In this document: piece by piece, positions 1 to 64,000 of the stretch | How the letters are laid out: every line of letters begins with the position of its first letter | Numbering within the stretch: the stretch's first letter is position 1 | Assembly (NCBI GenBank): GCA_026005175.1 | Contig: BPKO01000004.1 | Span: 248,001 to 312,000 of the forward strand | DNA from: Candidatus Tectimicrobiota bacterium | Lineage (GTDB): Bacteria > Tectomicrobia > Entotheonellia > Entotheonellales > Entotheonellaceae | Direction of reading: 5' to 3' | DNA length: 64,000 nt | The notes under the pieces: generated by a model | What the model was told of the DNA's origin: nothing | Database searches by the model: none | The model's input: the letters and a program-made list of their open reading frames with translations, nothing else | Made by a program: the position numbers and the translations under genes

Positions 1-752
1 TCCATGACGATCGTCTCGTCGGCCTCGGGAAAGCGCTCCTTGTTGGCAAACGCCGGCCGGTCGTCGATCACCTTGACGCGGAAACCGGCCAGCTTGGCGG
101 CACGCACCACGAAGAAAGAGACGTGGCCGCCGCCAAAGACGTAGACGGTCGGCGTGGGCAGGATGGGCTCCAGAAAGAGGCGCACCGCCTCCCCGCTTTC
201 GCTCGTGTAGTCCAGGAGGGCAAACTGCTCGCCTTGCAGGATGGTGCGGCCCTGCTCCTGCACAAACGCCTCCAGCGCCGGGTCGCCAAACGAGCCCACC
301 ACGCGGCCGTCGTCGCACAGCAGCAGCTTGCGCCGCCCCTGGGGGTAGCGCGGCAAGTCGCTGAGAATGGTGGCCAGGGTGCCGCGGTGGCCGGTTTCTT
401 TGAGCTGCAAAATGGTGCGGAAGATCTCCACCCCCTGCTCGGGCAGGGGCTCGGTGAGGATCTCCACGATGCCGCCGCAGTTGAGGCCGCTTTCCCCGGC
501 ATACTTCTCGGTGAGGATGAACTGCTGGATGCGGCTCTTGCCCTCCTCCATCACCCGGCAGGCTTCGGCCCACACGTCGGCTTCCAGACAGCCGCCGCCA
601 ACGGTGCCCACGATTTTGCCCTCCGGGGTGACCAGCATCTTGCTCTTTTCGCTCATCGGCAGCGAACCTTTCGAGGCGATGATGGTCGACATCGCCCCTT
701 TTTCGCCGCGTTCCAAAAGCGCGATGGCGGTTTTGAAGACCTCGTCGATCAC
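1..752 (-). CDS. XdhC/CoxI-family accessory protein (partial, C-terminus off window)
   Basis: The reverse strand reads open from a GTG at 752 to the left edge, so the ORF track misses it. A strong ribosome site (GGAAAGGAGG) lies 8 bases before the GTG. The N-terminal half contains SKGSLPMSEKSKMLV and GTVGGGCLEADV, the XdhC/CoxI signature with its conserved GGGCLE. The second half begins a Rossmann domain (TVYVFGGGHVS, then VIDDRPAFANKERFPEADE), typical of XdhC_C. Members of this family insert sulfurated molybdenum cofactor into xanthine dehydrogenase-like or CO dehydrogenase-like enzymes. No molybdenum hydroxylase is visible here, so the client enzyme must lie outside the window. It probably shares a transcription direction with the radical SAM gene to its right. 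Confidence 0.85.
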   Translation of the reverse strand, partial: MIDEVFKTAIALLERGEKGAMSTIIASKGSLPMSEKSKMLVTPEGKIVGTVGGGCLEADVWAEACRVMEEGKSRIQQFILTEKYAGESGLNCGGIVEILTEPLPEQGVEIFRTILQLKETGHRGTLATILSDLPRYPQGRRKLLLCDDGRVVGSFGDPALEAFVQEQGRTILQGEQFALLDYTSESGEAVRLFLEPILPTPTVYVFGGGHVSFFVVRAAKLAGFRVKVIDDRPAFANKERFPEADETIVM

Positions 753-785
753 GGCGGCATCCTCCTTTCCAGGGCCCTGCTTTTC

Positions 786-2480
786 TCATCCTAGCGCAGG
801 TGCCGGAGCAAGGCAAGCCTCGCCCGCCAGGGCACGGGTGTACTCGCGCTGCAGCCGCTGCTGCTGGCGGTCGCTGGCCAGGAAGTCCCAGGGCAGGGCG
901 GCGCCAGGGGAAAGCGGCGTGCACACGAAGCGCTCCCAGTCAAAGTCCAGCTCGCGGGCGGCACGGCGCCAGTCGCCCCCCAGGCGGTGGGTGGCCAGCA
1001 AGAACGTGCGCAGGCGGCGGTCGCCGCGCGCCAGCACCGCCTCCAGGTAAGCGCTTTTTAGGCTTTCGTGCTTGAGGCGGATGTGCGACTGCGGGCGCAA
1101 GGCGCGGCGCAGGGTGGCCAGGCGTGCCTCCACCAGGCGCGGCGGCGCCATGGCGCACCACTGCAAGGGGGTGGCCGGCTTGGGGATAAAGGGGTTGACG
1201 CTCACCGTCAGCGTGCCCAGGGCGCCGCGGGCGCGGCCGTAGCGCACCATGAGGTGCCAGATCTTAAAGACCAGGGCCACCAGCTCCTGCACGTCCTCTT
1301 CGCGCTCGGTGGGCAAGCCGATCATCGAGTAGAGCTTCAAGTCGCGGATGCCTTTGGCCAGCAGGCGCTCGACGCCGCCCAGGATGTCTTCCTCGCTGAG
1401 CTCCTTGCGGATGAGTTGCCGCAGGCGCTCCGAGCCGGCCTCCGGGGCCACCGTGCAGGAGCGCACGCCGCTTTGCACCATGGCCTCGATGAGCACCTCG
1501 GGCATGCGGTCCATGCGCAGCGAGGAGATGCTGATGGCCACCTCGAGGGCGAGCAGCCCTTGCACCACCTCGGCCAAGTGGCGGTAGTCGCCGGTGGCGG
1601 AGCTGATGAGGCCCACGCGGCGCAGCGGCGGATGGCCGCTGGCGCGGTCGCGCTCTTGCTGCGCCCGCACCAGCCCCAGCACCGTCTCGGCCGGCAGCTG
1701 GCGGAACTTGGGGTAAACGTAGCCCACGGTGCAAAAACGGCACTTCCACGGGCAGCCGCGGGTAATCTCGACCAGCAGGGTGTCGCTGAACTCGGTGTCG
1801 GCGGTGAGCACCGTGCTGTAAGCCGGCCACTTGGCAAGATCGGTGATTTTGCGCGGCGGCAAGGCGGCGCAGGAGGCCTCATGCAGGCGCGGCACGTAGA
1901 CCCCGGGCAAAGTGGCAGCCCGGCGCAGGTGCTCCTCCCGCGGCGCGTCCAGGGTGTCGTGTAGCAAGTCGAGGTAGTCGTTGACGGCCTCTTCCCCGTC
2001 GCCCAGGATCATGAGGTCGACGAAATCGGCCAAGGGTTCGGGGTTGAGGTACGTCACGGCGCCGCCCAGCAGCACCAGGGGATGGCGGGCGTCGCGCTCG
2101 GCGGCCAGCAGCGGCAAGTGGGCCAGCTCCAGCAGCCGCAGCACGTGCAGGTAGTCGTTTTCGTAAGAGACCGAAAAGCCGATGACGTGAAAGTCGGCAA
2201 GCGGCCGCTGCGACTCCAGGCTCACCAGCGGCGTGCCGGTGCGCCGGTACCAGGCCTCTTCCTCAGGATCGGGCAAAAAGACGCGCTCGCACAGGGTGTC
2301 GGGCCGCAGGTTGATCACCCGGTACATGGTCTGCAGGCCCAAATTGGACATCCCCACAAAGTAGGTATGGGGGTAAGCGAGGGCAACGCGGAGGCGGGCC
2401 TGCCCCGGGTCTTTGCGCAGCGTACCGCGCTCGCGCCGCAGGCGCTGGCGCGCCCGCTGGCGGGCATCGAAACGGGTCAT
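786..2480 (-). CDS. Radical SAM protein with N-terminal B12-binding-like domain
   Basis: This 564-residue protein has an N-terminal cobalamin-binding-like region (VALAYPHTYFVGMSNLGLQ, then FHVIGFSVSYEND and VLLGGAV). It is followed by a radical SAM core with the CxxxCxxC cluster motif (RGCPWKCRFCTVGY). Later blocks (VAPEAGSERLR, KLYSMIGLPTE) are typical of the core barrel. The family generates a 5'-deoxyadenosyl radical, but its substrate is not known. The start ATG has a clear GGAAAGGAGG ribosome site. No neighbouring gene suggests a pathway. It resembles the uncharacterised B12-binding-domain radical SAM proteins, not MiaB or HemN. Confidence 0.85.
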   Translation of the reverse strand: MTRFDARQRARQRLRRERGTLRKDPGQARLRVALAYPHTYFVGMSNLGLQTMYRVINLRPDTLCERVFLPDPEEEAWYRRTGTPLVSLESQRPLADFHVIGFSVSYENDYLHVLRLLELAHLPLLAAERDARHPLVLLGGAVTYLNPEPLADFVDLMILGDGEEAVNDYLDLLHDTLDAPREEHLRRAATLPGVYVPRLHEASCAALPPRKITDLAKWPAYSTVLTADTEFSDTLLVEITRGCPWKCRFCTVGYVYPKFRQLPAETVLGLVRAQQERDRASGHPPLRRVGLISSATGDYRHLAEVVQGLLALEVAISISSLRMDRMPEVLIEAMVQSGVRSCTVAPEAGSERLRQLIRKELSEEDILGGVERLLAKGIRDLKLYSMIGLPTEREEDVQELVALVFKIWHLMVRYGRARGALGTLTVSVNPFIPKPATPLQWCAMAPPRLVEARLATLRRALRPQSHIRLKHESLKSAYLEAVLARGDRRLRTFLLATHRLGGDWRRAARELDFDWERFVCTPLSPGAALPWDFLASDRQQQRLQREYTRALAGEACLAPAPALG

Positions 2481-2588
2481 GGCGTAAGGTCCTCCTTTCC
2501 GTCTCCCAATTATACGGGACGGCGGCGGGGGGCGTCACCTGCGGCCTCAAGTTGGCCTCTTGGCTGCCGATAACGCCTCCAGGGGCGT

Positions 2589-2616
2589 TTGACATGCCCC
2601 GGCACGTTTCTATAAT
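2589..2616 (+). promoter_or_regulatory. Consensus sigma-70 promoter
   Basis: TTGACA and TATAAT are both perfect matches, separated by 16 bases, 42 bases before the ATG at 2658. It lies between the divergent radical SAM gene and the hypothetical gene and points at the latter. A perfect consensus in such GC-rich sequence is unlikely by chance. Confidence 0.75.
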
Positions 2617-2657
2617 GGAAACAGGACAGGAGTCATCAGCGTGAGGACACGTGCGGT

Positions 2658-3188
2658 ATGGACGTACCACGACGACCGGCGCCGATTCCGGAGGGGCATC
2701 CGCTGCGGCACCTCTTTCGCCGCCTGACGGAGGCCAGCTTCGAGCAAGTGGGCATGCCGGACCGCGACTTGATGACGTACGTGACCGGCCTGCTCATCGA
2801 TTTTACGCACGTCGACAACCTCTACCGCCGCGACGCCACCGGGCAGCGTCTCGAGTACGTGGTCGACTTTCTCATCGAGAGCCGGCGGGGCGACACCGCC
2901 CACGCGCGCGAGACGCACAAGCACCTGGGCGACTTTGCCCTCTTCATGGTGGGCATGTTCCCCGAGAGCCTGCGGCGGCGGTGGCGCGCCGTCAGCCCCG
3001 ACTACTACGTGGCCCACGGCAAGCAAGCCTACTCCACGGTGTCGGAAATCGACAGCCCCAAGCCCAGCGCGGCGCTGTTTCGCAAGCTGGCGGCGCACTT
3101 TGAGACTTGCGTGCTGGCGCTCAACGTCGAAAAGACGTGGATTCGTGACGCCTTTTACCAGTACCTGATGCGGCAGCTTTTAAGCTGA
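2658..3188 (+). CDS. Conserved hypothetical protein, 176 aa
   Basis: I do not recognise a characterised family. The protein is soluble, mostly alpha-helical by composition, and rich in aromatic, acidic and arginine residues (LMTYVTGLLIDFTHVDNLYR, GDFALFMVGMFPESLRRR). Its residue content and codon use look like a genuine protein. A near-perfect sigma-70 promoter precedes it. The ATG at 2658 has only a weak ribosome site (GAGGAC), so the exact start is uncertain. Its 3' end overlaps the convergent rlmD-like gene by a few bases. Confidence 0.65.
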   Translation: MDVPRRPAPIPEGHPLRHLFRRLTEASFEQVGMPDRDLMTYVTGLLIDFTHVDNLYRRDATGQRLEYVVDFLIESRRGDTAHARETHKHLGDFALFMVGMFPESLRRRWRAVSPDYYVAHGKQAYSTVSEIDSPKPSAALFRKLAAHFETCVLALNVEKTWIRDAFYQYLMRQLLS

Positions 3189-4604
3189 GCGCCGCGTGAG
3201 GACGGCCACGCACTCCACGTGATACGTTTGTGGGAACATGTCGAGGGGCTGCACGCCGGTGATGTCGTAGCCCAGCTGGTGCAGCCGCTGCAGGTCGCGC
3301 GCCAGGGTAGGTGGGCTGCACGAGACGTAGAGGAGGCGCGGCACGCGCAGGCGCGTCAGGGCCTCCAGGGCTTCGGGGCGGCAGCCGGCGCGCGGCGGGT
3401 CGAGGACGGCCAGGTCGGGCCGCAGCCCCGCGGCCAGGTAGCGGCGCAGGAGGCGCTCCACCTTGCCGGTGCGAAACGTGCAGTGGGAGAAGCCCAGGGC
3501 CTGCGCCTGCTGCTGCGCCAGGCGGGTGGCTGCGGGCTGCACCTCCACGCCGTAGAGGCGGGCGCAGTAAGGCGCCAGGGCAAAGGCAAGGGCGCCGCTG
3601 CCGCTGTAAAGATCGAGCACCACCTCGTCGCCCCGCAAGGCGGCAGCCTCGCGTAGCAACTGGTGCAGGCGTTCGGTCTGGGCCGTATTCACCTGGGCAA
3701 AGGTGTGCGGGGTCAAAGGGAGCAGGTGCTCCCCAAAGCGCTCGTAAATCACCCCGCGCCCGCCCACCACCACGGTGTCACCGGCAAAGAGCGCCGGCGT
3801 CTGGCGCCGCTTGTGGTGCAGGCAGAGGCCGCTGGCCAGCGGCTGCAGCGCCTGCCACAGCGCCGCCGCCGTGGCCGCCGGCAAGGGCGCGCTCACCACC
3901 AGCGTCACCAGCACGTCGCCCGTTCTCTGTCCCACCTGCACCTGCACTTGCTGGAGCACCTGGCGCAGCGGCGGCAAGGCGGCGGCCAGGGCCCGCACCT
4001 CGGCCATGGCGGCCTCGGCGCGCGGGTCGCTAAGCAGGCAGCGCGGCACGTCGAGGATGCGCTGCCCGTGGCGGTCCAGCAGGCCCAGGGCGCCGCGGGC
4101 GGCGTCGTAGTGGTAGACCATCTTGTTGCGGTAGGCCAGGGGCTGGGGGCTGGGCAGGGTAGGCGCCACGGGCACCTCGGGCAAGTGGCCCAGGCGCGCC
4201 AGGCTGTCGCGCACCAGCGCCGTTTTGACCTCCAGCTGCCGCGCGTAGGCAAGGTGCTGCAGGTGGCAGCCGCCGCACTCGGCATAAAGCGGACAGGGCG
4301 GCGTGACGCGCCAGGGGGAGGCCGTAAGCAGCTCGACCACCTCGCCTACGGCCCAGTGGCGCCGCTGCGCCACCAGGCGCACGCGCACCACGTCGCCCGG
4401 GGCGGTGCGGGGCACAAAGACCACCAGGCCGTCGCAGCGCCCCACCCCGTAGCCGCCGTAGGCCTGTCGCTCAATGGCGACAGGGGTGGGAAGTGGCGGC
4501 GCCTGGACCGCGGTCGGGTTTTTGGCTATCTTCCTGCGACGAACCGGCACGACGATGCTCCACGCCGCGGAGGACGCCATGGGTTTTGCACTTGCCAACG
4601 CCAC
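3180..4604 (-). CDS. rlmD: 23S rRNA (uracil-5-)-methyltransferase, RlmD/RumA family
   Basis: The protein has the family order. An N-terminal TRAM-like region (GYGVGR..GLVVFVPRTAPGDVVRVRL) leads to an iron-sulfur cysteine set (CPLYAECGGC). The SAM-binding methyltransferase core follows (LDLYSGSGALAFAL, LAVLDPPRAG, LLYVSCSPPTLARDL). The cysteine in YVSCSP is the expected catalytic nucleophile. Such enzymes make 5-methyluridine in 23S rRNA, though tRNA-modifying relatives look alike. The annotated ATG at 4604 would overlap the divergent membrane-protein gene. The conserved part begins around IERQAYGG (about residue 44), so a GTG near 4540 may be the true start. Confidence 0.85.
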   Translation of the reverse strand: MALASAKPMASSAAWSIVVPVRRRKIAKNPTAVQAPPLPTPVAIERQAYGGYGVGRCDGLVVFVPRTAPGDVVRVRLVAQRRHWAVGEVVELLTASPWRVTPPCPLYAECGGCHLQHLAYARQLEVKTALVRDSLARLGHLPEVPVAPTLPSPQPLAYRNKMVYHYDAARGALGLLDRHGQRILDVPRCLLSDPRAEAAMAEVRALAAALPPLRQVLQQVQVQVGQRTGDVLVTLVVSAPLPAATAAALWQALQPLASGLCLHHKRRQTPALFAGDTVVVGGRGVIYERFGEHLLPLTPHTFAQVNTAQTERLHQLLREAAALRGDEVVLDLYSGSGALAFALAPYCARLYGVEVQPAATRLAQQQAQALGFSHCTFRTGKVERLLRRYLAAGLRPDLAVLDPPRAGCRPEALEALTRLRVPRLLYVSCSPPTLARDLQRLHQLGYDITGVQPLDMFPQTYHVECVAVLTRRSA

Positions 4605-5253
4605 GGCCTACGCCGTGGCCATGGCCTACCTGGAAGCCACGATTGTCGTCTATTTGCGACGCCTCTACTATCCCGAGGGTTTTACTTTCCCGCTCAAAGT
4701 CATCGACCTGCCCACCATGTGGCTCGAGCTCGGCCGCGAGGCCTGCACCCTGGTGATGCTGGCCACGGTGGCCATCGCCGCCGGCCGCAGCCGCGCCGGC
4801 AAGCTCGCCTTTTTCCTTTTTCTTTTTGGCGTCTGGGACATTTTCTACTACGTCTGGCTCAAGGTCTTTCTCAACTGGCCCCCTTCCCTGCTCACCTGGG
4901 ACGTGCTGTTTCTCATTCCGGTGCCCTGGGTGGGGCCGGTGCTGGCGCCGGTGTGCGTGGCCCTCACCATGATCGGCATGGCGCTGGTGCTGTTGCGCCT
5001 GGAGGCGCGGGGGCCGGTGCCGGCCGCCGGCGCCGGGGTGTGGCTGGCGCAGGGGGTAGCCGCCCTGGCGATCATCCTTTCCTTCACCCTCGACGTGCTG
5101 CCGCGCCTGGCCCCGGCGCGCCTCGAGCAGTGGGTGCCCACGGCCTACCGCTGGTGGCTGCTCTTTGCCAGCCTGGCCCTGGCCATCGGCGCCTTTGGCC
5201 GCTGGGCCGTGCAGGCCTGGCGGGCGCAGAAGCCGGCGGTGCCCCAGCGTTAG
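4579..5253 (+). CDS. Polytopic membrane protein, unknown function, 224 aa
   Basis: The ORF opens earlier, but the ATG at 4579 is preceded by GGAGG at 5-base spacing, and the protein from there starts directly with a hydrophobic segment (MGFALANATAYAVAMAYLEA). I count about six transmembrane stretches, including LAFFLFLFGVWDIFYYVWL and VAALAIILSFTLDVL. It has no motif I can tie to a transporter or enzyme family. It is divergent from rlmD and convergent with archease, overlapping the archease stop by a few bases, so it is probably a single-gene transcript. Confidence 0.7.
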   Translation: MGFALANATAYAVAMAYLEATIVVYLRRLYYPEGFTFPLKVIDLPTMWLELGREACTLVMLATVAIAAGRSRAGKLAFFLFLFGVWDIFYYVWLKVFLNWPPSLLTWDVLFLIPVPWVGPVLAPVCVALTMIGMALVLLRLEARGPVPAAGAGVWLAQGVAALAIILSFTLDVLPRLAPARLEQWVPTAYRWWLLFASLALAIGAFGRWAVQAWRAQKPAVPQR

Positions 5254-5681
5254 ACGTCGAGCACCACGCAGGCCTTCCACCCGCTTGGCGTCTGCGCCAG
5301 GGAAAAGCGGTGCAGGGTCACCGCTTTTACGTCCACGCGCAGCTGGTGGCGGCTTGGGTCGAGACGCTCGCCGCACGCCTCTGCCTCCAAGGTATGCACC
5401 CCGTCGGCGGTGCCCAGGCGCACCTGGGGCACGCGTAGCAGCAGCTGCTCGGCGTCCTTGTAGTAAATGAGCTCTTGCAAGAACGTAAAGAGCAGCAAGT
5501 CGAGCGCCTCGTGGCGCAGGCGCAGCGGGCGGCGCACTTGCGGGCGCACGCTCTGCGGGTCCTCCACCATGGCGCAGAGCACCGCTTCCGCTGCGGCCAC
5601 AAACGTCTCTTCCAGGGTCTCGCCCCAGGCCTCAAAGGCCAAGTCGGCTATGGCGACGTCGTCGAGGAAGGCGAAGGGCAT
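5250..5681 (-). CDS. Archease family protein (RtcB cofactor)
   Basis: The 143-residue protein matches archease throughout: MPFAFLDDVAIADLAFEAWG at the start, ELIYYKDAEQLLLR in the middle and RHQLRVDVKAVTLHRF near the end. The family's metal-binding acidic residues sit in these segments. Archease activates the RNA ligase RtcB by promoting its guanylylation and turnover. Here it is the last gene of an rtcB, GTPase, archease series on the same strand. Its ATG lies inside the 3' end of the GTPase gene (34-base overlap), which suggests translational coupling. The family is known and its neighbour supports the function. Confidence 0.9.
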   Translation of the reverse strand: MPFAFLDDVAIADLAFEAWGETLEETFVAAAEAVLCAMVEDPQSVRPQVRRPLRLRHEALDLLLFTFLQELIYYKDAEQLLLRVPQVRLGTADGVHTLEAEACGERLDPSRHQLRVDVKAVTLHRFSLAQTPSGWKACVVLDV

Positions 5682-6562
5682 GGCTGTTCGCACCCTTTGA
5701 GGTCCGCTACCAGCTGCGCCTCCGGCAGCCGCCCGCGCGGGCCGATAAACACCAAGGTGGTGGCTTCGGCAGCAAACGGCTCCAGGTCCCAGCGGCCGCA
5801 GACGTAGTTGAACAAGTAAGTCTCTCCTTCCAGGCACACAAAGCCTTTGGCGCGCACCACCGCCGCGGGGTCGAGGCGGGCGATCACTTCCTCGAAGCAC
5901 GCGCGCCCCAGGGGAGCCGTGCTCTCGTAGAGGCAGGACGCAAACTCCGGCTGGTGCACGTGCTGCGGCGGCGCCACGCGGCGCGTGCGGCCCAGGCCAA
6001 AGAGGAGGTCGGGGTCGACGCGGCCGTACTGGGTGCGCACCAGCGCCGCCACCTCGTTGACGCGGCGCAGGCGCGCTTCCACATCGGCCAGCTGCGCCGC
6101 GCTCACCAGGTCGGTCTTGTTGAGCACGATGAGGTCTGCTGCTTCCAGCTGCAAGCGCTCGGTGTGGCCCAGGGCCGGGAAGCGCACCAGGGCATCGGCG
6201 TCGGCCACCGTCACCACGCCGTCGAGGCGCACCTGAGGCAGGCTTTCCTGCACCGAGAAGATGAGTGCGTCGGGCTCGGCCACCCCGGTGGTTTCCACCA
6301 CCAGGCGCTGCGGGGCCACCGTGGCGAGGATCTCTTCCACCGCCGCCTCGAACTCCCCCAGCAGCGAGCAGCAGACGCAGCCGCCGCCCAGCTCGGCCAG
6401 GCGCACGTTTTTGCCCTCGATGACGCGGCTGTCGATAGCCACCTCGCCAAACTCGTTCATGAGGATGGCCAGCCCCTCGGGCACGGTGGCGATGAGGTGG
6501 CGCAGCAGCGTCGTCTTGCCGCTACCCAGGGCGCCGGTGATAAGCGTCATGGGGGTGCGCAC
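5648..6562 (-). CDS. COG0523 (CobW/G3E) family metallochaperone GTPase
   Basis: This protein of about 304 residues has a Walker A loop (GALGSGKTTLLR), the family's hallmark metal-binding motif GGGCVCC, a switch segment VVETTGVAEP and the guanine-specificity motif NKTD. A C-terminal CobW_C-like domain follows (VARAKG-type block FVCLEGETYLFNYV). COG0523 proteins deliver zinc, cobalt or other metals to client enzymes using GTP hydrolysis. The start is a GTG at 6562 or an ATG at 6550, both within 20 bases of the rtcB stop. Its position between rtcB and archease suggests a role in metal loading of RtcB, which is an inference. Confidence 0.88.
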   Translation of the reverse strand: MRTPMTLITGALGSGKTTLLRHLIATVPEGLAILMNEFGEVAIDSRVIEGKNVRLAELGGGCVCCSLLGEFEAAVEEILATVAPQRLVVETTGVAEPDALIFSVQESLPQVRLDGVVTVADADALVRFPALGHTERLQLEAADLIVLNKTDLVSAAQLADVEARLRRVNEVAALVRTQYGRVDPDLLFGLGRTRRVAPPQHVHQPEFASCLYESTAPLGRACFEEVIARLDPAAVVRAKGFVCLEGETYLFNYVCGRWDLEPFAAEATTLVFIGPRGRLPEAQLVADLKGCEQPCPSPSSTTSP

Positions 6563-6565
6563 GGC

Positions 6566-8011
6566 CTAGCCCTTGACGTTGCCCAGGGGGGTAAAGCGCA
6601 CCACGCGCTTGCTGATGCCGGCCAGCTCCGTGGCTTCCACCACGTCGTCGATGTTCTTGTAGGCGCCGCCGGCCTCCTCGGCCAGCCCCGACCAGGAAAC
6701 CGAGCGCACGTAGATGCCGCGGCTTTCCAGCTCGCGCTGCAGCTGCTGGCCGCGCCACTGCTTGCGGGCGCGCGTGCGGCTCATGGTGCGGCCGCTGCCA
6801 TGCGCGGTGGTAAAAAACGTCTGCGCGCCCGCAGGCACCCCCACCAGCAAGTAGGAGCCGGTCTCCATACTGCCGCCGATGATCACCGGCTGGCCCAGCT
6901 CGCGGTAGCGCGCCGGCAGCCCTTCCAGGCCGGGGCCAAAGGCGCGGGTGGCCCCTTTGCGGTGTACCAGCAGTGTTCTTTCCTGGCCGTCCACCACGTG
7001 GCGCTCCAGCTTGGCGGTGTTGTGGGCCACGTCGTAGACCATGTGCATGCCCAGGTCCTCTGCCGAGCGGCCAAAGACGCTGGAGAAGACCTCGCGGATG
7101 CGGTGCAGGATCACCTGGCGGTTGGCAAACGACATGTTGATGCCGCACTTCATGGCGGCAAAGTAGTCCTGGCCTTCGGGGGAATCAAACGGCGCGCAGG
7201 CCAGCTCGCGGTCGCGGATGGTGATGCCGTACTTGCTCTGCATGACGCGCAGGAAGACCTGCAGGTAGTCGGTGGCCACCTGATGGCCAAAGCCGCGGCT
7301 GCCGCAGTGGAACATCACCACCACCTGGTTGGGGATGGTGATGCCAAAGCGGCCGGCCAGCTCGGGGTCGAGGATGTGGGCCTGCTGGATTTCGAGGTAG
7401 TGGTTGCCCGAGCCCAGGGTGCCGATCTGGTTGTAGCCGCGGTCTACGGCCTTGTCGCTGATTTTCGAGGCGTCGGCGCCGGCGATGCAGCCGCCCTCCT
7501 CGGTGAGCTCCAGGTCTTCTTCCCAGCCGTAGCCCTGGCGGATGCACCAGCGGGCGCCCTCTTCCACCACGCGGCGGAACTCCTGGCGCGAGATTTTGAC
7601 AAAGCCGGTGCAGCCCACGCCGGCCGGCACCCGCTCGTAGAGGCGGTCGACCAGCGTTTTGAGGTGGGGGCGCACCTCCTCCACGGTGAGGTTGGTCAGC
7701 ACCAGGCGCATGCCGCAGTTAATGTCAAAACCGATGCCGCCGGGCGAGATGACTCCGCCCTGGGTCACGTCCATGGCCGCCACGCCGCCGATGGGAAAGC
7801 CGTAGCCCGAGTGGCCGTCGGGCATGCACAGGGCGTACTTGACGATGCCGGGCAGGGTGGCCACGTTGGTGATTTGCTCGAAGACCGCTTCGTCCATGTC
7901 GCGAAACAGCTTTTCCGTGGCGTAGATGCGGGCAGGGACGAGCATCCCCTCCTTGGCCGTGGGGGGAATTTCCCAGATGTACTCGCCGATGCGGCGCGCC
8001 AGTGAACGCAT
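6566..8011 (-). CDS. rtcB: RtcB-family RNA ligase
   Basis: The 481-residue protein shows the RtcB metal-site blocks in order: MPDGHSGYGFPIGG, SPGGIGFDINCGMR, MFHCGSRGFGHQ and MVYDVAHNTAK. The C-terminal HGSGRTMSR block carries the histidine expected to be guanylylated. RtcB joins 2',3'-cyclic phosphate or 3'-phosphate RNA ends to 5'-hydroxyl ends, acting in RNA repair or tRNA processing with GTP and manganese. The ATG is preceded by AAGGAGG. It heads an operon with a COG0523 GTPase and archease. The length is typical of bacterial RtcB. Confidence 0.95.
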   Translation of the reverse strand: MRSLARRIGEYIWEIPPTAKEGMLVPARIYATEKLFRDMDEAVFEQITNVATLPGIVKYALCMPDGHSGYGFPIGGVAAMDVTQGGVISPGGIGFDINCGMRLVLTNLTVEEVRPHLKTLVDRLYERVPAGVGCTGFVKISRQEFRRVVEEGARWCIRQGYGWEEDLELTEEGGCIAGADASKISDKAVDRGYNQIGTLGSGNHYLEIQQAHILDPELAGRFGITIPNQVVVMFHCGSRGFGHQVATDYLQVFLRVMQSKYGITIRDRELACAPFDSPEGQDYFAAMKCGINMSFANRQVILHRIREVFSSVFGRSAEDLGMHMVYDVAHNTAKLERHVVDGQERTLLVHRKGATRAFGPGLEGLPARYRELGQPVIIGGSMETGSYLLVGVPAGAQTFFTTAHGSGRTMSRTRARKQWRGQQLQRELESRGIYVRSVSWSGLAEEAGGAYKNIDDVVEATELAGISKRVVRFTPLGNVKG

Positions 8012-8174
8012 AGTCCAACCCCTCCTTGCGGGACGGCGTAGGGTATGGGGTGCAGCACTTTTCAGTGTTTCGCTGGCAGGGGGCGTTTGTCAAGGGGGCG
8101 AGGGCTTTTGCCGCCGCAGGGCTTGCGCTATGCTAGGCGCGGTGAGGATGCGACGCGAGAAGAAGGAGACCGGC

Positions 8175-9149
8175 ATGCGTGCGGTGGCGTTTACCGAGAC
8201 GGGGGGACCGGAGGTGCTGCGGGTGATGGAGCTGCCCGACCCGCAGCCCGGCCCCGGGCAAGTGCGCCTGCGGGTGGCGGTGAGCGGCGTCAACTTTCGC
8301 GACATCGGCGTGCGCAAGTACGGCCGCGCCGAAGGCAGCCGCGTGCCGGAACCGGTGGTCACCGGCATCGAAGCGGCCGGCGTCGTCGACGCCCTGGGCG
8401 AAGGCGTCACCCACCTGCGGCCAGGGCAGCGTGTGGCCACCATCTGTCCTGGCGGCGGCTACGGCGACCTGCTGGTGGTGCCGGCGGCACAAGTCATTCC
8501 CTTGCCCGACAGCGTTTCCGACCTGGTCGGGGGCACTTTTGCCATGACTGGCCTTACGGCCTGGCACCTGCTGCACACCGCGGCGCGCGTGCAGCCGGGC
8601 GACACGGTGCTGGTGCACGCCGCCGCCGGCGGCGTAGGGGTGATGCTCTTGCAGCTGGCGCGCCGCTGCGGGGTGACGGTCCTGGCCACCGTGGGCTCGG
8701 CGGCCAAGGCGGAGACGGCGCGGCGCTTTGGCGCCGATGCGGTGATCAACTACCGCGAGCAGGACTTTGCTGCCGCGGTGCGTGAGCTCACCGGCGGCCG
8801 CGGCGTCGACGTGGTCATCGACGGCGTGGGGGCCACCACCTGCCGCGGCAACCTCGAGGCCCTGCGCGTCTTTGGGCGGCTGGTGAGCTTTGGCCGCGCC
8901 TCGGGCGAGCCGCAGCTGGGGCTGGCCGAGCTGCAGCAAAAGAGCCTGCAGTGGGCCTACTTTGGCATTTTCCACGCCTGGCAGCAGCTCGAAGTGTGGC
9001 AGCGCGGCGTGGCCGGCCTGCTGCCGCTGGTAGCCAGCGGCGCCGTGGACCCCTACGTCACCGAGACCTATCCGCTGGCGCAGGCCGCCGAAGCGCACCG
9101 GCGGCTCGAGCAGCGCCTCACCCAGGGCAAGCTGGCGCTGCTGCACTGA
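8175..9149 (+). CDS. NADPH:quinone oxidoreductase / zinc-independent MDR family
   Basis: The 324-residue protein starts MRAVAFTETGGPEVLRVMEL with GGAG 7 bases upstream. It has the quinone-oxidoreductase features of the medium-chain dehydrogenase family: SGVNFRDIGVRKYG, the nucleotide-binding VLVHAAAGGVGVMLLQLA, and GADAVINYREQDF. The structural zinc cysteines of alcohol dehydrogenases are absent. It likely reduces quinones or other activated carbonyls with NADPH. The ORF track begins it at 7926, but that extension has no family similarity and crosses the rtcB promoter region. Confidence 0.88.
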   Translation: MRAVAFTETGGPEVLRVMELPDPQPGPGQVRLRVAVSGVNFRDIGVRKYGRAEGSRVPEPVVTGIEAAGVVDALGEGVTHLRPGQRVATICPGGGYGDLLVVPAAQVIPLPDSVSDLVGGTFAMTGLTAWHLLHTAARVQPGDTVLVHAAAGGVGVMLLQLARRCGVTVLATVGSAAKAETARRFGADAVINYREQDFAAAVRELTGGRGVDVVIDGVGATTCRGNLEALRVFGRLVSFGRASGEPQLGLAELQQKSLQWAYFGIFHAWQQLEVWQRGVAGLLPLVASGAVDPYVTETYPLAQAAEAHRRLEQRLTQGKLALLH

Positions 9150-9154
9150 GGCGC

Positions 9155-10015
9155 TCAGGGCCGCGCCTGGCGCTGCATCCAAGCCTCGATTTCCTGCCGG
9201 AAGAGGCGCAACCGTTGCGGCGCGCTGCGCAGCGCTGCGAGCACCTGGCCCAAGTCAATGGTCACGTACTCGTGGACCAGCACGTTGCGAAAGCCACCGG
9301 AGCCTCGCAGGCGGCCGTAGAGCTCCGCAGAGATCACGCCGGCCGCTTGCAACTCCGACAGCAGGGCCTCGTAACTCGTTGCCGTTCTGCCGTACGCCTG
9401 GCTCAGGATGGGATCGGCAACGTGAAAGACCACCGAGAGCCCTGCCAGCAAGCCGCGCTCTATCGTCCAGCGCAGGCTGAGATTCGTCGTCAGTTGGGCC
9501 TCGGTCGTCTCCCGGTACTTTTCCAGCTCCTGGGCGATGCGCTCCAGCTCGGCCAGGGCATGGGCCAAGAACTCGGGTCGTAAGGTCATACGCCCCTCCC
9601 GGGCGGCGTTGGCGGCAGGCCCGCGGGGTTCCTTAGGGGGACGGCGGGTGCGCTGCGCCAGCTCCCGCCACTGTGCGCGTTTGCCGGCTTCAAAGCGGGC
9701 GCGCTCGAGCGGCGACCGCTCCAGAATGCAGCGCCCTGCAAGAATGTCCGCCACCAGGTAAGGCGGTGCCAGGCGAAGGTCGACCACTTCCAGCCGATCC
9801 GTCTCCAGGGCCAGCGACAGATCGGCATAGAGTTCGGGGTAAGAGAAAGGGGGCTCCGGGAGCACCGCGATATCCACGTCCTGAGGGGAGGCGGCCGCTG
9901 CGGCTGCTGAGCCAAAAAGATAGGCCAAGCGCACGGGATGGCGCCGCAACACCGCCGGAAGCTGCGCCAGGCACGCCGCAGCCTTTTCTGCCGGTGGCGC
10001 GTGCGCTATGCTCAC
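9155..10015 (-). CDS. MntA-HepT fusion (nucleotidyltransferase antitoxin + HEPN toxin)
   Basis: One open frame of 286 residues joins two domains normally encoded separately. Residues 1 to about 130 are a minimal nucleotidyltransferase, with LFGSA..DVDIAV giving GS at 35-36 and DxD at 46 and 48. Residues 143 to 286 are a HepT/DUF86 HEPN domain with RNVLVHEY, an exact RX4HXY motif at 243-250. In known MntA-HepT pairs, MntA AMPylates the tyrosine of that motif to silence the RNase. An ATG at residue 143, with a GGGAGG site just before it, could also produce free HepT. I cannot exclude that an indel erased a stop codon between two genes. Confidence 0.82.
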   Translation of the reverse strand: MSIAHAPPAEKAAACLAQLPAVLRRHPVRLAYLFGSAAAAAASPQDVDIAVLPEPPFSYPELYADLSLALETDRLEVVDLRLAPPYLVADILAGRCILERSPLERARFEAGKRAQWRELAQRTRRPPKEPRGPAANAAREGRMTLRPEFLAHALAELERIAQELEKYRETTEAQLTTNLSLRWTIERGLLAGLSVVFHVADPILSQAYGRTATSYEALLSELQAAGVISAELYGRLRGSGGFRNVLVHEYVTIDLGQVLAALRSAPQRLRLFRQEIEAWMQRQARP

Positions 10016-10032
10016 AGCAAGGGGAGGAAGCC

Positions 10033-10983
10033 ATGACCACCTACCTGGTCGTTAGCGGCGGCGGCGCCCACGGCGCCTTTGCCGTGGGTGCCCTCAAGGC
10101 CCTGGCAGCAGCCGGCGTGCGCTTCGACGGCGTGGTGGGCACCTCCACCGGGGCGCTCATCGCCCCCCTGGTGGCCACCGGCGAGCTTGACTTGCTGGAG
10201 GAGATCTACACCTCGGTGCGCACCCGCGACATCCTGCGCTGGTGGCCTTGGAACCTGCTTGCCGTGCGCGCCTGGTACTCTACGGGGCCGCTCGAAAAGC
10301 TCATTGCCCGCCAGCTCACCCCCGAGCGCTACGCGCGGCTTTTGGCCTCGCCCACCCAGGTGTGGCTGGCCACCGTGGCTTTGCAAAGCGGCCAGGTCAC
10401 CTACTGGAACCCCAGGCAGGGGCCGGGAGGCCAGCCGCTTTCGCTGGAGGTCTTCCGCCGGGCGCTTCTGGCCTCGGCCAGCCAGCCGGTGCTCATGCCG
10501 CTTCAGGCCATGCCCGACGGCTTGCAGCATGCCGATGGCGGCCTGCGCGAGATTGCCCCCTTGCGCAAGGCCATCGACGAAGGGGCCGAGGCGATCTGGG
10601 CGGTGGTGCTGACCCCGGCAGCGCCCTCCTTGCGCCGGGAGCCTTACCGGTCGGTTTTGGCCATTGCCGGGCGCACCCTGGACTTGCTTTTGGCCGAGAT
10701 CGTGGCCGGCGACGTGCACACCGCTACGACCATCAACGCCGTGCTCGACTGGCTCGAGGCGCTGCGCGGGCGCTTGGCGGCCCACCTTGCGGCAGACGAG
10801 CTTGCGGCGCTCTTTGCCGATTTTCCCCTTGCCGGCAAGCGGCTGCTAGAGCTGCACCTGCTTAGGCCCGAAGCCGAGCTGCCCGGCAGCAGCCTGCGCT
10901 TTGATCCTGGCTTGATGCGTGAGATGGTGGCGCAGGGAGAAGCTGCGGCGCGGCGCTACCTTGCGCGCTGCGGCGTCGTGTAA
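10033..10983 (+). CDS. Patatin-like phospholipase
   Basis: The 316-residue protein begins MTTYLVVSGGGAHGAFAVGA, the glycine-rich oxyanion loop of patatins. It then has the nucleophile elbow GTSTG and, later, the DGG motif (HADGGLREIAP) that supplies the catalytic aspartate. The family hydrolyses acyl esters of lipids. No signal peptide is visible, so it is probably cytoplasmic. The ATG follows GGGGAGGAAG. It is divergent from the MntA-HepT gene, with only 17 bases between the two start codons, so their promoters must overlap each other or the coding ends. Some patatins act in anti-phage systems, but nothing here proves that role. Confidence 0.87.
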   Translation: MTTYLVVSGGGAHGAFAVGALKALAAAGVRFDGVVGTSTGALIAPLVATGELDLLEEIYTSVRTRDILRWWPWNLLAVRAWYSTGPLEKLIARQLTPERYARLLASPTQVWLATVALQSGQVTYWNPRQGPGGQPLSLEVFRRALLASASQPVLMPLQAMPDGLQHADGGLREIAPLRKAIDEGAEAIWAVVLTPAAPSLRREPYRSVLAIAGRTLDLLLAEIVAGDVHTATTINAVLDWLEALRGRLAAHLAADELAALFADFPLAGKRLLELHLLRPEAELPGSSLRFDPGLMREMVAQGEAAARRYLARCGVV

Positions 10984-11339
10984 CCGCCTTTGACGGCCTT
11001 CGCGAGGCACTGTGCCTTCCCATGGTCTGAACTTTTCCGCGCTCTCGTGTAGGGTACTATCGGCGACAACCCGGATCACCGCTGTCGCAACCTTTCGGCA
11101 AGCTGCCGGCTCGTTTCGGCCTCCCGCTCCAGTTCCTCATCCGGATAATCAATCACCGCTGAGTCGCTGCTGCATGAAGGCCGCCGGGCCTGGGCCTTCG
11201 AGGGCGGCTTTGCTGGCGACCTTCACGATTCAAGACCTGACCCCGTGCCCTCTTGCAGCACTGCCGCAGCGGGTTTACGATCTGAGCGTCGTCCATGGCG
11301 TGCTTCTTACCGTGAGCTTGCACCTTGGGAGGGGTTGAA
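10984..11339. other. Intergenic stretch with a possible broken small gene and a REP-like motif
   Basis: This 356-base gap holds no intact gene I can defend. On the minus strand, a GTG at about 11224 starts KVASKAALEGPG, and another frame ends YPDEELEREAETSRQLAERL before a stop at 11076. This looks like a short antitoxin-type protein with one frameshift. The dispersed GGGGTCAGGTCTTGAAT motif lies directly in front of that GTG. Confidence 0.35.
11228..11244 (-). repeat. Solo copy of the Y1-transposase-associated motif
   Basis: On the minus strand this reads GGGGTCAGGTCTTGAAT and continues with TCGTG-like sequence. The same motif occurs at 37590, 38356, 58467 and (inverted) 59493. The last two bracket a Y1 transposase gene, so this is probably a remnant or mobilised end. 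Confidence 0.7.
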
Positions 11340-11612
11340 GTGGCAAAAGCCTCCAGGAGAGTAAAGCATCCCTATGTGGTTTCCCGCAAAGACTACTGTG
11401 GAGGCAGTCCGATCATCAAAGGGACAAAGTTCCCTGTGCGCGCGGTGGTGAACTATATTCTCAAACAGGGAATAACGCCCGAAGAACTGGTGAAAGAATT
11501 TTCCCATCTGACACTCGCTCAGGTCTACGATGCGCTGTCGTATTATTATGACCACGAGGAAGACATCGAGAGAGAGCTTCAGGAGTACACGGAAGCAAAG
11601 CTGAGACCATAA
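11340..11612 (+). CDS. DUF433 family antitoxin-like protein
   Basis: The 90-residue protein contains the DUF433 pattern: PYVVSRKDYCGGSPIIKGTK, then VVNYILKQGITPEELVKEF and a helix-turn-helix-like LTLAQVYDALSYYYDH. The start is a GTG at 11340 with GGGAGGGG at 5-base spacing, not the TTG the ORF track uses. DUF433 proteins commonly pair with DUF5615 PIN-like toxins, as here. Its TAA shares bases with the ATG of the next gene, so the pair is translationally coupled. This pair has lower GC than its surroundings, suggesting recent transfer. Confidence 0.85.
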   Translation: MAKASRRVKHPYVVSRKDYCGGSPIIKGTKFPVRAVVNYILKQGITPEELVKEFSHLTLAQVYDALSYYYDHEEDIERELQEYTEAKLRP

Positions 11613-11977
11613 TGGTTAGACCTGCTCTTCTGCTGGATGAAGATGTCCGGGTTGTCCTGGCAGCGATCTTACGGCAGCGGGGCTATGATGTCGTCCATGT
11701 TTTGGAGGTTAACCGAACAGGGAAAAGCGATTCTGAACAACTGGCCTATGCCGTGCGCCAGAGACGGGCCATACTGACCCATAACATCCGCGATTACCTG
11801 CTTCTTGACCGGGGCTATCAGGTGCAAGGGAAAGAGCACCACGGTATTCTCGTTTCGGATCAAGTTCCCTTGAGAGAGTTATTACGCAGGACTCTGCGAT
11901 GCCTGAGCCGGTACACGGCAGAGGAGCTGCGCAACCAAGTGATCTGGTTGCAGGATTTCAAAGCGGGGCAACCGTAG
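11612..11977 (+). CDS. DUF5615 PIN-like toxin
   Basis: The 121-residue protein begins LLLDEDVRVVLAAILRQRGYDV, matching DUF5615/PIN_5 proteins, whose acidic pair near the N-terminus helps bind metal. A second acidic site lies in ILTHNIRDYLLL. PIN-like folds cleave RNA. With the upstream DUF433 gene it forms a typical two-gene toxin-antitoxin unit, the start overlapping the preceding stop. It lies about 480 bases from the distal end of the CRISPR array. The nuclease activity and target are inferred from the family. Confidence 0.83.
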   Translation: MVRPALLLDEDVRVVLAAILRQRGYDVVHVLEVNRTGKSDSEQLAYAVRQRRAILTHNIRDYLLLDRGYQVQGKEHHGILVSDQVPLRELLRRTLRCLSRYTAEELRNQVIWLQDFKAGQP

Positions 11978-12453
11978 GACTCCTCCCCAGTGACTCCCGT
12001 TGCCGAGGACATAGCCATCTATCCCCGGCCTCCGCCCGTTGCCAAGCGGAGGCGCCGCTCTTGCGCGCTGCCGGCTTCCCGCTTCCTCTGGGACCGCCGG
12101 CACCAGGGCCGGTCTTACGTCCCGTCCGCAGGCGTTTTGCGTCTCCGGTCCACTCTCGGCGACGGCGGCCACCAGGGCCGCAAGATTTCGCGCCGCGTTC
12201 TCTCCTGCTCGACGGGAAAGCGCGCGGCGCAGCGGCTGACCGCCTCGCAAATGGTGTAGCACCACTCACTGCCCGTGGGCAGGGTGGAGGTCTGCTCACA
12301 AGCAGGGCCCCCAGCAAGCTGCTCAGGCCCCAAGACAGCGCTGGCCCTGCCCTCAGGCCCTTCCTTTCGGTCTCCATCCTCCCTCTATTCCTCTCACATC
12401 CACTGATGCACGCCCTTTTCCTCGCCAGGTGAGTTTTCGGTTTGTTTATCTGA
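11978..12453. other. Intergenic region before the distal end of the CRISPR array
   Basis: Several short ORFs cross this region on both strands, but none has a ribosome site plus recognisable protein. A minus-strand frame reading GSEWCYTICEAVSRCAARFP followed by a frame change could be gene debris. The last 40 bases before the array are AT-rich (TTTGTTTATCTGATTATCTG). I see no leader-like repeat here and treat this as the trailer side. Confidence 0.4.
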
Positions 12454-15400
12454 TTATCTGACAAACTTCCATCAGGTAAAAACTTCCAACAGCATGGTCA
12501 CAGAGGAGAAGAGACAGTGATAGCATACCGGTCTTAATCCCTTCTTCATCAGGTCAAAACTTCCAACGGGGAGTTTCTGGAGGAAAACACGGGGAGCATC
12601 ATACAGGTCTTAATCCCTTCTTCATCAGGTCAAAACTTCCAACGTTACTTACGGTGCGGCGCGCATCGAGGAGCTAGGCAGTCTTAATCCCTTCTTCATC
12701 AGGTCAAAACTTCCAACCGAGCTGCTCGATGCTACCGTCTCCCTCACCCGCATCCTCCACCGCGTCTTAATCCCTTCTTCATCAGGTCATCGGTTCGAAC
12801 ATTGGCTGATTGAATAAGGATAAAGGGAAAAGATATGACACCAATGTCTTAATCCCTTCTTCATCAGGTCATCGGTTCCAACGATACCGCTGGCGGTCTG
12901 ACTCTAGTGCAAAAAGAAGCAGGGGTCTTAATCCCTTCTTCATCAGGTCATCGGTTCGAACACGATGTCGGTGCATGCTTTGCCTTCGGCGGCCTGCCGG
13001 CGCCGCTCGTCTTAATCCCTTCTTCATCAGGTCATCGGTTCGAACCCGTTGGCACAGACGTGCCAGGAAATCCACTGCCGTCTTAATCCCTTCTTCATCA
13101 GGTCATCGGTTCGAACATTAGACGCAGATTGCGGACACTCTGAAGCAATATTTATCAGTACGTCTTAATCCCTTCTTCATCAGGTCATCGGTTCGAACGC
13201 TGCAGCATGACTATGCTATGCCGTGACCACTTGCGTCTTAATCCCTTCTTCATCAGGTCATCGGTTCGAACAGCCGAGCCGTCCTACGGATCGGCAGCCG
13301 GCCGCGTCTTAATCCCTTCTTCATCAGGTCATCGGTTCGAACCCGTGCACAGCTGGGCGATGCTGCCACGCGCTGCGCGTCTTAATCCCTTCTTCATCAG
13401 GTCATCGGTTCGAACGCCGCAGGCTTGCCACGTCGAGTCTGCGACTGGTCTTAATCCCTTCTTCATCAGGTCATCGGTTCGAACTAGCATGGCTGCGCTC
13501 CCTGGCGGCGGCGACGAAGCGTCTTAATCCCTTCTTCATCAGGTCATCGGTTCGAACCCCGCTCAGCGCATGTAGCCGCTACGCCGTCTTAATCCCTTCT
13601 TCATCAGGTCATCGGTTCGAACGCCGCTCTATGCTCCTACCGAGTCAGCCGGCCGGCGTCTTAATCCCTTCTTCATCAGGTCATCGGTTCGAACGCCGCA
13701 GGCATAAAGCACACGATCGAGTCTGCGACGAACTAGTCTTAATCCCTTCTTCATCAGGTCATCGGTTCGAACCCCGGCCTGACTGCGGACCTCGCGCGAG
13801 CTGGCGCAGTCTTAATCCCTTCTTCATCAGGTCATCGGTTCGAACGCTCTCACGCTCCTGGGGCGGGCCCCGTGGCCGCACGTCTTAATCCCTTCTTCAT
13901 CAGGTCATCGGTTCGAACACTCGGGGTCAGCAATCCGGCAGAGCCCATGTATCGCGGGTCTTAATCCCTTCTTCATCAGGTCATCGGTTCGAACACACTG
14001 CCGGCCCGGGCGCACCCGGGTGCCAGCAGAGTCTTAATCCCTTCTTCATCAGGTCATCGGTTCGAACATGACTGTGACAAAGTGGGAGTGCGCTCGTCGA
14101 TGCATCAGGTCTTAATCCCTTCTTCATCAGGTCATCGGTTCGAACCACGGCATCATCGGCTACGGACCGGACGCAGGTGCAGGGTCTTAATCCCTTCTTC
14201 ATCAGGTCATCGGTTCGAACTCCTGCGGCCCACGTGGCGCACCGCCAGCCTGTGTCTTAATCCCTTCTTCATCAGGTCATCGGTTCGAACCCGATCTCGC
14301 GCCAGACAGCAGCGGTATCTGCACTTGTCTTAATCCCTTCTTCATCAGGTCATCGGTTCGAACCACCTCCAGCCAGCACTTGTGCGACACGGAGTGAGAT
14401 CGTCGCGTCTTAATCCCTTCTTCATCAGGTCATCGGTTCGAACGTCTTGTGGTCGTATCCTTGGATCAGTCCTTGCAAGAGGTCTTAATCCCTTCTTCAT
14501 CAGGTCATCGGTTCGAACTGTGAGGGCAGATCTGGGTGGTGCTTAGCGATGACGTCTTAATCCCTTCTTCATCAGGTCATCGGTTCGAACGGCCTGCTCC
14601 ATGGGTAGCAACCTCAAGCGTCTTAATCCCTTCTTCATCAGGTCATCGGTTCGAACTCTTTCCAAATGCGGCGTGGCTCACCGGCAGGCGTCTTAATCCC
14701 TTCTTCATCAGGTCATCGGTTCGAACACCTTGGCAGGGGATATATGTTGGACCTTGTCTTAATCCCTTCTTCATCAGGTCATCGGTTCGAACATCTGGTA
14801 CGGACGGGCGTGACAACGTTTATGCATCGGGTCTTAATCCCTTCTTCATCAGGTCATCGGTTCGAACAGGCGATGGAGCTGCTGGCGCGGCAGGCCCAGC
14901 GCAGGACGCGGTCTTAATCCCTTCTTCATCAGGTCATCGGTTCGAACAGGAACTGGCGGAAAAAGTGGTCATCCGCGTGCGGCGTCTTAATCCCTTCTTC
15001 ATCAGGTCATCGGTTCGAACCATCCCGGGTGGCCGCTCGACTGCACCGAGCGCCGGAGGTCTTAATCCCTTCTTCATCAGGTCATCGGTTCGAACCGGAT
15101 CACGCTGCGAGGGACGATGACGAGGCCAGAAGTCTTAATCCCTTCTTCATCAGGTCATCGGTTCGAACGGAGCTCTGCGGCAGCTGCGCGCCTGCATGGT
15201 CTTAATCCCTTCTTCATCAGGTCATCGGTTCGAACTCAGGTACCAGGCTGCTAGAGAGAACGCAGCTGCGTGTCTTAATCCCTTCTTCATCAGGTCATCG
15301 GTTCGAACCCGTCGCGAGCCACTGGTCACCGTACTAAAATCAGTCTTAATCCCTTCTTCATCAGGTCATCGGTTCGAACTGGGTCTAGTAGGAGGGCGAC

Positions 15401-16674
15401 CAGCGCTGGCAGGTCTTAATCCCTTCTTCATCAGGTCATCGGTTCGAACTGACAGCTCTATCGGCAGAAGTCAACGTGATACGTCTTAATCCCTTCTTCA
15501 TCAGGTCATCGGTTCGAACCCTCTGGCTGCATCCTATGCGACACTGTGCGATATGGTCTTAATCCCTTCTTCATCAGGTCATCGGTTCGAACCACATGGA
15601 CGCGTCGACGACTGAGCACTGCAGAAACCGTCTTAATCCCTTCTTCATCAGGTCATCGGTTCGAACACGTGGCCATCTGTGCGTCAGCTTTGGGATAGTC
15701 GAGTCTTAATCCCTTCTTCATCAGGTCATCGGTTCGAACCCTACCTATCGGCTTGATCCCTTCGGTCTTACGCCTGCGTCTTAATCCCTTCTTCATCAGG
15801 TCATCGGTTCGAACGTCTGGCCAGCTTGAGATGAGCAGCGCACGTCGTCTTAATCCCTTCTTCATCAGGTCATCGGTTCGAACACTCCGCGCCGCGTAAC
15901 TCACTCGAGATCCTCGTCTTAATCCCTTCTTCATCAGGTCATCGGTTCGAACCAGTATCGGCGCTACCGATCATCCGCCGATTGTCTTAATCCCTTCTTC
16001 ATCAGGTCATCGGTTCGAACTCACGGCGCCTACGGCGCGTCGTTGCCGCGGCAGGTCTTAATCCCTTCTTCATCAGGTCATCGGTTCGAACGACATGTCA
16101 GAATATCCTGACGATGCGTCATGGACTAAGGGTCTTAATCCCTTCTTCATCAGGTCATCGGTTCGAACTCGTCAAGTTGCTGAATCGGGCTGCCTAGCGA
16201 ACGAGATGTCTTAATCCCTTCTTCATCAGGTCATCGGTTCGAACTACTCGTACGTGTCGCACGTAGGATGAGTGGGTCTTAATCCCTTCTTCATCAGGTC
16301 ATCGGTTCGAACGGACCACGTACTGCTGCTAGCCAAGGCCCTGACGGCAGTCTTAATCCCTTCTTCATCAGGTCATCGGTTCGAACGACTCATGCCGCCG
16401 CAATCTACCATCCGCAGTCTTGTCTTAATCCCTTCTTCATCAGGTCATCGGTTCGAACCCGTGACACATGCAGCGTCGCGCGATGCAGAGGAGTCGTCTT
16501 AATCCCTTCTTCATCAGGTCATCGGTTCGAACAGGCCATTGACGCGATCATGCCAGTCGGCCTTGCTGTCTTAATCCCTTCTTCATCAGGTCATCGGTTC
16601 GAACCCGCAAGTCCGATGAAGAGCGTCCAAGTCTGCCGTCTTAATCCCTTCTTCATCAGGTCAAAACTTCCAAC
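12454..16674 (-). CRISPR. Type III-A CRISPR array, 58 repeats (57 spacers)
   Basis: Repeats of 37 bases alternate with spacers of about 33-48 bases. I count 57 full repeats starting at 12531, plus a decayed one at 12454-12490. Read on the minus strand, each repeat ends GAAGGGATTAAGAC, giving an 8-base crRNA tag ATTAAGAC like that of other type III systems. The decayed repeat at the left, and cas2 at the right, put the leader on the right and transcription leftward. Two repeat types occur. Three left-hand repeats and the single leader-proximal one begin (minus strand) GTTGGAAGTTTTGACC. The rest begin GTTCGAACCGATGACC, except one at 12846 that begins GTTGGAACCGATGACC. Spacer sources cannot be told without a search. 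Confidence 0.97.
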
Positions 16675-16880
16675 AGTAGGCCCCGGAAGGGCGCACGCAT
16701 TGCCGAGCCGCGCTGCCCCACTGCCTAACCTGCCTCCATGCCCCTTGCCGGCTCCCTTTCGGCGGCGTTTTCCACGCCGGGGAGAAAGCAGTTTCTTCCA
16801 CAATTTCAAGGCCTTGTCGGCAATGCCTAACCTCCCCCGGGGAAGCGGGCAGCCGGCGGTTAGACACCGCCATGACCGGC
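16675..16880 (-). promoter_or_regulatory. Putative CRISPR leader
   Basis: These 206 bases lie between the cas2 stop and the leader-proximal repeat and contain no gene. An AT-richer patch (CAGTTTCTTCCACAATTTCA on the plus strand) may hold the array promoter. A short element, TGCCTAACCT, occurs twice (near 16722 and 16822). The assignment rests on position next to cas2 and on the trailer-type decay at the other end. Confidence 0.6.
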
Positions 16881-17161
16881 TCACAGCACGTACACGGACT
16901 CATCTCGGTAAACCTTCCCCTGTCCAAGCGTACGGATTTTGTCGCGGCAGCTTTGGCAAAGAAAATAAAGGCGCACGTCGTCGGCAGCCGGATCGATGAC
17001 GCGCTGGAGCCGCGCGCAGAGCCGCTCCAGCCGCGTGGCGTGGTCGAGCTCCATTTCAAACACGCTGCGCTGGGGGCCCGATCGCCAAAGTCTTCGAGGA
17101 TTTTGGCAACTTTCAGGCGGCGCTGGTCGTCGCTGATGTCGTAAGCCACCACGTAAAACAT
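16881..17161 (-). CDS. cas2: CRISPR adaptation endonuclease Cas2 (frameshifted)
   Basis: The protein reads [27 protein letters not shown] in one frame and [20 protein letters not shown] to DESVYVL in another, together giving a normal Cas2 of about 93 residues. The metal-binding aspartate in AYDIS is present. The frame changes at a run of five G/C bases, where one missing or two extra bases would explain it. Cas2 dimers bridge two Cas1 dimers during spacer integration. It follows cas1 by 14 bases with a good AGGAGG site. The frameshift may be a sequence error, because similar ones occur in essential genes nearby. Confidence 0.88.
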
Positions 17162-17441
17162 CCCCTGCCTCCTCTTTACCACCGTAGCACAAATGGCACG
17201 TACGGCTCGCCGCGCGTCAAATGCGCTGCCAGGCGCTCGGCCTGGCGCCGGAAGCTCTTGCGCAGCGTGGTGGTTTCTCCAGAAAGACGATCTGTGAACT
17301 CGCGGTTGAGGTGCTCTTCGTAGGCCCCGGAAAAACTTCCCCAGCGACTGCCGCCGCAGCCGCACGCCCCCGTGCTGCGCGTCAGCAACAAAATCCTCGG
17401 GCTGCATCACCCGCAGGTTCGCCAGGTTCAGTACCAGCCGG

Positions 17442-18992
17442 TCAACTGCCGGCACCCGAAACTCCTCCAGCAGGTCCAGCGCCAGCGAAGGGCGGCCATA
17501 GTCGAGCTGGTGATAAAACCCAGTAACCGTTCAGGTGGGGCAAAGGATTATGCCGCTGCCCGCTGGCATGCGCAGGTCGTCTGTGGGCAGCAAGGAGGGT
17601 GCCGCCTTCGCCCCGCAAAGCCGCCTCACACGCGCCGGTGAGATAAGCAAGGGGATTGCGACGTTGCTGCTTCAGCGTGGTAACCACCGTCATCATGGAC
17701 TCGACAAAGCGCGACCCCTGCGCACTCTGCGTCCCAAAGCTGCCCTTGCGCCAAAGCACCCCAGGACGCAGCGCCCGCTCGGCCGCGTTGTTCGTCGGCT
17801 CCACCCCCTCCAGGTGCACAAACGTCCACAAGGCCTGATGCAGCTTCAGCAGCTCCCGGCAGACCCCTGCGGTCTTGGGGTGGCCACAGCGGGTGCCAGC
17901 TTCCAGCAGCTCTTCGACTTTGCGCCGCACCGGGGTCATGTAATTGCGAAAGCTCGAGCGCTTCAGCGTCCCGTCGCGCACCCGGTGCCACCAGTGAAAC
18001 ATCCGATGGGCCTCGTCGCGCAGGGCTTCACCAAGCTCCTGGGAGCGGCCACCGCGTGCAATCATCGCTTCGATATCGCGCAGCAGATGCGCCCAGCACA
18101 GCTGCCGCCAGCGCACCGGGTACCAATTGTAAGCGCTAAAGCGATCCGTCACCAGGATGCCTCGAAACGGCTTGCCCAGCAGCTCGCGCACCACTTGCCC
18201 CCCACGCGACAAGCGCACCAAGAACACCGTCACCCCCTCTGTCACGGCCGCCCACAGCCAAGCTCGCTGCCGCCCCTGGCGCCAGCCCGTTTCGTCCATC
18301 GACACGCTGGCCTGCTGCTGCACATAAGCCCGCGCTTCTGCCACGGGCACCGCCACGGCCTGGGCAGTGGCCGCCTCCAGGGAAGGGATGGTCCCCAAGC
18401 TCATCGACACGCCAAAGAGATCGTCCAGCAGCTGCTGCGTGGTGCGCTTGGAGAGGCGATAGGCCCCCGTACACAGCGCCACGAGGGCCTGCACCCGCGG
18501 CCCATAGACCCCGCTTGGGACTCCCTCAGGCCATGCCGCCCGCGTGGTGGCTCCGCAGGCCGCACACACCAACTGATGCACCTGATACTCGGTCACCACC
18601 GGCTTGAGGGGAGGAATTTCGACAACTTGATGCCGCTGCGGCTGCGGGTCTTCGCCCGCCAGGGGCTGCTGACAACGGGCGCATGCCTTGGGCTTGAGCG
18701 GGATCACCACATCCACGTCTTCCATGGGCACCAGCGTCCGGGTCTGCCCCGGGTGACCGGGCTGTCCCCCGCGACGCCGTCCACTGGGCTGGCGACGTGG
18801 TCGCTGGCGCGCGGGCGGATCACTCGAAGGTGGCCGCGACGAGGTGCGCGAGTCCTGCTGCACGCGCTCCCGCAGCTCCTGCACGGTGGCCTCCAGCGCC
18901 GCCACACGGGCTTCGAGCGCGAGGATATAGTCCTGCGCTTCGCGCGGTGTACGATGCCAGATCTCAGGAGGTAAAGGTAGATGCATTGCCAT
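17442..18992 (-). CDS. IS66-family transposase (TnpC)
   Basis: From the ATG at 18992 the protein has an N-terminal coiled helix ([20 protein letters not shown]), a [14 protein letters not shown] segment and a zinc-binding set ([14 protein letters not shown]). The DDE domain follows, with [17 protein letters not shown] and [11 protein letters not shown] carrying the three acidic residues. This is the IS66 TnpC layout. Its frame has no stop inside the element; it runs through the inverted repeat (HLNGYW) and ends about 80 bases into cas1. A late indel or true use of host sequence for the stop are both possible. The ORF track's earlier start at 19028 also lies within the element. Confidence 0.92.
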
Positions 18993-19056
18993 GGAGCGAT
19001 CATACGGCATCAACAACGGGTGTGACAAGACGAATTTTGGGAACCTGAACGGTTAC
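17523..19056 (-). mobile_element. IS66-family insertion sequence (single-transposase type)
   Basis: The 1534-base element has 14-base terminal inverted repeats, GTAACCGTTCAGGT at one end and its complement at the other. It is flanked by an 8-base target duplication, AAAACCCA on the plus strand, at 17515-17522 and 19057-19064. GTAA ends and 8-base duplications are typical of IS66. Only the large transposase is present, without tnpA or tnpB, as in the ISBst12-like subgroup. It sits inside cas1. The perfect duplication suggests a fairly recent insertion. Confidence 0.93.
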
Positions 19057-19685
19057 AAAACCCAAGGTAAGGGTCGTAGCCCATGGCATCGAGCAGGCTG
19101 GTAAGCTCGGCGTTGACCAGGACGTAGCCAAAGGAAAGCAGCGCGTTGACCGGATCGGTAGGAGGACGACGGCGACGGCCAGGGAAGGCCAGCTCCTGAC
19201 GGCAGGGCCCAGCCCGAAGCCCTGAAAGTACGTGCGTGCCGCCGTGCCTTCCAGCCCGCGCAGGGCCTCGAGGGTGGGCACAGCTTCGATGCGGCGCAGC
19301 AGGCGCTGCAGTTCCTGGCGGTAGGCGTCGAACCCGCGCTCGGGATAGTTGCGGTGCTGGCGCGTCAGCAGCGCCAGGGCATTTTCGACTTTCCCCCGCA
19401 CGAACGCCCGCGCCAGAGCCAGCGCCCGGGCCGGATCCTGGCCCTTCTGGTACTGCGCCATGCGCAGCAACACGTTTTTGGCTTTGGGTGGCGTAAGCTG
19501 CCCCCGCAAACGGCCGCTCATCGACAGAAAGGCGAGCTCGATGCCGTGCTCGAGCAACGCGATGAGTGCCGGCGTGGTGAGGTGTACGGTGCCAAACACG
19601 AGGATGGTGTCGAGCTTGAAGCACTCGATCTCCAAGAGCTCCTGCCCTTCTTTCTCGACGATCAGCCGCTCGCCCGTTTTGCGCA

Positions 19686-19912
19686 CTACGGCCCCCTGCT
19701 CGGTGAGATAAAGCGTGGCCATTCTTCCCCCTCATTGCCAGGAGGCTCACGCCGGCCCCCCGGCAACCAGGGCCGAAACTCGCGGTAGTCGCGCTGCCAC
19801 ACGCCGCTGTCGATGAGGCGCTCGTAGCTCTGGTCGCTGTGGCGCGCCAGCTCGCAGACGCGGAGGCTTCCGTCGTCGGCTTCGAAAAAGAACAGCCGTT
19901 CATCGCTGCCCG
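19686..19912 (-). pseudogene. Truncated ORF between orphan repeat and cas1
   Basis: This frame reads [20 protein letters not shown], then [20 protein letters not shown], and stops at TAG about 35 bases into cas1. The composition looks like real protein, but no ATG or GTG lies at its beginning, and a stop within the adjacent orphan CRISPR repeat blocks it upstream. I do not recognise the family. It may be the 3' remnant of a cas-associated gene whose front was lost at the repeat, or a short protein using a CTG-like start. Confidence 0.4.
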
Positions 19913-19913
19913 C

Positions 19914-19947
19914 GTCTCAATCCCTTCTTCAGGTCAAAACCTCCAAC
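19914..19947 (-). repeat. Orphan CRISPR repeat, degenerate
   Basis: A single 34-base copy of the repeat lies between csm5 and cas1. On the minus strand it starts GTTGGAGGTTTTGACCTGAA and ends GGGATTGAGAC. It resembles the rarer array repeat type (GTTGGAAGTTTTGACC), with a three-base deletion and two substitutions. It has no partner repeat nearby, so it is probably the remnant of an older array. Confidence 0.85.
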
Positions 19948-19967
19948 GCTCGGGATAGTGCGCATGC

Positions 19968-21317
19968 TCAGCCCTCCTGAGGCACCAGCTGCACCCATCC
20001 CAGCGCCCAACGCGCCGCGCCGTCCTCGTAGGCCACGCGGCGCGTCTTAGGAAAGGGCGCCGTATGATCAAGCTGCCCCGTGCGCGGCACCGCCCCCAAG
20101 CGATACCGCTGGCGCAGCGCCTGGAAGCCGTTGTCCCCCAGTACTGTCCGGGCCAGGTCGCCCAGGGTCTTCATTTCCCAGCCCCCGCCCCAGCCCACGT
20201 TGAGCAAAAAGCCTCCCTCTGGCAGCGCAACCAGGGTGGCTTCCAGCTCGGCGTAAAAGTCGCGCAGCGGCTCAAGCCCGTGCTCGGTATAAAACGCTTT
20301 CTCTGCGGCAATCAGCGCCCGGGCGTAGGCATTGCAGGTGCGGGCTAGCTGCCGCACCGCCTCTTCCCTGGCCCCGCGCAGCCGCAAGTCGCGGTTGGCC
20401 GCAGGCGAAAAGAGAAAGACGTCGAGGCCAATGGCCACGCGCAGCGCCGTATCGGGCAGCAGCCACTCGACAAAGGCCTTATATTCCCCGTCTGCCTCGC
20501 GCTTCTCCACCAGGCGCTGGCCGCGCAGGGTATAGGTCCACACCAGCCCTACGGCCAGCCGCTCGAGGCCGCAGGCCGTGCTGTCCTGAACCTGTACCGC
20601 CCGCATGAGGTCGTGGTTGGGCGTGCGTCCCAGGAGCTCGCGCTCGACGTCCTGGGCCAGCCACTCACGGCGGCGCCCCAGGCCTTGCAACCGCTGCTGC
20701 AACCGGCGCCAATCTCTCTGAAGCGCCCCTTCGCGCACGCCACAGAGGCGATACAGGGTCTGCTGGTAATGCTGTGCCTGCTCGCGCCCAACCAGCTCGG
20801 CCAGGATGGCACGGTGGGTTTCCGCGTCCTCGAAGGCCCGCTGCTGCCGGAGCTTGTTGAGCAGCTCGTCCTTGAGCTGACAGAGGGTCAGGTACTGCCG
20901 GAGAAAGGCCTGGTGCTCGGCACTGTCTTTGGCCAGGGACCAGAGCACGGCGGTGCGCACCGCGCCCTTGACCGAGGTGCCAGGCAGGTAGGGCTGCCCG
21001 TAGGCGTCCTTGATGGCCTCGCGGATGGGCACGCGGGCGGGGTCCTCCGGACAGCGCAGGGTATACGCTGCCACCGCCTCCGGTGGCAGCTGGCGGGCAC
21101 GCAGCAGGTCGAGCCAGGCAAAATCCCGCGCGTCCATGGCGCGGGCTAGCGCAGCGGCGTCCAGGCCGTGAGTTAACACCCGCTCGAGGTCGATACGGTG
21201 CCACTGGCGGTCGGCGTATACGCCGTCGAAGTGGCCAAGCTGTACTCCGCTGCCCACGTGTACCGGGCTGAGACAGGTCAGCATATAGGTGGTAGTGACT
21301 TTGATCTCCTGTGTCAT
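19968..21317 (-). CDS. csm5: Csm5, type III-A effector subunit
   Basis: The protein of about 449 residues starts MTQEIKVTTTYMLTCLSPVHVGSG, a RAMP first strand plus glycine turn. It continues with PYLPGTSVKGAVRTAV, the ligand-binding glycine-rich block of Csm5, and ends with FLLNVGWGGGWEMKTLGD. Csm5 caps the 3' end of the crRNA in the Csm complex and helps its maturation. The ATG overlaps the csm4 stop (ATGA), so translation is coupled. The ORF-track start at 21356 is 13 codons too early. Confidence 0.92.
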   Translation of the reverse strand: MTQEIKVTTTYMLTCLSPVHVGSGVQLGHFDGVYADRQWHRIDLERVLTHGLDAAALARAMDARDFAWLDLLRARQLPPEAVAAYTLRCPEDPARVPIREAIKDAYGQPYLPGTSVKGAVRTAVLWSLAKDSAEHQAFLRQYLTLCQLKDELLNKLRQQRAFEDAETHRAILAELVGREQAQHYQQTLYRLCGVREGALQRDWRRLQQRLQGLGRRREWLAQDVERELLGRTPNHDLMRAVQVQDSTACGLERLAVGLVWTYTLRGQRLVEKREADGEYKAFVEWLLPDTALRVAIGLDVFLFSPAANRDLRLRGAREEAVRQLARTCNAYARALIAAEKAFYTEHGLEPLRDFYAELEATLVALPEGGFLLNVGWGGGWEMKTLGDLARTVLGDNGFQALRQRYRLGAVPRTGQLDHTAPFPKTRRVAYEDGAARWALGWVQLVPQEG

Positions 21318-22348
21318 TTCTTTACCCCTACGGGAAAGGCGTACCCGTAGCGCCACACCGCGTGCGGGCAGCGCTCTGGCTTGACGCTCACCAGCCGCCC
21401 GAGACGCATGCCCTCAGGGCGGGGGAAAAGCGAGCCCTCGGCAAACATCCACACCATTTGCCGCCGCAAATTGGCAGCCTCTGGCGAAGTGACCCACCCG
21501 CGCCGCGGCATGAGCTCGTACGCCGCCCCTTCTGCCAGCAAGATGGCAAGCTCTTCGCGGCGCGGGCACAGGGGAGAGAGGGTAACAAAGTGCGAGGCGG
21601 CCTCGGCTTCGGGCAGGGGTTCCTCCCGCACCGGTTCCAGCTCGAACAGTCCCCGGCCGGCGCCGCGCTCCCCGCCCAGGCCGCTGTCGCCCAGCAGCCG
21701 CAGGCAGGCCTCGAACCGCTGCCGCAAGCCGTCCCCGTGGTCCTGGTTGAAATCCACGGCAAACCACAACCCCACCCCGGGAGCGAACCGCACCTCGCCA
21801 AAGTGCCAGATCTCCGAAGCCTGGGTGAGGCGGTCGAGGGTCACCCGCGGCACCACGGCCTCCTTCCACAAGACGATGTCCTCCGTGGCGTCGTCGGTCC
21901 ACGGCGCCAGCGCCGCTTTCTCCACCTCGCTCACCCACACGGTGCCGCCGTTGAGGCAGTGCTTCTTCTCGAAGCGCAGCGCCTCGCCGCTGACCAGTGC
22001 CGCAAAGACCCGCTCGGAAACCCAGCGCACGCGCTTAAACGCCTTTTCGTCTTCGGCCTCGAGGTGGCCCAGGCGGGCCAGCGGCTTCGGGAACAGGCGC
22101 ACCTCTCCGGCATAGGGAAACGCCGAGCTCAGCAGAAATGGCTCGCTTCCGGCTTCGGCCTCGGTAAACCAGTCCAGCACGTCCTGCTCCAGAGCCTCCA
22201 CGCCGTAGAGCGTGCGCCAAGCCATGCACAGGGCGCTAAAGAGGGTATCGGCCGGCACGTGGGTGCGCGTTGCCTCCAGCCCTACCCCGCGCTCGCCAAT
22301 GTGCAACGGCGCGCGGAAATGCAGACGATAGGTGACAAATTCGGCCAC
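21314..22348 (-). CDS. csm4: Csm4, type III-A effector subunit (Cas5 group)
   Basis: The 344-residue RAMP protein begins MAEFVTYRLHFRAPLHIGER, continues with VPADTLFSALCMAWRTLYG as in Csm4, and has a glycine-rich loop GLGGERGAGRGLF. Csm4 binds the 5' tag of the crRNA and contacts Cas10 at the base of the complex. It lies between csm3 (5 bases away) and csm5 (ATGA overlap). The frame is intact, with no missing domain. Confidence 0.92.
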   Translation of the reverse strand: MAEFVTYRLHFRAPLHIGERGVGLEATRTHVPADTLFSALCMAWRTLYGVEALEQDVLDWFTEAEAGSEPFLLSSAFPYAGEVRLFPKPLARLGHLEAEDEKAFKRVRWVSERVFAALVSGEALRFEKKHCLNGGTVWVSEVEKAALAPWTDDATEDIVLWKEAVVPRVTLDRLTQASEIWHFGEVRFAPGVGLWFAVDFNQDHGDGLRQRFEACLRLLGDSGLGGERGAGRGLFELEPVREEPLPEAEAASHFVTLSPLCPRREELAILLAEGAAYELMPRRGWVTSPEAANLRRQMVWMFAEGSLFPRPEGMRLGRLVSVKPERCPHAVWRYGYAFPVGVKK

Positions 22349-22353
22349 TGTCC

Positions 22354-23187
22354 TTACTCCTGGAGCAGCTTCTGGATCCTCTCCGCATAGGCCTGTGGCT
22401 GTAGCTCAGCCACCGTCAGGTTTTCGGCCAGAGTCTCCAGGCCTTTTTTTCCCTCGTAGTAACCATGCGGTTTGCACACCACATGGATGTTGCGGAACGC
22501 AATCTTCCCCGCTCCGCGCGAGCCGTACCCTCCGAGGTAGTCGTCCTCCAACAGCTCCATGGCCTTGAAGACGTACTGGAGCCATGCCACATCACTTTCC
22601 CACCCCTGGCCGTTGAGGGCGTAAATTCCGTAAACGAGCTCGAACGGCGCGAATATCGCCCCAGCCGGCACCCGCTCGTTTTGCCGCGGCACTGCTGCCG
22701 AGGTGATGCGGTCGATGGCCGCTTCCCATTTCACCTCGGTAAACGGCAAGTCCGTCTTAGCGCGACGCAAGCGTTCGGTCGCTTCATGATCGGCCGCCAG
22801 ATGAACATCGCGTACCAGGAGCCGCGCGGGCTTGAGCTGCGACCAACTCCGCCGCTCTCGTTCCCCTGGGGTGACCCCGAAGATCTGACAAACAGCGCAG
22901 TTAGAGTATTTGTCCTCGTTGTCGCAAACGTGCACCCGTACCTTCGGCTCCTCTCGACGAATGTCATGATTCGCCTCGTTGCCGAAGTGCCTGTCCAGCA
23001 ACGAACGCATTTTCCCGCGCAGAGACGACCCCGGAATGTAGGGCTCGCGGCTTACGGGATGGCGAATAATGGGATTGTCGATTCCGCCAATATCAAGCCC
23101 CGCTGCCGCTCCCCCGATATGGAGTCCCGTCACTGCCTCTACCGAACCGCTAATAATCACTTTGCCCTTTAATGTCAGGCTCGCCAT
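22354..23187 (-). CDS. csm3: Csm3, backbone and target-RNA nuclease (Cas7 group)
   Basis: The 277-residue protein starts at an ATG with AAGGAGGGATG upstream. It has GLHIGG, then IGGIDNPIIR, where aspartate 37 aligns with the catalytic Asp33 of characterised Csm3. REPYIPGSSLRGKMRSLLDR follows, and a cysteine set (HVCDNEDKYSNCAVCQIFG) is inserted. Csm3 forms the filament that binds crRNA and cuts target RNA at 6-base steps. Because the catalytic aspartate is present, slicing, and so cyclic nucleotide signal shut-off, should be intact. Confidence 0.94.
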   Translation of the reverse strand: MASLTLKGKVIISGSVEAVTGLHIGGAAAGLDIGGIDNPIIRHPVSREPYIPGSSLRGKMRSLLDRHFGNEANHDIRREEPKVRVHVCDNEDKYSNCAVCQIFGVTPGERERRSWSQLKPARLLVRDVHLAADHEATERLRRAKTDLPFTEVKWEAAIDRITSAAVPRQNERVPAGAIFAPFELVYGIYALNGQGWESDVAWLQYVFKAMELLEDDYLGGYGSRGAGKIAFRNIHVVCKPHGYYEGKKGLETLAENLTVAELQPQAYAERIQKLLQE

Positions 23188-23200
23188 GGCATCCCTCCTT

Positions 23201-23590
23201 CTATCTGCCGCCGGCGGCTTTGTGATAGGCCAGAATAGCCTCGAAGAAATCGACGAATCTTGTAAATTTCTTCTCGTCATCTCCGACTTCGTCGATGGCC
23301 CATGACAAAACGTCTTTCAATTCTCTAGCCCCCTGCACATTCGCCCGGGCCGCCGCGTAGGCGAGTTTTGGCTTCAGCAACACAAATTCTCCGGCATCAA
23401 AACCACGCATTTCCATTTGCTTGACCATGCCGTATATGTTACGGATCTGGCTTGTCGTCAATCCGGTCCGCTGCAATCGCGGTCCGAGTCTTTCGGCTAC
23501 CTGGACAAGGACCTTTCCTCCCTGGCGAATGACCTGCTGAACTTCCCCCTGAGACAACGATTCTCCTCCCCTTGGCTCCTGTCTAGCCAT
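23201..23590 (-). CDS. csm2: Csm2, small subunit
   Basis: The 129-residue helical protein has the Csm2 pattern: GLTTSQIRNIYGMVKQME, then LLKPKLAYAAAR, and a terminal RFVDFFEAILAYHKA. Csm2 lines the filament beside Csm3. The ATG is 3 bases after the csm1 stop, and csm3 follows after 13 bases. The N-terminal ~25 residues are polar and probably disordered. Confidence 0.9.
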   Translation of the reverse strand: MARQEPRGGESLSQGEVQQVIRQGGKVLVQVAERLGPRLQRTGLTTSQIRNIYGMVKQMEMRGFDAGEFVLLKPKLAYAAARANVQGARELKDVLSWAIDEVGDDEKKFTRFVDFFEAILAYHKAAGGR

Positions 23591-23593
23591 GGC

Positions 23594-26136
23594 CTATTCC
23601 TCCCTTGTCAGTAGGGCGACCCAGCGTGCGAGCACGTGCAGGAGGGCGATCAGCCCCTGGGACTCGCGCAGGATCGCCTGTCCGAGCGCCTCGATGGTGG
23701 CGTTGTGCGCCGGGTAGCGCTCGCCAAAGCGGCTCAGCTGGTACACCAGGCGCCAGCGCCAGCGGTCGTACTGAATGGCCTCTTCGATCTGCGCCAGGGT
23801 GGCCTGTCCCTGGCGCTGCAGCCGCCGCTGATACTTGGCGTTTTCCTCGTACAGGGCGTAGATCTCCGAAAGGCGCGTCAGAAAAGCGCGCGGCAGGGCT
23901 GCCGCGCCGTTTTGCAGCATGGCCTGGAGCTTCTCTTTCCACTGCGCCACTTCCGCAAACTGCTCCCAGCCGAGCGGCGTTTGCAGGAAGCACAGGGCGT
24001 CTTTGGCCCCGGCCATCGGGGCGCCGCAACGCCTTCGCATACTTGGCGTTGTCAAGAGTGTCCTTGGCGTTGTTGGCCAGCTGGTAGAGCGGGAACTTCT
24101 GGTGCTCGATGGCGATGCCGCCCGAGAGGGTCACGTGGTCGCCGCCGACGAACCGCCGGAAGTCGTCGCGAAGGCGCCGTGCCACTTCTGGCAAAACACT
24201 CCAGGCGCCGACGAGGAACAAATCGTCACCGCCGGCGTAAATAAGGTACAGGGTGTCTTCTTTACCGCGGGAAAAGCTGTTGTACTCGCGGCACACCCGT
24301 GGCACCCAGGCTTCGAAAAAGAGCCGCAGCGACTCGCTCAGGGTGCTCATGCGCGAGATGGTGGCTTCTTTGCCCAGGCCGCGCCGGAAGACTTCGCCCA
24401 GGCTGTCGACGTCCATGCGCAGCACCCCCAGCCACTCGACCCCCTGGGAGGCCTTGGCCAAGTCGCTGAACTCGGCGATGACCTCTTCGCCGTTGTCTCC
24501 GCGCTTGAGCGGCGTGGCACCGGCCAGCAGGCGGAAGTCGTAGCTCACCGGCAAGTCGCCCCAGCGAAACCGCTGCACGACTTCCTCAGAGAGGAACGCT
24601 ACCGTGTCGAGGACATACACGGTGGCCGCCGTGGCCCCGGTGGGGCGAGGCACCGCTTCATCTGCCTGCACCAGCCAGGCCTCGGCGCCAAAGGCCCGCA
24701 GGGCGTGGCGCCAGTCGCCGTGAGGCGGCGGCTCGCTTTCGGCAACCGTAAAAAGGACGAGGTGGGTGGGCTGGCGCAAGCGCTTCCCGAGGTCTTCGAA
24801 GCCGCGGCAGTGCTGGCACTTGCGCACGCCTTCTTCCACTTCGAGCGTGCCCTCGTTGTGGCAGACCTGGCAGGTGTCTGCTGCGGTGGTGCCGGCCTGG
24901 CGGGCGGTAAACAGGTTCTCGTGCATGGCCTCGGGCCCCAGGTCTGCCCACTTGCGCTGCTTGCGCTCGCCGACGCGCCGCGAGACCTCGTCCCACTTCG
25001 TGGCAAAAGCGTTGCCACCGGCCTCTTCTTCGAGAAAGTCCCGCGCCGCCACCGGCACAAAATCCACGGTCAGGAAGAGGTCGCCGCGGTGGGCGGCCCA
25101 CAGCTTGCGCGCAATCTCCTGCCGCAAGCCGTCCAGCTGGCGCACGGTTTCCTGGTACGGGAGAAGGAGGTAAAAGTGGCCGCCGCCGGCAAAGAGCAGG
25201 TTCACGGGCGGCAGGGCAAAGCGGCGCAGCAGCCAGTGGGCAATCACTTCAGTGAGCAGCTGCAAGTAAAACGAGCGCCCGCGCAGGCCGCGGGCGGCGC
25301 CGCTGCTGGTGAGCAGGTAGAGAAAGTCCTGGGTGCCTGAAATGTCCCCCTTGACCAGGGCGCACAGCGGCCGCTCCAGTAGCGCCGCTTCGCGCGGCGT
25401 GAGGGGCTCCTTCTTGAACAGCCGCGTCAAGGCGTCATACAGGGTCCGCACCTCGTCTTCGGCCAATCCCTCCCGCACCAGGCAGGCGGCAATCGCCGCC
25501 GTGGTCTTGAGGTGGTGGTAGAGCGAGATGTCGGGAACGATGTCGCGGCGCGTGTCGGAGGGAATGGCCCAGGTGTACTTGTGTAGCAGCGCCAGCAGGG
25601 TCACCACGTCGCCGCGCGGCACGCGGGCCATCTCGGCGGCAAAGTCCTGCCACAGCGCGCGGTACGCCGCGGCCGAGCCGGCCATTTCGGGATGCGGAAA
25701 AAGGGCGTCCTCTTCGAACGACAAGGCGCGCAGCGTGTGGTAGCGCGGCCCCTCGGCGCTTCGCCCGTCCCACTGGACGCGCGACAAAACGGTGCGCAGC
25801 GTGGTTTCTGCCCGGCCGCGGGCGCCCTCGGTGTCGCCTTCGGCTTCGGCGCGTTCGTTGGCCGAGAGACGGTCGGCCAGGCTCACCAGCAGCTCGTCGT
25901 GCAGCTCGGGGCCGTGGTGCTTGAGCACCAGGCGCCGCAGCGAGCCGGCGTCGAGCGGCCAGCCAGACAACTGCTCTTCGACAAACAGGGCACTGCAGGG
26001 CTCGTGGCTGTAGCGGGCCCTCGCGGCGAAACCCTTCGGCCCACGCGGGCAGGGGCTCGAAGGTGCGCTCGCGAAACTTGCCGATGTCGTGGAGCAGGGC
26101 GCCGAGGGTGATGAGCACTTGGTCTTCATGCCTCAT
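23594..26136 (-). CDS. csm1: Csm1/Cas10, HD nuclease and cyclic oligoadenylate synthase (frameshifted)
   Basis: The product runs across three frames. The N-terminus (MRHEDQVLITLGALLHDIGK) carries the HD motif at residues 16-17. The long middle frame contains the first palm (LLFAGGGHFYLLLP), a zinc set (CQVC..CQHC) and the second palm with an intact GGDD (LIYAGGDDLFLVGAW). The C-terminal frame (KDALCFLQTPLGWEQFAEV) ends WVALLTREE. Frames change near 26020 and 24020, both in G/C runs, so one-base errors are likely. GGDD implies synthesis of cyclic oligoadenylates on target binding, and HD implies DNA cleavage. The start overlaps the cas6 stop. Confidence 0.93.
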
Positions 26137-27118
26137 GGCGAACTCCGTCGTGCTCTAGGACGTACTTGCCCAGGCCAAAGCTGCTGCCTTTGCCCACGTG
26201 GACAAAGGTGCCCAGCTGCAGCAGGGGCAGGAAGGGCTGCCAGGGGCCGCGGTAAGTGACTTTCCCGATGACGCCGCCCAGCTTCATGCGCGTGTCCTGG
26301 CGGGCCGAGTAGCGCTCCCAGTCGTACCAGCGCAGCCGCTGCGCCACCGTTTCGACCTCGCTGGCCTGGGCAATCAGGCCGCGAAAGTCCAGCTCCAGCG
26401 CCGCGCCGCAGTGAAAATAGGCCAGGTTGGCCAGCCGCCGCAGCAAGGCGCGCACGAGCACGTGAAAGTCCAGGCGATCCGTCAGGGCCCCGCCGTAGAC
26501 CAGGCGCGCCGGGGTAAGAAAGCGCAGGGTGAGCAGGGAAGACGTCGCCAGGACTCCAGGCGCGACGAGCTCCCGCGCTTCGAGGGCGCGGTAGCCGCTG
26601 CGCAGCGTCTGGTCCTCTCCACGGTAAATCACCACTTCCTGCCCTCCCGGCGCCAGCCAGGCGACCGTTTCCACCGCAAAGCGCCCCCGCCCTTTGCCCA
26701 GCCCGTGCTGTGCCCCTAGCCGCTCGAAGGCGTAGATGAAATAGGGCAGATAGTCGGCGCCGCGCCCGATCAGGGTGCAGTCAAAGCTCAGGGTCTCGCC
26801 CGGCGCATAGCGCGTTTTGGCCTCTAGCGGCGGCAGCAGCACAAACGGGTGCGGGGCGGCAACGTACTTGCGCATGCGCGTGGCCCCCTCGGGCACCGGC
26901 GTGTCAAAGACGTAGGGATAGGCACAGCGGGACCGCAGCAGGCAGCGCTGGCAGTCGCGGTGCTCGACGACGCACACCGTGTCTTTGAAGACCGCCCCAA
27001 AGCCCCCGCGCAGCGTCGATCCCTTGTAGCGCGGCAAGTGCAGGGCCGTCTGCGCCCGCAAGACAAAGCGCACGGGCAACAGCTTTAGCACTTGCCACGG
27101 CTCATCCACCGGTATCAC
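26126..27118 (-). CDS. cas6: Cas6-type crRNA-processing endoribonuclease
   Basis: The 330-residue protein has the Cas6 C-terminal glycine-rich signature (GTFVHVGKGSSFGLGKYVLE) and an N-terminal RYKGSTLRGGFGAVFKD block. A cysteine cluster follows (HRDCQRCLLRSRCAYP), as in the PF10040-type Cas6 of type III systems. Cas6 cuts the repeat to leave the 8-base 5' tag. Its last codons overlap the csm1 start, so it heads the csm operon. A second glycine-rich patch, GLGKGRGRF, lies mid-protein. Confidence 0.88.
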   Translation of the reverse strand: MIPVDEPWQVLKLLPVRFVLRAQTALHLPRYKGSTLRGGFGAVFKDTVCVVEHRDCQRCLLRSRCAYPYVFDTPVPEGATRMRKYVAAPHPFVLLPPLEAKTRYAPGETLSFDCTLIGRGADYLPYFIYAFERLGAQHGLGKGRGRFAVETVAWLAPGGQEVVIYRGEDQTLRSGYRALEARELVAPGVLATSSLLTLRFLTPARLVYGGALTDRLDFHVLVRALLRRLANLAYFHCGAALELDFRGLIAQASEVETVAQRLRWYDWERYSARQDTRMKLGGVIGKVTYRGPWQPFLPLLQLGTFVHVGKGSSFGLGKYVLEHDGVRHEA

Positions 27119-27329
27119 CGGCCAACCCCCTCCCTTTAGCCCTCACCGGCCAGGGAGACCTTCAGGGTACTCAACGACAAGCTGCTTCACGGTTCTTCTC
27201 CTCTTCGATGGCGCCGGCAGTGGGCCAGCAGGTTATTTTCCCCTCGTTCCGCAGCGTGGGGCCTTCCCTTCACCGCGGCCGGTGATCGAACCCCTCCACT
27301 TTGCCGCTCGTGGGGGAGGCGTCGATCCC
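27119..27329. other. Gap between cas6 and the CARF-HEPN gene, with a truncated UPF0175-like start
   Basis: These 211 bases separate the csm genes from the sensor genes. On the minus strand at 27191-27144, a GTG with a GAGGAG site begins KQLVVEYPEGLPGR and stops after 15 residues. The wording resembles the N-terminus of UPF0175 antitoxins. I take it as a relic, or as a chance short ORF. No terminator hairpin is obvious, and a cas6 promoter may lie here. Confidence 0.35.
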
Positions 27330-28580
27330 TCACGCCCACAGCGCCGCAAAGCGCGGCAGTGCCGCTTCTTCGAGGCCCAGCAGCTCCATGAGCAGGGCGC
27401 GAAAGCGCCGGTAGCCGCCCTCGCCCACCGGATCCTCGCCGTGCCCCAGCGGCGACTGGTTGCGCAGGCCAAGCAGCTTCACCACCTCGTCTTGCCGCGC
27501 CATAAAGGCCTGCCCCAGGGGGTCGCCCAGGGCCGCCAGCAGGCGGTAGGCGGCCATGAGCGGCACCTTGAGCTTGCCGTCGCGGGGGTCGCGGTAGCGC
27601 TGCGCGTACTCCGCGCGCAGCGCCTCGGGCAGCTGCTCGGGCGATACGTCTTCGGTGTGAATGCCGTAGTGCTGCCGCAGGCGAAAGCGGGCAGCGCGCT
27701 CTAGAGCGCTGTAGAGGCGCGCCACGGCGTCTTCGTACTTGCCTTCGCGCTGCGCGCGGCGGTCGGCGTTGGCAATGAGGTCGGCAATGTAGGCTTCGTC
27801 CCGGCTCTCGGACCGCGTCAGCTGCTGCAAAAAGGCCAGGTTGGCTTCCATCTCCTGCACCCCCTGCCGCAGCGCCGCCCGCCCTGCCCCCTGGGCGTAG
27901 GGCTTGAGAAAGCGCAGGGCCTGCCCCAGCTTGGGCAGGGCGTCGCGGTGGCGAAAGTTGTCCCAGTCGCAATAGGCCGCCGCAGCACTGGCCAGGGCGC
28001 GCATCACTTCCTGCTCCTGCGGCTCGAGGTGGCCCTGCAGGCGCTCGAGCTCGCGCCAGGCAATTTCGTAGCGCGCGGTGTCCCAGTAAAGGCGCAAGCG
28101 CTGGCGCTCTTCTTCGGCCCACTCGCGCCAGGGGTTGTGCACACGGAGCATGCGCTCGCGCCCGCCGATGACCACCCCCACGCCGCCTTTGTCGCGCGCC
28201 ACGCCGCCAACGTAGCTGTAGCGGTGCGCGCGCCGCAGGGTGGCCAGCACCAGCGCCGCCGACATGGTCTTGGTGCCGCCGGTATAATCGACCACCAGCG
28301 TCTCTTCGCTCACCCCCCACTGCGCCAGCTTGGCCGGCAGCTGCTCGCGCAGCACGCGGTAGCAGACGCCAAGGTCCTCGGCGTCCGGCGTGACAAGGCG
28401 GTCGCTGTCGGCGTAGCGGTAAGTCAGGGCGCGGATGACGTCCTGGATCTGCGGCGCCGTTTCAGTAGAGACAAAAAAGAGCACGTAGGCCGGCTGCTGC
28501 TGGTTGAGGCTGTAAATCACCGGCTCAGGACTGCCCCCCAGCGACAGCAGCATGGCGCGGCACGTCTCGGGTTCGCTCAT
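27330..28580 (-). CDS. CARF-HEPN RNase, TIGR02710/Csm6-like
   Basis: The 416-residue protein has an N-terminal CARF domain with YVLFFVSTETAPQIQDVI and the ligand-site motif VVDYTGGTKTMSAAL. Its C-terminal helical domain ends with LRNQSPLGHG, an RX6H HEPN nuclease site at about 373-380. This matches the TIGR02710 group of Csm6/Csx1-like proteins. Cyclic oligoadenylate made by Cas10 should bind the CARF dimer and switch on RNA cleavage. It overlaps the upstream SAVED-like gene by ATGA, so both are co-translated. Ligand size is not predictable from the sequence alone. Confidence 0.87.
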   Translation of the reverse strand: MSEPETCRAMLLSLGGSPEPVIYSLNQQQPAYVLFFVSTETAPQIQDVIRALTYRYADSDRLVTPDAEDLGVCYRVLREQLPAKLAQWGVSEETLVVDYTGGTKTMSAALVLATLRRAHRYSYVGGVARDKGGVGVVIGGRERMLRVHNPWREWAEEERQRLRLYWDTARYEIAWRELERLQGHLEPQEQEVMRALASAAAAYCDWDNFRHRDALPKLGQALRFLKPYAQGAGRAALRQGVQEMEANLAFLQQLTRSESRDEAYIADLIANADRRAQREGKYEDAVARLYSALERAARFRLRQHYGIHTEDVSPEQLPEALRAEYAQRYRDPRDGKLKVPLMAAYRLLAALGDPLGQAFMARQDEVVKLLGLRNQSPLGHGEDPVGEGGYRRFRALLMELLGLEEAALPRFAALWA

Positions 28581-29098
28581 GCTTCTTCCTCCTGCCGGGC
28601 CAGCCCGGCCACGTAGCCCCCGTGCAGGGTGGTCCAGAACTCGTAGCGCCCCTGGTTGAACTGGTAGACCTTGACCGGCACCCAGTTGTCAAAGAGGGCG
28701 CCGATGGCGCAGGCCACGGCCAGGGGACAGGACAGAAAGAGATGCACCTCGCTGACCCCTTCGTCTTGCAGGCGGTTTTTGAGTCCCTGCAGCTCCAGCA
28801 GCAGCCGCGGCACTTCAGCCGGCGTCAGGCCGCGGGCGCGCTGCACTTCGTAAATGCGCATTCCCGGCCCCAGGCCGGCGCAGAAGTCTTCTACCGCCGG
28901 CCGGATGCGCGTGCCGGCCAACGACACCGCCAGCGCTGCCGGCCGCGCCGAGGTGATGCCTTCGAGCTGGCGCAGGTGCCGGCGCAGCCGCCGCGCCCGC
29001 GACAGAAAGTAGGCCGCGGTGCCCAGAAAGGGCACGGCGCTGACAATGCCCAGCAAGTCGGCCAGGTGGCCAATGTGGTCCCAGCTCAGCCAGTTCAT
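28577..29098 (-). CDS. Membrane-anchored SAVED-like domain protein, 173 aa
   Basis: An N-terminal hydrophobic helix (LADLLGIVSAVPFLGTAAYF) is followed by basic residues (RARRLRRHLR). A single Rossmann-like domain then has ALAVSLAGTRIRPAVEDF, and VSEVHLFLSCPLAVACAIGA followed by VPVKVYQFN. The strand, 'FxxxPlA.A' helix and 'V.vYqf' order matches SAVED sensor domains. SAVED domains bind cyclic oligonucleotides in CBASS and in some type III CRISPR effectors. Only about 120 residues remain after the helix, so this is a minimal, possibly half-size SAVED unit. The ATG at 29098 has a GAGAG site. I expect an inner-membrane effector or signal sink. Confidence 0.72.
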   Translation of the reverse strand: MNWLSWDHIGHLADLLGIVSAVPFLGTAAYFLSRARRLRRHLRQLEGITSARPAALAVSLAGTRIRPAVEDFCAGLGPGMRIYEVQRARGLTPAEVPRLLLELQGLKNRLQDEGVSEVHLFLSCPLAVACAIGALFDNWVPVKVYQFNQGRYEFWTTLHGGYVAGLARQEEEA

Positions 29099-29191
29099 GC
29101 CGGGTCTCTCCCTTTCGTGGCAGGCGTGACCCAAGGGGCCAATGTACCCCGCGCCGGCGGCCATGGCGAGCAAAACAGCATTGACAAACCG

Positions 29192-30305
29192 TTAATTCTC
29201 CCGCAGGTGGATGGCGGCCGGCGGCAGGCGCAGCCCGTAGCGGGTGCGGCCGTACTGGCGCCGGCTGGCAATGGTGTAAAGCTCGGCCGGCGCCAGTACG
29301 GCCTGCCGCAGGCGGCGGTTGATGACCGCAAAGTGGGTGCGCACCGTGTCGCGCGGCAAGCCGTGCTGCCACTGCCGGCGCAGGCGCGCGACGTGCCCCG
29401 AGTGCGGCCCGTACAGCGCCGCGTAGCGCTGCAGCATCTCTTCGCGGCACGCCTCGAGCTCTTCGAGCAGCACCAGGCCGTCTTCTCCGGCGCCCCGCTG
29501 CCGCAGGCAGGCAAGCTGGGCGTAGAGCACCAGCTGCAGGGGCGGCAAGGCGACGCGGTGCGGGCCCAGGTGCAGGCAGCGCTGCGGCAAGTCGACCACC
29601 AGCGGCCCCGGCACCGGCAGGGCGGCCAGCGCCTGCTGCGCCTGCGCCGTGGCGGCGTCAAAGCCAGGCACCGCTTCACCGCCCAGCACCTGGCGCAGGC
29701 GCACAAAGGGAATCTCGGCGACGTCGACGCGCACCTGGCTGGCGTCGAAGGTCCTGCCGTCGCGGGCGCGCAGCAGCTGCGGCGTGCGCGGCGGATAGTA
29801 AAAGTCGGGGTGGGGCCTCGGCCGCCTCGCTCACCAGCACGTGCAGCAAGGTGTCCTGCGGCCGGCCATAAAGCTGCAGGGCAAAGCCAAGCAGCACCGC
29901 CTGCGTCTTGCGTCCTCCGGCAATCGAGCAGTGCAGGCGGGTGGCGGGATCGGCGGCCAGCCGCGCCACCAGGGCGGCAATCTGGTCGGCTACGGCGGCG
30001 CTGTCTTCCGGGGTGCGGATGTCGTCCAGGGGCTGGCCGCGAGCGTCGCTGAGCACTTGCAGCTCAACGGCAATGGCCGCCGCCTCGAGGCCGTACTCGC
30101 GACAGAAGGCGAAAAAGCGGCCCTCTTCGGGCGCAAGCAGGTGGGTGAGCAGGCAGGCCTGGCCGCGCCGCGTAGTGAGCACGTAAACGGCCGCCGGCAC
30201 CACGGGCGGGCGGCGCACCTGCGTCAGGTAGTAGAGCGTCTCGGTGATGACCTGAGGCGTCAGCCCGGCTACCGCCACCAGGATGTCGCGCACCTCGCCA
30301 GCCAC
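29192..30305 (-). CDS. CARF protein of the NE0113/TIGR02584 family with winged-helix C-terminus (frameshifted)
   Basis: The N-terminal frame reads DILVAVAGLTPQVITETLYY, then DDIRTPEDSAAVADQI and HCSIAGGRKTQAVLL, the CARF signature of the NE0113 group. After a one-base shift near 29805 (a CCCC run) the protein continues HPDFYYPPRTPQLL, then VAEIPFVRLR. A C-terminal region follows (LHLGPHRVALPPLQLVLYAQ, INRRLRQAV, RTRYGLRLPPAAI) that looks like a winged helix. It may be a ligand-controlled transcription regulator, or a ring nuclease that degrades the second messenger. It is the first gene of the sensor group on this strand. Confidence 0.82.
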
Positions 30306-30433
30306 GTGCCTGGCCCTTCTGGCGGCGGAAAGCCGCGGCGACGTTTCCGCCGCGCTGCGACGTGTGGTCCCCGTGTACCACAGACACGGCGGGCCGTCAA
30401 GTGCGCTGCCGGCAAGGCACGGGCGGAGAGGGT

Positions 30434-30462
30434 TTGCACCGGAAAGGTGTGCATGCTATACA
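30434..30462 (+). promoter_or_regulatory. Sigma-70-like promoter of the PIN toxin-antitoxin pair
   Basis: TTGCAC and TATACA are separated by 17 bases, 35 bases before the GTG at 30497. The element lies in the divergent gap between the CARF gene and the antitoxin and points to the latter. Confidence 0.65.
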
Positions 30463-30496
30463 AGTGGAGGGGAAAGGCTAGCGGGAGGAGGTTCCG

Positions 30497-30768
30497 GTGA
30501 AGCAATCCGCGATTCTCCAATGCTTAGAGGGCCTGGAAACGCAAGCTGGCAAAGCTGCGGAAGGCACTGACGGCACAGGCCCAGACCGCCAGGAGGCCAA
30601 GTCGTTGACAAGCGGGACCTTGGTCCCCACATTGACCGCGTTTTTCAAGAGATAGGCGTCTGCGCCCAGCCGATCGGCGCCGAAAAGGTGCAGCAACTGC
30701 TAGCTTCTTACCTTAAGCCCGAGGACAACGCCTTTAGCCGGGGTATTATCGAAATGCGCGGGGAGTAA
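30497..30768 (+). pseudogene. Antitoxin of a PIN-domain pair (frame-disrupted)
   Basis: A GTG with a strong GGGAGGAGG site starts KQSAILQCLEGLETQAGK. The continuation is split among frames, and the final frame reads GPHIDRVFQEIGVCAQPIGA and ends DNAFSRGIIEMRGE. That ending is common in antitoxins placed directly before PIN toxins. At least two indels are needed to join the pieces. The TAA is one base from the GTG of the toxin gene, so the two-gene structure is clear even if the gene is damaged or the sequence imperfect. Confidence 0.6.
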
Positions 30769-30769
30769 G

Positions 30770-31290
30770 GTGACTTTCCACGTCTACTGGGATGCCAGCG
30801 CACTGGTAAAGCGCTACGCCCCAGAAAGCGGGACTCCCTTGGTCAACCGGATCTTTGCCGACATCCCCCTGGCACGCATGATGAGCCTCATCCTGGCGGT
30901 CGGCGAGGTGGTTTCCATCTTCGTCCGAAAGCGCAACGCCGGCCCTTATCCCCGAAGCGGCGTTCTCTCAAGCCCTGGCAGACTTCCGCGCTGAGGTAAT
31001 CGACTCCGAATTCCGCCTGCTTTCGGTAGAAAACTGGCTGCTCATCGACTCGCTCCCGCTTCTTGTCAGACACTCGCTTAACGCTACAGATGCCCTTGTC
31101 TTGAGCTCCGCCTTGCAAATGAAACGTTGGCTTGAAGGCATGGCGGTCCCAACTCGCCCTGGTGGCCTCGGACCGACGGCTGCTTCGGGCCGCTCAAGTC
31201 GAAGCGCTCCAGACGTTCAATCCTGAAACCGATCTGGCCTCCAAGCTCGAGCCATGGATCGGTAGTGGCACCGCTGGCAACGGCGATTAA
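30770..31290 (+). CDS. PIN-domain toxin, VapC-like (frameshifted)
   Basis: Three frame segments together make a PIN domain: VYWDASALVKRYAPESGTPL at the start, then SLNATDALVLSSALQ, then LALVASDRRLLRAAQ near the end. Each holds one of the conserved aspartates. The frame shifts near 30945 and 31145. PIN toxins cleave RNA and are held in check by the upstream antitoxin. Whether it is a pseudogene or a sequencing artefact cannot be decided, given many similar shifts in this window. It borders the CRISPR locus on the side opposite to the DUF433/DUF5615 pair. Confidence 0.75.
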
Positions 31291-31312
31291 CCGCGCGCCT
31301 TGAGGCGACTTC

Positions 31313-32014
31313 TCACTCCGGCCCCTCTTTCCCCCACGGGCCGCGGCGGGTGGGCACTTCGAGGGCCTGCGCCAGGGCTTCCAGGAAGCGGCGGCGCGGC
31401 CAGGCCTCGGCACCAAAGCGCACCAGGTGCGGCGTGTAGACCTGGCAGTCGATGAAGTGAAAGCCCCAGGCGCGCAGCCGCTCGACCAGGTGCACCAAAG
31501 CCACCTTGGAGGCGTCGGGCTGCCGGCTGAACATCGACTCGCCAAAGAAGGCCGCCCCCAGGGAAACGCCGTACAGCCCGCCCACCAGGGTATCGCCGGC
31601 CCAGGCCTCCACGCTGTGGGCAAAGCCCAGGGCGTGCAGGCGGCCATACGCCGCGGCAAGCTCGCGGGTGATCCAGGTGCCGCGCTGGCCGCGCCGCGGC
31701 ACCGTGGCGCAGGCGTCCACCACCTGGGCAAAGGCGCTGTCCCAGCGCACCGCAAAGCGCCCCTGCCGCAGTACGCGGCGCAGGCGACGGCTGACGTGCA
31801 GGGCAGCCGGCCGCAGCACCAGGCGCGGCTCGGGGCTGTACCAGGCCAGCGGCCAGCCCTCGCCCCAGGGCCAGGGGAACAGCCCCTGGGCGTAGGCGGC
31901 CAGCAGCCGGCCCGGCCGCAAGTCGCCCCCCAGGGCCACCAGGCCCTCGGCGTCGGCGGTGGCCGGATCGGGAAAGGGATAGGCGGTCACCAGCCGCCGC
32001 AGCCACGCCTCCAC
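31313..32014 (-). CDS. aat: Leucyl/phenylalanyl-tRNA-protein transferase
   Basis: The 233-residue protein contains the Aat blocks: FPDPATADAEGLVALGGDLR, YAQGLFPWPWGEGWPLAWYS, GTWITRELAAAYGRLHALG, GGLYGVSLGAAFFGESMFS and HFIDCQVYTPHL. It moves Leu or Phe from tRNA to proteins with basic N-termini, marking them for ClpAP. The start is a GTG whose first base overlaps the stop of the preceding gene. The ORF track fuses it to that gene because of an indel at about 32070. Confidence 0.94.
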   Translation of the reverse strand: MEAWLRRLVTAYPFPDPATADAEGLVALGGDLRPGRLLAAYAQGLFPWPWGEGWPLAWYSPEPRLVLRPAALHVSRRLRRVLRQGRFAVRWDSAFAQVVDACATVPRRGQRGTWITRELAAAYGRLHALGFAHSVEAWAGDTLVGGLYGVSLGAAFFGESMFSRQPDASKVALVHLVERLRAWGFHFIDCQVYTPHLVRFGAEAWPRRRFLEALAQALEVPTRRGPWGKEGPE

Positions 32015-32461
32015 TACTTGAACCCGTGCTCGGCCAGCTTCTTGCGCACTTCCTCGGCAAACTGCCGCCCCCAGGCCCTGCCCGGCAATGCGGCTTTCCT
32101 GGTTCATCAGCGGCAGCACGCTGCGCAGCTTCTGCCCCAGCGGCGACTGGTAAAAGGCAATGAGGCCCTTGACCTCGGCGTGGGTGAGGTAGCGGTCGTA
32201 AATGGGCACGATGGCCTCGGCCAAAAAGTCGTTGGCCCGCGCCTGCGTCTCCTGCAGGATCTCCTGCCATACCCAGGGCGGCACGTCTTCGTGGACGCGC
32301 CGGAAGCGCTCGATCACCTGCAGCGCCACCCGCACCCCGAGCTCCTGCGCCCCGGTGAGCGCGAGCAGCTGCTGGATGTCGGCGCGCTTGCCGGCCTCTT
32401 CGGCCCCCAGGGCCAGGGGCAGTAGCAGCCCCAGCAGCACAAACCACCTTGCGCCTCGCAT
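32014..32461 (-). CDS. DUF2059 periplasmic protein (frameshift near 3' end)
   Basis: An N-terminal signal peptide (WFVLLGLLLPLALGAEEAGK) precedes a helical domain with ADIQQLLALTGAQ, IYDRYLTHAEVKGLIAFYQS and LGQKLRSVLP, the DUF2059 pattern. The true C-terminus appears to be WGRQFAEEVRKKLAEHGFK, reached by a one-base shift near 32070. Its stop then overlaps the aat GTG. Function is unknown; the protein is probably periplasmic. Confidence 0.75.
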
Positions 32462-32608
32462 CCTTGACCCTCCTTCTCGTGCAGACGGGCTTTAGTGTAC
32501 CACACCCTTGCCCGGCGGGCGCCGCGGCGACAGCCCACCGGGAGCTGGTCCCGCGGGTGCGGCAGCTGGCCGAGCCGCCACTTTGCCGGCACGGTCTTCT
32601 AGGCGGCC

Positions 32609-34427
32609 TCAGGCCACCTCGCCGGGGTGCAGGGCGGCGTAGACGGCCCGCGCCACCGGCGCCGGCAGGCCGGGCACCGCGGTGAGGGCGTCGAGGGAGG
32701 CGGCCTGCAGGCCCTTGAGGCTGCCAAAGTGGCGCAGCAGCTGCGCCTTGCGCTTTTCGCCCAGGCCGGGAATGCCGTCGAGCAGGGAGTGGCGCAGCTG
32801 GCGGTGGCGCAGCCGGCGGTGGTAGGCCAGGGCAAAGCGGTGCGCCTCGTCGCGCAGGTGCTGCAAGAGGTGGAGCGCCGGCGCGTGGGCCGGCATGGAA
32901 ATGGCGTTCTTGCGCCCCGGCCGGTAGAAGCGGTCGACCTCGCCTTCCCGGCGCCCTTTGGCAATCGCCGCCACTTCCAGGTCGGCGATGCCCAGCTCGG
33001 CCAAGGCGCGCAGCGCCACCTGCAGCTGGCCTTTGCCGCCGTCGACGAGCAGCAAGTCGGGCAAGTCGCCTTCTTGCAGGCCGCGGCGGAAGCGCCGGCG
33101 CAGCACCTCGAGCATCATGCCGTAGTCGTTGGGCTGCGCCAGGGTGCGCACGCGGTAGCGGCGGTAGCGCGACTTGTCGGGCTCGCCGTCGGTAAAGCAC
33201 ACCAGCGAGCCCACCGCCAGGGTGCCGCCCAGGGTGGAGATGTCGCAGCACTCGATGCGCCGCGGCAGCTGCCGCAGCCCCAGGCGCCGCTGCACTTCTT
33301 CGAGGGGCCTGGCGGCGGCGCTCGCTGGGGTCGTGCTCTTTCTGGTACGTGAGGCGAGCGTTTTTCATCGCCAGCTGCACCAGGTGGTACTTGTCGCCGC
33401 GGCTGGGCACCAGCACCGCCACCGGTCGCCCCTTCTTCTCGCTGAGCAGCTCGGCCAGGGAGTCGGCTTCTTCCAGCGCACAGGGTAGCAGCACCTCGTG
33501 CGGGATGGCGGCGCCGTCGGCATAGTACTGGTTGATGAAAGAGCCCAGCACCTCTTCCACCGCCACCACCTGCTGGCGAAAGGTGTAGGCGCGGCCGCCC
33601 ACCAGCTGGCCGTGGCGCACGTTGAGGGTCTGGATCTGCACCGTAGAGCCTTCGACGTAGTAGCCAAAGGCATCCTGGTCGCGGTGCTTGAGGGAGCTGA
33701 CGTGCTGCCGGGCCATGGTGGCTTCGACCGCCTGCAGGCGGCGGTAGAGGCGCGCCGCCTCTTCAAAGCGCAGCGCTTCGGCGGCGCGGGCGATGTCGGC
33801 TTTGAGGCGGCGCACGATCTCGTCGCTGCGCCCTTGCAGGTGCAGGATCACCTGCCGCACCAGCTCGGCGTAGGCCTCTTCGGTGGTGTAGCCGGGCACG
33901 CAGGGGGCCACGCACTGGCCGATCTCGTAGTAAAGGCAGGGGCGGGTGCGGCTGTTCATGACGGCGTCGGTGCAAGAGCGGATGGGAAAGGCGCGGTAGA
34001 GGGTGCGCAGCGTCTCTTTGACCGCCTGGGTGGACGCATAAGGGCCAAAGTAAAGAGCCTTGTCCTTGCCCGGGCGGCGCACCACGGTGAGGCGCGGGAA
34101 GCGCTCGCGCGGGTCGAGGCGCAAGTGCACGTGGTTCTTGTCGTCGCGCAGGCTGATGTTGAAGCGCGGCCGGTGCTTCTTGATGAGGGTATTTTCGAGA
34201 ATCAGCGCCTCTTTTTCGGTGTCGGTGACCAGGAAGTCGATGGCCACCACGGTGGGCAGCCCCAGGCGGATGTGGAAGCGCGGGTCGCCGCTGCGCGAGT
34301 AGTACTGGCGCACCCGCGCCCGCAGGTTTTTGGCCTTGCCCACGTAGACGATGCGCCCTTGGGCGTCTTTCATCAAGTAGACGCCCGGAGCCTGCGGAAA
34401 GCGCTCGATTTGCTGGCGCAGCTCCAT
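32609..34427 (-). CDS. uvrC: Excinuclease ABC subunit C (one frameshift)
   Basis: The N-terminal GIY-YIG domain is clear (FPQAPGVYLMKDAQGRIVYV, then NLRARVRQYY). A UVR-type helix pair (ARAAEALRFEEAARLYRRLQ) is followed by the RNase H-like endonuclease domain (RRIECCDISTLGGTLAVGSL, LLLVDGGKGQL) and a terminal helix-hairpin-helix pair (GIPGLGEKRKAQLLRHFGSL). UvrC makes the dual incision in nucleotide excision repair. The frame changes near 33305. The ATG at 34427 lies 10 bases after the uvrB stop, so the two repair genes are co-transcribed. Confidence 0.93.
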
Positions 34428-34437
34428 GGCCTGCTCC

Positions 34438-36461
<2,024 letters not shown>

Positions 36462-36524
36462 GCGCCCCTCCTTGGCCACTGTGGATGAGCCTGCTATCCC
36501 CCCTCACGGCCAGCTCTGGCAAGG

Positions 36525-36536
36525 ATATGCTACAAT
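36525..36536 (+). promoter_or_regulatory. Extended -10 promoter element
   Basis: TATGCTACAAT includes the TGn extension and the hexamer TACAAT, about 55 bases before the FAH-family ATG. No good -35 hexamer is present, as expected for extended -10 promoters. It lies in the gap between divergent uvrB and this gene. Confidence 0.5.
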
Positions 36537-36591
36537 CGGCCGCGGGGAAGCAAGGGGAGTTTTTCAACATTTTACCAACAGGAGGTGCGGC

Positions 36592-37581
36592 ATGAAACTG
36601 GCTTCCTTCCAGGTGCAGACCCCGGTGGGGCGCTTCGTGCGCATCGGCAGCGTGCAGGGCGAGCGGCTCATCGACCTGAGCTCGGCGTACGTGACCTTGC
36701 TGGCGCAGCAGGGCGAGCCCCAGCCTTATCGCCTCATGGAGGCGCTGGTGCCACCCGACATGCGGCGCCTCATCGAAGGCGGCGAGCGCGCCCTGGAGGC
36801 GGCGCGCGCTGCCGAGGCCTTTGCCGGCGAGGCCCTGGCCCGCGGCCAGCTGCCCGCAGGACCGCAGGGCGAGCAGCTGGTCTTTGCCCTGAACGAGGTG
36901 CGCCTGCTTCCGCCCCTGCCCCGTCCCAACTCGCTGCGCGACTGCCTGGTTTTTGAGAAGCACATGCGCCGCGGCTACGACGCCCTGGGGCTGGAGCCAC
37001 CGCGGGCCTGGTACGAGATGCCCGTTTACTACAAAGGCAATCCCTGCACCCTCCTGGGGCACGACGAGGACCTGGTGTGGCCGGCGTATACCGAGCGCCT
37101 CGACTACGAGCTGGAGCTGGCCTGCATCATCGGCAAGGAGGGGCGCGACATCCCGCCGGAGGAAGCCGACCGCTACATTTTTGGCTTTGCCTGCCTCAAC
37201 GACTTCAGCGCCCGCGACATCCAGATGCGCGAGATGCAGTGCCGCCTGGGGCCGGCCAAAGGCAAGGACTTCGGCACCGCCCTGGGCCCTTGGATCGTCA
37301 CCCGCGATGAAATAGGCGACTACCAGAACCTGCGCATGGTGGCGCGGGTCAACGGCGAGGTCTGGTCGGAAGGCAACAGCCGCGACATGTACCACTCCTG
37401 GGCGAACATCATCGCCCACCTCTCCATGGGCGAAACCCTCTACCCGAGCGACGTGGTGGGCTCGGGCACGGTGGGGCTGGGCTGTGGCCTGGAGCTGGAC
37501 CGCTGGCTCAAGCCCGGCGACGTGGTGGAGATCGAGATCGAGAAAATCGGCGTGCTGCGCAACCGCGTGGTCAAACCCTGA
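36592..37581 (+). CDS. Fumarylacetoacetate hydrolase family protein
   Basis: The 329-residue protein begins MKLASFQVQTPVGRFVRIGS, with GGAGGTGCGGC before the ATG. The FAH-fold metal site is seen in the DYELELACIIGKEG and FACLNDFSARDIQ blocks. KGKDFGTALGPWIVTRDE and GSGTVGLGCGLELDRWLKPG complete the family pattern. Members cleave or hydrate 2-keto acids, or decarboxylate oxaloacetate. The long form with an extra N-terminal domain is typical of catabolic enzymes for aromatic or acyl-CoA-linked pathways. The substrate is unknown. Confidence 0.9.
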   Translation: MKLASFQVQTPVGRFVRIGSVQGERLIDLSSAYVTLLAQQGEPQPYRLMEALVPPDMRRLIEGGERALEAARAAEAFAGEALARGQLPAGPQGEQLVFALNEVRLLPPLPRPNSLRDCLVFEKHMRRGYDALGLEPPRAWYEMPVYYKGNPCTLLGHDEDLVWPAYTERLDYELELACIIGKEGRDIPPEEADRYIFGFACLNDFSARDIQMREMQCRLGPAKGKDFGTALGPWIVTRDEIGDYQNLRMVARVNGEVWSEGNSRDMYHSWANIIAHLSMGETLYPSDVVGSGTVGLGCGLELDRWLKPGDVVEIEIEKIGVLRNRVVKP

Positions 37582-37582
37582 G

Positions 37583-37606
37583 ACCCCACGGGGTCAGGTC
37601 TTGAAT
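37583..37606 (+). repeat. REP-like palindrome with Y1-associated motif
   Basis: Directly after the FAH stop codon, GACCCC, two bases, and GGGGTC form a hairpin that runs into the dispersed motif GGGGTCAGGTCTTGAAT (37590-37606). It may act as a terminator for the FAH gene. The same motif occurs at four other places in the window. Confidence 0.6.
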
Positions 37607-37686
37607 CGTGCCTCGCCAACTCGGCTTAACGGCCCGGTGGGGCGGACTGCAAAGGATCCTGTCTGGGCGCGCGTCTTTGAAACGGG

Positions 37687-38266
37687 CTACAGCAGCCCCA
37701 CCCGCCGCAGCACCTCGGCGACCTTGGGGTCGCCGGCCGCCAACTCCTGCAAGGCGCGCTCCACCCGCTCCTGGCGCACTTCGAGGCTCTGTGTGCGCCG
37801 CAGCGCCGGGCTCAGCGCCGTACGCCGGTCCCAAATGGCAAACCCGATGGTGGCGGCCACCACCCCCGGCAAAGGCCCCCACAATCCCCAAAAACAAAGT
37901 AGTGAGCTGCCCAAAGCGCCCCTCGACCTGCTCGAAGCGCTTGTCGATTTGCTCGAAGCGCCGGTCGACCTGCTCGAAGCGCTTGTCGATTTGCTCGAAG
38001 CGCCGGTCGACCTGCTCGAAGCGCTTGTCGATTTGCTCGAAGCGCTTGTCAACCTGCTCAAAGCGCCTGTCAACCTGCTCAAAGCGCTTGTCGATTTGCT
38101 CAAAGCGCTGTTCAAACCGCTTGCTCATCTCCTCCAGCTTCGTTTCGATGCGCACGAGCCGCTCGCGATCTTCCAGGGTATAGGGGACCGTCTGCGCTGC
38201 GAGACCCGCGGGCGCCCCCAGGCAAAGCAGCACCACGGCCAGCATGCCAAGGCCATGAATTCGCAC
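37687..38266 (-). CDS. Exported heptad-repeat coiled-coil protein with C-terminal membrane helix (frameshifted)
   Basis: A GTG start gives a signal peptide (GMLAVVLLCLGAPAGLAAQT). Then comes DRERLVRIETKLEEMSKRFE, followed by a run of near-identical heptads alternating RFEQIDK and RFEQVDR. After one indel near 37870 (a GGGGG run) it ends with a membrane helix (TTLFLGIVGAFAG joined to VVAATIGFAIWDRR), TALSPALRR and DPKVAEVLRRVGLL. The gene at 60447-61064 has the same plan and ending, so the two are paralogues. I do not know the function. A long coiled coil tethered at one membrane suggests a spacer or scaffold. Confidence 0.7.
37911..38115 (-). repeat. Coding minisatellite of 21-bp heptad units
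   Basis: About nine units of 21 bases encode the heptads RFEQIDK / RFEQVDR. Two unit types alternate (plus strand CGCTTGTCGATTTGCTCGAAG and CGCCGGTCGACCTGCTCGAA-type), giving a 42-base higher-order period. The near-identity at DNA level points to recent expansion by slippage or unequal exchange. Confidence 0.8.
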
Positions 38267-38355
38267 GCACCCTGCCCTCTTGCCCGTTTGTCGATGCTTC
38301 TGGCACCTGCCCCTGAACCTACCACAGGCGCCAGAGGCGCACAAGACACAGGAAG

Positions 38356-38372
38356 GGGGTCAGGTCTTGAAT
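38356..38372 (+). repeat. Solo copy of the Y1-transposase-associated motif
   Basis: GGGGTCAGGTCTTGAAT lies 27 bases past the end of the alpha/beta hydrolase gene and in the same orientation as the copy at 37590. The two copies bracket the coiled-coil gene. Confidence 0.7.
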
Positions 38373-38398
38373 TATCAGTGGCGGCCGCTGCCGCTTGC

Positions 38399-39217
38399 TC
38401 AACGCCAGCGGCGGCAGAAGTCTTGTACCACCTGCACGAAGGCCGCGGGGTTGTCGAGCATGAGGTTGTGGTAGGCCCCGGGCACCGTGGCCAGCGCCCC
38501 ATGGCGCAGCGCCCGCGCCAGGCGCTCGGCGTTGGCCGCCGGCATGAGCGGGCTGTGCTCGCCCCGCACCACCAGCACCGGGCAGGCCACGCGCGGCAGC
38601 ACGTCCCACACCCGCACCGGCGGGTGATTCAGAGCGCGGCGGTCGAACTTGAAGGTCCAGGTGCCGTCTGCCGTCTGGCACACCGCCTGCTCGGCCAGCG
38701 CCCGCAGCACCTGCGGCGGTGCCACCGTCTCGGGCGGCTGCAAGCGAAAGCGCTGCACGGCCTCCTCGCGGGTGGCAAAGACGGGCTGCGGGCGGGTACT
38801 GGCCTGGTGCAGGCGGGCCAGGGCCTCGCCGTCGAGCTCGCAGAGCATGTCGGCCACCACCAGGGCGCGCAGTGCCGCCGGCTGCGTGGCGGCGTAGCAC
38901 AGGCCCACGTACCCGCCCATGGAGTGGCCAACCAGAATGACGTCTTCGAGGTGCCGCGCGGCCACCAGCGCCGCCAGGTCAGCGACGTAGGCTTCAAAGC
39001 GATAGTCCGGCGGCTCTGGCCGGCCGCTGTCCCCGTGCCCGCGCAGGTCAGGGGCAATAACCAAGCCGTCCTCGGCAAGCCGCGGCGCCACGCCGTCCCA
39101 CCAGTGGGCGTGGCAGCCGCTGGCATGCAGCAACAGCAGCGACCGCTTTCCCGCTTCTCCCCACTGCAAGTAGTGCAGCCGCAGGCCGTTTACGGTAAGA
39201 AAGCGTTCTTCGGGCAT
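38399..39217 (-). CDS. Alpha/beta hydrolase
   Basis: The 272-residue protein from the ATG at 39217 (MPEERFLTVNGLRLHYLQWG) has an oxyanion strand LLLLHASGCHAHWWDG, a nucleophile elbow VGHSMGGYVGLCYA, and a late VRGEHSPLMPAANAER with the acid. AYHNLMLDNPAAF carries the catalytic histidine. It belongs to the general alpha/beta hydrolase group of esterases and C-C bond hydrolases. The substrate cannot be told. A GGGAG site lies before the ATG. Confidence 0.85.
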   Translation of the reverse strand: MPEERFLTVNGLRLHYLQWGEAGKRSLLLLHASGCHAHWWDGVAPRLAEDGLVIAPDLRGHGDSGRPEPPDYRFEAYVADLAALVAARHLEDVILVGHSMGGYVGLCYAATQPAALRALVVADMLCELDGEALARLHQASTRPQPVFATREEAVQRFRLQPPETVAPPQVLRALAEQAVCQTADGTWTFKFDRRALNHPPVRVWDVLPRVACPVLVVRGEHSPLMPAANAERLARALRHGALATVPGAYHNLMLDNPAAFVQVVQDFCRRWR

Positions 39218-39231
39218 GGGGCGCTCCCTTC

Positions 39232-39684
39232 TCACGAGTCCGTGCCGAGCTCGGCGACGCGCGCGCCGCTGAGGTCTCTGAGTCGCCATGGGTTGATGGC
39301 AAAGAGGCTGTGCGCCGTGCCGGCGGCGGCGTAGACGGTGTCGTGGGCGAGCAGGGCGGCGTCCATGAATACCGGCAGCGGCGTGGCGTGCGCCACCGGT
39401 GGCACGCCGCCCACGCGGTAGCCGGTGAGGCGCTCGACGGCGGCAGCGCGCGCCGGGCGCACCTGCCGGGCGCCGCAGAGGGCGGCCAGGCGCTCTGTGT
39501 CGACGCGCCGGTCGCCGCCGATGAGCACCAGCAGCGGCCGGCCATCGGCCTCAAAGACCAGCGACTTGACGATGCAGCCCGGCGCGGTGCCCAGGGCGGC
39601 GGCCGCCTGCTGCGCGGTGTGCACGGGGGTGGCAAAGGTGTGCACCGGCACCGTACAGCCCCGAGCAGCCAGAAAGTCGCGCAC
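39232..39684 (-). CDS. YbaK/EbsC-type aminoacyl-tRNA deacylase
   Basis: The ~150-residue protein has HTAQQAAAALGTAPGCIVKS, VLIGGDRRVDTERLAALCGA and YRVGGVPPVAHATPLPVFMD, the YbaK domain pattern. Such proteins hydrolyse mischarged tRNA, usually Cys- or Ala-tRNA(Pro). The ORF track starts at a GTG (39684). An ATG at about 39717 (KREQAAATAR) would add some ten residues if a one-base error lies between. The gene sits between an alpha/beta hydrolase and the AttH-like gene on the same strand. Confidence 0.82.
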   Translation of the reverse strand: MRDFLAARGCTVPVHTFATPVHTAQQAAAALGTAPGCIVKSLVFEADGRPLLVLIGGDRRVDTERLAALCGARQVRPARAAAVERLTGYRVGGVPPVAHATPLPVFMDAALLAHDTVYAAAGTAHSLFAINPWRLRDLSGARVAELGTDS

Positions 39685-39714
39685 ACCGCGCCGTGGCCGC
39701 TGCCTGCTCGCGCT

Positions 39715-40821
39715 TCATAGCCGCACCGGATGGGCGTAGCCGGTGAGCTCCACGTAGCCCGCCCCTTGCGTTTCTTGCCCCTGAAAGCGGCCGCGCACGC
39801 GCACGCGACCTTCCCAGTAAGTAATCAGGGTGCTGCTGTCGGTGATGAGCTCCTGCTCGGCCAGCACCGGCTCCAGGTGCAGCACCACGTCGAAGCGCGG
39901 CACGTAGAGCGTCCAGCGCTGCGGATAGACGGCGCCGCTTTTGGGACTGCGCCAGCGCTCGTGCGCCTCGACGCGAAAGTCGTCGCGGCGCAGGGGCACG
40001 GCGCTGCCGTCGGGCCGCACCAGGGTGCCGCTGGAAGCCGCATCGAGGCTGCCGTCGCGGCGCCGAATGTGGTAGAGCATGAGCTCGTGGTGGTTGTCGA
40101 GCTGCACGCTGAACCAGTCCCAGCCCACCTGCTCCTCGCTGAGCTGGGTGCTGCCAAACTCGTGGTCCATCCAGCTCAACCCGCTAACATCGAAGACGCC
40201 TTCTTCGGTGCGCAGCACCCCTTCGGTGTAGAGGCGGGTGAAGGAGTAGTAGTACGACGCCTGCCCTTTGCCCGCTCCCTTGCGGCTGAGGCCGCCCTCG
40301 CCGTGCAGCACCAGGGGCTTGAGGGGGGTGAGCACCAGGCGCAGCTCGTAGCCGGGAATGGCCCCCTGCAGGAAGTGGTGGCGGCCCAGGCGCTGCGCCA
40401 GCCAGTCCTCGTTCCACACGTGGTAGCGGCCCTCGGCGGCCCCGGCCACCCCCAGGGCGGCGCGGTTGCGCTTTTCGCCGTAGACGAAGCGCTGCCGCGC
40501 CTCGTCGGTGATCGCCATGTGCGCCAGGTAGAGCTGGTCGGCAAACCACTGCGAGGGGTTGAGGCTCAAGCCGGGGCGGTCGAGGCGGTGGCGGAAAAAC
40601 GTGAGCTGGTAGCCAAAGGTGCGCCCTGGCGCCGCGTGCAAGTGGCCGGTGTAGTACCACCACTCGGTCTGGAAGCCGGGATGGGCGCCGTGGTCGCGGG
40701 GAAATTCCCAGCGGTAGCCCGGCACCGCCTGCTGGAAGCCCAGCAGCGCCCCCTCGCCCGCGGCCAGCCAGAGGGCCACCCCCACCAGGCTGCCCACCAG
40801 GAACCAGAAGGATTTATTCAT
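39715..40821 (-). CDS. AttH/CrtC-like lipocalin-fold protein
   Basis: The protein of about 368 residues starts MNKSFWFLVGSLVGVALWLA, a signal or anchor segment. It has the family's early block FPRDHGAHPGFQTEWWYYTGHL, then FGYQLTFFRHRL and SWMDHEFGSTQLSEEQVGWD. This matches AttH and hydroxyneurosporene-dehydratase-like (CrtC) proteins with two lipocalin-like halves. With the ABC permease and ATPase upstream it reproduces the AttEFGH-like arrangement. The ATG overlaps the permease stop by 8 bases. It probably acts in the periplasm on a lipid or other hydrophobic compound. Confidence 0.82.
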   Translation of the reverse strand: MNKSFWFLVGSLVGVALWLAAGEGALLGFQQAVPGYRWEFPRDHGAHPGFQTEWWYYTGHLHAAPGRTFGYQLTFFRHRLDRPGLSLNPSQWFADQLYLAHMAITDEARQRFVYGEKRNRAALGVAGAAEGRYHVWNEDWLAQRLGRHHFLQGAIPGYELRLVLTPLKPLVLHGEGGLSRKGAGKGQASYYYSFTRLYTEGVLRTEEGVFDVSGLSWMDHEFGSTQLSEEQVGWDWFSVQLDNHHELMLYHIRRRDGSLDAASSGTLVRPDGSAVPLRRDDFRVEAHERWRSPKSGAVYPQRWTLYVPRFDVVLHLEPVLAEQELITDSSTLITYWEGRVRVRGRFQGQETQGAGYVELTGYAHPVRL

Positions 40822-43372
40822 ACTGGATCGCCTCCACCACGGGAACGCGTGCCGCCTGCTGCGCCGGCCGCCAGCTGGCGGCCAGGGTGGCCGCCACCAG
40901 AAGGACGAAGGCGGCAGCGGCAAACCATCCCGGCACGGTCAGCTGCAGCGTCCAGCCAAACACCTGGCGATTGATGACGTAAATAAGAATCAGGGCCAGG
41001 AAGAAGCCAGCCACCAGGCCGCTGCTGCCGCCCACCACCCCCATCAGCCCCCCTTCCAGCAGCACCATGCGCGCCAGGCGCTGCCGTGTCGCCCCCACGG
41101 CGCGCAGCACCCCCAGCTCGCGGGTGCGCTCCAGGATGGCCGCCGACAGGGCGGTGGTCACCCCGAGCAGGGCCACGGCAATGGCGATGATCTCCAGGGC
41201 GTACGTGACCCAGAAGGGCTGCGCCACCAGCTCCAGCACCCGCTCTTTGAACTTGCCGCGGGTCAGCACGTAAAGCGGGTAGCGGCCGGCAAAGTGGCGC
41301 TGGATGCGCTGCGCCACCTCGTCGAGGTCGGCCCCCGGCGCCACGAAGACGCCAAAGGCATCGACTTGCGGGTCGTCCCAAAAGGCAACGTAGGTGCGGC
41401 GGTTCATGGTGATGGTGCCGCGCTCCGAGGAGTAGTCGATGACCACGCCGGCAATGGCAAAGCGCTGCGGCCCGCGCGGGGTAGGCAGCACCAGGGTGTC
41501 GCCCACCCCAAGGCGGTAGCGGCGGCTGAAGTTCTCCGACACCAGCACCGCCTGCGCCTCGAGCACCTGGCGCATCGCCGCCTGGGGATCGCCGGCGGCA
41601 AAGGGATAGGTGCCGTAGCGCGCGTAGACGTCGAAGTCCACCGCCACCAGCAGCACGGGGTCGCCCCGGTACGTGATGTCGAGGGCGCGCGCGCTGTCGA
41701 CGTCGCGCACCCCGTCGAGGCGCAGCAGCTCGTCGCGCAAGGCGTGCGGCAGGGAAAGGCCACTGCGCTCGCCGCCGGGCGAGGCCTGGTGCACCAGCAA
41801 ATCGGCGCGCAGCGTCTGCTCTACCCAAGTGTAAACGGTGCGCTTGAAGCTCTGGATCATGATGGCGACGCTGATCATCATGGCAAAGCTGGTAAGCAAG
41901 GCCGCGGTGGCCACCGTGGTGCGGCGCAAGGCGTAGCGCAGGTTGTCGAGCGCCAGCAAGCCCTCCACACCGCCGCCGCGCAGCAGCAGCGGCCGCGCCA
42001 CCCCCAGCGCCCGCAGCAGCAGCGGCACCAGGCAGGAAAGCCCCAGCACCAGGGCCAGGCAGGCCAGATAGCCAAAGAGCGCCACCTCGCCCAGCGGCGG
42101 CAGCTGCGACAGGCCGTAGGCGGCGGCCAGCAGCCCCAGGCCCACCAGGGTCACCGGCCACACCGGCGCCTGGCGCGGCGTGTAGACGCCGCGCTGCTGC
42201 AGGGCGTCGAGGGGCGCCACGCGCAGGGCCTCGCGCACCGGCCAGGCCGCCGCCCCCAGGGTGGTGCCCAACCCCAGGGCCACCCCGGCCAGGGCGGTGC
42301 CCGGGGTGAGCACCAGGCGGTCGAGGTGCTCGCGCAGGAAGAGGGCGGTGATCGCCGGCGCCACCAGCCACAGCGCCAGGCGCGCCAGGAGCAAGCCCAG
42401 GCCCACGCCGGCCACGGACCCCACTGCGCCCAGGAGCAAGGCCTCGCCCAGGATGAGGCGCCGCAGGCGCCGGCGCGCCACCCCCAGGGCGCGCAGGATG
42501 CCCAGCTCGCGGCGGCGCTGCACCACGGCGCTGGTGGTGCTGTTGTAAATGAGGAACAAGCCGACGATGAGGGCGATGAGGCTCAGCGCCGTCAGGTTGA
42601 CGTGGAACGAGCGCAGCATTTTCTCCACCGTGCGGTTGCGCGCCTGCGGCCGCCGCACCTGTACCCCCGGCCCCAGACGCTGCTGCAGGGCGGCCTGCAG
42701 GGCGTCCAGAGGAAAGCCCGCCTGCGGCACCACGTCGATGCGGTCCAGGCGCCCCAGGCGGTGAAAGAGCAGCTGCGCGGCGGCGATGTCCATGACGGCA
42801 AAGTGGCCGCCCAGCGCCTCGGCAGCGCCGGTGGGCCGCAGCAAGCCGCGCACCACCAGCCGCCGCGTGCCCTGCGCCGTGTGCACGTGCACCGGGTCCC
42901 CCAGGCGCAGGCCGTAGCGGCGGGCAAAGCGGGTACTTAGCACGAGGGCGTCGGGCTGGGTGAGCAGGGCCAGGGGATCGCGGCGGTCGGTCTCCTGCCA
43001 GGCAAAGGTATAGTCGCGCACCGCGCGGTCGGTGACCAGGTCGATGCCGGCCACCAGCAGCGGCGCGCCCTCCGCTTCCTGCACCAGCACGTCGGCCAGC
43101 ACCAGCGGCGCGGCCGCCGCCACCCCCGGGGTGCGGCGCACCACGGTGAGCAGCCTTTCGTCGATGGGTGCCCCGTAGCCGGTGATCTCCAGGCTGGCGC
43201 GGCCGGCAATGGCGTCGACGGTGCGGGCAAAGGCGCGCAGGGTGCTCACGTTGGTCACCCGCACGGCGACGAAGACCGCCACCCCCAGGGCAATGCCGGC
43301 GGCTGCCAGCACGACGCGCCCGCGGTGCTGGCGCACGTGCGGAAGGCTGATCAAGCGCCACAGCGCCCACAT
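40814..43372 (-). CDS. ABC transporter permease with two FtsX domains
   Basis: The 852-residue protein begins with a membrane anchor (VVLAAAGIALGVAVFVAVRV) and a periplasmic MacB-PCD-like segment. An FtsX domain follows (TALSLIALIVGLFLIYNSTT), then a second periplasmic part and a second FtsX domain near the C-terminus (GVTTALSAAILERTRELGVL). This double form is typical of permeases that extract lipids or lipoproteins from the inner membrane, and of AttG-like proteins. It is flanked by its ATPase (5 bases upstream) and the lipocalin-like protein. The frame is intact. Confidence 0.9.
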   Translation of the reverse strand: MWALWRLISLPHVRQHRGRVVLAAAGIALGVAVFVAVRVTNVSTLRAFARTVDAIAGRASLEITGYGAPIDERLLTVVRRTPGVAAAAPLVLADVLVQEAEGAPLLVAGIDLVTDRAVRDYTFAWQETDRRDPLALLTQPDALVLSTRFARRYGLRLGDPVHVHTAQGTRRLVVRGLLRPTGAAEALGGHFAVMDIAAAQLLFHRLGRLDRIDVVPQAGFPLDALQAALQQRLGPGVQVRRPQARNRTVEKMLRSFHVNLTALSLIALIVGLFLIYNSTTSAVVQRRRELGILRALGVARRRLRRLILGEALLLGAVGSVAGVGLGLLLARLALWLVAPAITALFLREHLDRLVLTPGTALAGVALGLGTTLGAAAWPVREALRVAPLDALQQRGVYTPRQAPVWPVTLVGLGLLAAAYGLSQLPPLGEVALFGYLACLALVLGLSCLVPLLLRALGVARPLLLRGGGVEGLLALDNLRYALRRTTVATAALLTSFAMMISVAIMIQSFKRTVYTWVEQTLRADLLVHQASPGGERSGLSLPHALRDELLRLDGVRDVDSARALDITYRGDPVLLVAVDFDVYARYGTYPFAAGDPQAAMRQVLEAQAVLVSENFSRRYRLGVGDTLVLPTPRGPQRFAIAGVVIDYSSERGTITMNRRTYVAFWDDPQVDAFGVFVAPGADLDEVAQRIQRHFAGRYPLYVLTRGKFKERVLELVAQPFWVTYALEIIAIAVALLGVTTALSAAILERTRELGVLRAVGATRQRLARMVLLEGGLMGVVGGSSGLVAGFFLALILIYVINRQVFGWTLQLTVPGWFAAAAFVLLVAATLAASWRPAQQAARVPVVEAIQYE

Positions 43373-43376
43373 CGCC

Positions 43377-44069
<693 letters not shown>

Positions 44070-44088
44070 GCGCCTTCCTCCGGCCGCA

Positions 44089-45270
44089 TTACCATACTTC
44101 TCCGACGAGGCCCTTGAGGTAGCCGGTTTCGGGAATGGCCAGCACCTCGGGGTGGTGCAGGGCCTGGCCCAGGTGCTGGCGCACGATGAGCTGGCGCCGC
44201 GCGTCGGCAGCCGCTTCTGCCACCGTGGCCACGAAGCGCGCCCGCTCAATATAATAGGAACAGGTAAACGTGAGCAACACCCCGCCCGGGCGCAGCAGCT
44301 TCAGCGCGCGCAGGTTGATCTCCTTGTAGCCGCTGAGCGCCTTGTCGACGGCAGCGCGGTGCTGGGTGAAAGAAGGCGGGTCGAGGATGACCACGTCGAA
44401 CTGGCGCCCCTCGGCCACCAGCTGCCGCAGGCGGTCAAAGGCGTTGGCGGCTTCAAAGCGGCAGACGTGTGCCAGGCGGTTGAGTTCGGCGTGGTGGCGG
44501 GCCAGGGCGAGGGCCGCCTCTGACACCTCCAGCCCCAGCACCTCACCGGCGCCGGCTGCCGCGGCGTGCAGGGCAAAGGCGCCCGTGTAGCAAAAGGCGT
44601 CGAGCACCGCCGCGCCCGCGGGCACCAGGGCACGCAGCGCCAGGTGGTTGTCCATCTGATCGAGGTAAAAGCCGGTTTTGTGCCCGGTGGCCACGTCGAC
44701 GTCAAAGGCCAGGCCGTGCTCGGCGATGCGCACCGTGGTGGGAAAGGGCGCCGAGAGAAAGCCGCTGTGTAGCGCCAGGCCGTCGTTGCGGCGGGCGCTG
44801 TGGTCGTTGCGGGCGTAGACGTGGGGGATGCCGGTGAGCTCTTGCAGCAGGCGCACCAGCTGCGCTTGCTGCAAGTCCATGGCCAGCGAGGTGCACTGCA
44901 GCACCAGCACCTCGGCGTAGCGGTCCACGGTGAGGCCGGGCAAGCCGTCGGCTTCGGCGTGCACCAGGCGCAGGGCGCTGGCGCCGGGGTAGAGGCGCTG
45001 GCGGCGCGCCAGGGCCCAGGCGAGGCGCCGGCGCAGCAGCGCTTCGTCCACCGCCTCGTGCGGGTCGCGGGTGAGGACGCGCAGGCGGATCTTGGAGCGG
45101 CCGTTGTAGTAGCCGCGCCCCAGGAACTGGCCGCGGCGGCTGTAGCAATCCACCACCGCGCCGTCTTCGAGCGCGCCCTGGGCGTCCACGATTTCTCCCT
45201 CGTAGACCCAGGGGTGGCCGCGGCGCTGGCGCGCCTCGCCGGCCTTGTTTACAATGACGCGGGCGAGCAT
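44089..45270 (-). CDS. rlmI: 23S rRNA (cytosine-5-)-methyltransferase, RlmI family
   Basis: The 393-residue protein starts MLARVIVNKAGEARQRRGHP, a PUA-domain opening. It has GHKTGFYLDQMDNHLALRAL, a SAM-binding site VLDAFCYTGAFALHAAAAGA, the catalytic-area VILDPPSFTQHRAAVDKALS and LLTFTCSYYIERARF. This is the RlmI/RlmK class I methyltransferase order; E. coli RlmI modifies C1962 of 23S rRNA. The ATG at 45270 replaces the much earlier ORF-track start, which runs through the divergent glyQS gene. Confidence 0.9.
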   Translation of the reverse strand: MLARVIVNKAGEARQRRGHPWVYEGEIVDAQGALEDGAVVDCYSRRGQFLGRGYYNGRSKIRLRVLTRDPHEAVDEALLRRRLAWALARRQRLYPGASALRLVHAEADGLPGLTVDRYAEVLVLQCTSLAMDLQQAQLVRLLQELTGIPHVYARNDHSARRNDGLALHSGFLSAPFPTTVRIAEHGLAFDVDVATGHKTGFYLDQMDNHLALRALVPAGAAVLDAFCYTGAFALHAAAAGAGEVLGLEVSEAALALARHHAELNRLAHVCRFEAANAFDRLRQLVAEGRQFDVVILDPPSFTQHRAAVDKALSGYKEINLRALKLLRPGGVLLTFTCSYYIERARFVATVAEAAADARRQLIVRQHLGQALHHPEVLAIPETGYLKGLVGEVW

Positions 45271-45336
45271 GCTTGCCGTGCTCCTCTGCCGGTGGTTACG
45301 ATTATAGCCAAGCCTGAGCTGGGCGGAGGAAGGGCC

Positions 45337-46647
45337 ATGGCCGTAGAGCTGGAAACCATCGTGTCGCTGTGCAAGCGGCGCGGCTTTATTTTCCAAAGCA
45401 GCGAGATTTACGGGGGTCTGGGCGGGGCCTGGGACTACGGCCCGCTGGGGGTGGAGCTGAAAAAGAACCTCAAGTGCGCCTGGTGGCGCGACAACGTGTA
45501 TGCCCGCGACGACATGGAAGGGCTCGATGCCGCCATCCTCATGCACCCCCGGGTGTGGGAGGCCTCGGGCCACGTGGCCGGCTTTACCGATCCGCTGGTC
45601 GACTGCAAGCAGTGCAAGAAGCGCTTTCGCGCCGACCACGTCAGCGGGCCGGGCTGCCCCGAGTGCGGCGGCGAGCTCACCGAGCCGCGCGCAGTTCAAT
45701 TTGATGTTCAAGACCTATCGTCGGCCCGGTGGAGCGAGAGAAGCGGCCCTTGTCTACCTGCGGCCGGAGACGGCACAGGGGATTTTCGTCAACTTTCCAG
45801 AACGTGCTCGACTCGACGCGCGGCGAAGCTGCCCTTCGGCATCGCGCAGATCGGCAAAGCCTTCCGCAACGAAATCACGCCGCGCCATTTCACGTTTCGC
45901 ACGCGCGAGTTCGAGCAGATGGAGATCGAGTACTTCGTGCCCCCCGCGAGCGCCGACGAGTGGTTCGACTACTGGGTGAAGGAGCGGTACAGATGGTACT
46001 TAAAATACGGAATGCGACCAGACCACCTGCGCTTGCGCCAGCACGGCCCCGAAGAGCTGGCCCACTACGCCCGCGCCACGTACGACGTCGAGTACCGCTT
46101 TCCTATGGGCTGGCTGGAGCTCGAGGGCATTGCCCACCGCGGCGACTTCGACCTCAAAGCCCACGCCCAGGCCAGTGGCCGCAACCTGACCTACTTCGAT
46201 GACCGCACCCGGGAGCGCTACTTCCCTTACGTCATCGAACCCTCCGCAGGGGTGGACCGCGCCGCCCTGGCTTTTCTCGTCGACGCCTACCGCGAAGAGG
46301 AAGTGCGCGGCCGGCGGCGGGTGGTGCTGCGCCTGCACCCGGCCCTGGCGCCCATCAAAGTGGCGGTCTTGCCGCTGCTGCGCAACCGCGCCGAGGTAGT
46401 GGAGCTGGCGCGCAAGCTCTACGCCGACCTGCGCCGCCGCTTTCCCGCCGACTACAACGACACCGGCGCCATCGGCAAGCTCTACGCCCGCCAGGACGAG
46501 GTGGGCACTCCCTTCTGCGTCACCGTGGACGTGCAGACCCTGGAAGACCACCAGGTGACGGTGCGCGACCGCGACACCACCGAGCAGGTGCGCCTGGCCC
46601 TCGACCAGGTGGTGGCCTACTTGCAAGACAAGCTAGCAGTAGATTAG
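45337..46647 (+). CDS. glyQS: Single-chain glycyl-tRNA synthetase (several indels)
   Basis: The start [20 protein letters not shown] follows a GGAGGAAGG site. It then has [20 protein letters not shown], a zinc ribbon ([16 protein letters not shown]) and class II motifs ([44 protein letters not shown]). A C-terminal anticodon domain ([15 protein letters not shown]) is complete. Between about 45690 and 45835 the reading frame is scrambled by five or six extra bases, which sum to a multiple of three. The expected [24 protein letters not shown] text is visible across frames. I read this as sequence error in an essential gene. Confidence 0.92.
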
Positions 46648-46651
46648 CACC

Positions 46652-47065
46652 GTGCGCGTGCTTCGCGTGGTGGCCGGGCTGCTGCAGCGCGGCGGCGCCT
46701 TGCTGGTGTGCCAGCGCCGGCCCGATGCCGCCTTCCCCCTGCTATGGGAGTTCCCGGGCGGCAAGGTGCGGCCGGGCGAGACCGACGAAGCGGCACTGCG
46801 CCGCGAGCTGCGCGAGGAGCTGGGCATCGCGGCGCGCATCGGACCGCTGCTCTACCACACCCGCCACGCCTACCCCGGGCTTTACGAAGTCGACTTGCGC
46901 TTTTTTGCCGTGCTTTCCTTTTGCGGCGAGCCGCGCAACCTGGCCTTTGCCCAGATCCGCTGGCTGCCGCCGGCCGCTCTTGCCGCTTTGCCCTTTCTGG
47001 CCGCCGACGCCGAGCTCATCGCCTTGCTACAAGAAGGCCGCCTCTCCCTGCCGCCTCAGGCGTAG
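46652..47065 (+). CDS. NUDIX hydrolase, MutT type
   Basis: The 137-residue protein contains a full NUDIX box, GGKVRPGETDEAALRRELRE ending EELGI, preceded by PLLWEFPGG as in MutT. The later ALSFCGEP..AFAQIRWLPP part matches MutT-type substrate loops. It probably hydrolyses 8-oxo-dGTP, protecting DNA from oxidised nucleotides. The start is a GTG 4 bases past the glyQS stop, so it is likely co-transcribed with glyQS. It overlaps the convergent oxidoreductase gene by 10 bases. Confidence 0.88.
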   Translation: MRVLRVVAGLLQRGGALLVCQRRPDAAFPLLWEFPGGKVRPGETDEAALRRELREELGIAARIGPLLYHTRHAYPGLYEVDLRFFAVLSFCGEPRNLAFAQIRWLPPAALAALPFLAADAELIALLQEGRLSLPPQA

Positions 47066-47664
47066 CGCTGCTCGCGCCAGGGGTCGCCGTAGGGGTGGTA
47101 GCCGCGCTGTTCCCAGTAGCCGGGGCGCTCGTGCGCCAGAAACTCCAGGGCGCAGACCCACTTGACGCTTTTCCAGCCGTAGAGATGCGGCACCACCAGG
47201 CGCAGCGGGTAGCCGTGTGCCGGCGGCAAGTCGGCGCCGTTGCGCCGCCAGGCCAGCAGCACCTCGGGGCGTTGCAGGTCGGCCAGCGGCAAGCTGGCAC
47301 TGTAGCCGTTGGCGCTGTGCACCAGCACGTGGCGCGCTTCAGGCGCCAGGGGAAGCGCTGCCAGCACGTCGGCGCAGCGCACCCCTTCCCACAGATTGTC
47401 AAGGACGCTCCACGCCGAGACGCAGTGGAGGTCGGCGCGCACGCGCACCACGGGAAAGCGCCCGCCGGCGGTAAGCTCGCCATAGGTGAGCTGCGCCTCC
47501 GCCGCCACCAGGCCAAAAAGGCGCAGGCGCCAGCGCGGCGGGTCAAAGGGCGGAATAGGGCCCACGTGCAGCACCGGCAGGGTGGTGGCCAGGCGCTGCC
47601 CCGGCGGCAGCCGCTGGCGCAAGGCCAGGGTGGCGTCGATTTTGCGCTGCAGCCAGCGCCACAT
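47056..47664 (-). CDS. Molybdopterin-dependent oxidoreductase, sulfite oxidase-like domain
   Basis: The 202-residue protein from the ATG at 47664 (MWRWLQRKIDATLALRQRLP) contains VRADLHCVSAWSVLDNLWEG with the molybdenum-ligating cysteine. It continues with HSANGYSASLPLADLQRPEV, PLRLVVPHLYGWKSVKWV and GYWEQRGYHPYGDPWREQRY. This is the sulfite-oxidase-like molybdopterin domain without a heme or dimerisation domain, as in YedY-related proteins. No Tat signal is visible. A GCGGAGGAG site precedes the ATG. The substrate is unknown. Confidence 0.87.
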   Translation of the reverse strand: MWRWLQRKIDATLALRQRLPPGQRLATTLPVLHVGPIPPFDPPRWRLRLFGLVAAEAQLTYGELTAGGRFPVVRVRADLHCVSAWSVLDNLWEGVRCADVLAALPLAPEARHVLVHSANGYSASLPLADLQRPEVLLAWRRNGADLPPAHGYPLRLVVPHLYGWKSVKWVCALEFLAHERPGYWEQRGYHPYGDPWREQRYA

Positions 47665-47748
47665 GGCTCCTCCGCAGGCGGTTGGCAAACTCGCGTGGCT
47701 AGCGTACCATAGCGGCGGCTCCCTGTCACGGCAAAGGAGGACGCCCCG

Positions 47749-48267
47749 ATGGACGTGTCGCTGGCCACCGCCCTGGCTTCTCTCACCACCGGCATTTACG
47801 TGCTCACCGCGCGCGCCGGCGGGGTGCAGCACGGCATGAGCGCTTCCTGGGCGACCCAGGTGTCGGGCGAGCCGGTGCTGGTCATGGCCGCCGTCGACCG
47901 CCAGCACCTGACGCACCGGCTCGTCCTGGACAGCGGCGCCTTTGGCCTCAACGTGGTGGGCCATCGCAGCCGGCACCTGGAGGACTACTTCTACAGCGCC
48001 CGCGCCCGCCACCCCGACAACCTCGCGCCGTTTGCCCTGGAGACGGCGGCAACCGGCACGCCGCTGCTGGCCGACGCCCTGGCCTCGCTCGACTGCCGCC
48101 TGGTGGCGCACTACCCTGCCGGCGACCACACCCTCTTTGTCGGCGAGGTGGTGGCGGTGCGGGTGCGCCAGGCCGACCGCCCGCTCACCAGCCAGGACTT
48201 GCCCTACGTCTACCTGGGCGGCAAGGTGCTCTTCGACCAGGCCAGCCGGCGGCCGCTTGCGCCCTAA
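47749..48267 (+). CDS. Flavin reductase family protein
   Basis: The 172-residue protein has LTTGIYVLTARAGGVQHGMS and ASWATQVSGEPVLVMAAVDR, then FGLNVVG and a late HTLFVGEVVAVRVRQADRPL. This is the flavin reductase-like FMN-binding fold. Members supply reduced flavin to monooxygenases, or act on their own. AAAGGAGG lies before the ATG. It is divergent from the molybdopterin enzyme and convergent with the ketopantoate reductase-like gene, overlapping its stop by 4 bases. Confidence 0.87.
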   Translation: MDVSLATALASLTTGIYVLTARAGGVQHGMSASWATQVSGEPVLVMAAVDRQHLTHRLVLDSGAFGLNVVGHRSRHLEDYFYSARARHPDNLAPFALETAATGTPLLADALASLDCRLVAHYPAGDHTLFVGEVVAVRVRQADRPLTSQDLPYVYLGGKVLFDQASRRPLAP

Positions 48268-49271
48268 CCTGCCAGGCGCTGGCGTAGCTCGGCGATGGTG
48301 TACTGGCCTGGGGGCTGCTGCGCGGCCGCCGCCGCCTTGACCAGCTCCAGCAGCAGGCGGTTGTATGGCGTGGGCACCCCGTACTGCTGCCCCAGGCACA
48401 CGATCTCGCCGTTGAAGAAGTCGGCCTCGACCACGCCCCGGCGGTGGTAGAGGTCCTGCCACATGGAGGCGTAGCCCATGAGCTCGGGGTCCTTGGGCAC
48501 CTCGGGCACTTCCTCGAGGCGGCGCAGCTCGGCAATGCGCGCCGCGATCGACCCCATCCCCGGCGGGCCCTCGACGGCGATGCCGGCCGCCTGCAGCACG
48601 CGCAGCCCTTCCTCGCACACTTCGGCCATCCACAGCCGCGCCTCGGGGTGGGCGCGCGCTTCCTGGCTGCCCAGGCCGGTGAGAGCCATGGTGGCGTTGT
48701 TGAGGTTGTGCAGCAGCTTGTTCCACTTGTGGCGCATGATGTGGGGCGTGGTGTACACGGTGAGGTCGGTCTTGTCGAAAGCGGCCGCCACCGCCTGCGC
48801 CTCCGGGGTCAGCCCTTCAGGGTAAGCGCCCATGCCCAGCGGCCCGTTGCCGGTCTGCACCACCACGCCGGGGGTGAGGCACTTGGCGCCAATGAGCACC
48901 ATGACGCCATGGACGCGGGAAAAGAAGCGCGCCGCCACCTCCTCGTTGCGCACCCCGTTCTGGGCGCAAAAAACGGGCAGGTCGAGGTCGGTGGCCTGGC
49001 GCAGCTCGCGCACCGCTGCCTCGGTGTGGAACGACTTGACGCACAGGAAAATCACGTCTCCGGGGCGAAAGGCCACCTCACGGGCGTGCGGCACCGCCGG
49101 GAGGCGCAGGGTGTGGTTGCCGTGCACGCCGCGCAGCTGCAAGCCGTGGCGGTTGATGGCCGCCACCTGCTCGGGGATCTTGTCAATGAGCACCACCTCG
49201 TAGCCGGCCTTGGCCAGCTGGCCGCCGAGCACCCCGCCCAGGGCGCCGGCCCCGCAGATGACAAAGCGCAT
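48264..49271 (-). CDS. Ketopantoate reductase family (PanE/ApbA-like) dehydrogenase
   Basis: The 335-residue protein opens with the NADP-binding MRFVICGAGALGGVLGGQLA. It has IFLCVKSFHTEAAVRELR, FCAQNGVRNEEVAARFF, and the C-terminal domain block HKWNKLLHNLNNATMALTGL, with MWQDLYHRRGVVEADFFNGE further on. PanE reduces ketopantoate to pantoate for coenzyme A synthesis. Many relatives act on other 2-keto acids, so the exact substrate is open. It is followed upstream by an alpha/beta hydrolase on the same strand. Confidence 0.87.
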   Translation of the reverse strand: MRFVICGAGALGGVLGGQLAKAGYEVVLIDKIPEQVAAINRHGLQLRGVHGNHTLRLPAVPHAREVAFRPGDVIFLCVKSFHTEAAVRELRQATDLDLPVFCAQNGVRNEEVAARFFSRVHGVMVLIGAKCLTPGVVVQTGNGPLGMGAYPEGLTPEAQAVAAAFDKTDLTVYTTPHIMRHKWNKLLHNLNNATMALTGLGSQEARAHPEARLWMAEVCEEGLRVLQAAGIAVEGPPGMGSIAARIAELRRLEEVPEVPKDPELMGYASMWQDLYHRRGVVEADFFNGEIVCLGQQYGVPTPYNRLLLELVKAAAAAQQPPGQYTIAELRQRLAG

Positions 49272-49304
49272 CGCCTCTCCTCCTCGCTGCCCGGCAGCGG
49301 CCGC

Positions 49305-50045
49305 TCAGGACGCCGGCAGCTGCCGCACGAAGTCGATGATTGCCTGCCGGTACGCGCCGGCGTGGGTGGCCAAAATGGCGTGCCCGCCGCCGACAAACGG
49401 CACCAGTGTGGCACGTGGTAAGGCGGCGTGCAAGCGCTGCGCTTCGGCAAAGGGCACCTCGGCGTCGGCGGTGCCGTGCAGGATGAGCGCCGGCGCCGTG
49501 ATCTCCCCCAGCCGCGCCGCCAGGGCGTCGCCGTGGCGGTAGTACGCAAGGTAAGTTTGCAGCGCCCCGGCCAGCGGCGCCTGCGGGGGCAGCAGCGCCT
49601 CGAGCTGCGCCAGCCCCGCTGCTCCCAGGGAGGCCAGCAGGGCGGCCAGGGCCGGCGGCGGCCGCAGCGTCTGCACCGCGGTGCTGGCCAGGATAAGCCC
49701 CAGGACGCGCTGCGGGCAGTCCAGCGCCGCCTGCAGCACCAGCGGGCCGCCGGCCGAAACGCCCATGAGCACGGCGCGTGGCACCGCCAGGTGGTCGAGG
49801 AGGGCAAAGAGGTCGGCGACGAAGGTGGCGAAGTGGTAGCCCGCCGGGGGCGCTTCCGAGGCGCCGGCCGCACGGCGGTCAAAGGCAATGACGCGGGCGT
49901 GGCGGGCCAGGGCCGGCAGGTGGATCTGGCGGAAGCGGGCGCTGCCTTGGCCGCCGCCCAGGCCGCCGTGCACGAAAAGCAGCGGCACCCCGCAGCCTGC
50001 CACCTCGTAGTACATGCGAAAGCCGTTGATCTGCGCGTAAGGCAT
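49305..50045 (-). CDS. Alpha/beta hydrolase
   Basis: The 246-residue protein (MPYAQINGFRMYYEVAGCGV) has LLFVHGGLGGGQGSARFRQI, the nucleophile elbow MGVSAGGPLVLQAA, LILHGTADAEVPFAEAQRLH with the acid, and GGGHAILATHAGAYR with the histidine. The serine site GVSAG replaces the usual GxSMG. The ATG at 50045 avoids the poor upstream ORF-track start. It lies 33 bases from the panE-like gene and may share its transcript. The substrate is unknown. Confidence 0.85.
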   Translation of the reverse strand: MPYAQINGFRMYYEVAGCGVPLLFVHGGLGGGQGSARFRQIHLPALARHARVIAFDRRAAGASEAPPAGYHFATFVADLFALLDHLAVPRAVLMGVSAGGPLVLQAALDCPQRVLGLILASTAVQTLRPPPALAALLASLGAAGLAQLEALLPPQAPLAGALQTYLAYYRHGDALAARLGEITAPALILHGTADAEVPFAEAQRLHAALPRATLVPFVGGGHAILATHAGAYRQAIIDFVRQLPAS

Positions 50046-50492
50046 GCGGCGATTATACCACGCCACTCTGGCAAGCGGCGCCGGCAGCCCTTAGCGCAAG
50101 CGCCCCCCGCCGTGGGTGAAGTCGCTCTCTACCCACATGAGCGGCGTGCCCGGCAGGCGCGGCTCGCCCCCCGCCCGGCTCGGCCAGCGCCCGGCCCGCG
50201 CGGCCAGGCGCCACCCCAGCCGCCAGAGAACGCCGGCCAGCCCCGCCGCCCTGCGCCACACAAGTACGTTCCCCACCCCTTGCCCTCCCCTTTGCCCAGA
50301 GGCCCGGCTTACAGCCTTGCAGGACAACATACCCCCGCGCGGCCTCCCTGGCGGTGATGCCGCTCACACGCCACCAGTTTCTGTGAATTTTTTACTTGAC
50401 GGCGTTTTTTTGCTTGTGTAGGAGAGGGGGGTGTGTTACAGGGCTGGATAGGCGGGTTTTGCGGCGGCGTCCCGTGCCTGGAGAGAAAAGGC
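50046..50492. other. Intergenic region with promoter-like AT-rich patch
   Basis: A 79-residue minus-strand ORF (50091-50330, ending LMWVESDFTHGGGRLR) covers part of this gap. I find no family or clear ribosome site for it and leave it unassigned. From 50385 to 50425 the sequence is unusually T-rich (TGAATTTTTTACTTGACGGC) and includes TTGACG, a likely -35 for the surface operon that follows. The -10 is not clear. Confidence 0.45.
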
Positions 50493-52031
50493 ATGGCCAG
50501 GCGGTGGTGCTTTTTGCTCGTGGGCTTGCTGCTTGGGCTCGGCCTGGGGCGGCCGGCGGTGGCGCAGCGCGCCGAAGTGGAATACGCCAAGGGCATTGTC
50601 GCCTACGACCAGCGCGATTACTTAACGGCGCGCGACCACTTCCGCACCGTGGTGGCGCTTGAGCCGGCCCACGCCGACGGCTGGTTTTACCTGGGGCTGA
50701 CGCAGCTGCGCCTGGGGGAGGCTGCGGCGGCCGTCGAAGCGCTGGAGAAAGTGCGGCAGCTGGCGCCCGCGAAGCGCTACGTGCACCATCCCCTGGGGGT
50801 GGCTTACTTCCAGGCGCGCCGCTACCGCGAGGCCCTGGCGCAGTTTGAGGCGGCGGCGCGTTTTGATCCCAAGAAGGCCTCGACGCAGTTTTACCTGGGC
50901 TACACCCACTACCTGCTGCGGCACTACCGCCAGGCGCTGCCCTTTTTTGAGCGCGCCCGCGACCTGGATCCTGCCCTTGCCCCGGCGGCGCACTACTACC
51001 GGGGGCTGGTGCTTTTTGCCCTGGAAGACGACGCGGCGGCGCAAGAGGCCTTTGCGGCGGTGCGGGAAGCGGCGCCCGAGTCGCTGCTGGCGCAAAACGC
51101 CGAGCGCTACCTCGAGGCGCTGCGGCGCCGCGCCCGCCAGCAGCGGCTGCTGCAAGTCGAAGGGGTGGTGAGCTTTCAGCACGACGACAACGTCATCCTC
51201 GAGCCCAACGAGATCGAGATTGCCCGCCAGGCCGACCAGCGCATGGTCTTTGCCGCTCTGGGGCGGCTGCTGCCGCTGCGGCGGCCGCCGTGGCGCCTGG
51301 GCATCGAATACGCCCTGTTTCAGAGCAAGCACTTTCGCCTCGAGGACTTCGACATCCAGCAGCACCGCGGGCGGCTTTTTGCCCGCCGCAAGGGGTCGCG
51401 CTTGACCCTGGAGGCCAGCGCCGAGTACGCCTTTTCCCTGCTGGCCGGCGAGCGCTTCTTTGGTGCCTTCAGCGTGCAGCCGCAGGCCACGCTGTGGCAG
51501 AGCCGCCAGCTCTTTGCTACCTTTGGTGCTCGCTTTCGCCTGAGCGACTTTTTTATCGACTTGCCGCCCGAGCAGGACCCCAAGGTGCGCGACCGCGACG
51601 GCTGGACGGTGCGCGGCGGGGTGGACCAGTACGTCACGTTCTTGCAGCAGCGGGCTTACCTGCGCCTGGGCTATGCCTTTGAAGCCAGCCGCACCGAAGG
51701 CAGCGACTGGGAGTACGACAGCCACCAGGTGGCGCTGGGGCTGCACCTGCCGCTGTGGGGCGGCGTGGTGCTCGACGCCGAGGGGGCCTTCGCGCGGCGC
51801 GACTACCTGCACGTCAATTCTTTTGACGCCGATCCCCTGGCCATTCTTACCGCCGCGGATCGGCGCGCGCGGCAAGACGACCGCTTCACGGCGGCCGTGA
51901 CGCTGACGCGGGAGCTGGGGCGGTACTTTGTGCTCTCGGTGGCCTATGCCCACACCAGCAACCTCTCCAACCTGGCCTTTTTCGACTACCGCCGCAACAT
52001 CGTCACCGTGGCCCTCACCGGGAGGTACTGA
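50493..52031 (+). CDS. TPR plus C-terminal beta-barrel outer-membrane protein (Slam-like architecture)
   Basis: From the ATG at 50493 the protein of about 512 residues has a signal peptide (CFLLVGLLLGLGLGRPAVAQ). TPR helices follow from about residue 30 to 215 (AHADGWFYLGLTQLRLGEAA, ASTQFYLGYTHYLLRHYRQA). The rest alternates polar and hydrophobic residues as barrel strands do, beginning VEGVVSFQHDDNVILEPNEI and ending NIVTVALTGRY with a terminal aromatic. An N-terminal TPR with a C-terminal barrel is the layout of Slam proteins, which export surface lipoproteins, but other TPR-barrel proteins share it. It heads an operon whose third gene is a lipoprotein. Confidence 0.78.
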   Translation: MARRWCFLLVGLLLGLGLGRPAVAQRAEVEYAKGIVAYDQRDYLTARDHFRTVVALEPAHADGWFYLGLTQLRLGEAAAAVEALEKVRQLAPAKRYVHHPLGVAYFQARRYREALAQFEAAARFDPKKASTQFYLGYTHYLLRHYRQALPFFERARDLDPALAPAAHYYRGLVLFALEDDAAAQEAFAAVREAAPESLLAQNAERYLEALRRRARQQRLLQVEGVVSFQHDDNVILEPNEIEIARQADQRMVFAALGRLLPLRRPPWRLGIEYALFQSKHFRLEDFDIQQHRGRLFARRKGSRLTLEASAEYAFSLLAGERFFGAFSVQPQATLWQSRQLFATFGARFRLSDFFIDLPPEQDPKVRDRDGWTVRGGVDQYVTFLQQRAYLRLGYAFEASRTEGSDWEYDSHQVALGLHLPLWGGVVLDAEGAFARRDYLHVNSFDADPLAILTAADRRARQDDRFTAAVTLTRELGRYFVLSVAYAHTSNLSNLAFFDYRRNIVTVALTGRY

Positions 52032-52034
52032 GCG

Positions 52035-52952
52035 ATGAAGACGCGCTGTCTGTGCGGCCTGGCCGTGGTGCTGGTGGCTCTGGCCGGCAGCGCCTGGGGG
52101 CAGGCGCCGGAGCGCATCGGCACCGTCTTGCTGGTCGAAGGGGTGGCCGAGGTGCGGGCCGAGGGGGCCACGGAGTGGGAGCGGCTGCGCTTTCGCGACG
52201 CGGTGTTTGTGCGCGACACGGTGCGCACGGCGGCCGAGAGCAAAGTCAAGTTCCTGTTGCGCGACGACTCGATTCTCACCTTGGGGGAGCGCAGCGAGCT
52301 GGAGCTCACCGAGTTCTTGCTGCGCGAGGGGCAGCGGCGCAGCATCCTCAGCCTGCTGGTGGGCACGGTGCGGGTGCTGACGACGCGCCTTTTCGGGGTG
52401 GGCTCCGAGCTCGAGGTGCGCACCCCCAACTCGGTGGTGGGGGTGCGCGGCACCGCGTTCATCGTGCGCTTCGTCCCGCCCGACACCACAGAAGTCATCG
52501 TCCTGGAAGGGGAAGTAACGGTGCGCCACCTGGAGGCGGCGATTCCTGGGGAAGAAGCGGTGCAGGCCAACTTCCGCTCGCGGGTACGCGGGGCAGCGCC
52601 GCCAGAGCGGCCCGAGCCGGTGACGCCCGACGAGCGGGCCCAGCTGGAGCAGGCGGTGCAGGCCATCGAGCAGGTACCAGAAGAAGTGCTGCCGACCGAA
52701 GCGCTCGAACCGGCAGGAGTGCCGCGCGGCGCCGAGGCCCTACCAGGGCCGCAGACCGAAGCGCCCTTGGAGACGGCCACCACCAGACCAGAGGCGCCGC
52801 CCGAACCGCCGGCCCCGGCGGTACCGGAGGTGGAGAGGCTGGCGAATCCAGAGACCGGCCTGCAGAGCGAGATCACCCCAGACACCTCACCGGCGGCAGA
52901 AGAGGTGATCTCGCGCTCGCGGCTGACGGTAAACGTGACGTTTCCGCGCTAG
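52035..52952 (+). CDS. FecR-domain periplasmic protein
   Basis: The 305-residue protein has a signal peptide (CGLAVVLVALAGSAWGQAPE). A FecR domain follows (IGTVLLVEGVAEVRAEG, FRDAVFVRDTVRTAAESKVK, LRDDSILTLGERSELELTEF, NSVVGVRGTAFIVRF). The last 100 residues are proline- and glutamate-rich and probably disordered. FecR-like domains are found in periplasmic signalling and in surface-assembly loci. The ATG is 4 bases after the TPR-barrel stop, so the genes are coupled. No sigma factor gene accompanies it, so classical FecR signalling is doubtful. Confidence 0.85.
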   Translation: MKTRCLCGLAVVLVALAGSAWGQAPERIGTVLLVEGVAEVRAEGATEWERLRFRDAVFVRDTVRTAAESKVKFLLRDDSILTLGERSELELTEFLLREGQRRSILSLLVGTVRVLTTRLFGVGSELEVRTPNSVVGVRGTAFIVRFVPPDTTEVIVLEGEVTVRHLEAAIPGEEAVQANFRSRVRGAAPPERPEPVTPDERAQLEQAVQAIEQVPEEVLPTEALEPAGVPRGAEALPGPQTEAPLETATTRPEAPPEPPAPAVPEVERLANPETGLQSEITPDTSPAAEEVISRSRLTVNVTFPR

Positions 52953-52962
52953 AGAATCGTCT

Positions 52963-55374
52963 ATGCGGTGGCTTGTGCATCTGAGGCGATACGCGGGGCT
53001 GTTGCTGTCCCTGCTGCTGCTGGCAGGCTGCCAGGGCGGCGGGGAGGAGGGAGGAAGCGGCACCGCCCGCCTGCGCCTGCGCATTGGCAGCACGGCGGCG
53101 GTACGGGCCACGGCGGCAGGGGTGCGGCAGCGCGCCGCCGGCATTCCCGCCGACGTGGCGGCGATTTTCCTGCGCGTCACCGTGGGGAGCGAGGACATTG
53201 AGGATAGCCCCTTTGAGATCCCCATAGCGACAGGGGAACTCAGCATCGACATCGACGCCAACGTGGCGCACGTGCTCACGGTGACGGCCCAAAACCAGCG
53301 GGGAGCGGTGATTTTTGCCAGCGACCCGGTAACCGTGACCCTGCCGCCGGGGGACGAAAAGACGATCACCATTGCCCTGGCAGCGGTGGAGGTGGTCACC
53401 CCGGTGGCCGAGCAGCGGGTGACCGCAGCAGCCGGGGGCGTGCTGGAAGTCATCGACCCGGATAGCCCACTCCGCAGCCTGCGCCTGAGCGTGCCGCCGG
53501 GGGCGCTGGCCCAGGACACCACCCTGCGGGCCGCCGAAGTGTACAACCCCCAGGGGGTGGCGGTGCTGGCCACCCAGGCCGGGGTCCTGGTCGAGCTGGG
53601 GCCCGACGGCACGGCGTTTGACCCGCCGGCAACCCTGGTCTTTCCTTACGACGAGGGCCTGGTGCAGGAGCTGGGGCTGGCGGAAGTCGACCTTCTCCTC
53701 TTTCGCTTCAACCCCGAAGCCGGCACCTGGCTGCCCTTGCCCGAGCAGGCCGTCGACACGGCCGCCAACGTCATTACCGCCCAAGTCACCACCCTGAGCT
53801 TTTACGGCGTCGGTGGCGGGCTGCCGGCAGCGCCGCCGGTGGCCCTTGACGACACCGCCACCACCCCTGAAGACACCCCGGTGACGGTCGCCGTGCTCGC
53901 CAACGACGGCGATCCCAACGGCGACCCCTTAAGCGTCACGAGCGTCACTGCGCCGGCCAACGGCACGGCGGCGATCAACCCCGACGGCACGGTGACGTAT
54001 ACCCCCAACGCCGACTTCCACGGCACCGACAGCTTTACCTACACCATCAGCGATCCTGGCGGCCTCACGGCGACGGCCACCGTCTCGCTCACCGTCACTC
54101 CCGTCAACGACCCGCCCCTGGCTCAGGACGACACCGCCACCACGGCCGAAGACACGCCGGTGACCATCGCCGTGCTGGCCAACGACAGCGACGTCGATGG
54201 CGATGCCCTCTCGGTGGCCAGCGTCAGCGCGCCCGCCAACGGCACCGCCACCGCCAACGCCGACGGCACCCTCACCTATACCCCTAACCCCAACTTCAAT
54301 GGCACCGACATTTTCACTTACACCATCAGCGATCCTGGCGGCCTCACGGCGACGGCCACCGTCTCGCTCACCGTCACTCCCGTCAACGACCCGCCCCTGG
54401 CTCAGGACGACAGCGCCACTACCGCCGAAGACACCCCGGTGACCATCGCCGTGCTGGCCAACGACAGCGACGTCGATGGCGATGCCCTCTCGGTGGCCAG
54501 CGTCAGCGCGCCCGCCAACGGCACCGCCACCGCCAACGCCGACAGCACCGTCACCTATACCCCCAACCTCAACTTCCACGGCACCGACAGCTTCACGTAC
54601 ACTATCAGCGACGGCCAGGGCGGCACCGCCACCGCCACCGTCTCGGTCACCGTTACCCCGGTCAACGATGCCCCCGAGGTCGAGCAGCCGGCCGACCAGA
54701 CCAGCGACGAAGGGGACACGGTGTCGCTGCAGATCGTGGCCAGCGACGTCGATGGCGATCCCCTGACCTGTAGTGCCACCGGCCTGCCGCCGGACCTCAG
54801 CATCGGCGCAGAGACATGCCGCATCTTCGGCACCATCGCCTTTGGGGCCGCGGCGGGCAGCCCGTACAGCGTCACTGTCACCGTCTCGGACGGCACCGCC
54901 AGCACCAGCGTCAGCTTCACCTGGACCGTCAACCCGGCCTGTCCGCCCAATGCCGTGTGCATCATCCCGTCTGCTGTCTCCGCCGCGCCCGGGACGGAAT
55001 TCACCGTCACGGTGCAGTACAACGCCGGGACCACCAACGTGGTTTCGTACCTGTTCGAGCTAACCTTCGACGCGACCGTGGTGCAGGTGGTGAGTATTAC
55101 CGGTGAGGCACCTTTTGATGCCGTGGCCACCAACGCCGCGGCGTTTACCAGCGGCGCGGTACGCTTTGCCGCCAACAACGCCACTTTTGCGCCGGCCAGC
55201 GGCCTGCTCACCCTGGCCAAGGTGACCTTTCAGGTGGTGGGCAGCACGGGAGACACCTCGACGCTGGCGCTGGGATTCCCACCCACCCCCGGTGGCACGG
55301 GGGTGGTGGTAAACGACGCGTTCGCGCCTATATCAGGCATCACCTTTATCGACGCTTCCGTAGAGGTGCAGTAA
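52963..55374 (+). CDS. Lipoprotein with cadherin-like repeats and C-terminal cohesin-like module
   Basis: The 803-residue protein has a lipoprotein signal (YAGLLLSLLLLAGCQGGGEE, lipobox LAGC). A beta domain and a ZU5-like segment (LRLSVPPGALAQDTTLRAAE) come next. Three tandem-95/VCBS-type repeats of about 96 residues follow (PVALDDTATTPEDTPVTVAV), then a cadherin-like domain (QPADQTSDEGDTVSLQIVAS). The last 140 residues (SAAPGTEFTVTVQYNAGTTN, VVSYLFELTFDATVVQVVSI, GLLTLAKVTFQVVG) match a cohesin fold. The next gene encodes a dockerin-like module. I infer a surface anchor for that protein. Confidence 0.8.
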   Translation: MRWLVHLRRYAGLLLSLLLLAGCQGGGEEGGSGTARLRLRIGSTAAVRATAAGVRQRAAGIPADVAAIFLRVTVGSEDIEDSPFEIPIATGELSIDIDANVAHVLTVTAQNQRGAVIFASDPVTVTLPPGDEKTITIALAAVEVVTPVAEQRVTAAAGGVLEVIDPDSPLRSLRLSVPPGALAQDTTLRAAEVYNPQGVAVLATQAGVLVELGPDGTAFDPPATLVFPYDEGLVQELGLAEVDLLLFRFNPEAGTWLPLPEQAVDTAANVITAQVTTLSFYGVGGGLPAAPPVALDDTATTPEDTPVTVAVLANDGDPNGDPLSVTSVTAPANGTAAINPDGTVTYTPNADFHGTDSFTYTISDPGGLTATATVSLTVTPVNDPPLAQDDTATTAEDTPVTIAVLANDSDVDGDALSVASVSAPANGTATANADGTLTYTPNPNFNGTDIFTYTISDPGGLTATATVSLTVTPVNDPPLAQDDSATTAEDTPVTIAVLANDSDVDGDALSVASVSAPANGTATANADSTVTYTPNLNFHGTDSFTYTISDGQGGTATATVSVTVTPVNDAPEVEQPADQTSDEGDTVSLQIVASDVDGDPLTCSATGLPPDLSIGAETCRIFGTIAFGAAAGSPYSVTVTVSDGTASTSVSFTWTVNPACPPNAVCIIPSAVSAAPGTEFTVTVQYNAGTTNVVSYLFELTFDATVVQVVSITGEAPFDAVATNAAAFTSGAVRFAANNATFAPASGLLTLAKVTFQVVGSTGDTSTLALGFPPTPGGTGVVVNDAFAPISGITFIDASVEVQ
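53830..54661 (+). repeat. Three tandem 288-bp repeats encoding cadherin-like domains
   Basis: Units begin near 53830, 54116 and 54404. Units two and three are nearly identical over more than 130 bases, including a shared GTGACCATCGCCGTGCTGGC segment. This suggests recent duplication, and the region could vary in copy number between strains. Confidence 0.8.
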
Positions 55375-55378
55375 CCCT

Positions 55379-58300
55379 ATGGCGGTCAGTGGATCCGTAT
55401 CCCAACAAGGTGGTAACAACGCGGCATCACGTTTCCCGCTGCAGAGCTGCCCAACCATGCCCTCCCTTCATACACGCAGTGAGCCGTGGCAACGCATGCC
55501 CGGGAGAAAAGCCCGTAAGTTCATCTTTGCATGGGCTGTTGCCCTGAGTGCCGTGTTGCCAGTCATCGCCCATGCGCAGATTATGACGGCAGACCTCAAC
55601 ACCCTCACCTGCGGCGACCTCGTCAATACGCTGGCAGGAAGTGGGCTCACGATCCTCAATGCAACCTGCAAGGGGGCCAATGTTGCCCTTGGCACTTTCA
55701 CGGGTGGTGCAGAGATCATCGGCTTAGCCAATGGCATCATCTTGAGTTCTGGAGCCGTTGCCAGTGTGGCTGGTCCAAACACTGCCGATGATACGACAAC
55801 AAACAACGGCCAGCCAGGCGATCCAGACCTGGATAGCTTGATTTCAGGCTTTACAACCTTTGACGCAGCCGTGCTGGAATTTGATTTCATTCCCAGTGGC
55901 AGTACGGTCGTGTTTCGCTATGTCTTTGCATCAGAAGAATACAATGAGTTTGCTAATACTCCATTCAATAATGTCTTTGGATTTTTCGTCAATGGCGTCA
56001 ATTTTGCACTGCTTCCTGACGGTGTTACTCCAGTGGCAATCAACAACGTAAACGGAGGGGACCCTGACGAATGCTCTGATGCAGTTGACAATGACGGTGA
56101 TGAACTTGTAGATGATGCTGATCCCGATTGCACGACTCCCGGAGATAACATTGTTGGTGAAAACAATCAAAATTCGCAATTCTATATTAACAACGATTGC
56201 AGTGACCCTGACGGTGGGGAGCCATGCCCATTTAATATCGAGGCAGATGGATTTACAGTAGTACTAGAATTCATAGCTCCAGTCAATCCTGGACAAGTGA
56301 ACACCATAAAACTGGCTATTGCAGATGCAGGAGACAGTATCCTTGATTCCTGGGTGTTTATCGAAGCCGGTAGCCTCATGGCTGGAGAGATCTTCCTGAC
56401 ACCAGAGAGTGCAACCAATAAGGGTGGAACCACCCATACAGTGACGGCAACGATCCTTAGAAATGGCCTTCCATTGCCAGACCAGCCTGTGATATTCCAG
56501 GTTTTCTCAGGGGCCCAATGCGGGCAAATCGGGTATAGGAACCACAGATGCCAGCGGCAAAGCGGTTTTCACCTATACTGGAGATAGAGGCACAGGCACC
56601 GACAAGATACAGGCTTCATTTGTAGATACTGTAAGTGGGGAAACTATTTTTTCGAACATCGTCACCAAGCAGTGGGTGGCGCTGGTGGGGGACGTCAACG
56701 GCGACGGCGTTCGTGACGCCACGGATGCGCAGCTCATCCTGGATGTCCTGGTGACCGATGCCGGCTTGCTGCAAGGCCCAACGGCGTCAGGGCTGCAGGC
56801 GCTGGAGGCACAGCAGGCGGTGAATTTCTTGACAGCTGGCGACATGAACGCCGACCGCATCATCAACAACCTCGACTCGATCCTCATCTTGGGGGAGCTG
56901 GCCGGGCTGATTGCGCCGCCGCCCGACAACACGCAGATCACCGTGACCGACAACGGCGACGGCACCTTCACCATTGCCGGCGCTCCGGGAGCGGTACCCG
57001 GCGGCAGCACGGTGAACGTGTTCAATGCCGCCAGTGGCGAGAGCGTGGCAGTGATGGCTGCCGCCGACGGCAGCTTCAGCGCCACCCTCGCCGCCCAGCC
57101 CGGCGACCGCCTCGTGATCGACGTCGACGGCAGTCCGGCCAGGATTGCCGTGGTGGTGGGGGTCTTTGACGACTTCGAGACGCACGGGCTCGATCCTGCC
57201 AAGTGGGCCACGCTGGAGTTCGTCCGGGGGATCGATCCCGAAGACGGCGTGCTCGAGCTGGCGCTGGCTCGCCATGGCACTGATGGGAGCAATACGCTGC
57301 GGTTCGCCGATCCCGACGCCGTTACTGCCTTTCAGGCCGACGTCACGATCGGGGAATTTCACACCACCCTGCTCGGGCCGAGTGCTGGGGCCAAGCTGGT
57401 GGGGTTTTTCTACAACGACGGCACGCCCGGCGGGGGCAAAGCCGGCGAGGTCCTGGCGGAAATCGGCATTCGTCTTGAGGGTACGAACCTGGTGGTCGCC
57501 GCTTTCGTAGGGCGGTGCGACGACCCCGAGTGCGCCTCTTTGACCCCCCTCTTTTTCGACAACACGACGTTTGGTTCCGTGGCCGTAGGAGAGACCCACA
57601 CGCTGTCCATCGGCTTTTCTGAGGGTGTCTTTGTTTTCGGTTTTGACGGCAGCACCCTCGCCTTCGACCCGACGGCCCTTGCTCCCGTGAGCGGCCCTTC
57701 TCGGGTTCCCTTCAAGGGCCTCAGCACAGACATACAAGGAATCACCGGGGCTGATGCGGGCGCCTTTATCGAAGCAGAGTTTGACAACGTGCTTGTCAAT
57801 GGGGTCCTCTACGACGACTTTTCGTCCGACCACCTCGATCGGACAAAATGGGCGGATCAGGAGGCGGTGCGGGTCACTGACGCCGGCTTGGCCGTTTTGG
57901 CCCTCGGGCAATTCGGCCTCAACACGGCCAACCCCTTGCACGTGCGCAACCCCGGCGTTGTCACCGCATGGCAGGGCCGAAGTGACCGTGATCGAGGCGA
58001 GCCACTTCGGAGCCACACCGATGGCCGGGCTCGTGGGCAGCTTTTACAACGACGGCACGCCCGGCGACGGCAGCGTTGGCGACGTTGTGGCGGGGACGGT
58101 CATCCTGCACAACGGCAGCGAGCTGGTCGGGGCGTTTTTTGTGGCCCGGTGTAACGAGGCGACGTGCGCGGATCTCGAGCAGCAGACCCTCATCCACTTC
58201 GATGAGACCACCTTTGGGCCCGTCACCATGGGCGAGACGCACACGCTGTCTCTTGCCTTTGACGGGACCACCTTTGTCTTTGGGTTTGACGGGAAAACGG

Positions 58301-58449
58301 TGGCCGTCGATCCGACGGCAGCGGCGCCGGTTACCGGTCCTCCTAAAGTCCCCTTCAAAGGACTAGAAACCCGGATCTCCGGGGTCAGCGGCCCCGACGA
58401 GGGCGCCTCGATCATCGCCGCTTTCGATAACGTCGTGGTACAGCAGTAA
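55379..58449 (+). CDS. Secreted choice-of-anchor-L-like / dockerin-like / tandem jelly-roll protein (two frameshifts)
   Basis: The product spans three frames joined by single extra G/C bases near 56513 and 57977. Its order is as follows. A signal peptide (FIFAWAVALSAVLPVIAHAQ). A choice-of-anchor-L-like domain (NTLTCGDLVNTLAGSGLTIL, VVFRYVFASEEYNEFANTPF). A Big_1-like Ig domain (TTDASGKAVFTYTGDRG). A dockerin-like pair (VGDVNGDGVRDATDAQLILD and AGDMNADRIINNLDSILILG). Two related ~200-residue jelly-roll domains follow (FDDFETHGLDPAKWATLEFV; YDDFSSDHLDRTKWADQEAV). The start could also be at 55457 or 55496. The first third has clearly lower GC than the rest. It follows the cohesin lipoprotein by 4 bases. 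Confidence 0.78.
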
Positions 58450-58466
58450 AGAAAACTGCAAACCGT

Positions 58467-59509
58467 GGGGTCAGGTCTTGAATCGTGACGCAAAAGCAGG
58501 AGGCAAGTCTTGAAAGAACGTCTGGTGCCGTATCCACCAGCCTGGCGCCCTCTCAGGGGCCCGCGGTGCCGGATCAGCCGCCCGGCGGAACACCTCGCCC
58601 CCCTTCTTCCTGCCTCTCCTGTTCCACCTTCCTGACCAGCTTGCTCACCGTGGTGTAGTGCACCCCCAGATGCGCTGCAATCTCCCGCAGGGTGTAGCCA
58701 TACTCGACGTGCGCTGTATACATCAGCTGCGCCTTGGTGCCCGACGCCGACGCAAACAGGGGCCGCCAGCGGCGGCCGGGCCGCATACCGCTGCGTCCTG
58801 GGTATCTCCCGCAGGGTCACCCCCGGCTTGACCCGCGCCTGCAACCCCTCCACAAAGGTATCCCCACCAAAAAAGACCTGGCCCCGCAACGCCCCCCAGG
58901 GCGATGCCTGCCCCCTTCCCTCGTCCACAAAGGTCTTGTAGCGCCGCACTGCCTCGTCCCAGTCCGCGGCAAACTGCCCCAGCACCCACTCCACCGTCAA
59001 AAAGGCCGGCACGCTCTCCTCGCCGGCGGTGGCCCGGTAACTGCTCCATCTCCACGCCCCGGGCTGCGCGACGCTCCCAGCACGCACCGGATTTAAGACC
59101 ACATACCGGCACAGTTTCCAGCAAATGGTGGCCCTTTTCGACCACAATGGCCTTGTAGCGCCCCTGGAAAAGATGGCCAACTCGGCCATGGGTGCGGTTA
59201 AACCACTGCGTATAGACCCCGTTGAGCTGCCGCATGCCCCGCGACAGATTCCCCTCGAGGGTCTCAAGCAGCAAGTGATAGTGGTTGTCCATCAGACAAT
59301 AGGCGTGACACAGCCAGTGAAACCGCCTGACCACGGTGGCCAAAAGGCCCAAAAAGGCCTGCCGGTCGCTATCGGACAGAAAGATCGCCTGGCGGGCATT
59401 GCCGCGGGCGGTTACATGATACACTCCACCCGGATACTCGAGGCGCAAGGGTCTAGCCATGGCGTTGGCAAGGTAGCAGACCGGACCTTATATTTCAAGA
59501 CCTGACCCC
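58467..59509. mobile_element. REP-associated Y1 transposase element
   Basis: A Y1 transposase gene is bracketed by inverted copies of one motif: GGGGTCAGGTCTTGAAT at 58467-58483 and its complement at 59493-59509. A partial third copy (AGGCAAGTCTTGAAAG) lies near 58501. The bracketed unit is 1043 bases. Solo copies elsewhere in the window (11228, 37590, 38356) make this look like a REP/RAYT system. Confidence 0.75.
58574..59460 (-). CDS. REP-associated tyrosine transposase, Y1_Tnp family (frameshifted)
   Basis: The N-terminus (MARPLRLEYPGGVYHVTARG, then FHWLCHAYCLMDNHYHLLLE) carries the HUH motif (HYH) of Y1 transposases. VYTQWFNRTHGRVGHLFQGR follows. After an extra base near 59110 it continues CRYVVLNPVRAGSVAQPGAW, a typical RAYT block. 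A further shift near 58775 leads to a C-terminal helix-turn-helix (YGYTLREIAAHLGVHYTTVS). RAYTs cut and move REP-type single-stranded ends. With these likely sequence errors removed it seems complete. Confidence 0.88.
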
Positions 59510-59526
59510 GCTCCTGGGAGGTGCAG

Positions 59527-60386
59527 ATGATCACGGCAGTGCTCCTCTGCCTTCTCGGCGTTCTCGTCGTAAGCCCCGCCACGGCGCTGACGGACCGCGA
59601 GCGCGATGGCTTCCGCGGCCCGGTGCGCTTCGTGCGCGTGGAAAAGGCTGGCACGCCACAGCAGTCCCGGCGTCAGCACGCCACCTCCCCTACCCCTCTG
59701 ACTCCCGTGCTGTGGCAGACGCTGGCTTACAATTCCCAGGGCAACCGCACCGAGGCGGCTTTCTACAGCGACGATGGCACCTCGCGCTGGCGCTGGCAGT
59801 ACACCTATGACGCCCAGGGCCGGCGCCAGGAGCGCCGCAGCTACGACGACGACGGCACCTTGCGCTGGCGCTGGCGCTACGCCTACGACGCCCAGGGCCG
59901 CCTGCACAGGCAGCACGAGTACAACGGCGACGGAGAACTGGTGCGCTGGTGGCAGTACACGTACGACGCCCAGGGCCGAATGGTCGAGGGAAACTCACCA
60001 CGGCGCCGACGGCGCTCTGCTGTGGCGCTGGCGCTACACCTACGACGCTCAGGGGCCAGCGCACGTCCAAGGCCGAATACACCGCCCACGGCTTCCTGCT
60101 GCGGCAGTGGCACTACACTTACGACGCCCAGGGCCGCCTGCACGAAGAAACCCAGTACGGCCCCGGCGGCGTGCGGCTGTGGTTGAAACGCTATACCTAC
60201 GACGACCGCGGCAATCCGGCATCAGAGGAGCACTTCCGCGGCGACGGCACGCTGGTGGCCCACTGGCGCCATACCTACGCCTACGACGCCTGGGGCAACT
60301 GGGTCCGGCGGATCACCGCCGCGCAGCCCGCCGGCACCGCCACCCCGCAGGAAATGACCTACCGCCTCCTTACCTATTACGACTGA
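59527..60386 (+). CDS. Exported YD-repeat protein (frameshifted)
   Basis: A GGGAGG site precedes the ATG at 59527. The product has a signal peptide (ITAVLLCLLGVLVVSPATAL) and a series of RHS-type YD repeats (YTYDAQGRRQERRSYDDDGT, YAYDAQGRLHRQHEYNGDGE, YTYDDRGNPASEEHFRGDGT). Indels near 59985 and 60050 change frames, but the repeat text continues across all of them. It is much shorter than toxin-delivering RHS proteins and has no C-terminal toxin. It may be a small surface or periplasmic sugar-binding protein. It begins 18 bases beyond the right end of the Y1 element. Confidence 0.72.
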
Positions 60387-60446
60387 ACTTGGGCGCGGTG
60401 TCCGTCTGGAAGCCGGTTGGAGGAGGGAGAAAGGGTCTGGCCTGCC

Positions 60447-61064
60447 CTAGAGCAGGCCGTGTTTGCGGAGGGCTTCGTCTAGTGGTAAGGTGCCACGCGC
60501 ATACTCACGCAGGGCGGCTTCCAGGCGCTGTTCGCGGTCCTGGAGCTCCTCGAGGCGGCGCACCGCCGGCGCCAGGGCCGTACGCCGGTCCCACAGCACA
60601 AACCCGATCAGCGCAAACATGCCGCCAAACGTCAGCCCGAATCCCCACAGCAAGAACTCCTGCAGCTCGCCGATGCGCTTCTCCACCGCATCCATGCGCT
60701 GATTGACTGCTGCCAGCCCCTGCTCCAGCCGCCGGTTTACCGCAGCCACTTCTCGCCCAATACGCTCGTTGACCGCCGCCAGCCCCTGCTCGAGCCGCCG
60801 GTCCATCTGCTCCAGCCGCTGGGTGAGTACCGCCACTTCCCGCCCAAGGCGCTCGTTGACCGCCGCCAGCCCCTGCTCCAGCCGCCGGTCCACCTGCTCC
60901 AGCCGCTGCTGGAGCGCTTTTTGCCCTTCTTCGAGACGGGTCAGGCGCTCGACGATTTCCCGCCCCGTGATCGTGACTTCCTGCTCCTGTGCCCGGGCCG
61001 CCCCCAGCCACCCCACCAGGGCCAGCACACTCAGCCCGGCCGCCAGCGCCCGCCCGCATCGCAT
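60447..61064 (-). CDS. Exported coiled-coil protein with C-terminal membrane helix
   Basis: The 205-residue protein has a signal peptide (ALAAGLSVLALVGWLGAARA) and ITGREIVERLTRLEEGQKAL. An 11/14-residue coiled-coil repeat follows (RRLEQGLAAVNERLGREVAV, with variants), then a membrane helix (FGLTFGGMFALIGFVLWDRR) and TALAPAVRR. It ends LDEALRKHGLL. The last 70 residues match the gene at 37687-38266 in plan and wording, but the coiled coils differ in repeat unit. The ATG at 61064 has a GGAAGGAA site. Function is unknown. Both proteins expose the coiled coil to the periplasm if the signal peptide is cleaved. Confidence 0.72.
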   Translation of the reverse strand: MRCGRALAAGLSVLALVGWLGAARAQEQEVTITGREIVERLTRLEEGQKALQQRLEQVDRRLEQGLAAVNERLGREVAVLTQRLEQMDRRLEQGLAAVNERIGREVAAVNRRLEQGLAAVNQRMDAVEKRIGELQEFLLWGFGLTFGGMFALIGFVLWDRRTALAPAVRRLEELQDREQRLEAALREYARGTLPLDEALRKHGLL

Positions 61065-61239
61065 GGCCGTGCGTTCCTTCCTCCGCGGCGCGGCCAGGAA
61101 GACCCAAAGGCTCCGGGCCGCTACCACGCTTTTACCGCAGAACCCCTAGGGCGTCAACGGGCAACCCCTTGCCGCCGCCCGGCAAACCTGGTAGGATGGC
61201 CGGCGCAGACACGGCACGCCACCCTTGAGGAAAGGCACC

Positions 61240-62445
61240 ATGCGCACCCTGCTCCACGACATGCTGGTCGTCGACCTTACCCAGTTCGAAGCCGGCACCT
61301 CCTGCACCCAGATGCTCGCCTGGCTCGGCGCCCGCGTGATCAAAGTGGAACCGCCCCCCTGGGGCGATCCCGGGCGCTGGATCGGCGGCTCGACGGACAA
61401 GTCGAGCGACAGCCCCTACTTCATGCTGCACAACAACAACAAGCAGAGCATCACCCTGAACCTCAAGTGCGCGCAAGGCCTGGCCCTCTTCCGGGAACTG
61501 GTCAAGCGGGCCGACGTGGTGGCCGAGAACCTCGCCCCCGGCACCTTCGAGCGCCTGGGCTTTTCTTACGAAGTGCTCAAAGAACTCAACCCCCGCATCA
61601 TCTACGTCACCATCAAGGGTTTTGGCACTTCGGGCCCCTACCGGGACTTTAAAAGCTTCGACATGACCGCGCAGGCCCTGGGCGGCGCTTTTGCCGCCAC
61701 CGGCTTTGCCGAGGATCCCCCCACCTACCCCGGACCGGTGACCGGCGACACCGGCGCCGGCCTGCACGCCGCCATCGGGGTGCTCGCCGCTTACCTCGAC
61801 CGCAAGCGCACCGGCCGCGCCTACAAAGTGGAAGTCTCCATGCAGGAAGCGGTGGTGAACTTCATGCGCAACAGCTTCGTCCCCGTGCTGGAAAGCGGCC
61901 AGTCGCCGCCGCGCCAGGGCAACCGCAACCCGGCGTCGGTGCCGGGCAACGCCTTTGCCTGCCACCCCGGGGGACCCGATGACTACGTCTACATCGACGT
62001 GCCCCTCGCCGATACCGCGGCCTGGGAGGCCCTGGCGCGCCTCATCGGCCACCCCGAGCTCGCCGCGCGCTACCGCGATCCGGCAGCGCGCCTGGCCCAC
62101 CGCGAGGAGATCGAGGCGCAGGTGGCCGCCTGGGTGCGGCCGCAGACGCGCCAGCAGGCCATGCAGGCCTGCGCCCAGGCCGGGGTGCCCTGCGGCGCCA
62201 CCCTCAATACCCTCGAGCTGCTCCACGACCCGCACCTGCGCGCCCGCGGGGCGCTGGTGACGGTGCAGCACCCCGAATTCGGCCCCATCACCCTGCCCGG
62301 CTCGCCGATGCGGGTGAGCCCTGGCGGAGACCTCACCTACCGGCCGGCCCCCCTGCTGGGGCAGCACAACGCCGAGGTCTACGCCGAGTTCTTTGGCTTT
62401 GACGCGGCAAAACTGGAAGCGCTGCGCAAGGAGGGCGTGATCTGA
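61240..62445 (+). CDS. CaiB/BaiF family CoA-transferase (first of a pair)
   Basis: The 401-residue protein has the class III CoA-transferase blocks: MLVVDLTQFEAGTSCTQMLA, WLGARVIKVEPPPWGDPGRW, ADVVAENLAPGTFERLGFSY and VTIKGFGTSGPYRDFKSFD. The catalytic-aspartate region is TGDTGAGLHAAIGVLAAYLD, with the aspartate present. Such enzymes move CoA between carboxylic acids through an aspartyl-CoA anhydride. The ATG has GAGGAAAGG upstream. It overlaps the next CoA-transferase by one base, suggesting a heteromeric enzyme. The substrate is unknown. Confidence 0.92.
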   Translation: MRTLLHDMLVVDLTQFEAGTSCTQMLAWLGARVIKVEPPPWGDPGRWIGGSTDKSSDSPYFMLHNNNKQSITLNLKCAQGLALFRELVKRADVVAENLAPGTFERLGFSYEVLKELNPRIIYVTIKGFGTSGPYRDFKSFDMTAQALGGAFAATGFAEDPPTYPGPVTGDTGAGLHAAIGVLAAYLDRKRTGRAYKVEVSMQEAVVNFMRNSFVPVLESGQSPPRQGNRNPASVPGNAFACHPGGPDDYVYIDVPLADTAAWEALARLIGHPELAARYRDPAARLAHREEIEAQVAAWVRPQTRQQAMQACAQAGVPCGATLNTLELLHDPHLRARGALVTVQHPEFGPITLPGSPMRVSPGGDLTYRPAPLLGQHNAEVYAEFFGFDAAKLEALRKEGVI

Positions 62446-63662
62446 TGAGGGCGGGCGCAGACCGCAAGCCGCTGGACCCCCTGCTGGTGCTCGAGCTCAC
62501 CGAGGGGCAGGCCGGCGCCACCTGCACGCAGGTGCTGGCCTGGCTTGGCGCCCGGGTGATCAAAGTGGAACCACCCCAGGGCGAGCCCGGCCGCCGGGTG
62601 GGCGAGGGGGTCGATCCGCAGGTGGGTGGGGTCTTCTTCTTCCTGCACAACACCAACAAGCAAAGCATTACCCTCAACCTGCACCACCCCCGCGGCCCGG
62701 CGCTGCTTACGCAGCTGGTAGCCAAGGCCGACGTGGTGGTGGACAACCTGAAGCCGGGCACCCTGGAGCGCCTGGGCTTGCCGTACGCCCGCCTCCGCGA
62801 AGCCAACCCCACCCTCATCTACGCCACCCTCTCCGGCTTTGGCAGCGACGGCCCTTACCGCGCCTTTCCCTGCACCGAAGCGGTGGCGGAAGCCCTGGGC
62901 GGCGGCTTGGGCACCACCGGCTTCCCCCACCGGCCCCCTACCCTGCCCCGCAGCGACGCCGGCGAAAGCGGCGCCGGCCTGCACGCCGCCCTGGCTATTC
63001 TGGCCGCGGTGGCCGACTGCCTCGACACCGGCCGCGGCCACCAGGTGGAGGTGACGATGCAAGAGGCGGTGGTCAATCTGGTGCGCACCCGCCTGTGGCC
63101 GACCTACATCACCGGCAAGCCCTACCCGCGCCAAGGCAACGACTTGCTCACCGTGCCCGGCGGCACGTATCCCTGCAAGCCGGGCGGCCCCAACGACTAC
63201 GTCTACGTCTTTGTCCACCCCGACGTGCCCGCCATGTGGCACGGTTGCCTGCGCGCCATGGGCCGCGAAGACCTCATCGGCGACCCGCGCTACGAGGAGG
63301 CCCGCGCCCGCATGGCACGGCGTGAAGAAGTGGAAAAGCTCTTCACCGACTGGAGCCTAACCCTGGACAAGCGCCAGGTCATGGAAGCCCTGGGGCGCCA
63401 CGGGGTGCCTTGCGGCGCGGTGCTCGACAGCGCCGAGCTGCTCGACGACCCGCACCTGCAAGCGCGCGGCTTCTTCGTGCCGCTTGCGCATCCCCACTAC
63501 GGCCGCCTCTCCGTGCCCGGCTGCCCCATCCGCCTCGACGACACCCCTGCGGCGCTCACTCCTCCGCCGCGGCTTGGCGCCGACAACGCCGCGGTCTACG
63601 GCGAGCTGCTGGGCCTGACGCCGGCGCAGCTCGAGCAGCTACGGCACGAAGGGGTGATCTGA
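62445..63662 (+). CDS. CaiB/BaiF family CoA-transferase (second of a pair; Glu at the catalytic Asp position)
   Basis: The 405-residue protein matches its upstream neighbour along its length: LLVLELTEGQAGATCTQVLA, WLGARVIKVEPPQGEPGRRV and ADVVVDNLKPGTLERLGLPY. At the catalytic site it reads AGESGAGLHAALAILAAVAD, so glutamate stands where the first copy has aspartate (GDTGAGLH). Heterodimeric class III transferases, such as the benzylsuccinate enzyme, have one subunit without the catalytic aspartate. I infer that this is a non-catalytic or altered partner. Start and preceding stop overlap (TGATG). Confidence 0.9.
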   Translation: MRAGADRKPLDPLLVLELTEGQAGATCTQVLAWLGARVIKVEPPQGEPGRRVGEGVDPQVGGVFFFLHNTNKQSITLNLHHPRGPALLTQLVAKADVVVDNLKPGTLERLGLPYARLREANPTLIYATLSGFGSDGPYRAFPCTEAVAEALGGGLGTTGFPHRPPTLPRSDAGESGAGLHAALAILAAVADCLDTGRGHQVEVTMQEAVVNLVRTRLWPTYITGKPYPRQGNDLLTVPGGTYPCKPGGPNDYVYVFVHPDVPAMWHGCLRAMGREDLIGDPRYEEARARMARREEVEKLFTDWSLTLDKRQVMEALGRHGVPCGAVLDSAELLDDPHLQARGFFVPLAHPHYGRLSVPGCPIRLDDTPAALTPPPRLGADNAAVYGELLGLTPAQLEQLRHEGVI

Positions 63663-63685
63663 CTCCGCAGCAAGAGGAGACCCTT

Positions 63686-64000
63686 ATGCCCGCCCGCACG
63701 CAGTCGCTTCCGGTCGATGGCCAGCCCATGGACGTCTACCTCTCTGCCCCCGAGGGCCCCGGCCCCTTTCCGGCGGTGGTGGTCATCCAGCACGCCGGCG
63801 GGGTGGACCCGTTTATCCGCAGCATCTGCGACCGCCTGGCGGCAGCCGGCTACCTGGCTGCCGCCCCCGACCTCTACCACCGCCTGCCGCCGCACCTCGA
63901 GCCCAGCGCCCGCCGGCAGCAGCTCAAGGACGCCGAAATCATCGCCGACGTCAACGCCACCGTCGACTTCCTGCGCCAGGACCCCCTCGCCGACGGCGCC
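63686..64000 (+). CDS. Dienelactone hydrolase family protein (partial, 3' end off window)
   Basis: The ATG at 63686 follows AAGAGGAGA and starts PARTQSLPVDGQPMDVYLSA. FPAVVVIQHAGGVDPFIRSI and CDRLAAAGYLAAAPDLYHRL are typical of the dienelactone hydrolase fold. The cysteine nucleophile region lies beyond the window. Its place 23 bases after the CoA-transferases suggests one catabolic transcript. About 105 residues are visible of a usual 230 or more. Confidence 0.85.
   Translation, partial: MPARTQSLPVDGQPMDVYLSAPEGPGPFPAVVVIQHAGGVDPFIRSICDRLAAAGYLAAAPDLYHRLPPHLEPSARRQQLKDAEIIADVNATVDFLRQDPLADGA

Follow-up and report, generated by a model that had tools for sequence, protein, structure and literature searches.

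In two-gene HepT/MntA systems, MntA attaches AMP to the tyrosine of the RX4HXY motif of HepT and thereby blocks its RNase activity (PMC7641770). The locus described here raises the question of how such a pair may operate when both halves lie in one reading frame. More specifically, a sequence-only reading of the window (i.e., the whole stretch of DNA that was analyzed, 64,000 nucleotides) had proposed that this frame encodes an MntA-HepT fusion and could yield, from a start codon inside it, some free HepT.

A single reading frame joins MntA and HepT

The features of the fusion gene and its divergent neighbor are as follows.

9155..10015, minus strand: MntA-HepT fusion gene, 286 aa, GTG start (domain searches and fused homologues)
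9713..9955, minus strand: Polbeta / MntA-like nucleotidyltransferase domain, residues 21-101 (Pfam PF18765, E 2.8e-9; MntA fold match)
9872..9913, minus strand: GSX9DVD nucleotidyltransferase motif, residues 35-48, sequence GSAAAAAASPQDVD
9590..9646, minus strand: flexible linker, residues 124-142 (pLDDT <50 for 124-143; unconserved columns 119-142)
9191..9544, minus strand: HepT-like HEPN RNase domain, residues 158-275 (Pfam PF01934, E 7.6e-15; HEPN toxin fold match)
9266..9289, minus strand: RX4HXY motif, RNVLVHEY at residues 243-250 (with the RNase residues and the predicted AMP-accepting tyrosine)
10033..10983, plus strand: patatin-like phospholipase, divergent neighbor (Pfam PF01734, E 3.4e-26)

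The claimed 286-residue frame is real: it runs uninterrupted from a GTG at 10015 to a stop codon ending at 9155, on the minus strand, a detail that the sequence-only reading had left out. Both motifs lie exactly where that reading had placed them, with GSX9DXD at residues 35-48 and RNVLVHEY at residues 243-250. Pfam searches with the window protein gave 37.4 bits for Polbeta (PF18765, cut-off 26.9) and 55.1 bits for HepT-like (PF01934, cut-off 23.5); these two were the only domains matched in the fusion, with no CARF, SAVED, or other second-messenger sensor domain. In NCBIfam, the protein passed HepT_toxin (NF047751; 64.1 bits, cut-off 60) and missed MntA_antitoxin (50.6 bits, cut-off 60). Collectively, the domains, together with the conservation and dN/dS values given below, rule out a chance open frame.

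The predicted model of the fusion has a mean pLDDT of 86 and consists of two confident domains. By Foldseek, the C-terminal domain resembles the HEPN toxins 7ae6-7ae9 (TM by target 0.84-0.92), and the N-terminal domain resembles the MntA proteins of 7bxo, 6m6u, and 7aer. Disorder is predicted for residues 124-143, and at a pTM of 0.52 the mutual placement of the domains, and with it any geometry for a modification in cis, is uncertain.

Only 17 bp separate the GTG of the fusion from the ATG of the patatin gene, and a promoter scan found neither a sigma-70-like site nor a terminator near the fusion gene. On the other side, a gene for the RtcB RNA ligase (6566-8011) lies 1.1 kb past the 3' end of the fusion; the proximity of an RNA-repair enzyme to an RNase toxin may be a coincidence.

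The fusion is conserved in several phyla

We found the same in-frame fusion in eight further assemblies, from Acidobacteriota, Armatimonadota, and Chloroflexota. A scan of contigs with a two-row alignment retrieved such relatives, while a scan with a single sequence gave none. In alignment A2, the fusions closest to the window copy are those of L034 (Blastocatellia; 64% identity) and L035 (Bryobacteraceae; 59%), followed by L005/L114 (genome G351; 51%), L036 (Thermoflexus; 48%), L037 (Armatimonadetes; 45%), and L038 (Fimbriimonadales; 43%). L116 and L117 come from two other genomes of the same phylum as G351. Since the eight assemblies are independent, a sequencing error or a lost stop codon between the two domains is ruled out, and the conservation of the fusion across a clade found in several phyla excludes an assembly artefact. 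The search for other fused MNT-HEPN proteins, which the sequence-only reading had suggested, thus proved productive, and it also uncovered more distant fusions in L040 and L047 (Anaerolineae; two contigs of one genome), L042 (Rokubacteria), L006, and L121. Two further longer frames that appeared to hold both halves (L050 and L083) were discarded, as their N-terminal parts are not MNT.

In a tree of 97 HepT domains, the window copy groups with L034 and L035 (support 100/93), and these three nest in a clade of 11 rows (support 100/98) that consists of nine fusions, an overlapping split pair (L118), and a copy frameshifted inside HepT (L039). The tree requires at least five changes between the fused and the split state, so the fusion also arose outside this clade.

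Residues G35, S36, D46, and D48 are invariant in alignments A2 and A3, as are R243, H248, and Y250 over the ten full-length fusions of alignment A3, and every intact fusion contains RX4HXY. In addition, dN/dS is well below 1 in the pairs whose dS is unsaturated (L037-L038, 0.22/0.79; L116-L117, 0.35/1.04).

The fusion was found in none of the other genomes of its own phylum (five genomes searched). No relative turned up in phage records or viral contigs, and plasmids gave just two separate HepT proteins, both distant; on these searches, a virus or plasmid origin was rejected.

The fusion shares its domains, its MNT-then-HEPN order, and its folds with the type VII HepT/MntA systems (Shewanella oneidensis SO_3166/SO_3165 and the HEPN/MNT pairs of Aphanizomenon and Legionella), as well as the motifs GSX~10DXD and RX4HXY. 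Of the defining features of type VII, it has the HepT-like HEPN domain with RX4HXY and the MNT domain with GSX10DXD, the latter as GSX9DVD; the GSAAAAAASPQDVD motif is one residue shorter than GSX10DXD in the window copy and likewise in the rest of the clade. Whereas type VII systems comprise two separate genes, the halves here form one polypeptide, encoded in one frame in the window and in the eight assemblies.

MNT-HEPN fusion is an architecture that is already known. Anantharaman 2013 (PMC3710099) lists HEPN-M (DUF86) as "occasionally fused to MNT" in one table entry and describes HEPN domains fused to MNT as typically being without RNase residues. In contrast, the RNase residues are intact across the present clade and the start codon of HepT is retained, which runs counter to the published view of MNT-fused HEPN domains. 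What is new is a conserved family in which both motif sets are intact and an internal HepT start is preserved.

The same study proposed that fused MNT-HEPN proteins may be domesticated as modifying enzymes, the HEPN half then binding the substrate in the manner of aminoglycoside nucleotidyltransferases. Indeed, the fusion has the NT-helical layout of AadA and AAD(9). However, the whole-chain matches to these enzymes are weak (TM by query 0.24-0.30, rmsd ~10 or more), so that the chain as a whole does not show an AadA/KNTase-like fold, and the retained RNase residues speak against an inactive HEPN-like domain. With R, H, and the acceptor Y invariant in the clade and the C-terminal domain matching HepT toxins, we consider domestication to be very improbable.

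A start codon is retained at the domain junction

Two features at the junction bear on a possible production of free HepT.

9587..9589, minus strand: internal ATG start, residue 143 (the position at which HepT begins in stand-alone relatives)
9595..9600, minus strand: Shine-Dalgarno-like GGGAGG, 5 nt upstream of the internal ATG

Both elements had been claimed on sight of the sequence and both are present at residue 143 as described. The duplex energy of GGGAGG is -10.8 kcal/mol, a value equalled by 0.4% of the in-frame positions of the gene. In the stand-alone relatives L041, L043, L051, L049, L053, and L007, HepT starts at the residue that aligns with M143. All nine fused members of the clade have a start codon at this position (8 ATG and 1 GTG), and because the nine genes form one clade, the codon has survived long divergence. 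The amino-acid identity of column 143 is 0.71, with a start codon in every clade row, while pairwise identity is 0-0.2 in most of columns 119-142, 0.10 at column 144, and 0.29 at column 145.

Ahead of this codon, five of the nine (window, L034, L035, L116, and L117) have an unusually strong Shine-Dalgarno, with 0.4-2.6% of in-frame positions pairing as well with the anti-Shine-Dalgarno sequence; that of L005 is moderate, and those of L036, L037, and L038 do not stand out. For the strength of this element across the clade we obtained a combined p of ~1e-5, an optimistic value in that it treats related rows as independent. These alignments speak against a chance occurrence of the internal start, and its conservation suggests that it is probably used in most of the clade, so that the gene may yield two products.

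The start could nevertheless be a relic of a once separate gene, in which case a fused type VII protein would be the only product. Such a reading must contend with nine start codons out of nine, including one swap between ATG and GTG, amid columns mostly of 0-0.3 identity, and with the strong Shine-Dalgarno in more than half of the members. It draws on the three members that are without a clear junction Shine-Dalgarno and on L042, an independent fusion that lacks a start codon where the domains join, and we regard it as rather doubtful. A structural reason for keeping the residue is also conceivable, as Met could be favored at the N-terminal end of the first helix of HepT.

A probable single-gene version of a type VII module

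The reading that we prefer, and hold to be moderately probable on the sequence features above, is that the locus packs the type VII HepT/MntA module into one gene, which would yield a self-AMPylated fusion and additional HepT. The MNT domain would AMPylate Y250 of RX4HXY, in cis or between the subunits of a dimer, and the fusion would thereby be made in a disarmed state. Ribosomes would also initiate at the internal start codon (ATG or GTG) and thereby make further HepT that has no antitoxin half and that the fusion would modify in trans. The extra HepT could in this way adjust the ratio of toxin to antitoxin. In contrast to the two-gene type VII systems, the fusion would depend on an internal start for any additional HepT. 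The preferred reading is weakened by the three clade members (L036, L037, and L038) that have no clear internal Shine-Dalgarno, by L042 with its junction devoid of a start codon, by the uncertain domain placement in the model, and, for the window copy, by Glu76 and the N-terminal GTG described below.

The solved two-gene complexes vary in this ratio, with MNT:HEPN being 2:6, 2:2, or 1:4 (PMC11586414), i.e., toxin:antitoxin of 3:1, 1:1, and 4:1. The fusion alone sets MNT:HEPN at 1:1, and only initiation at the internal start would shift this value by adding HepT. Because the fusion fixes the ratio, single-codon changes at the internal start would make the ratio question directly testable. A precedent for the logic of one frame and two products exists in the Cas11b genes, where internal in-frame translation giving a second subunit has been reported experimentally (PMC11899642); the proteins are unrelated and, for the fusion, internal translation is inferred.

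Of what the sequence-only reading proposed, the true fusion with two intact motif sets and the conserved start are supported, while modification in cis, a toxin inactive at birth, and a second translation product are predictions. That reading had also seen in the internal start a possible means of dose control. In the window copy, the Shine-Dalgarno energy is -10.8 kcal/mol for the internal ATG vs -1.5 kcal/mol for the N-terminal GTG. Taken literally, the stronger internal element would favor the free toxin, which counts against simple dose control in this copy.

The window copy may be weakening

One further feature distinguishes the window copy from its relatives.

9788..9790, minus strand: codon for Glu76, which aligns with the third metal ligand of S. 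oneidensis MntA, Asp71 (alignment to 5yep_A)

Residue 76 is Glu in the window copy, and all other clade fusions have Asp there; in S. oneidensis MntA, Asp71 binds the second Mg2+ (PMC7641770). Thus, the third metal-binding Asp of the type VII systems is missing here. The window copy also has no Shine-Dalgarno at its N-terminal GTG and lacks the conserved N-terminal segment EKYxHLPPL. In addition, comparisons on the window side give a dN of 0.36-0.41 for the MNT half and a lower value, 0.24-0.31, for the HepT half; between L034 and L035, dN is about equal in the two halves (0.26 vs 0.25). These sequence differences suggest that the window copy may be changing or weakening.

If it were decaying outright, with the MNT half losing its function, either its toxicity would be low or another antitoxin would cover it. 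The substitution at residue 76, the bare GTG, the lost segment, and the faster MNT half would all fit, as would the broken relatives L039, L048, L119, and L120, which are frameshifted or deleted. Yet the frame remains open over 286 aa with GS, DXD, R, H, and Y intact, and the loss of the antitoxin half before the toxin would be expected to harm the cell. Decay of the window copy is, in our judgment, unlikely.

Among the broken relatives, L120 and L048 (Armatimonadetes) have lost the junction by deletion, and L120 is frameshifted as well; both are decayed fusions. The genome of the window also carries a second, two-gene HepT/MntA locus (L003, ~1465-2320; G000:C3). Its HepT is intact, but a frameshift interrupts its MntA between GS and DXD, which reflects either an assembly error or a broken antitoxin.

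Some members of the family lie in or near CRISPR loci

Two features of the window are given here for context only.

12531..16674, plus strand: CRISPR array, 57 repeats, 2.5 kb from the fusion
19968..28580, minus strand: type III-A csm locus, with Csm5, Csm4, Csm3, Cas10/Csm1, Cas6-like, and a TIGR02710 CARF protein

Three of the nine clade members (window, L034, and L114) are near CRISPR loci. In G351, the fusion is part of a type III-D operon (L114, 4128-16173) with the order cas6, cas10, csx7, csx10, csm2-like, fusion, csx7, and further RAMP genes; gaps of a few nt separate it from its csm2-like and csx7 neighbors. In L034, cas6 is followed by a gene for a 563-aa protein and the fusion, with cas1, cas2, and repeats downstream. 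The placement of one relative in a type III-D operon and of another between cas6 and cas1-cas2 is new, as is the nearness of the window copy to an array next to a csm locus. No cas gene or array was found in the flanks examined of the other six (L035, L036, L037, L038, L116, and L117), and a general link between the family and CRISPR was therefore rejected.

These placements raise the possibility that the fusion serves type III CRISPR systems as an accessory effector and is not a free toxin-antitoxin module. The operon of G351 and the arrangement in L034 are consistent with this, as is the distance of 2.5 kb between the window copy and an array that adjoins the csm locus. Moreover, a "Cmr1-MntA" chain in the PDB (9z7q, 9z7v, and 9z7x), on which no paper was found in the literature searched, joins an MntA domain to a type III subunit. 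It resembles the fusion in linking MntA to another protein in a type III setting and differs in its partner, which is Cmr1 and not HepT. However, the window fusion lies outside the csm operon, from which the array and other genes separate it, the six remaining members have no such neighbors, and the fusion has neither CARF nor another sensor domain; we find such an effector role improbable. A further proposal, in which a conserved family of self-AMPylating RNase toxins, made as disarmed fusion and free HepT from one gene, acts in some lineages as an RNA-guided, AMP-controlled effector in type III CRISPR operons, seems similarly improbable to us. The III-D operon copy and the Cmr1-MntA chain suggest that this toxin-antitoxin chemistry may have been recruited to CRISPR immunity more than once.

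Several details of these neighborhoods are worth recording. In L114, the csm2-like gene, the fusion, and csx7 are followed by genes of the Csx14 and TIGR02221 families. The 563-aa protein of L034 (6297-7988) has no clear family and gives a weak hint of GDSL lipase; its gene is 12 nt from both cas6 and the fusion. In the window, a DUF433 and DUF5615 (PIN-like) gene pair (11325-11977), a probable second toxin-antitoxin module, is found between the fusion and the array. The first three repeats of the array (12531-12705) end in AAAACTTCCAAC and not in ATCGGTTCGAAC, so that one end has diverged. Finally, the cas1-cas2 part of the III-A locus (16661-19903) looks broken: a 264-aa frame (16661-17455) gives only a short Cas2 match, and an IS66 transposase (17442-19028) adjoins a frame (19010-19903) that matches only ~50 residues of Cas1.
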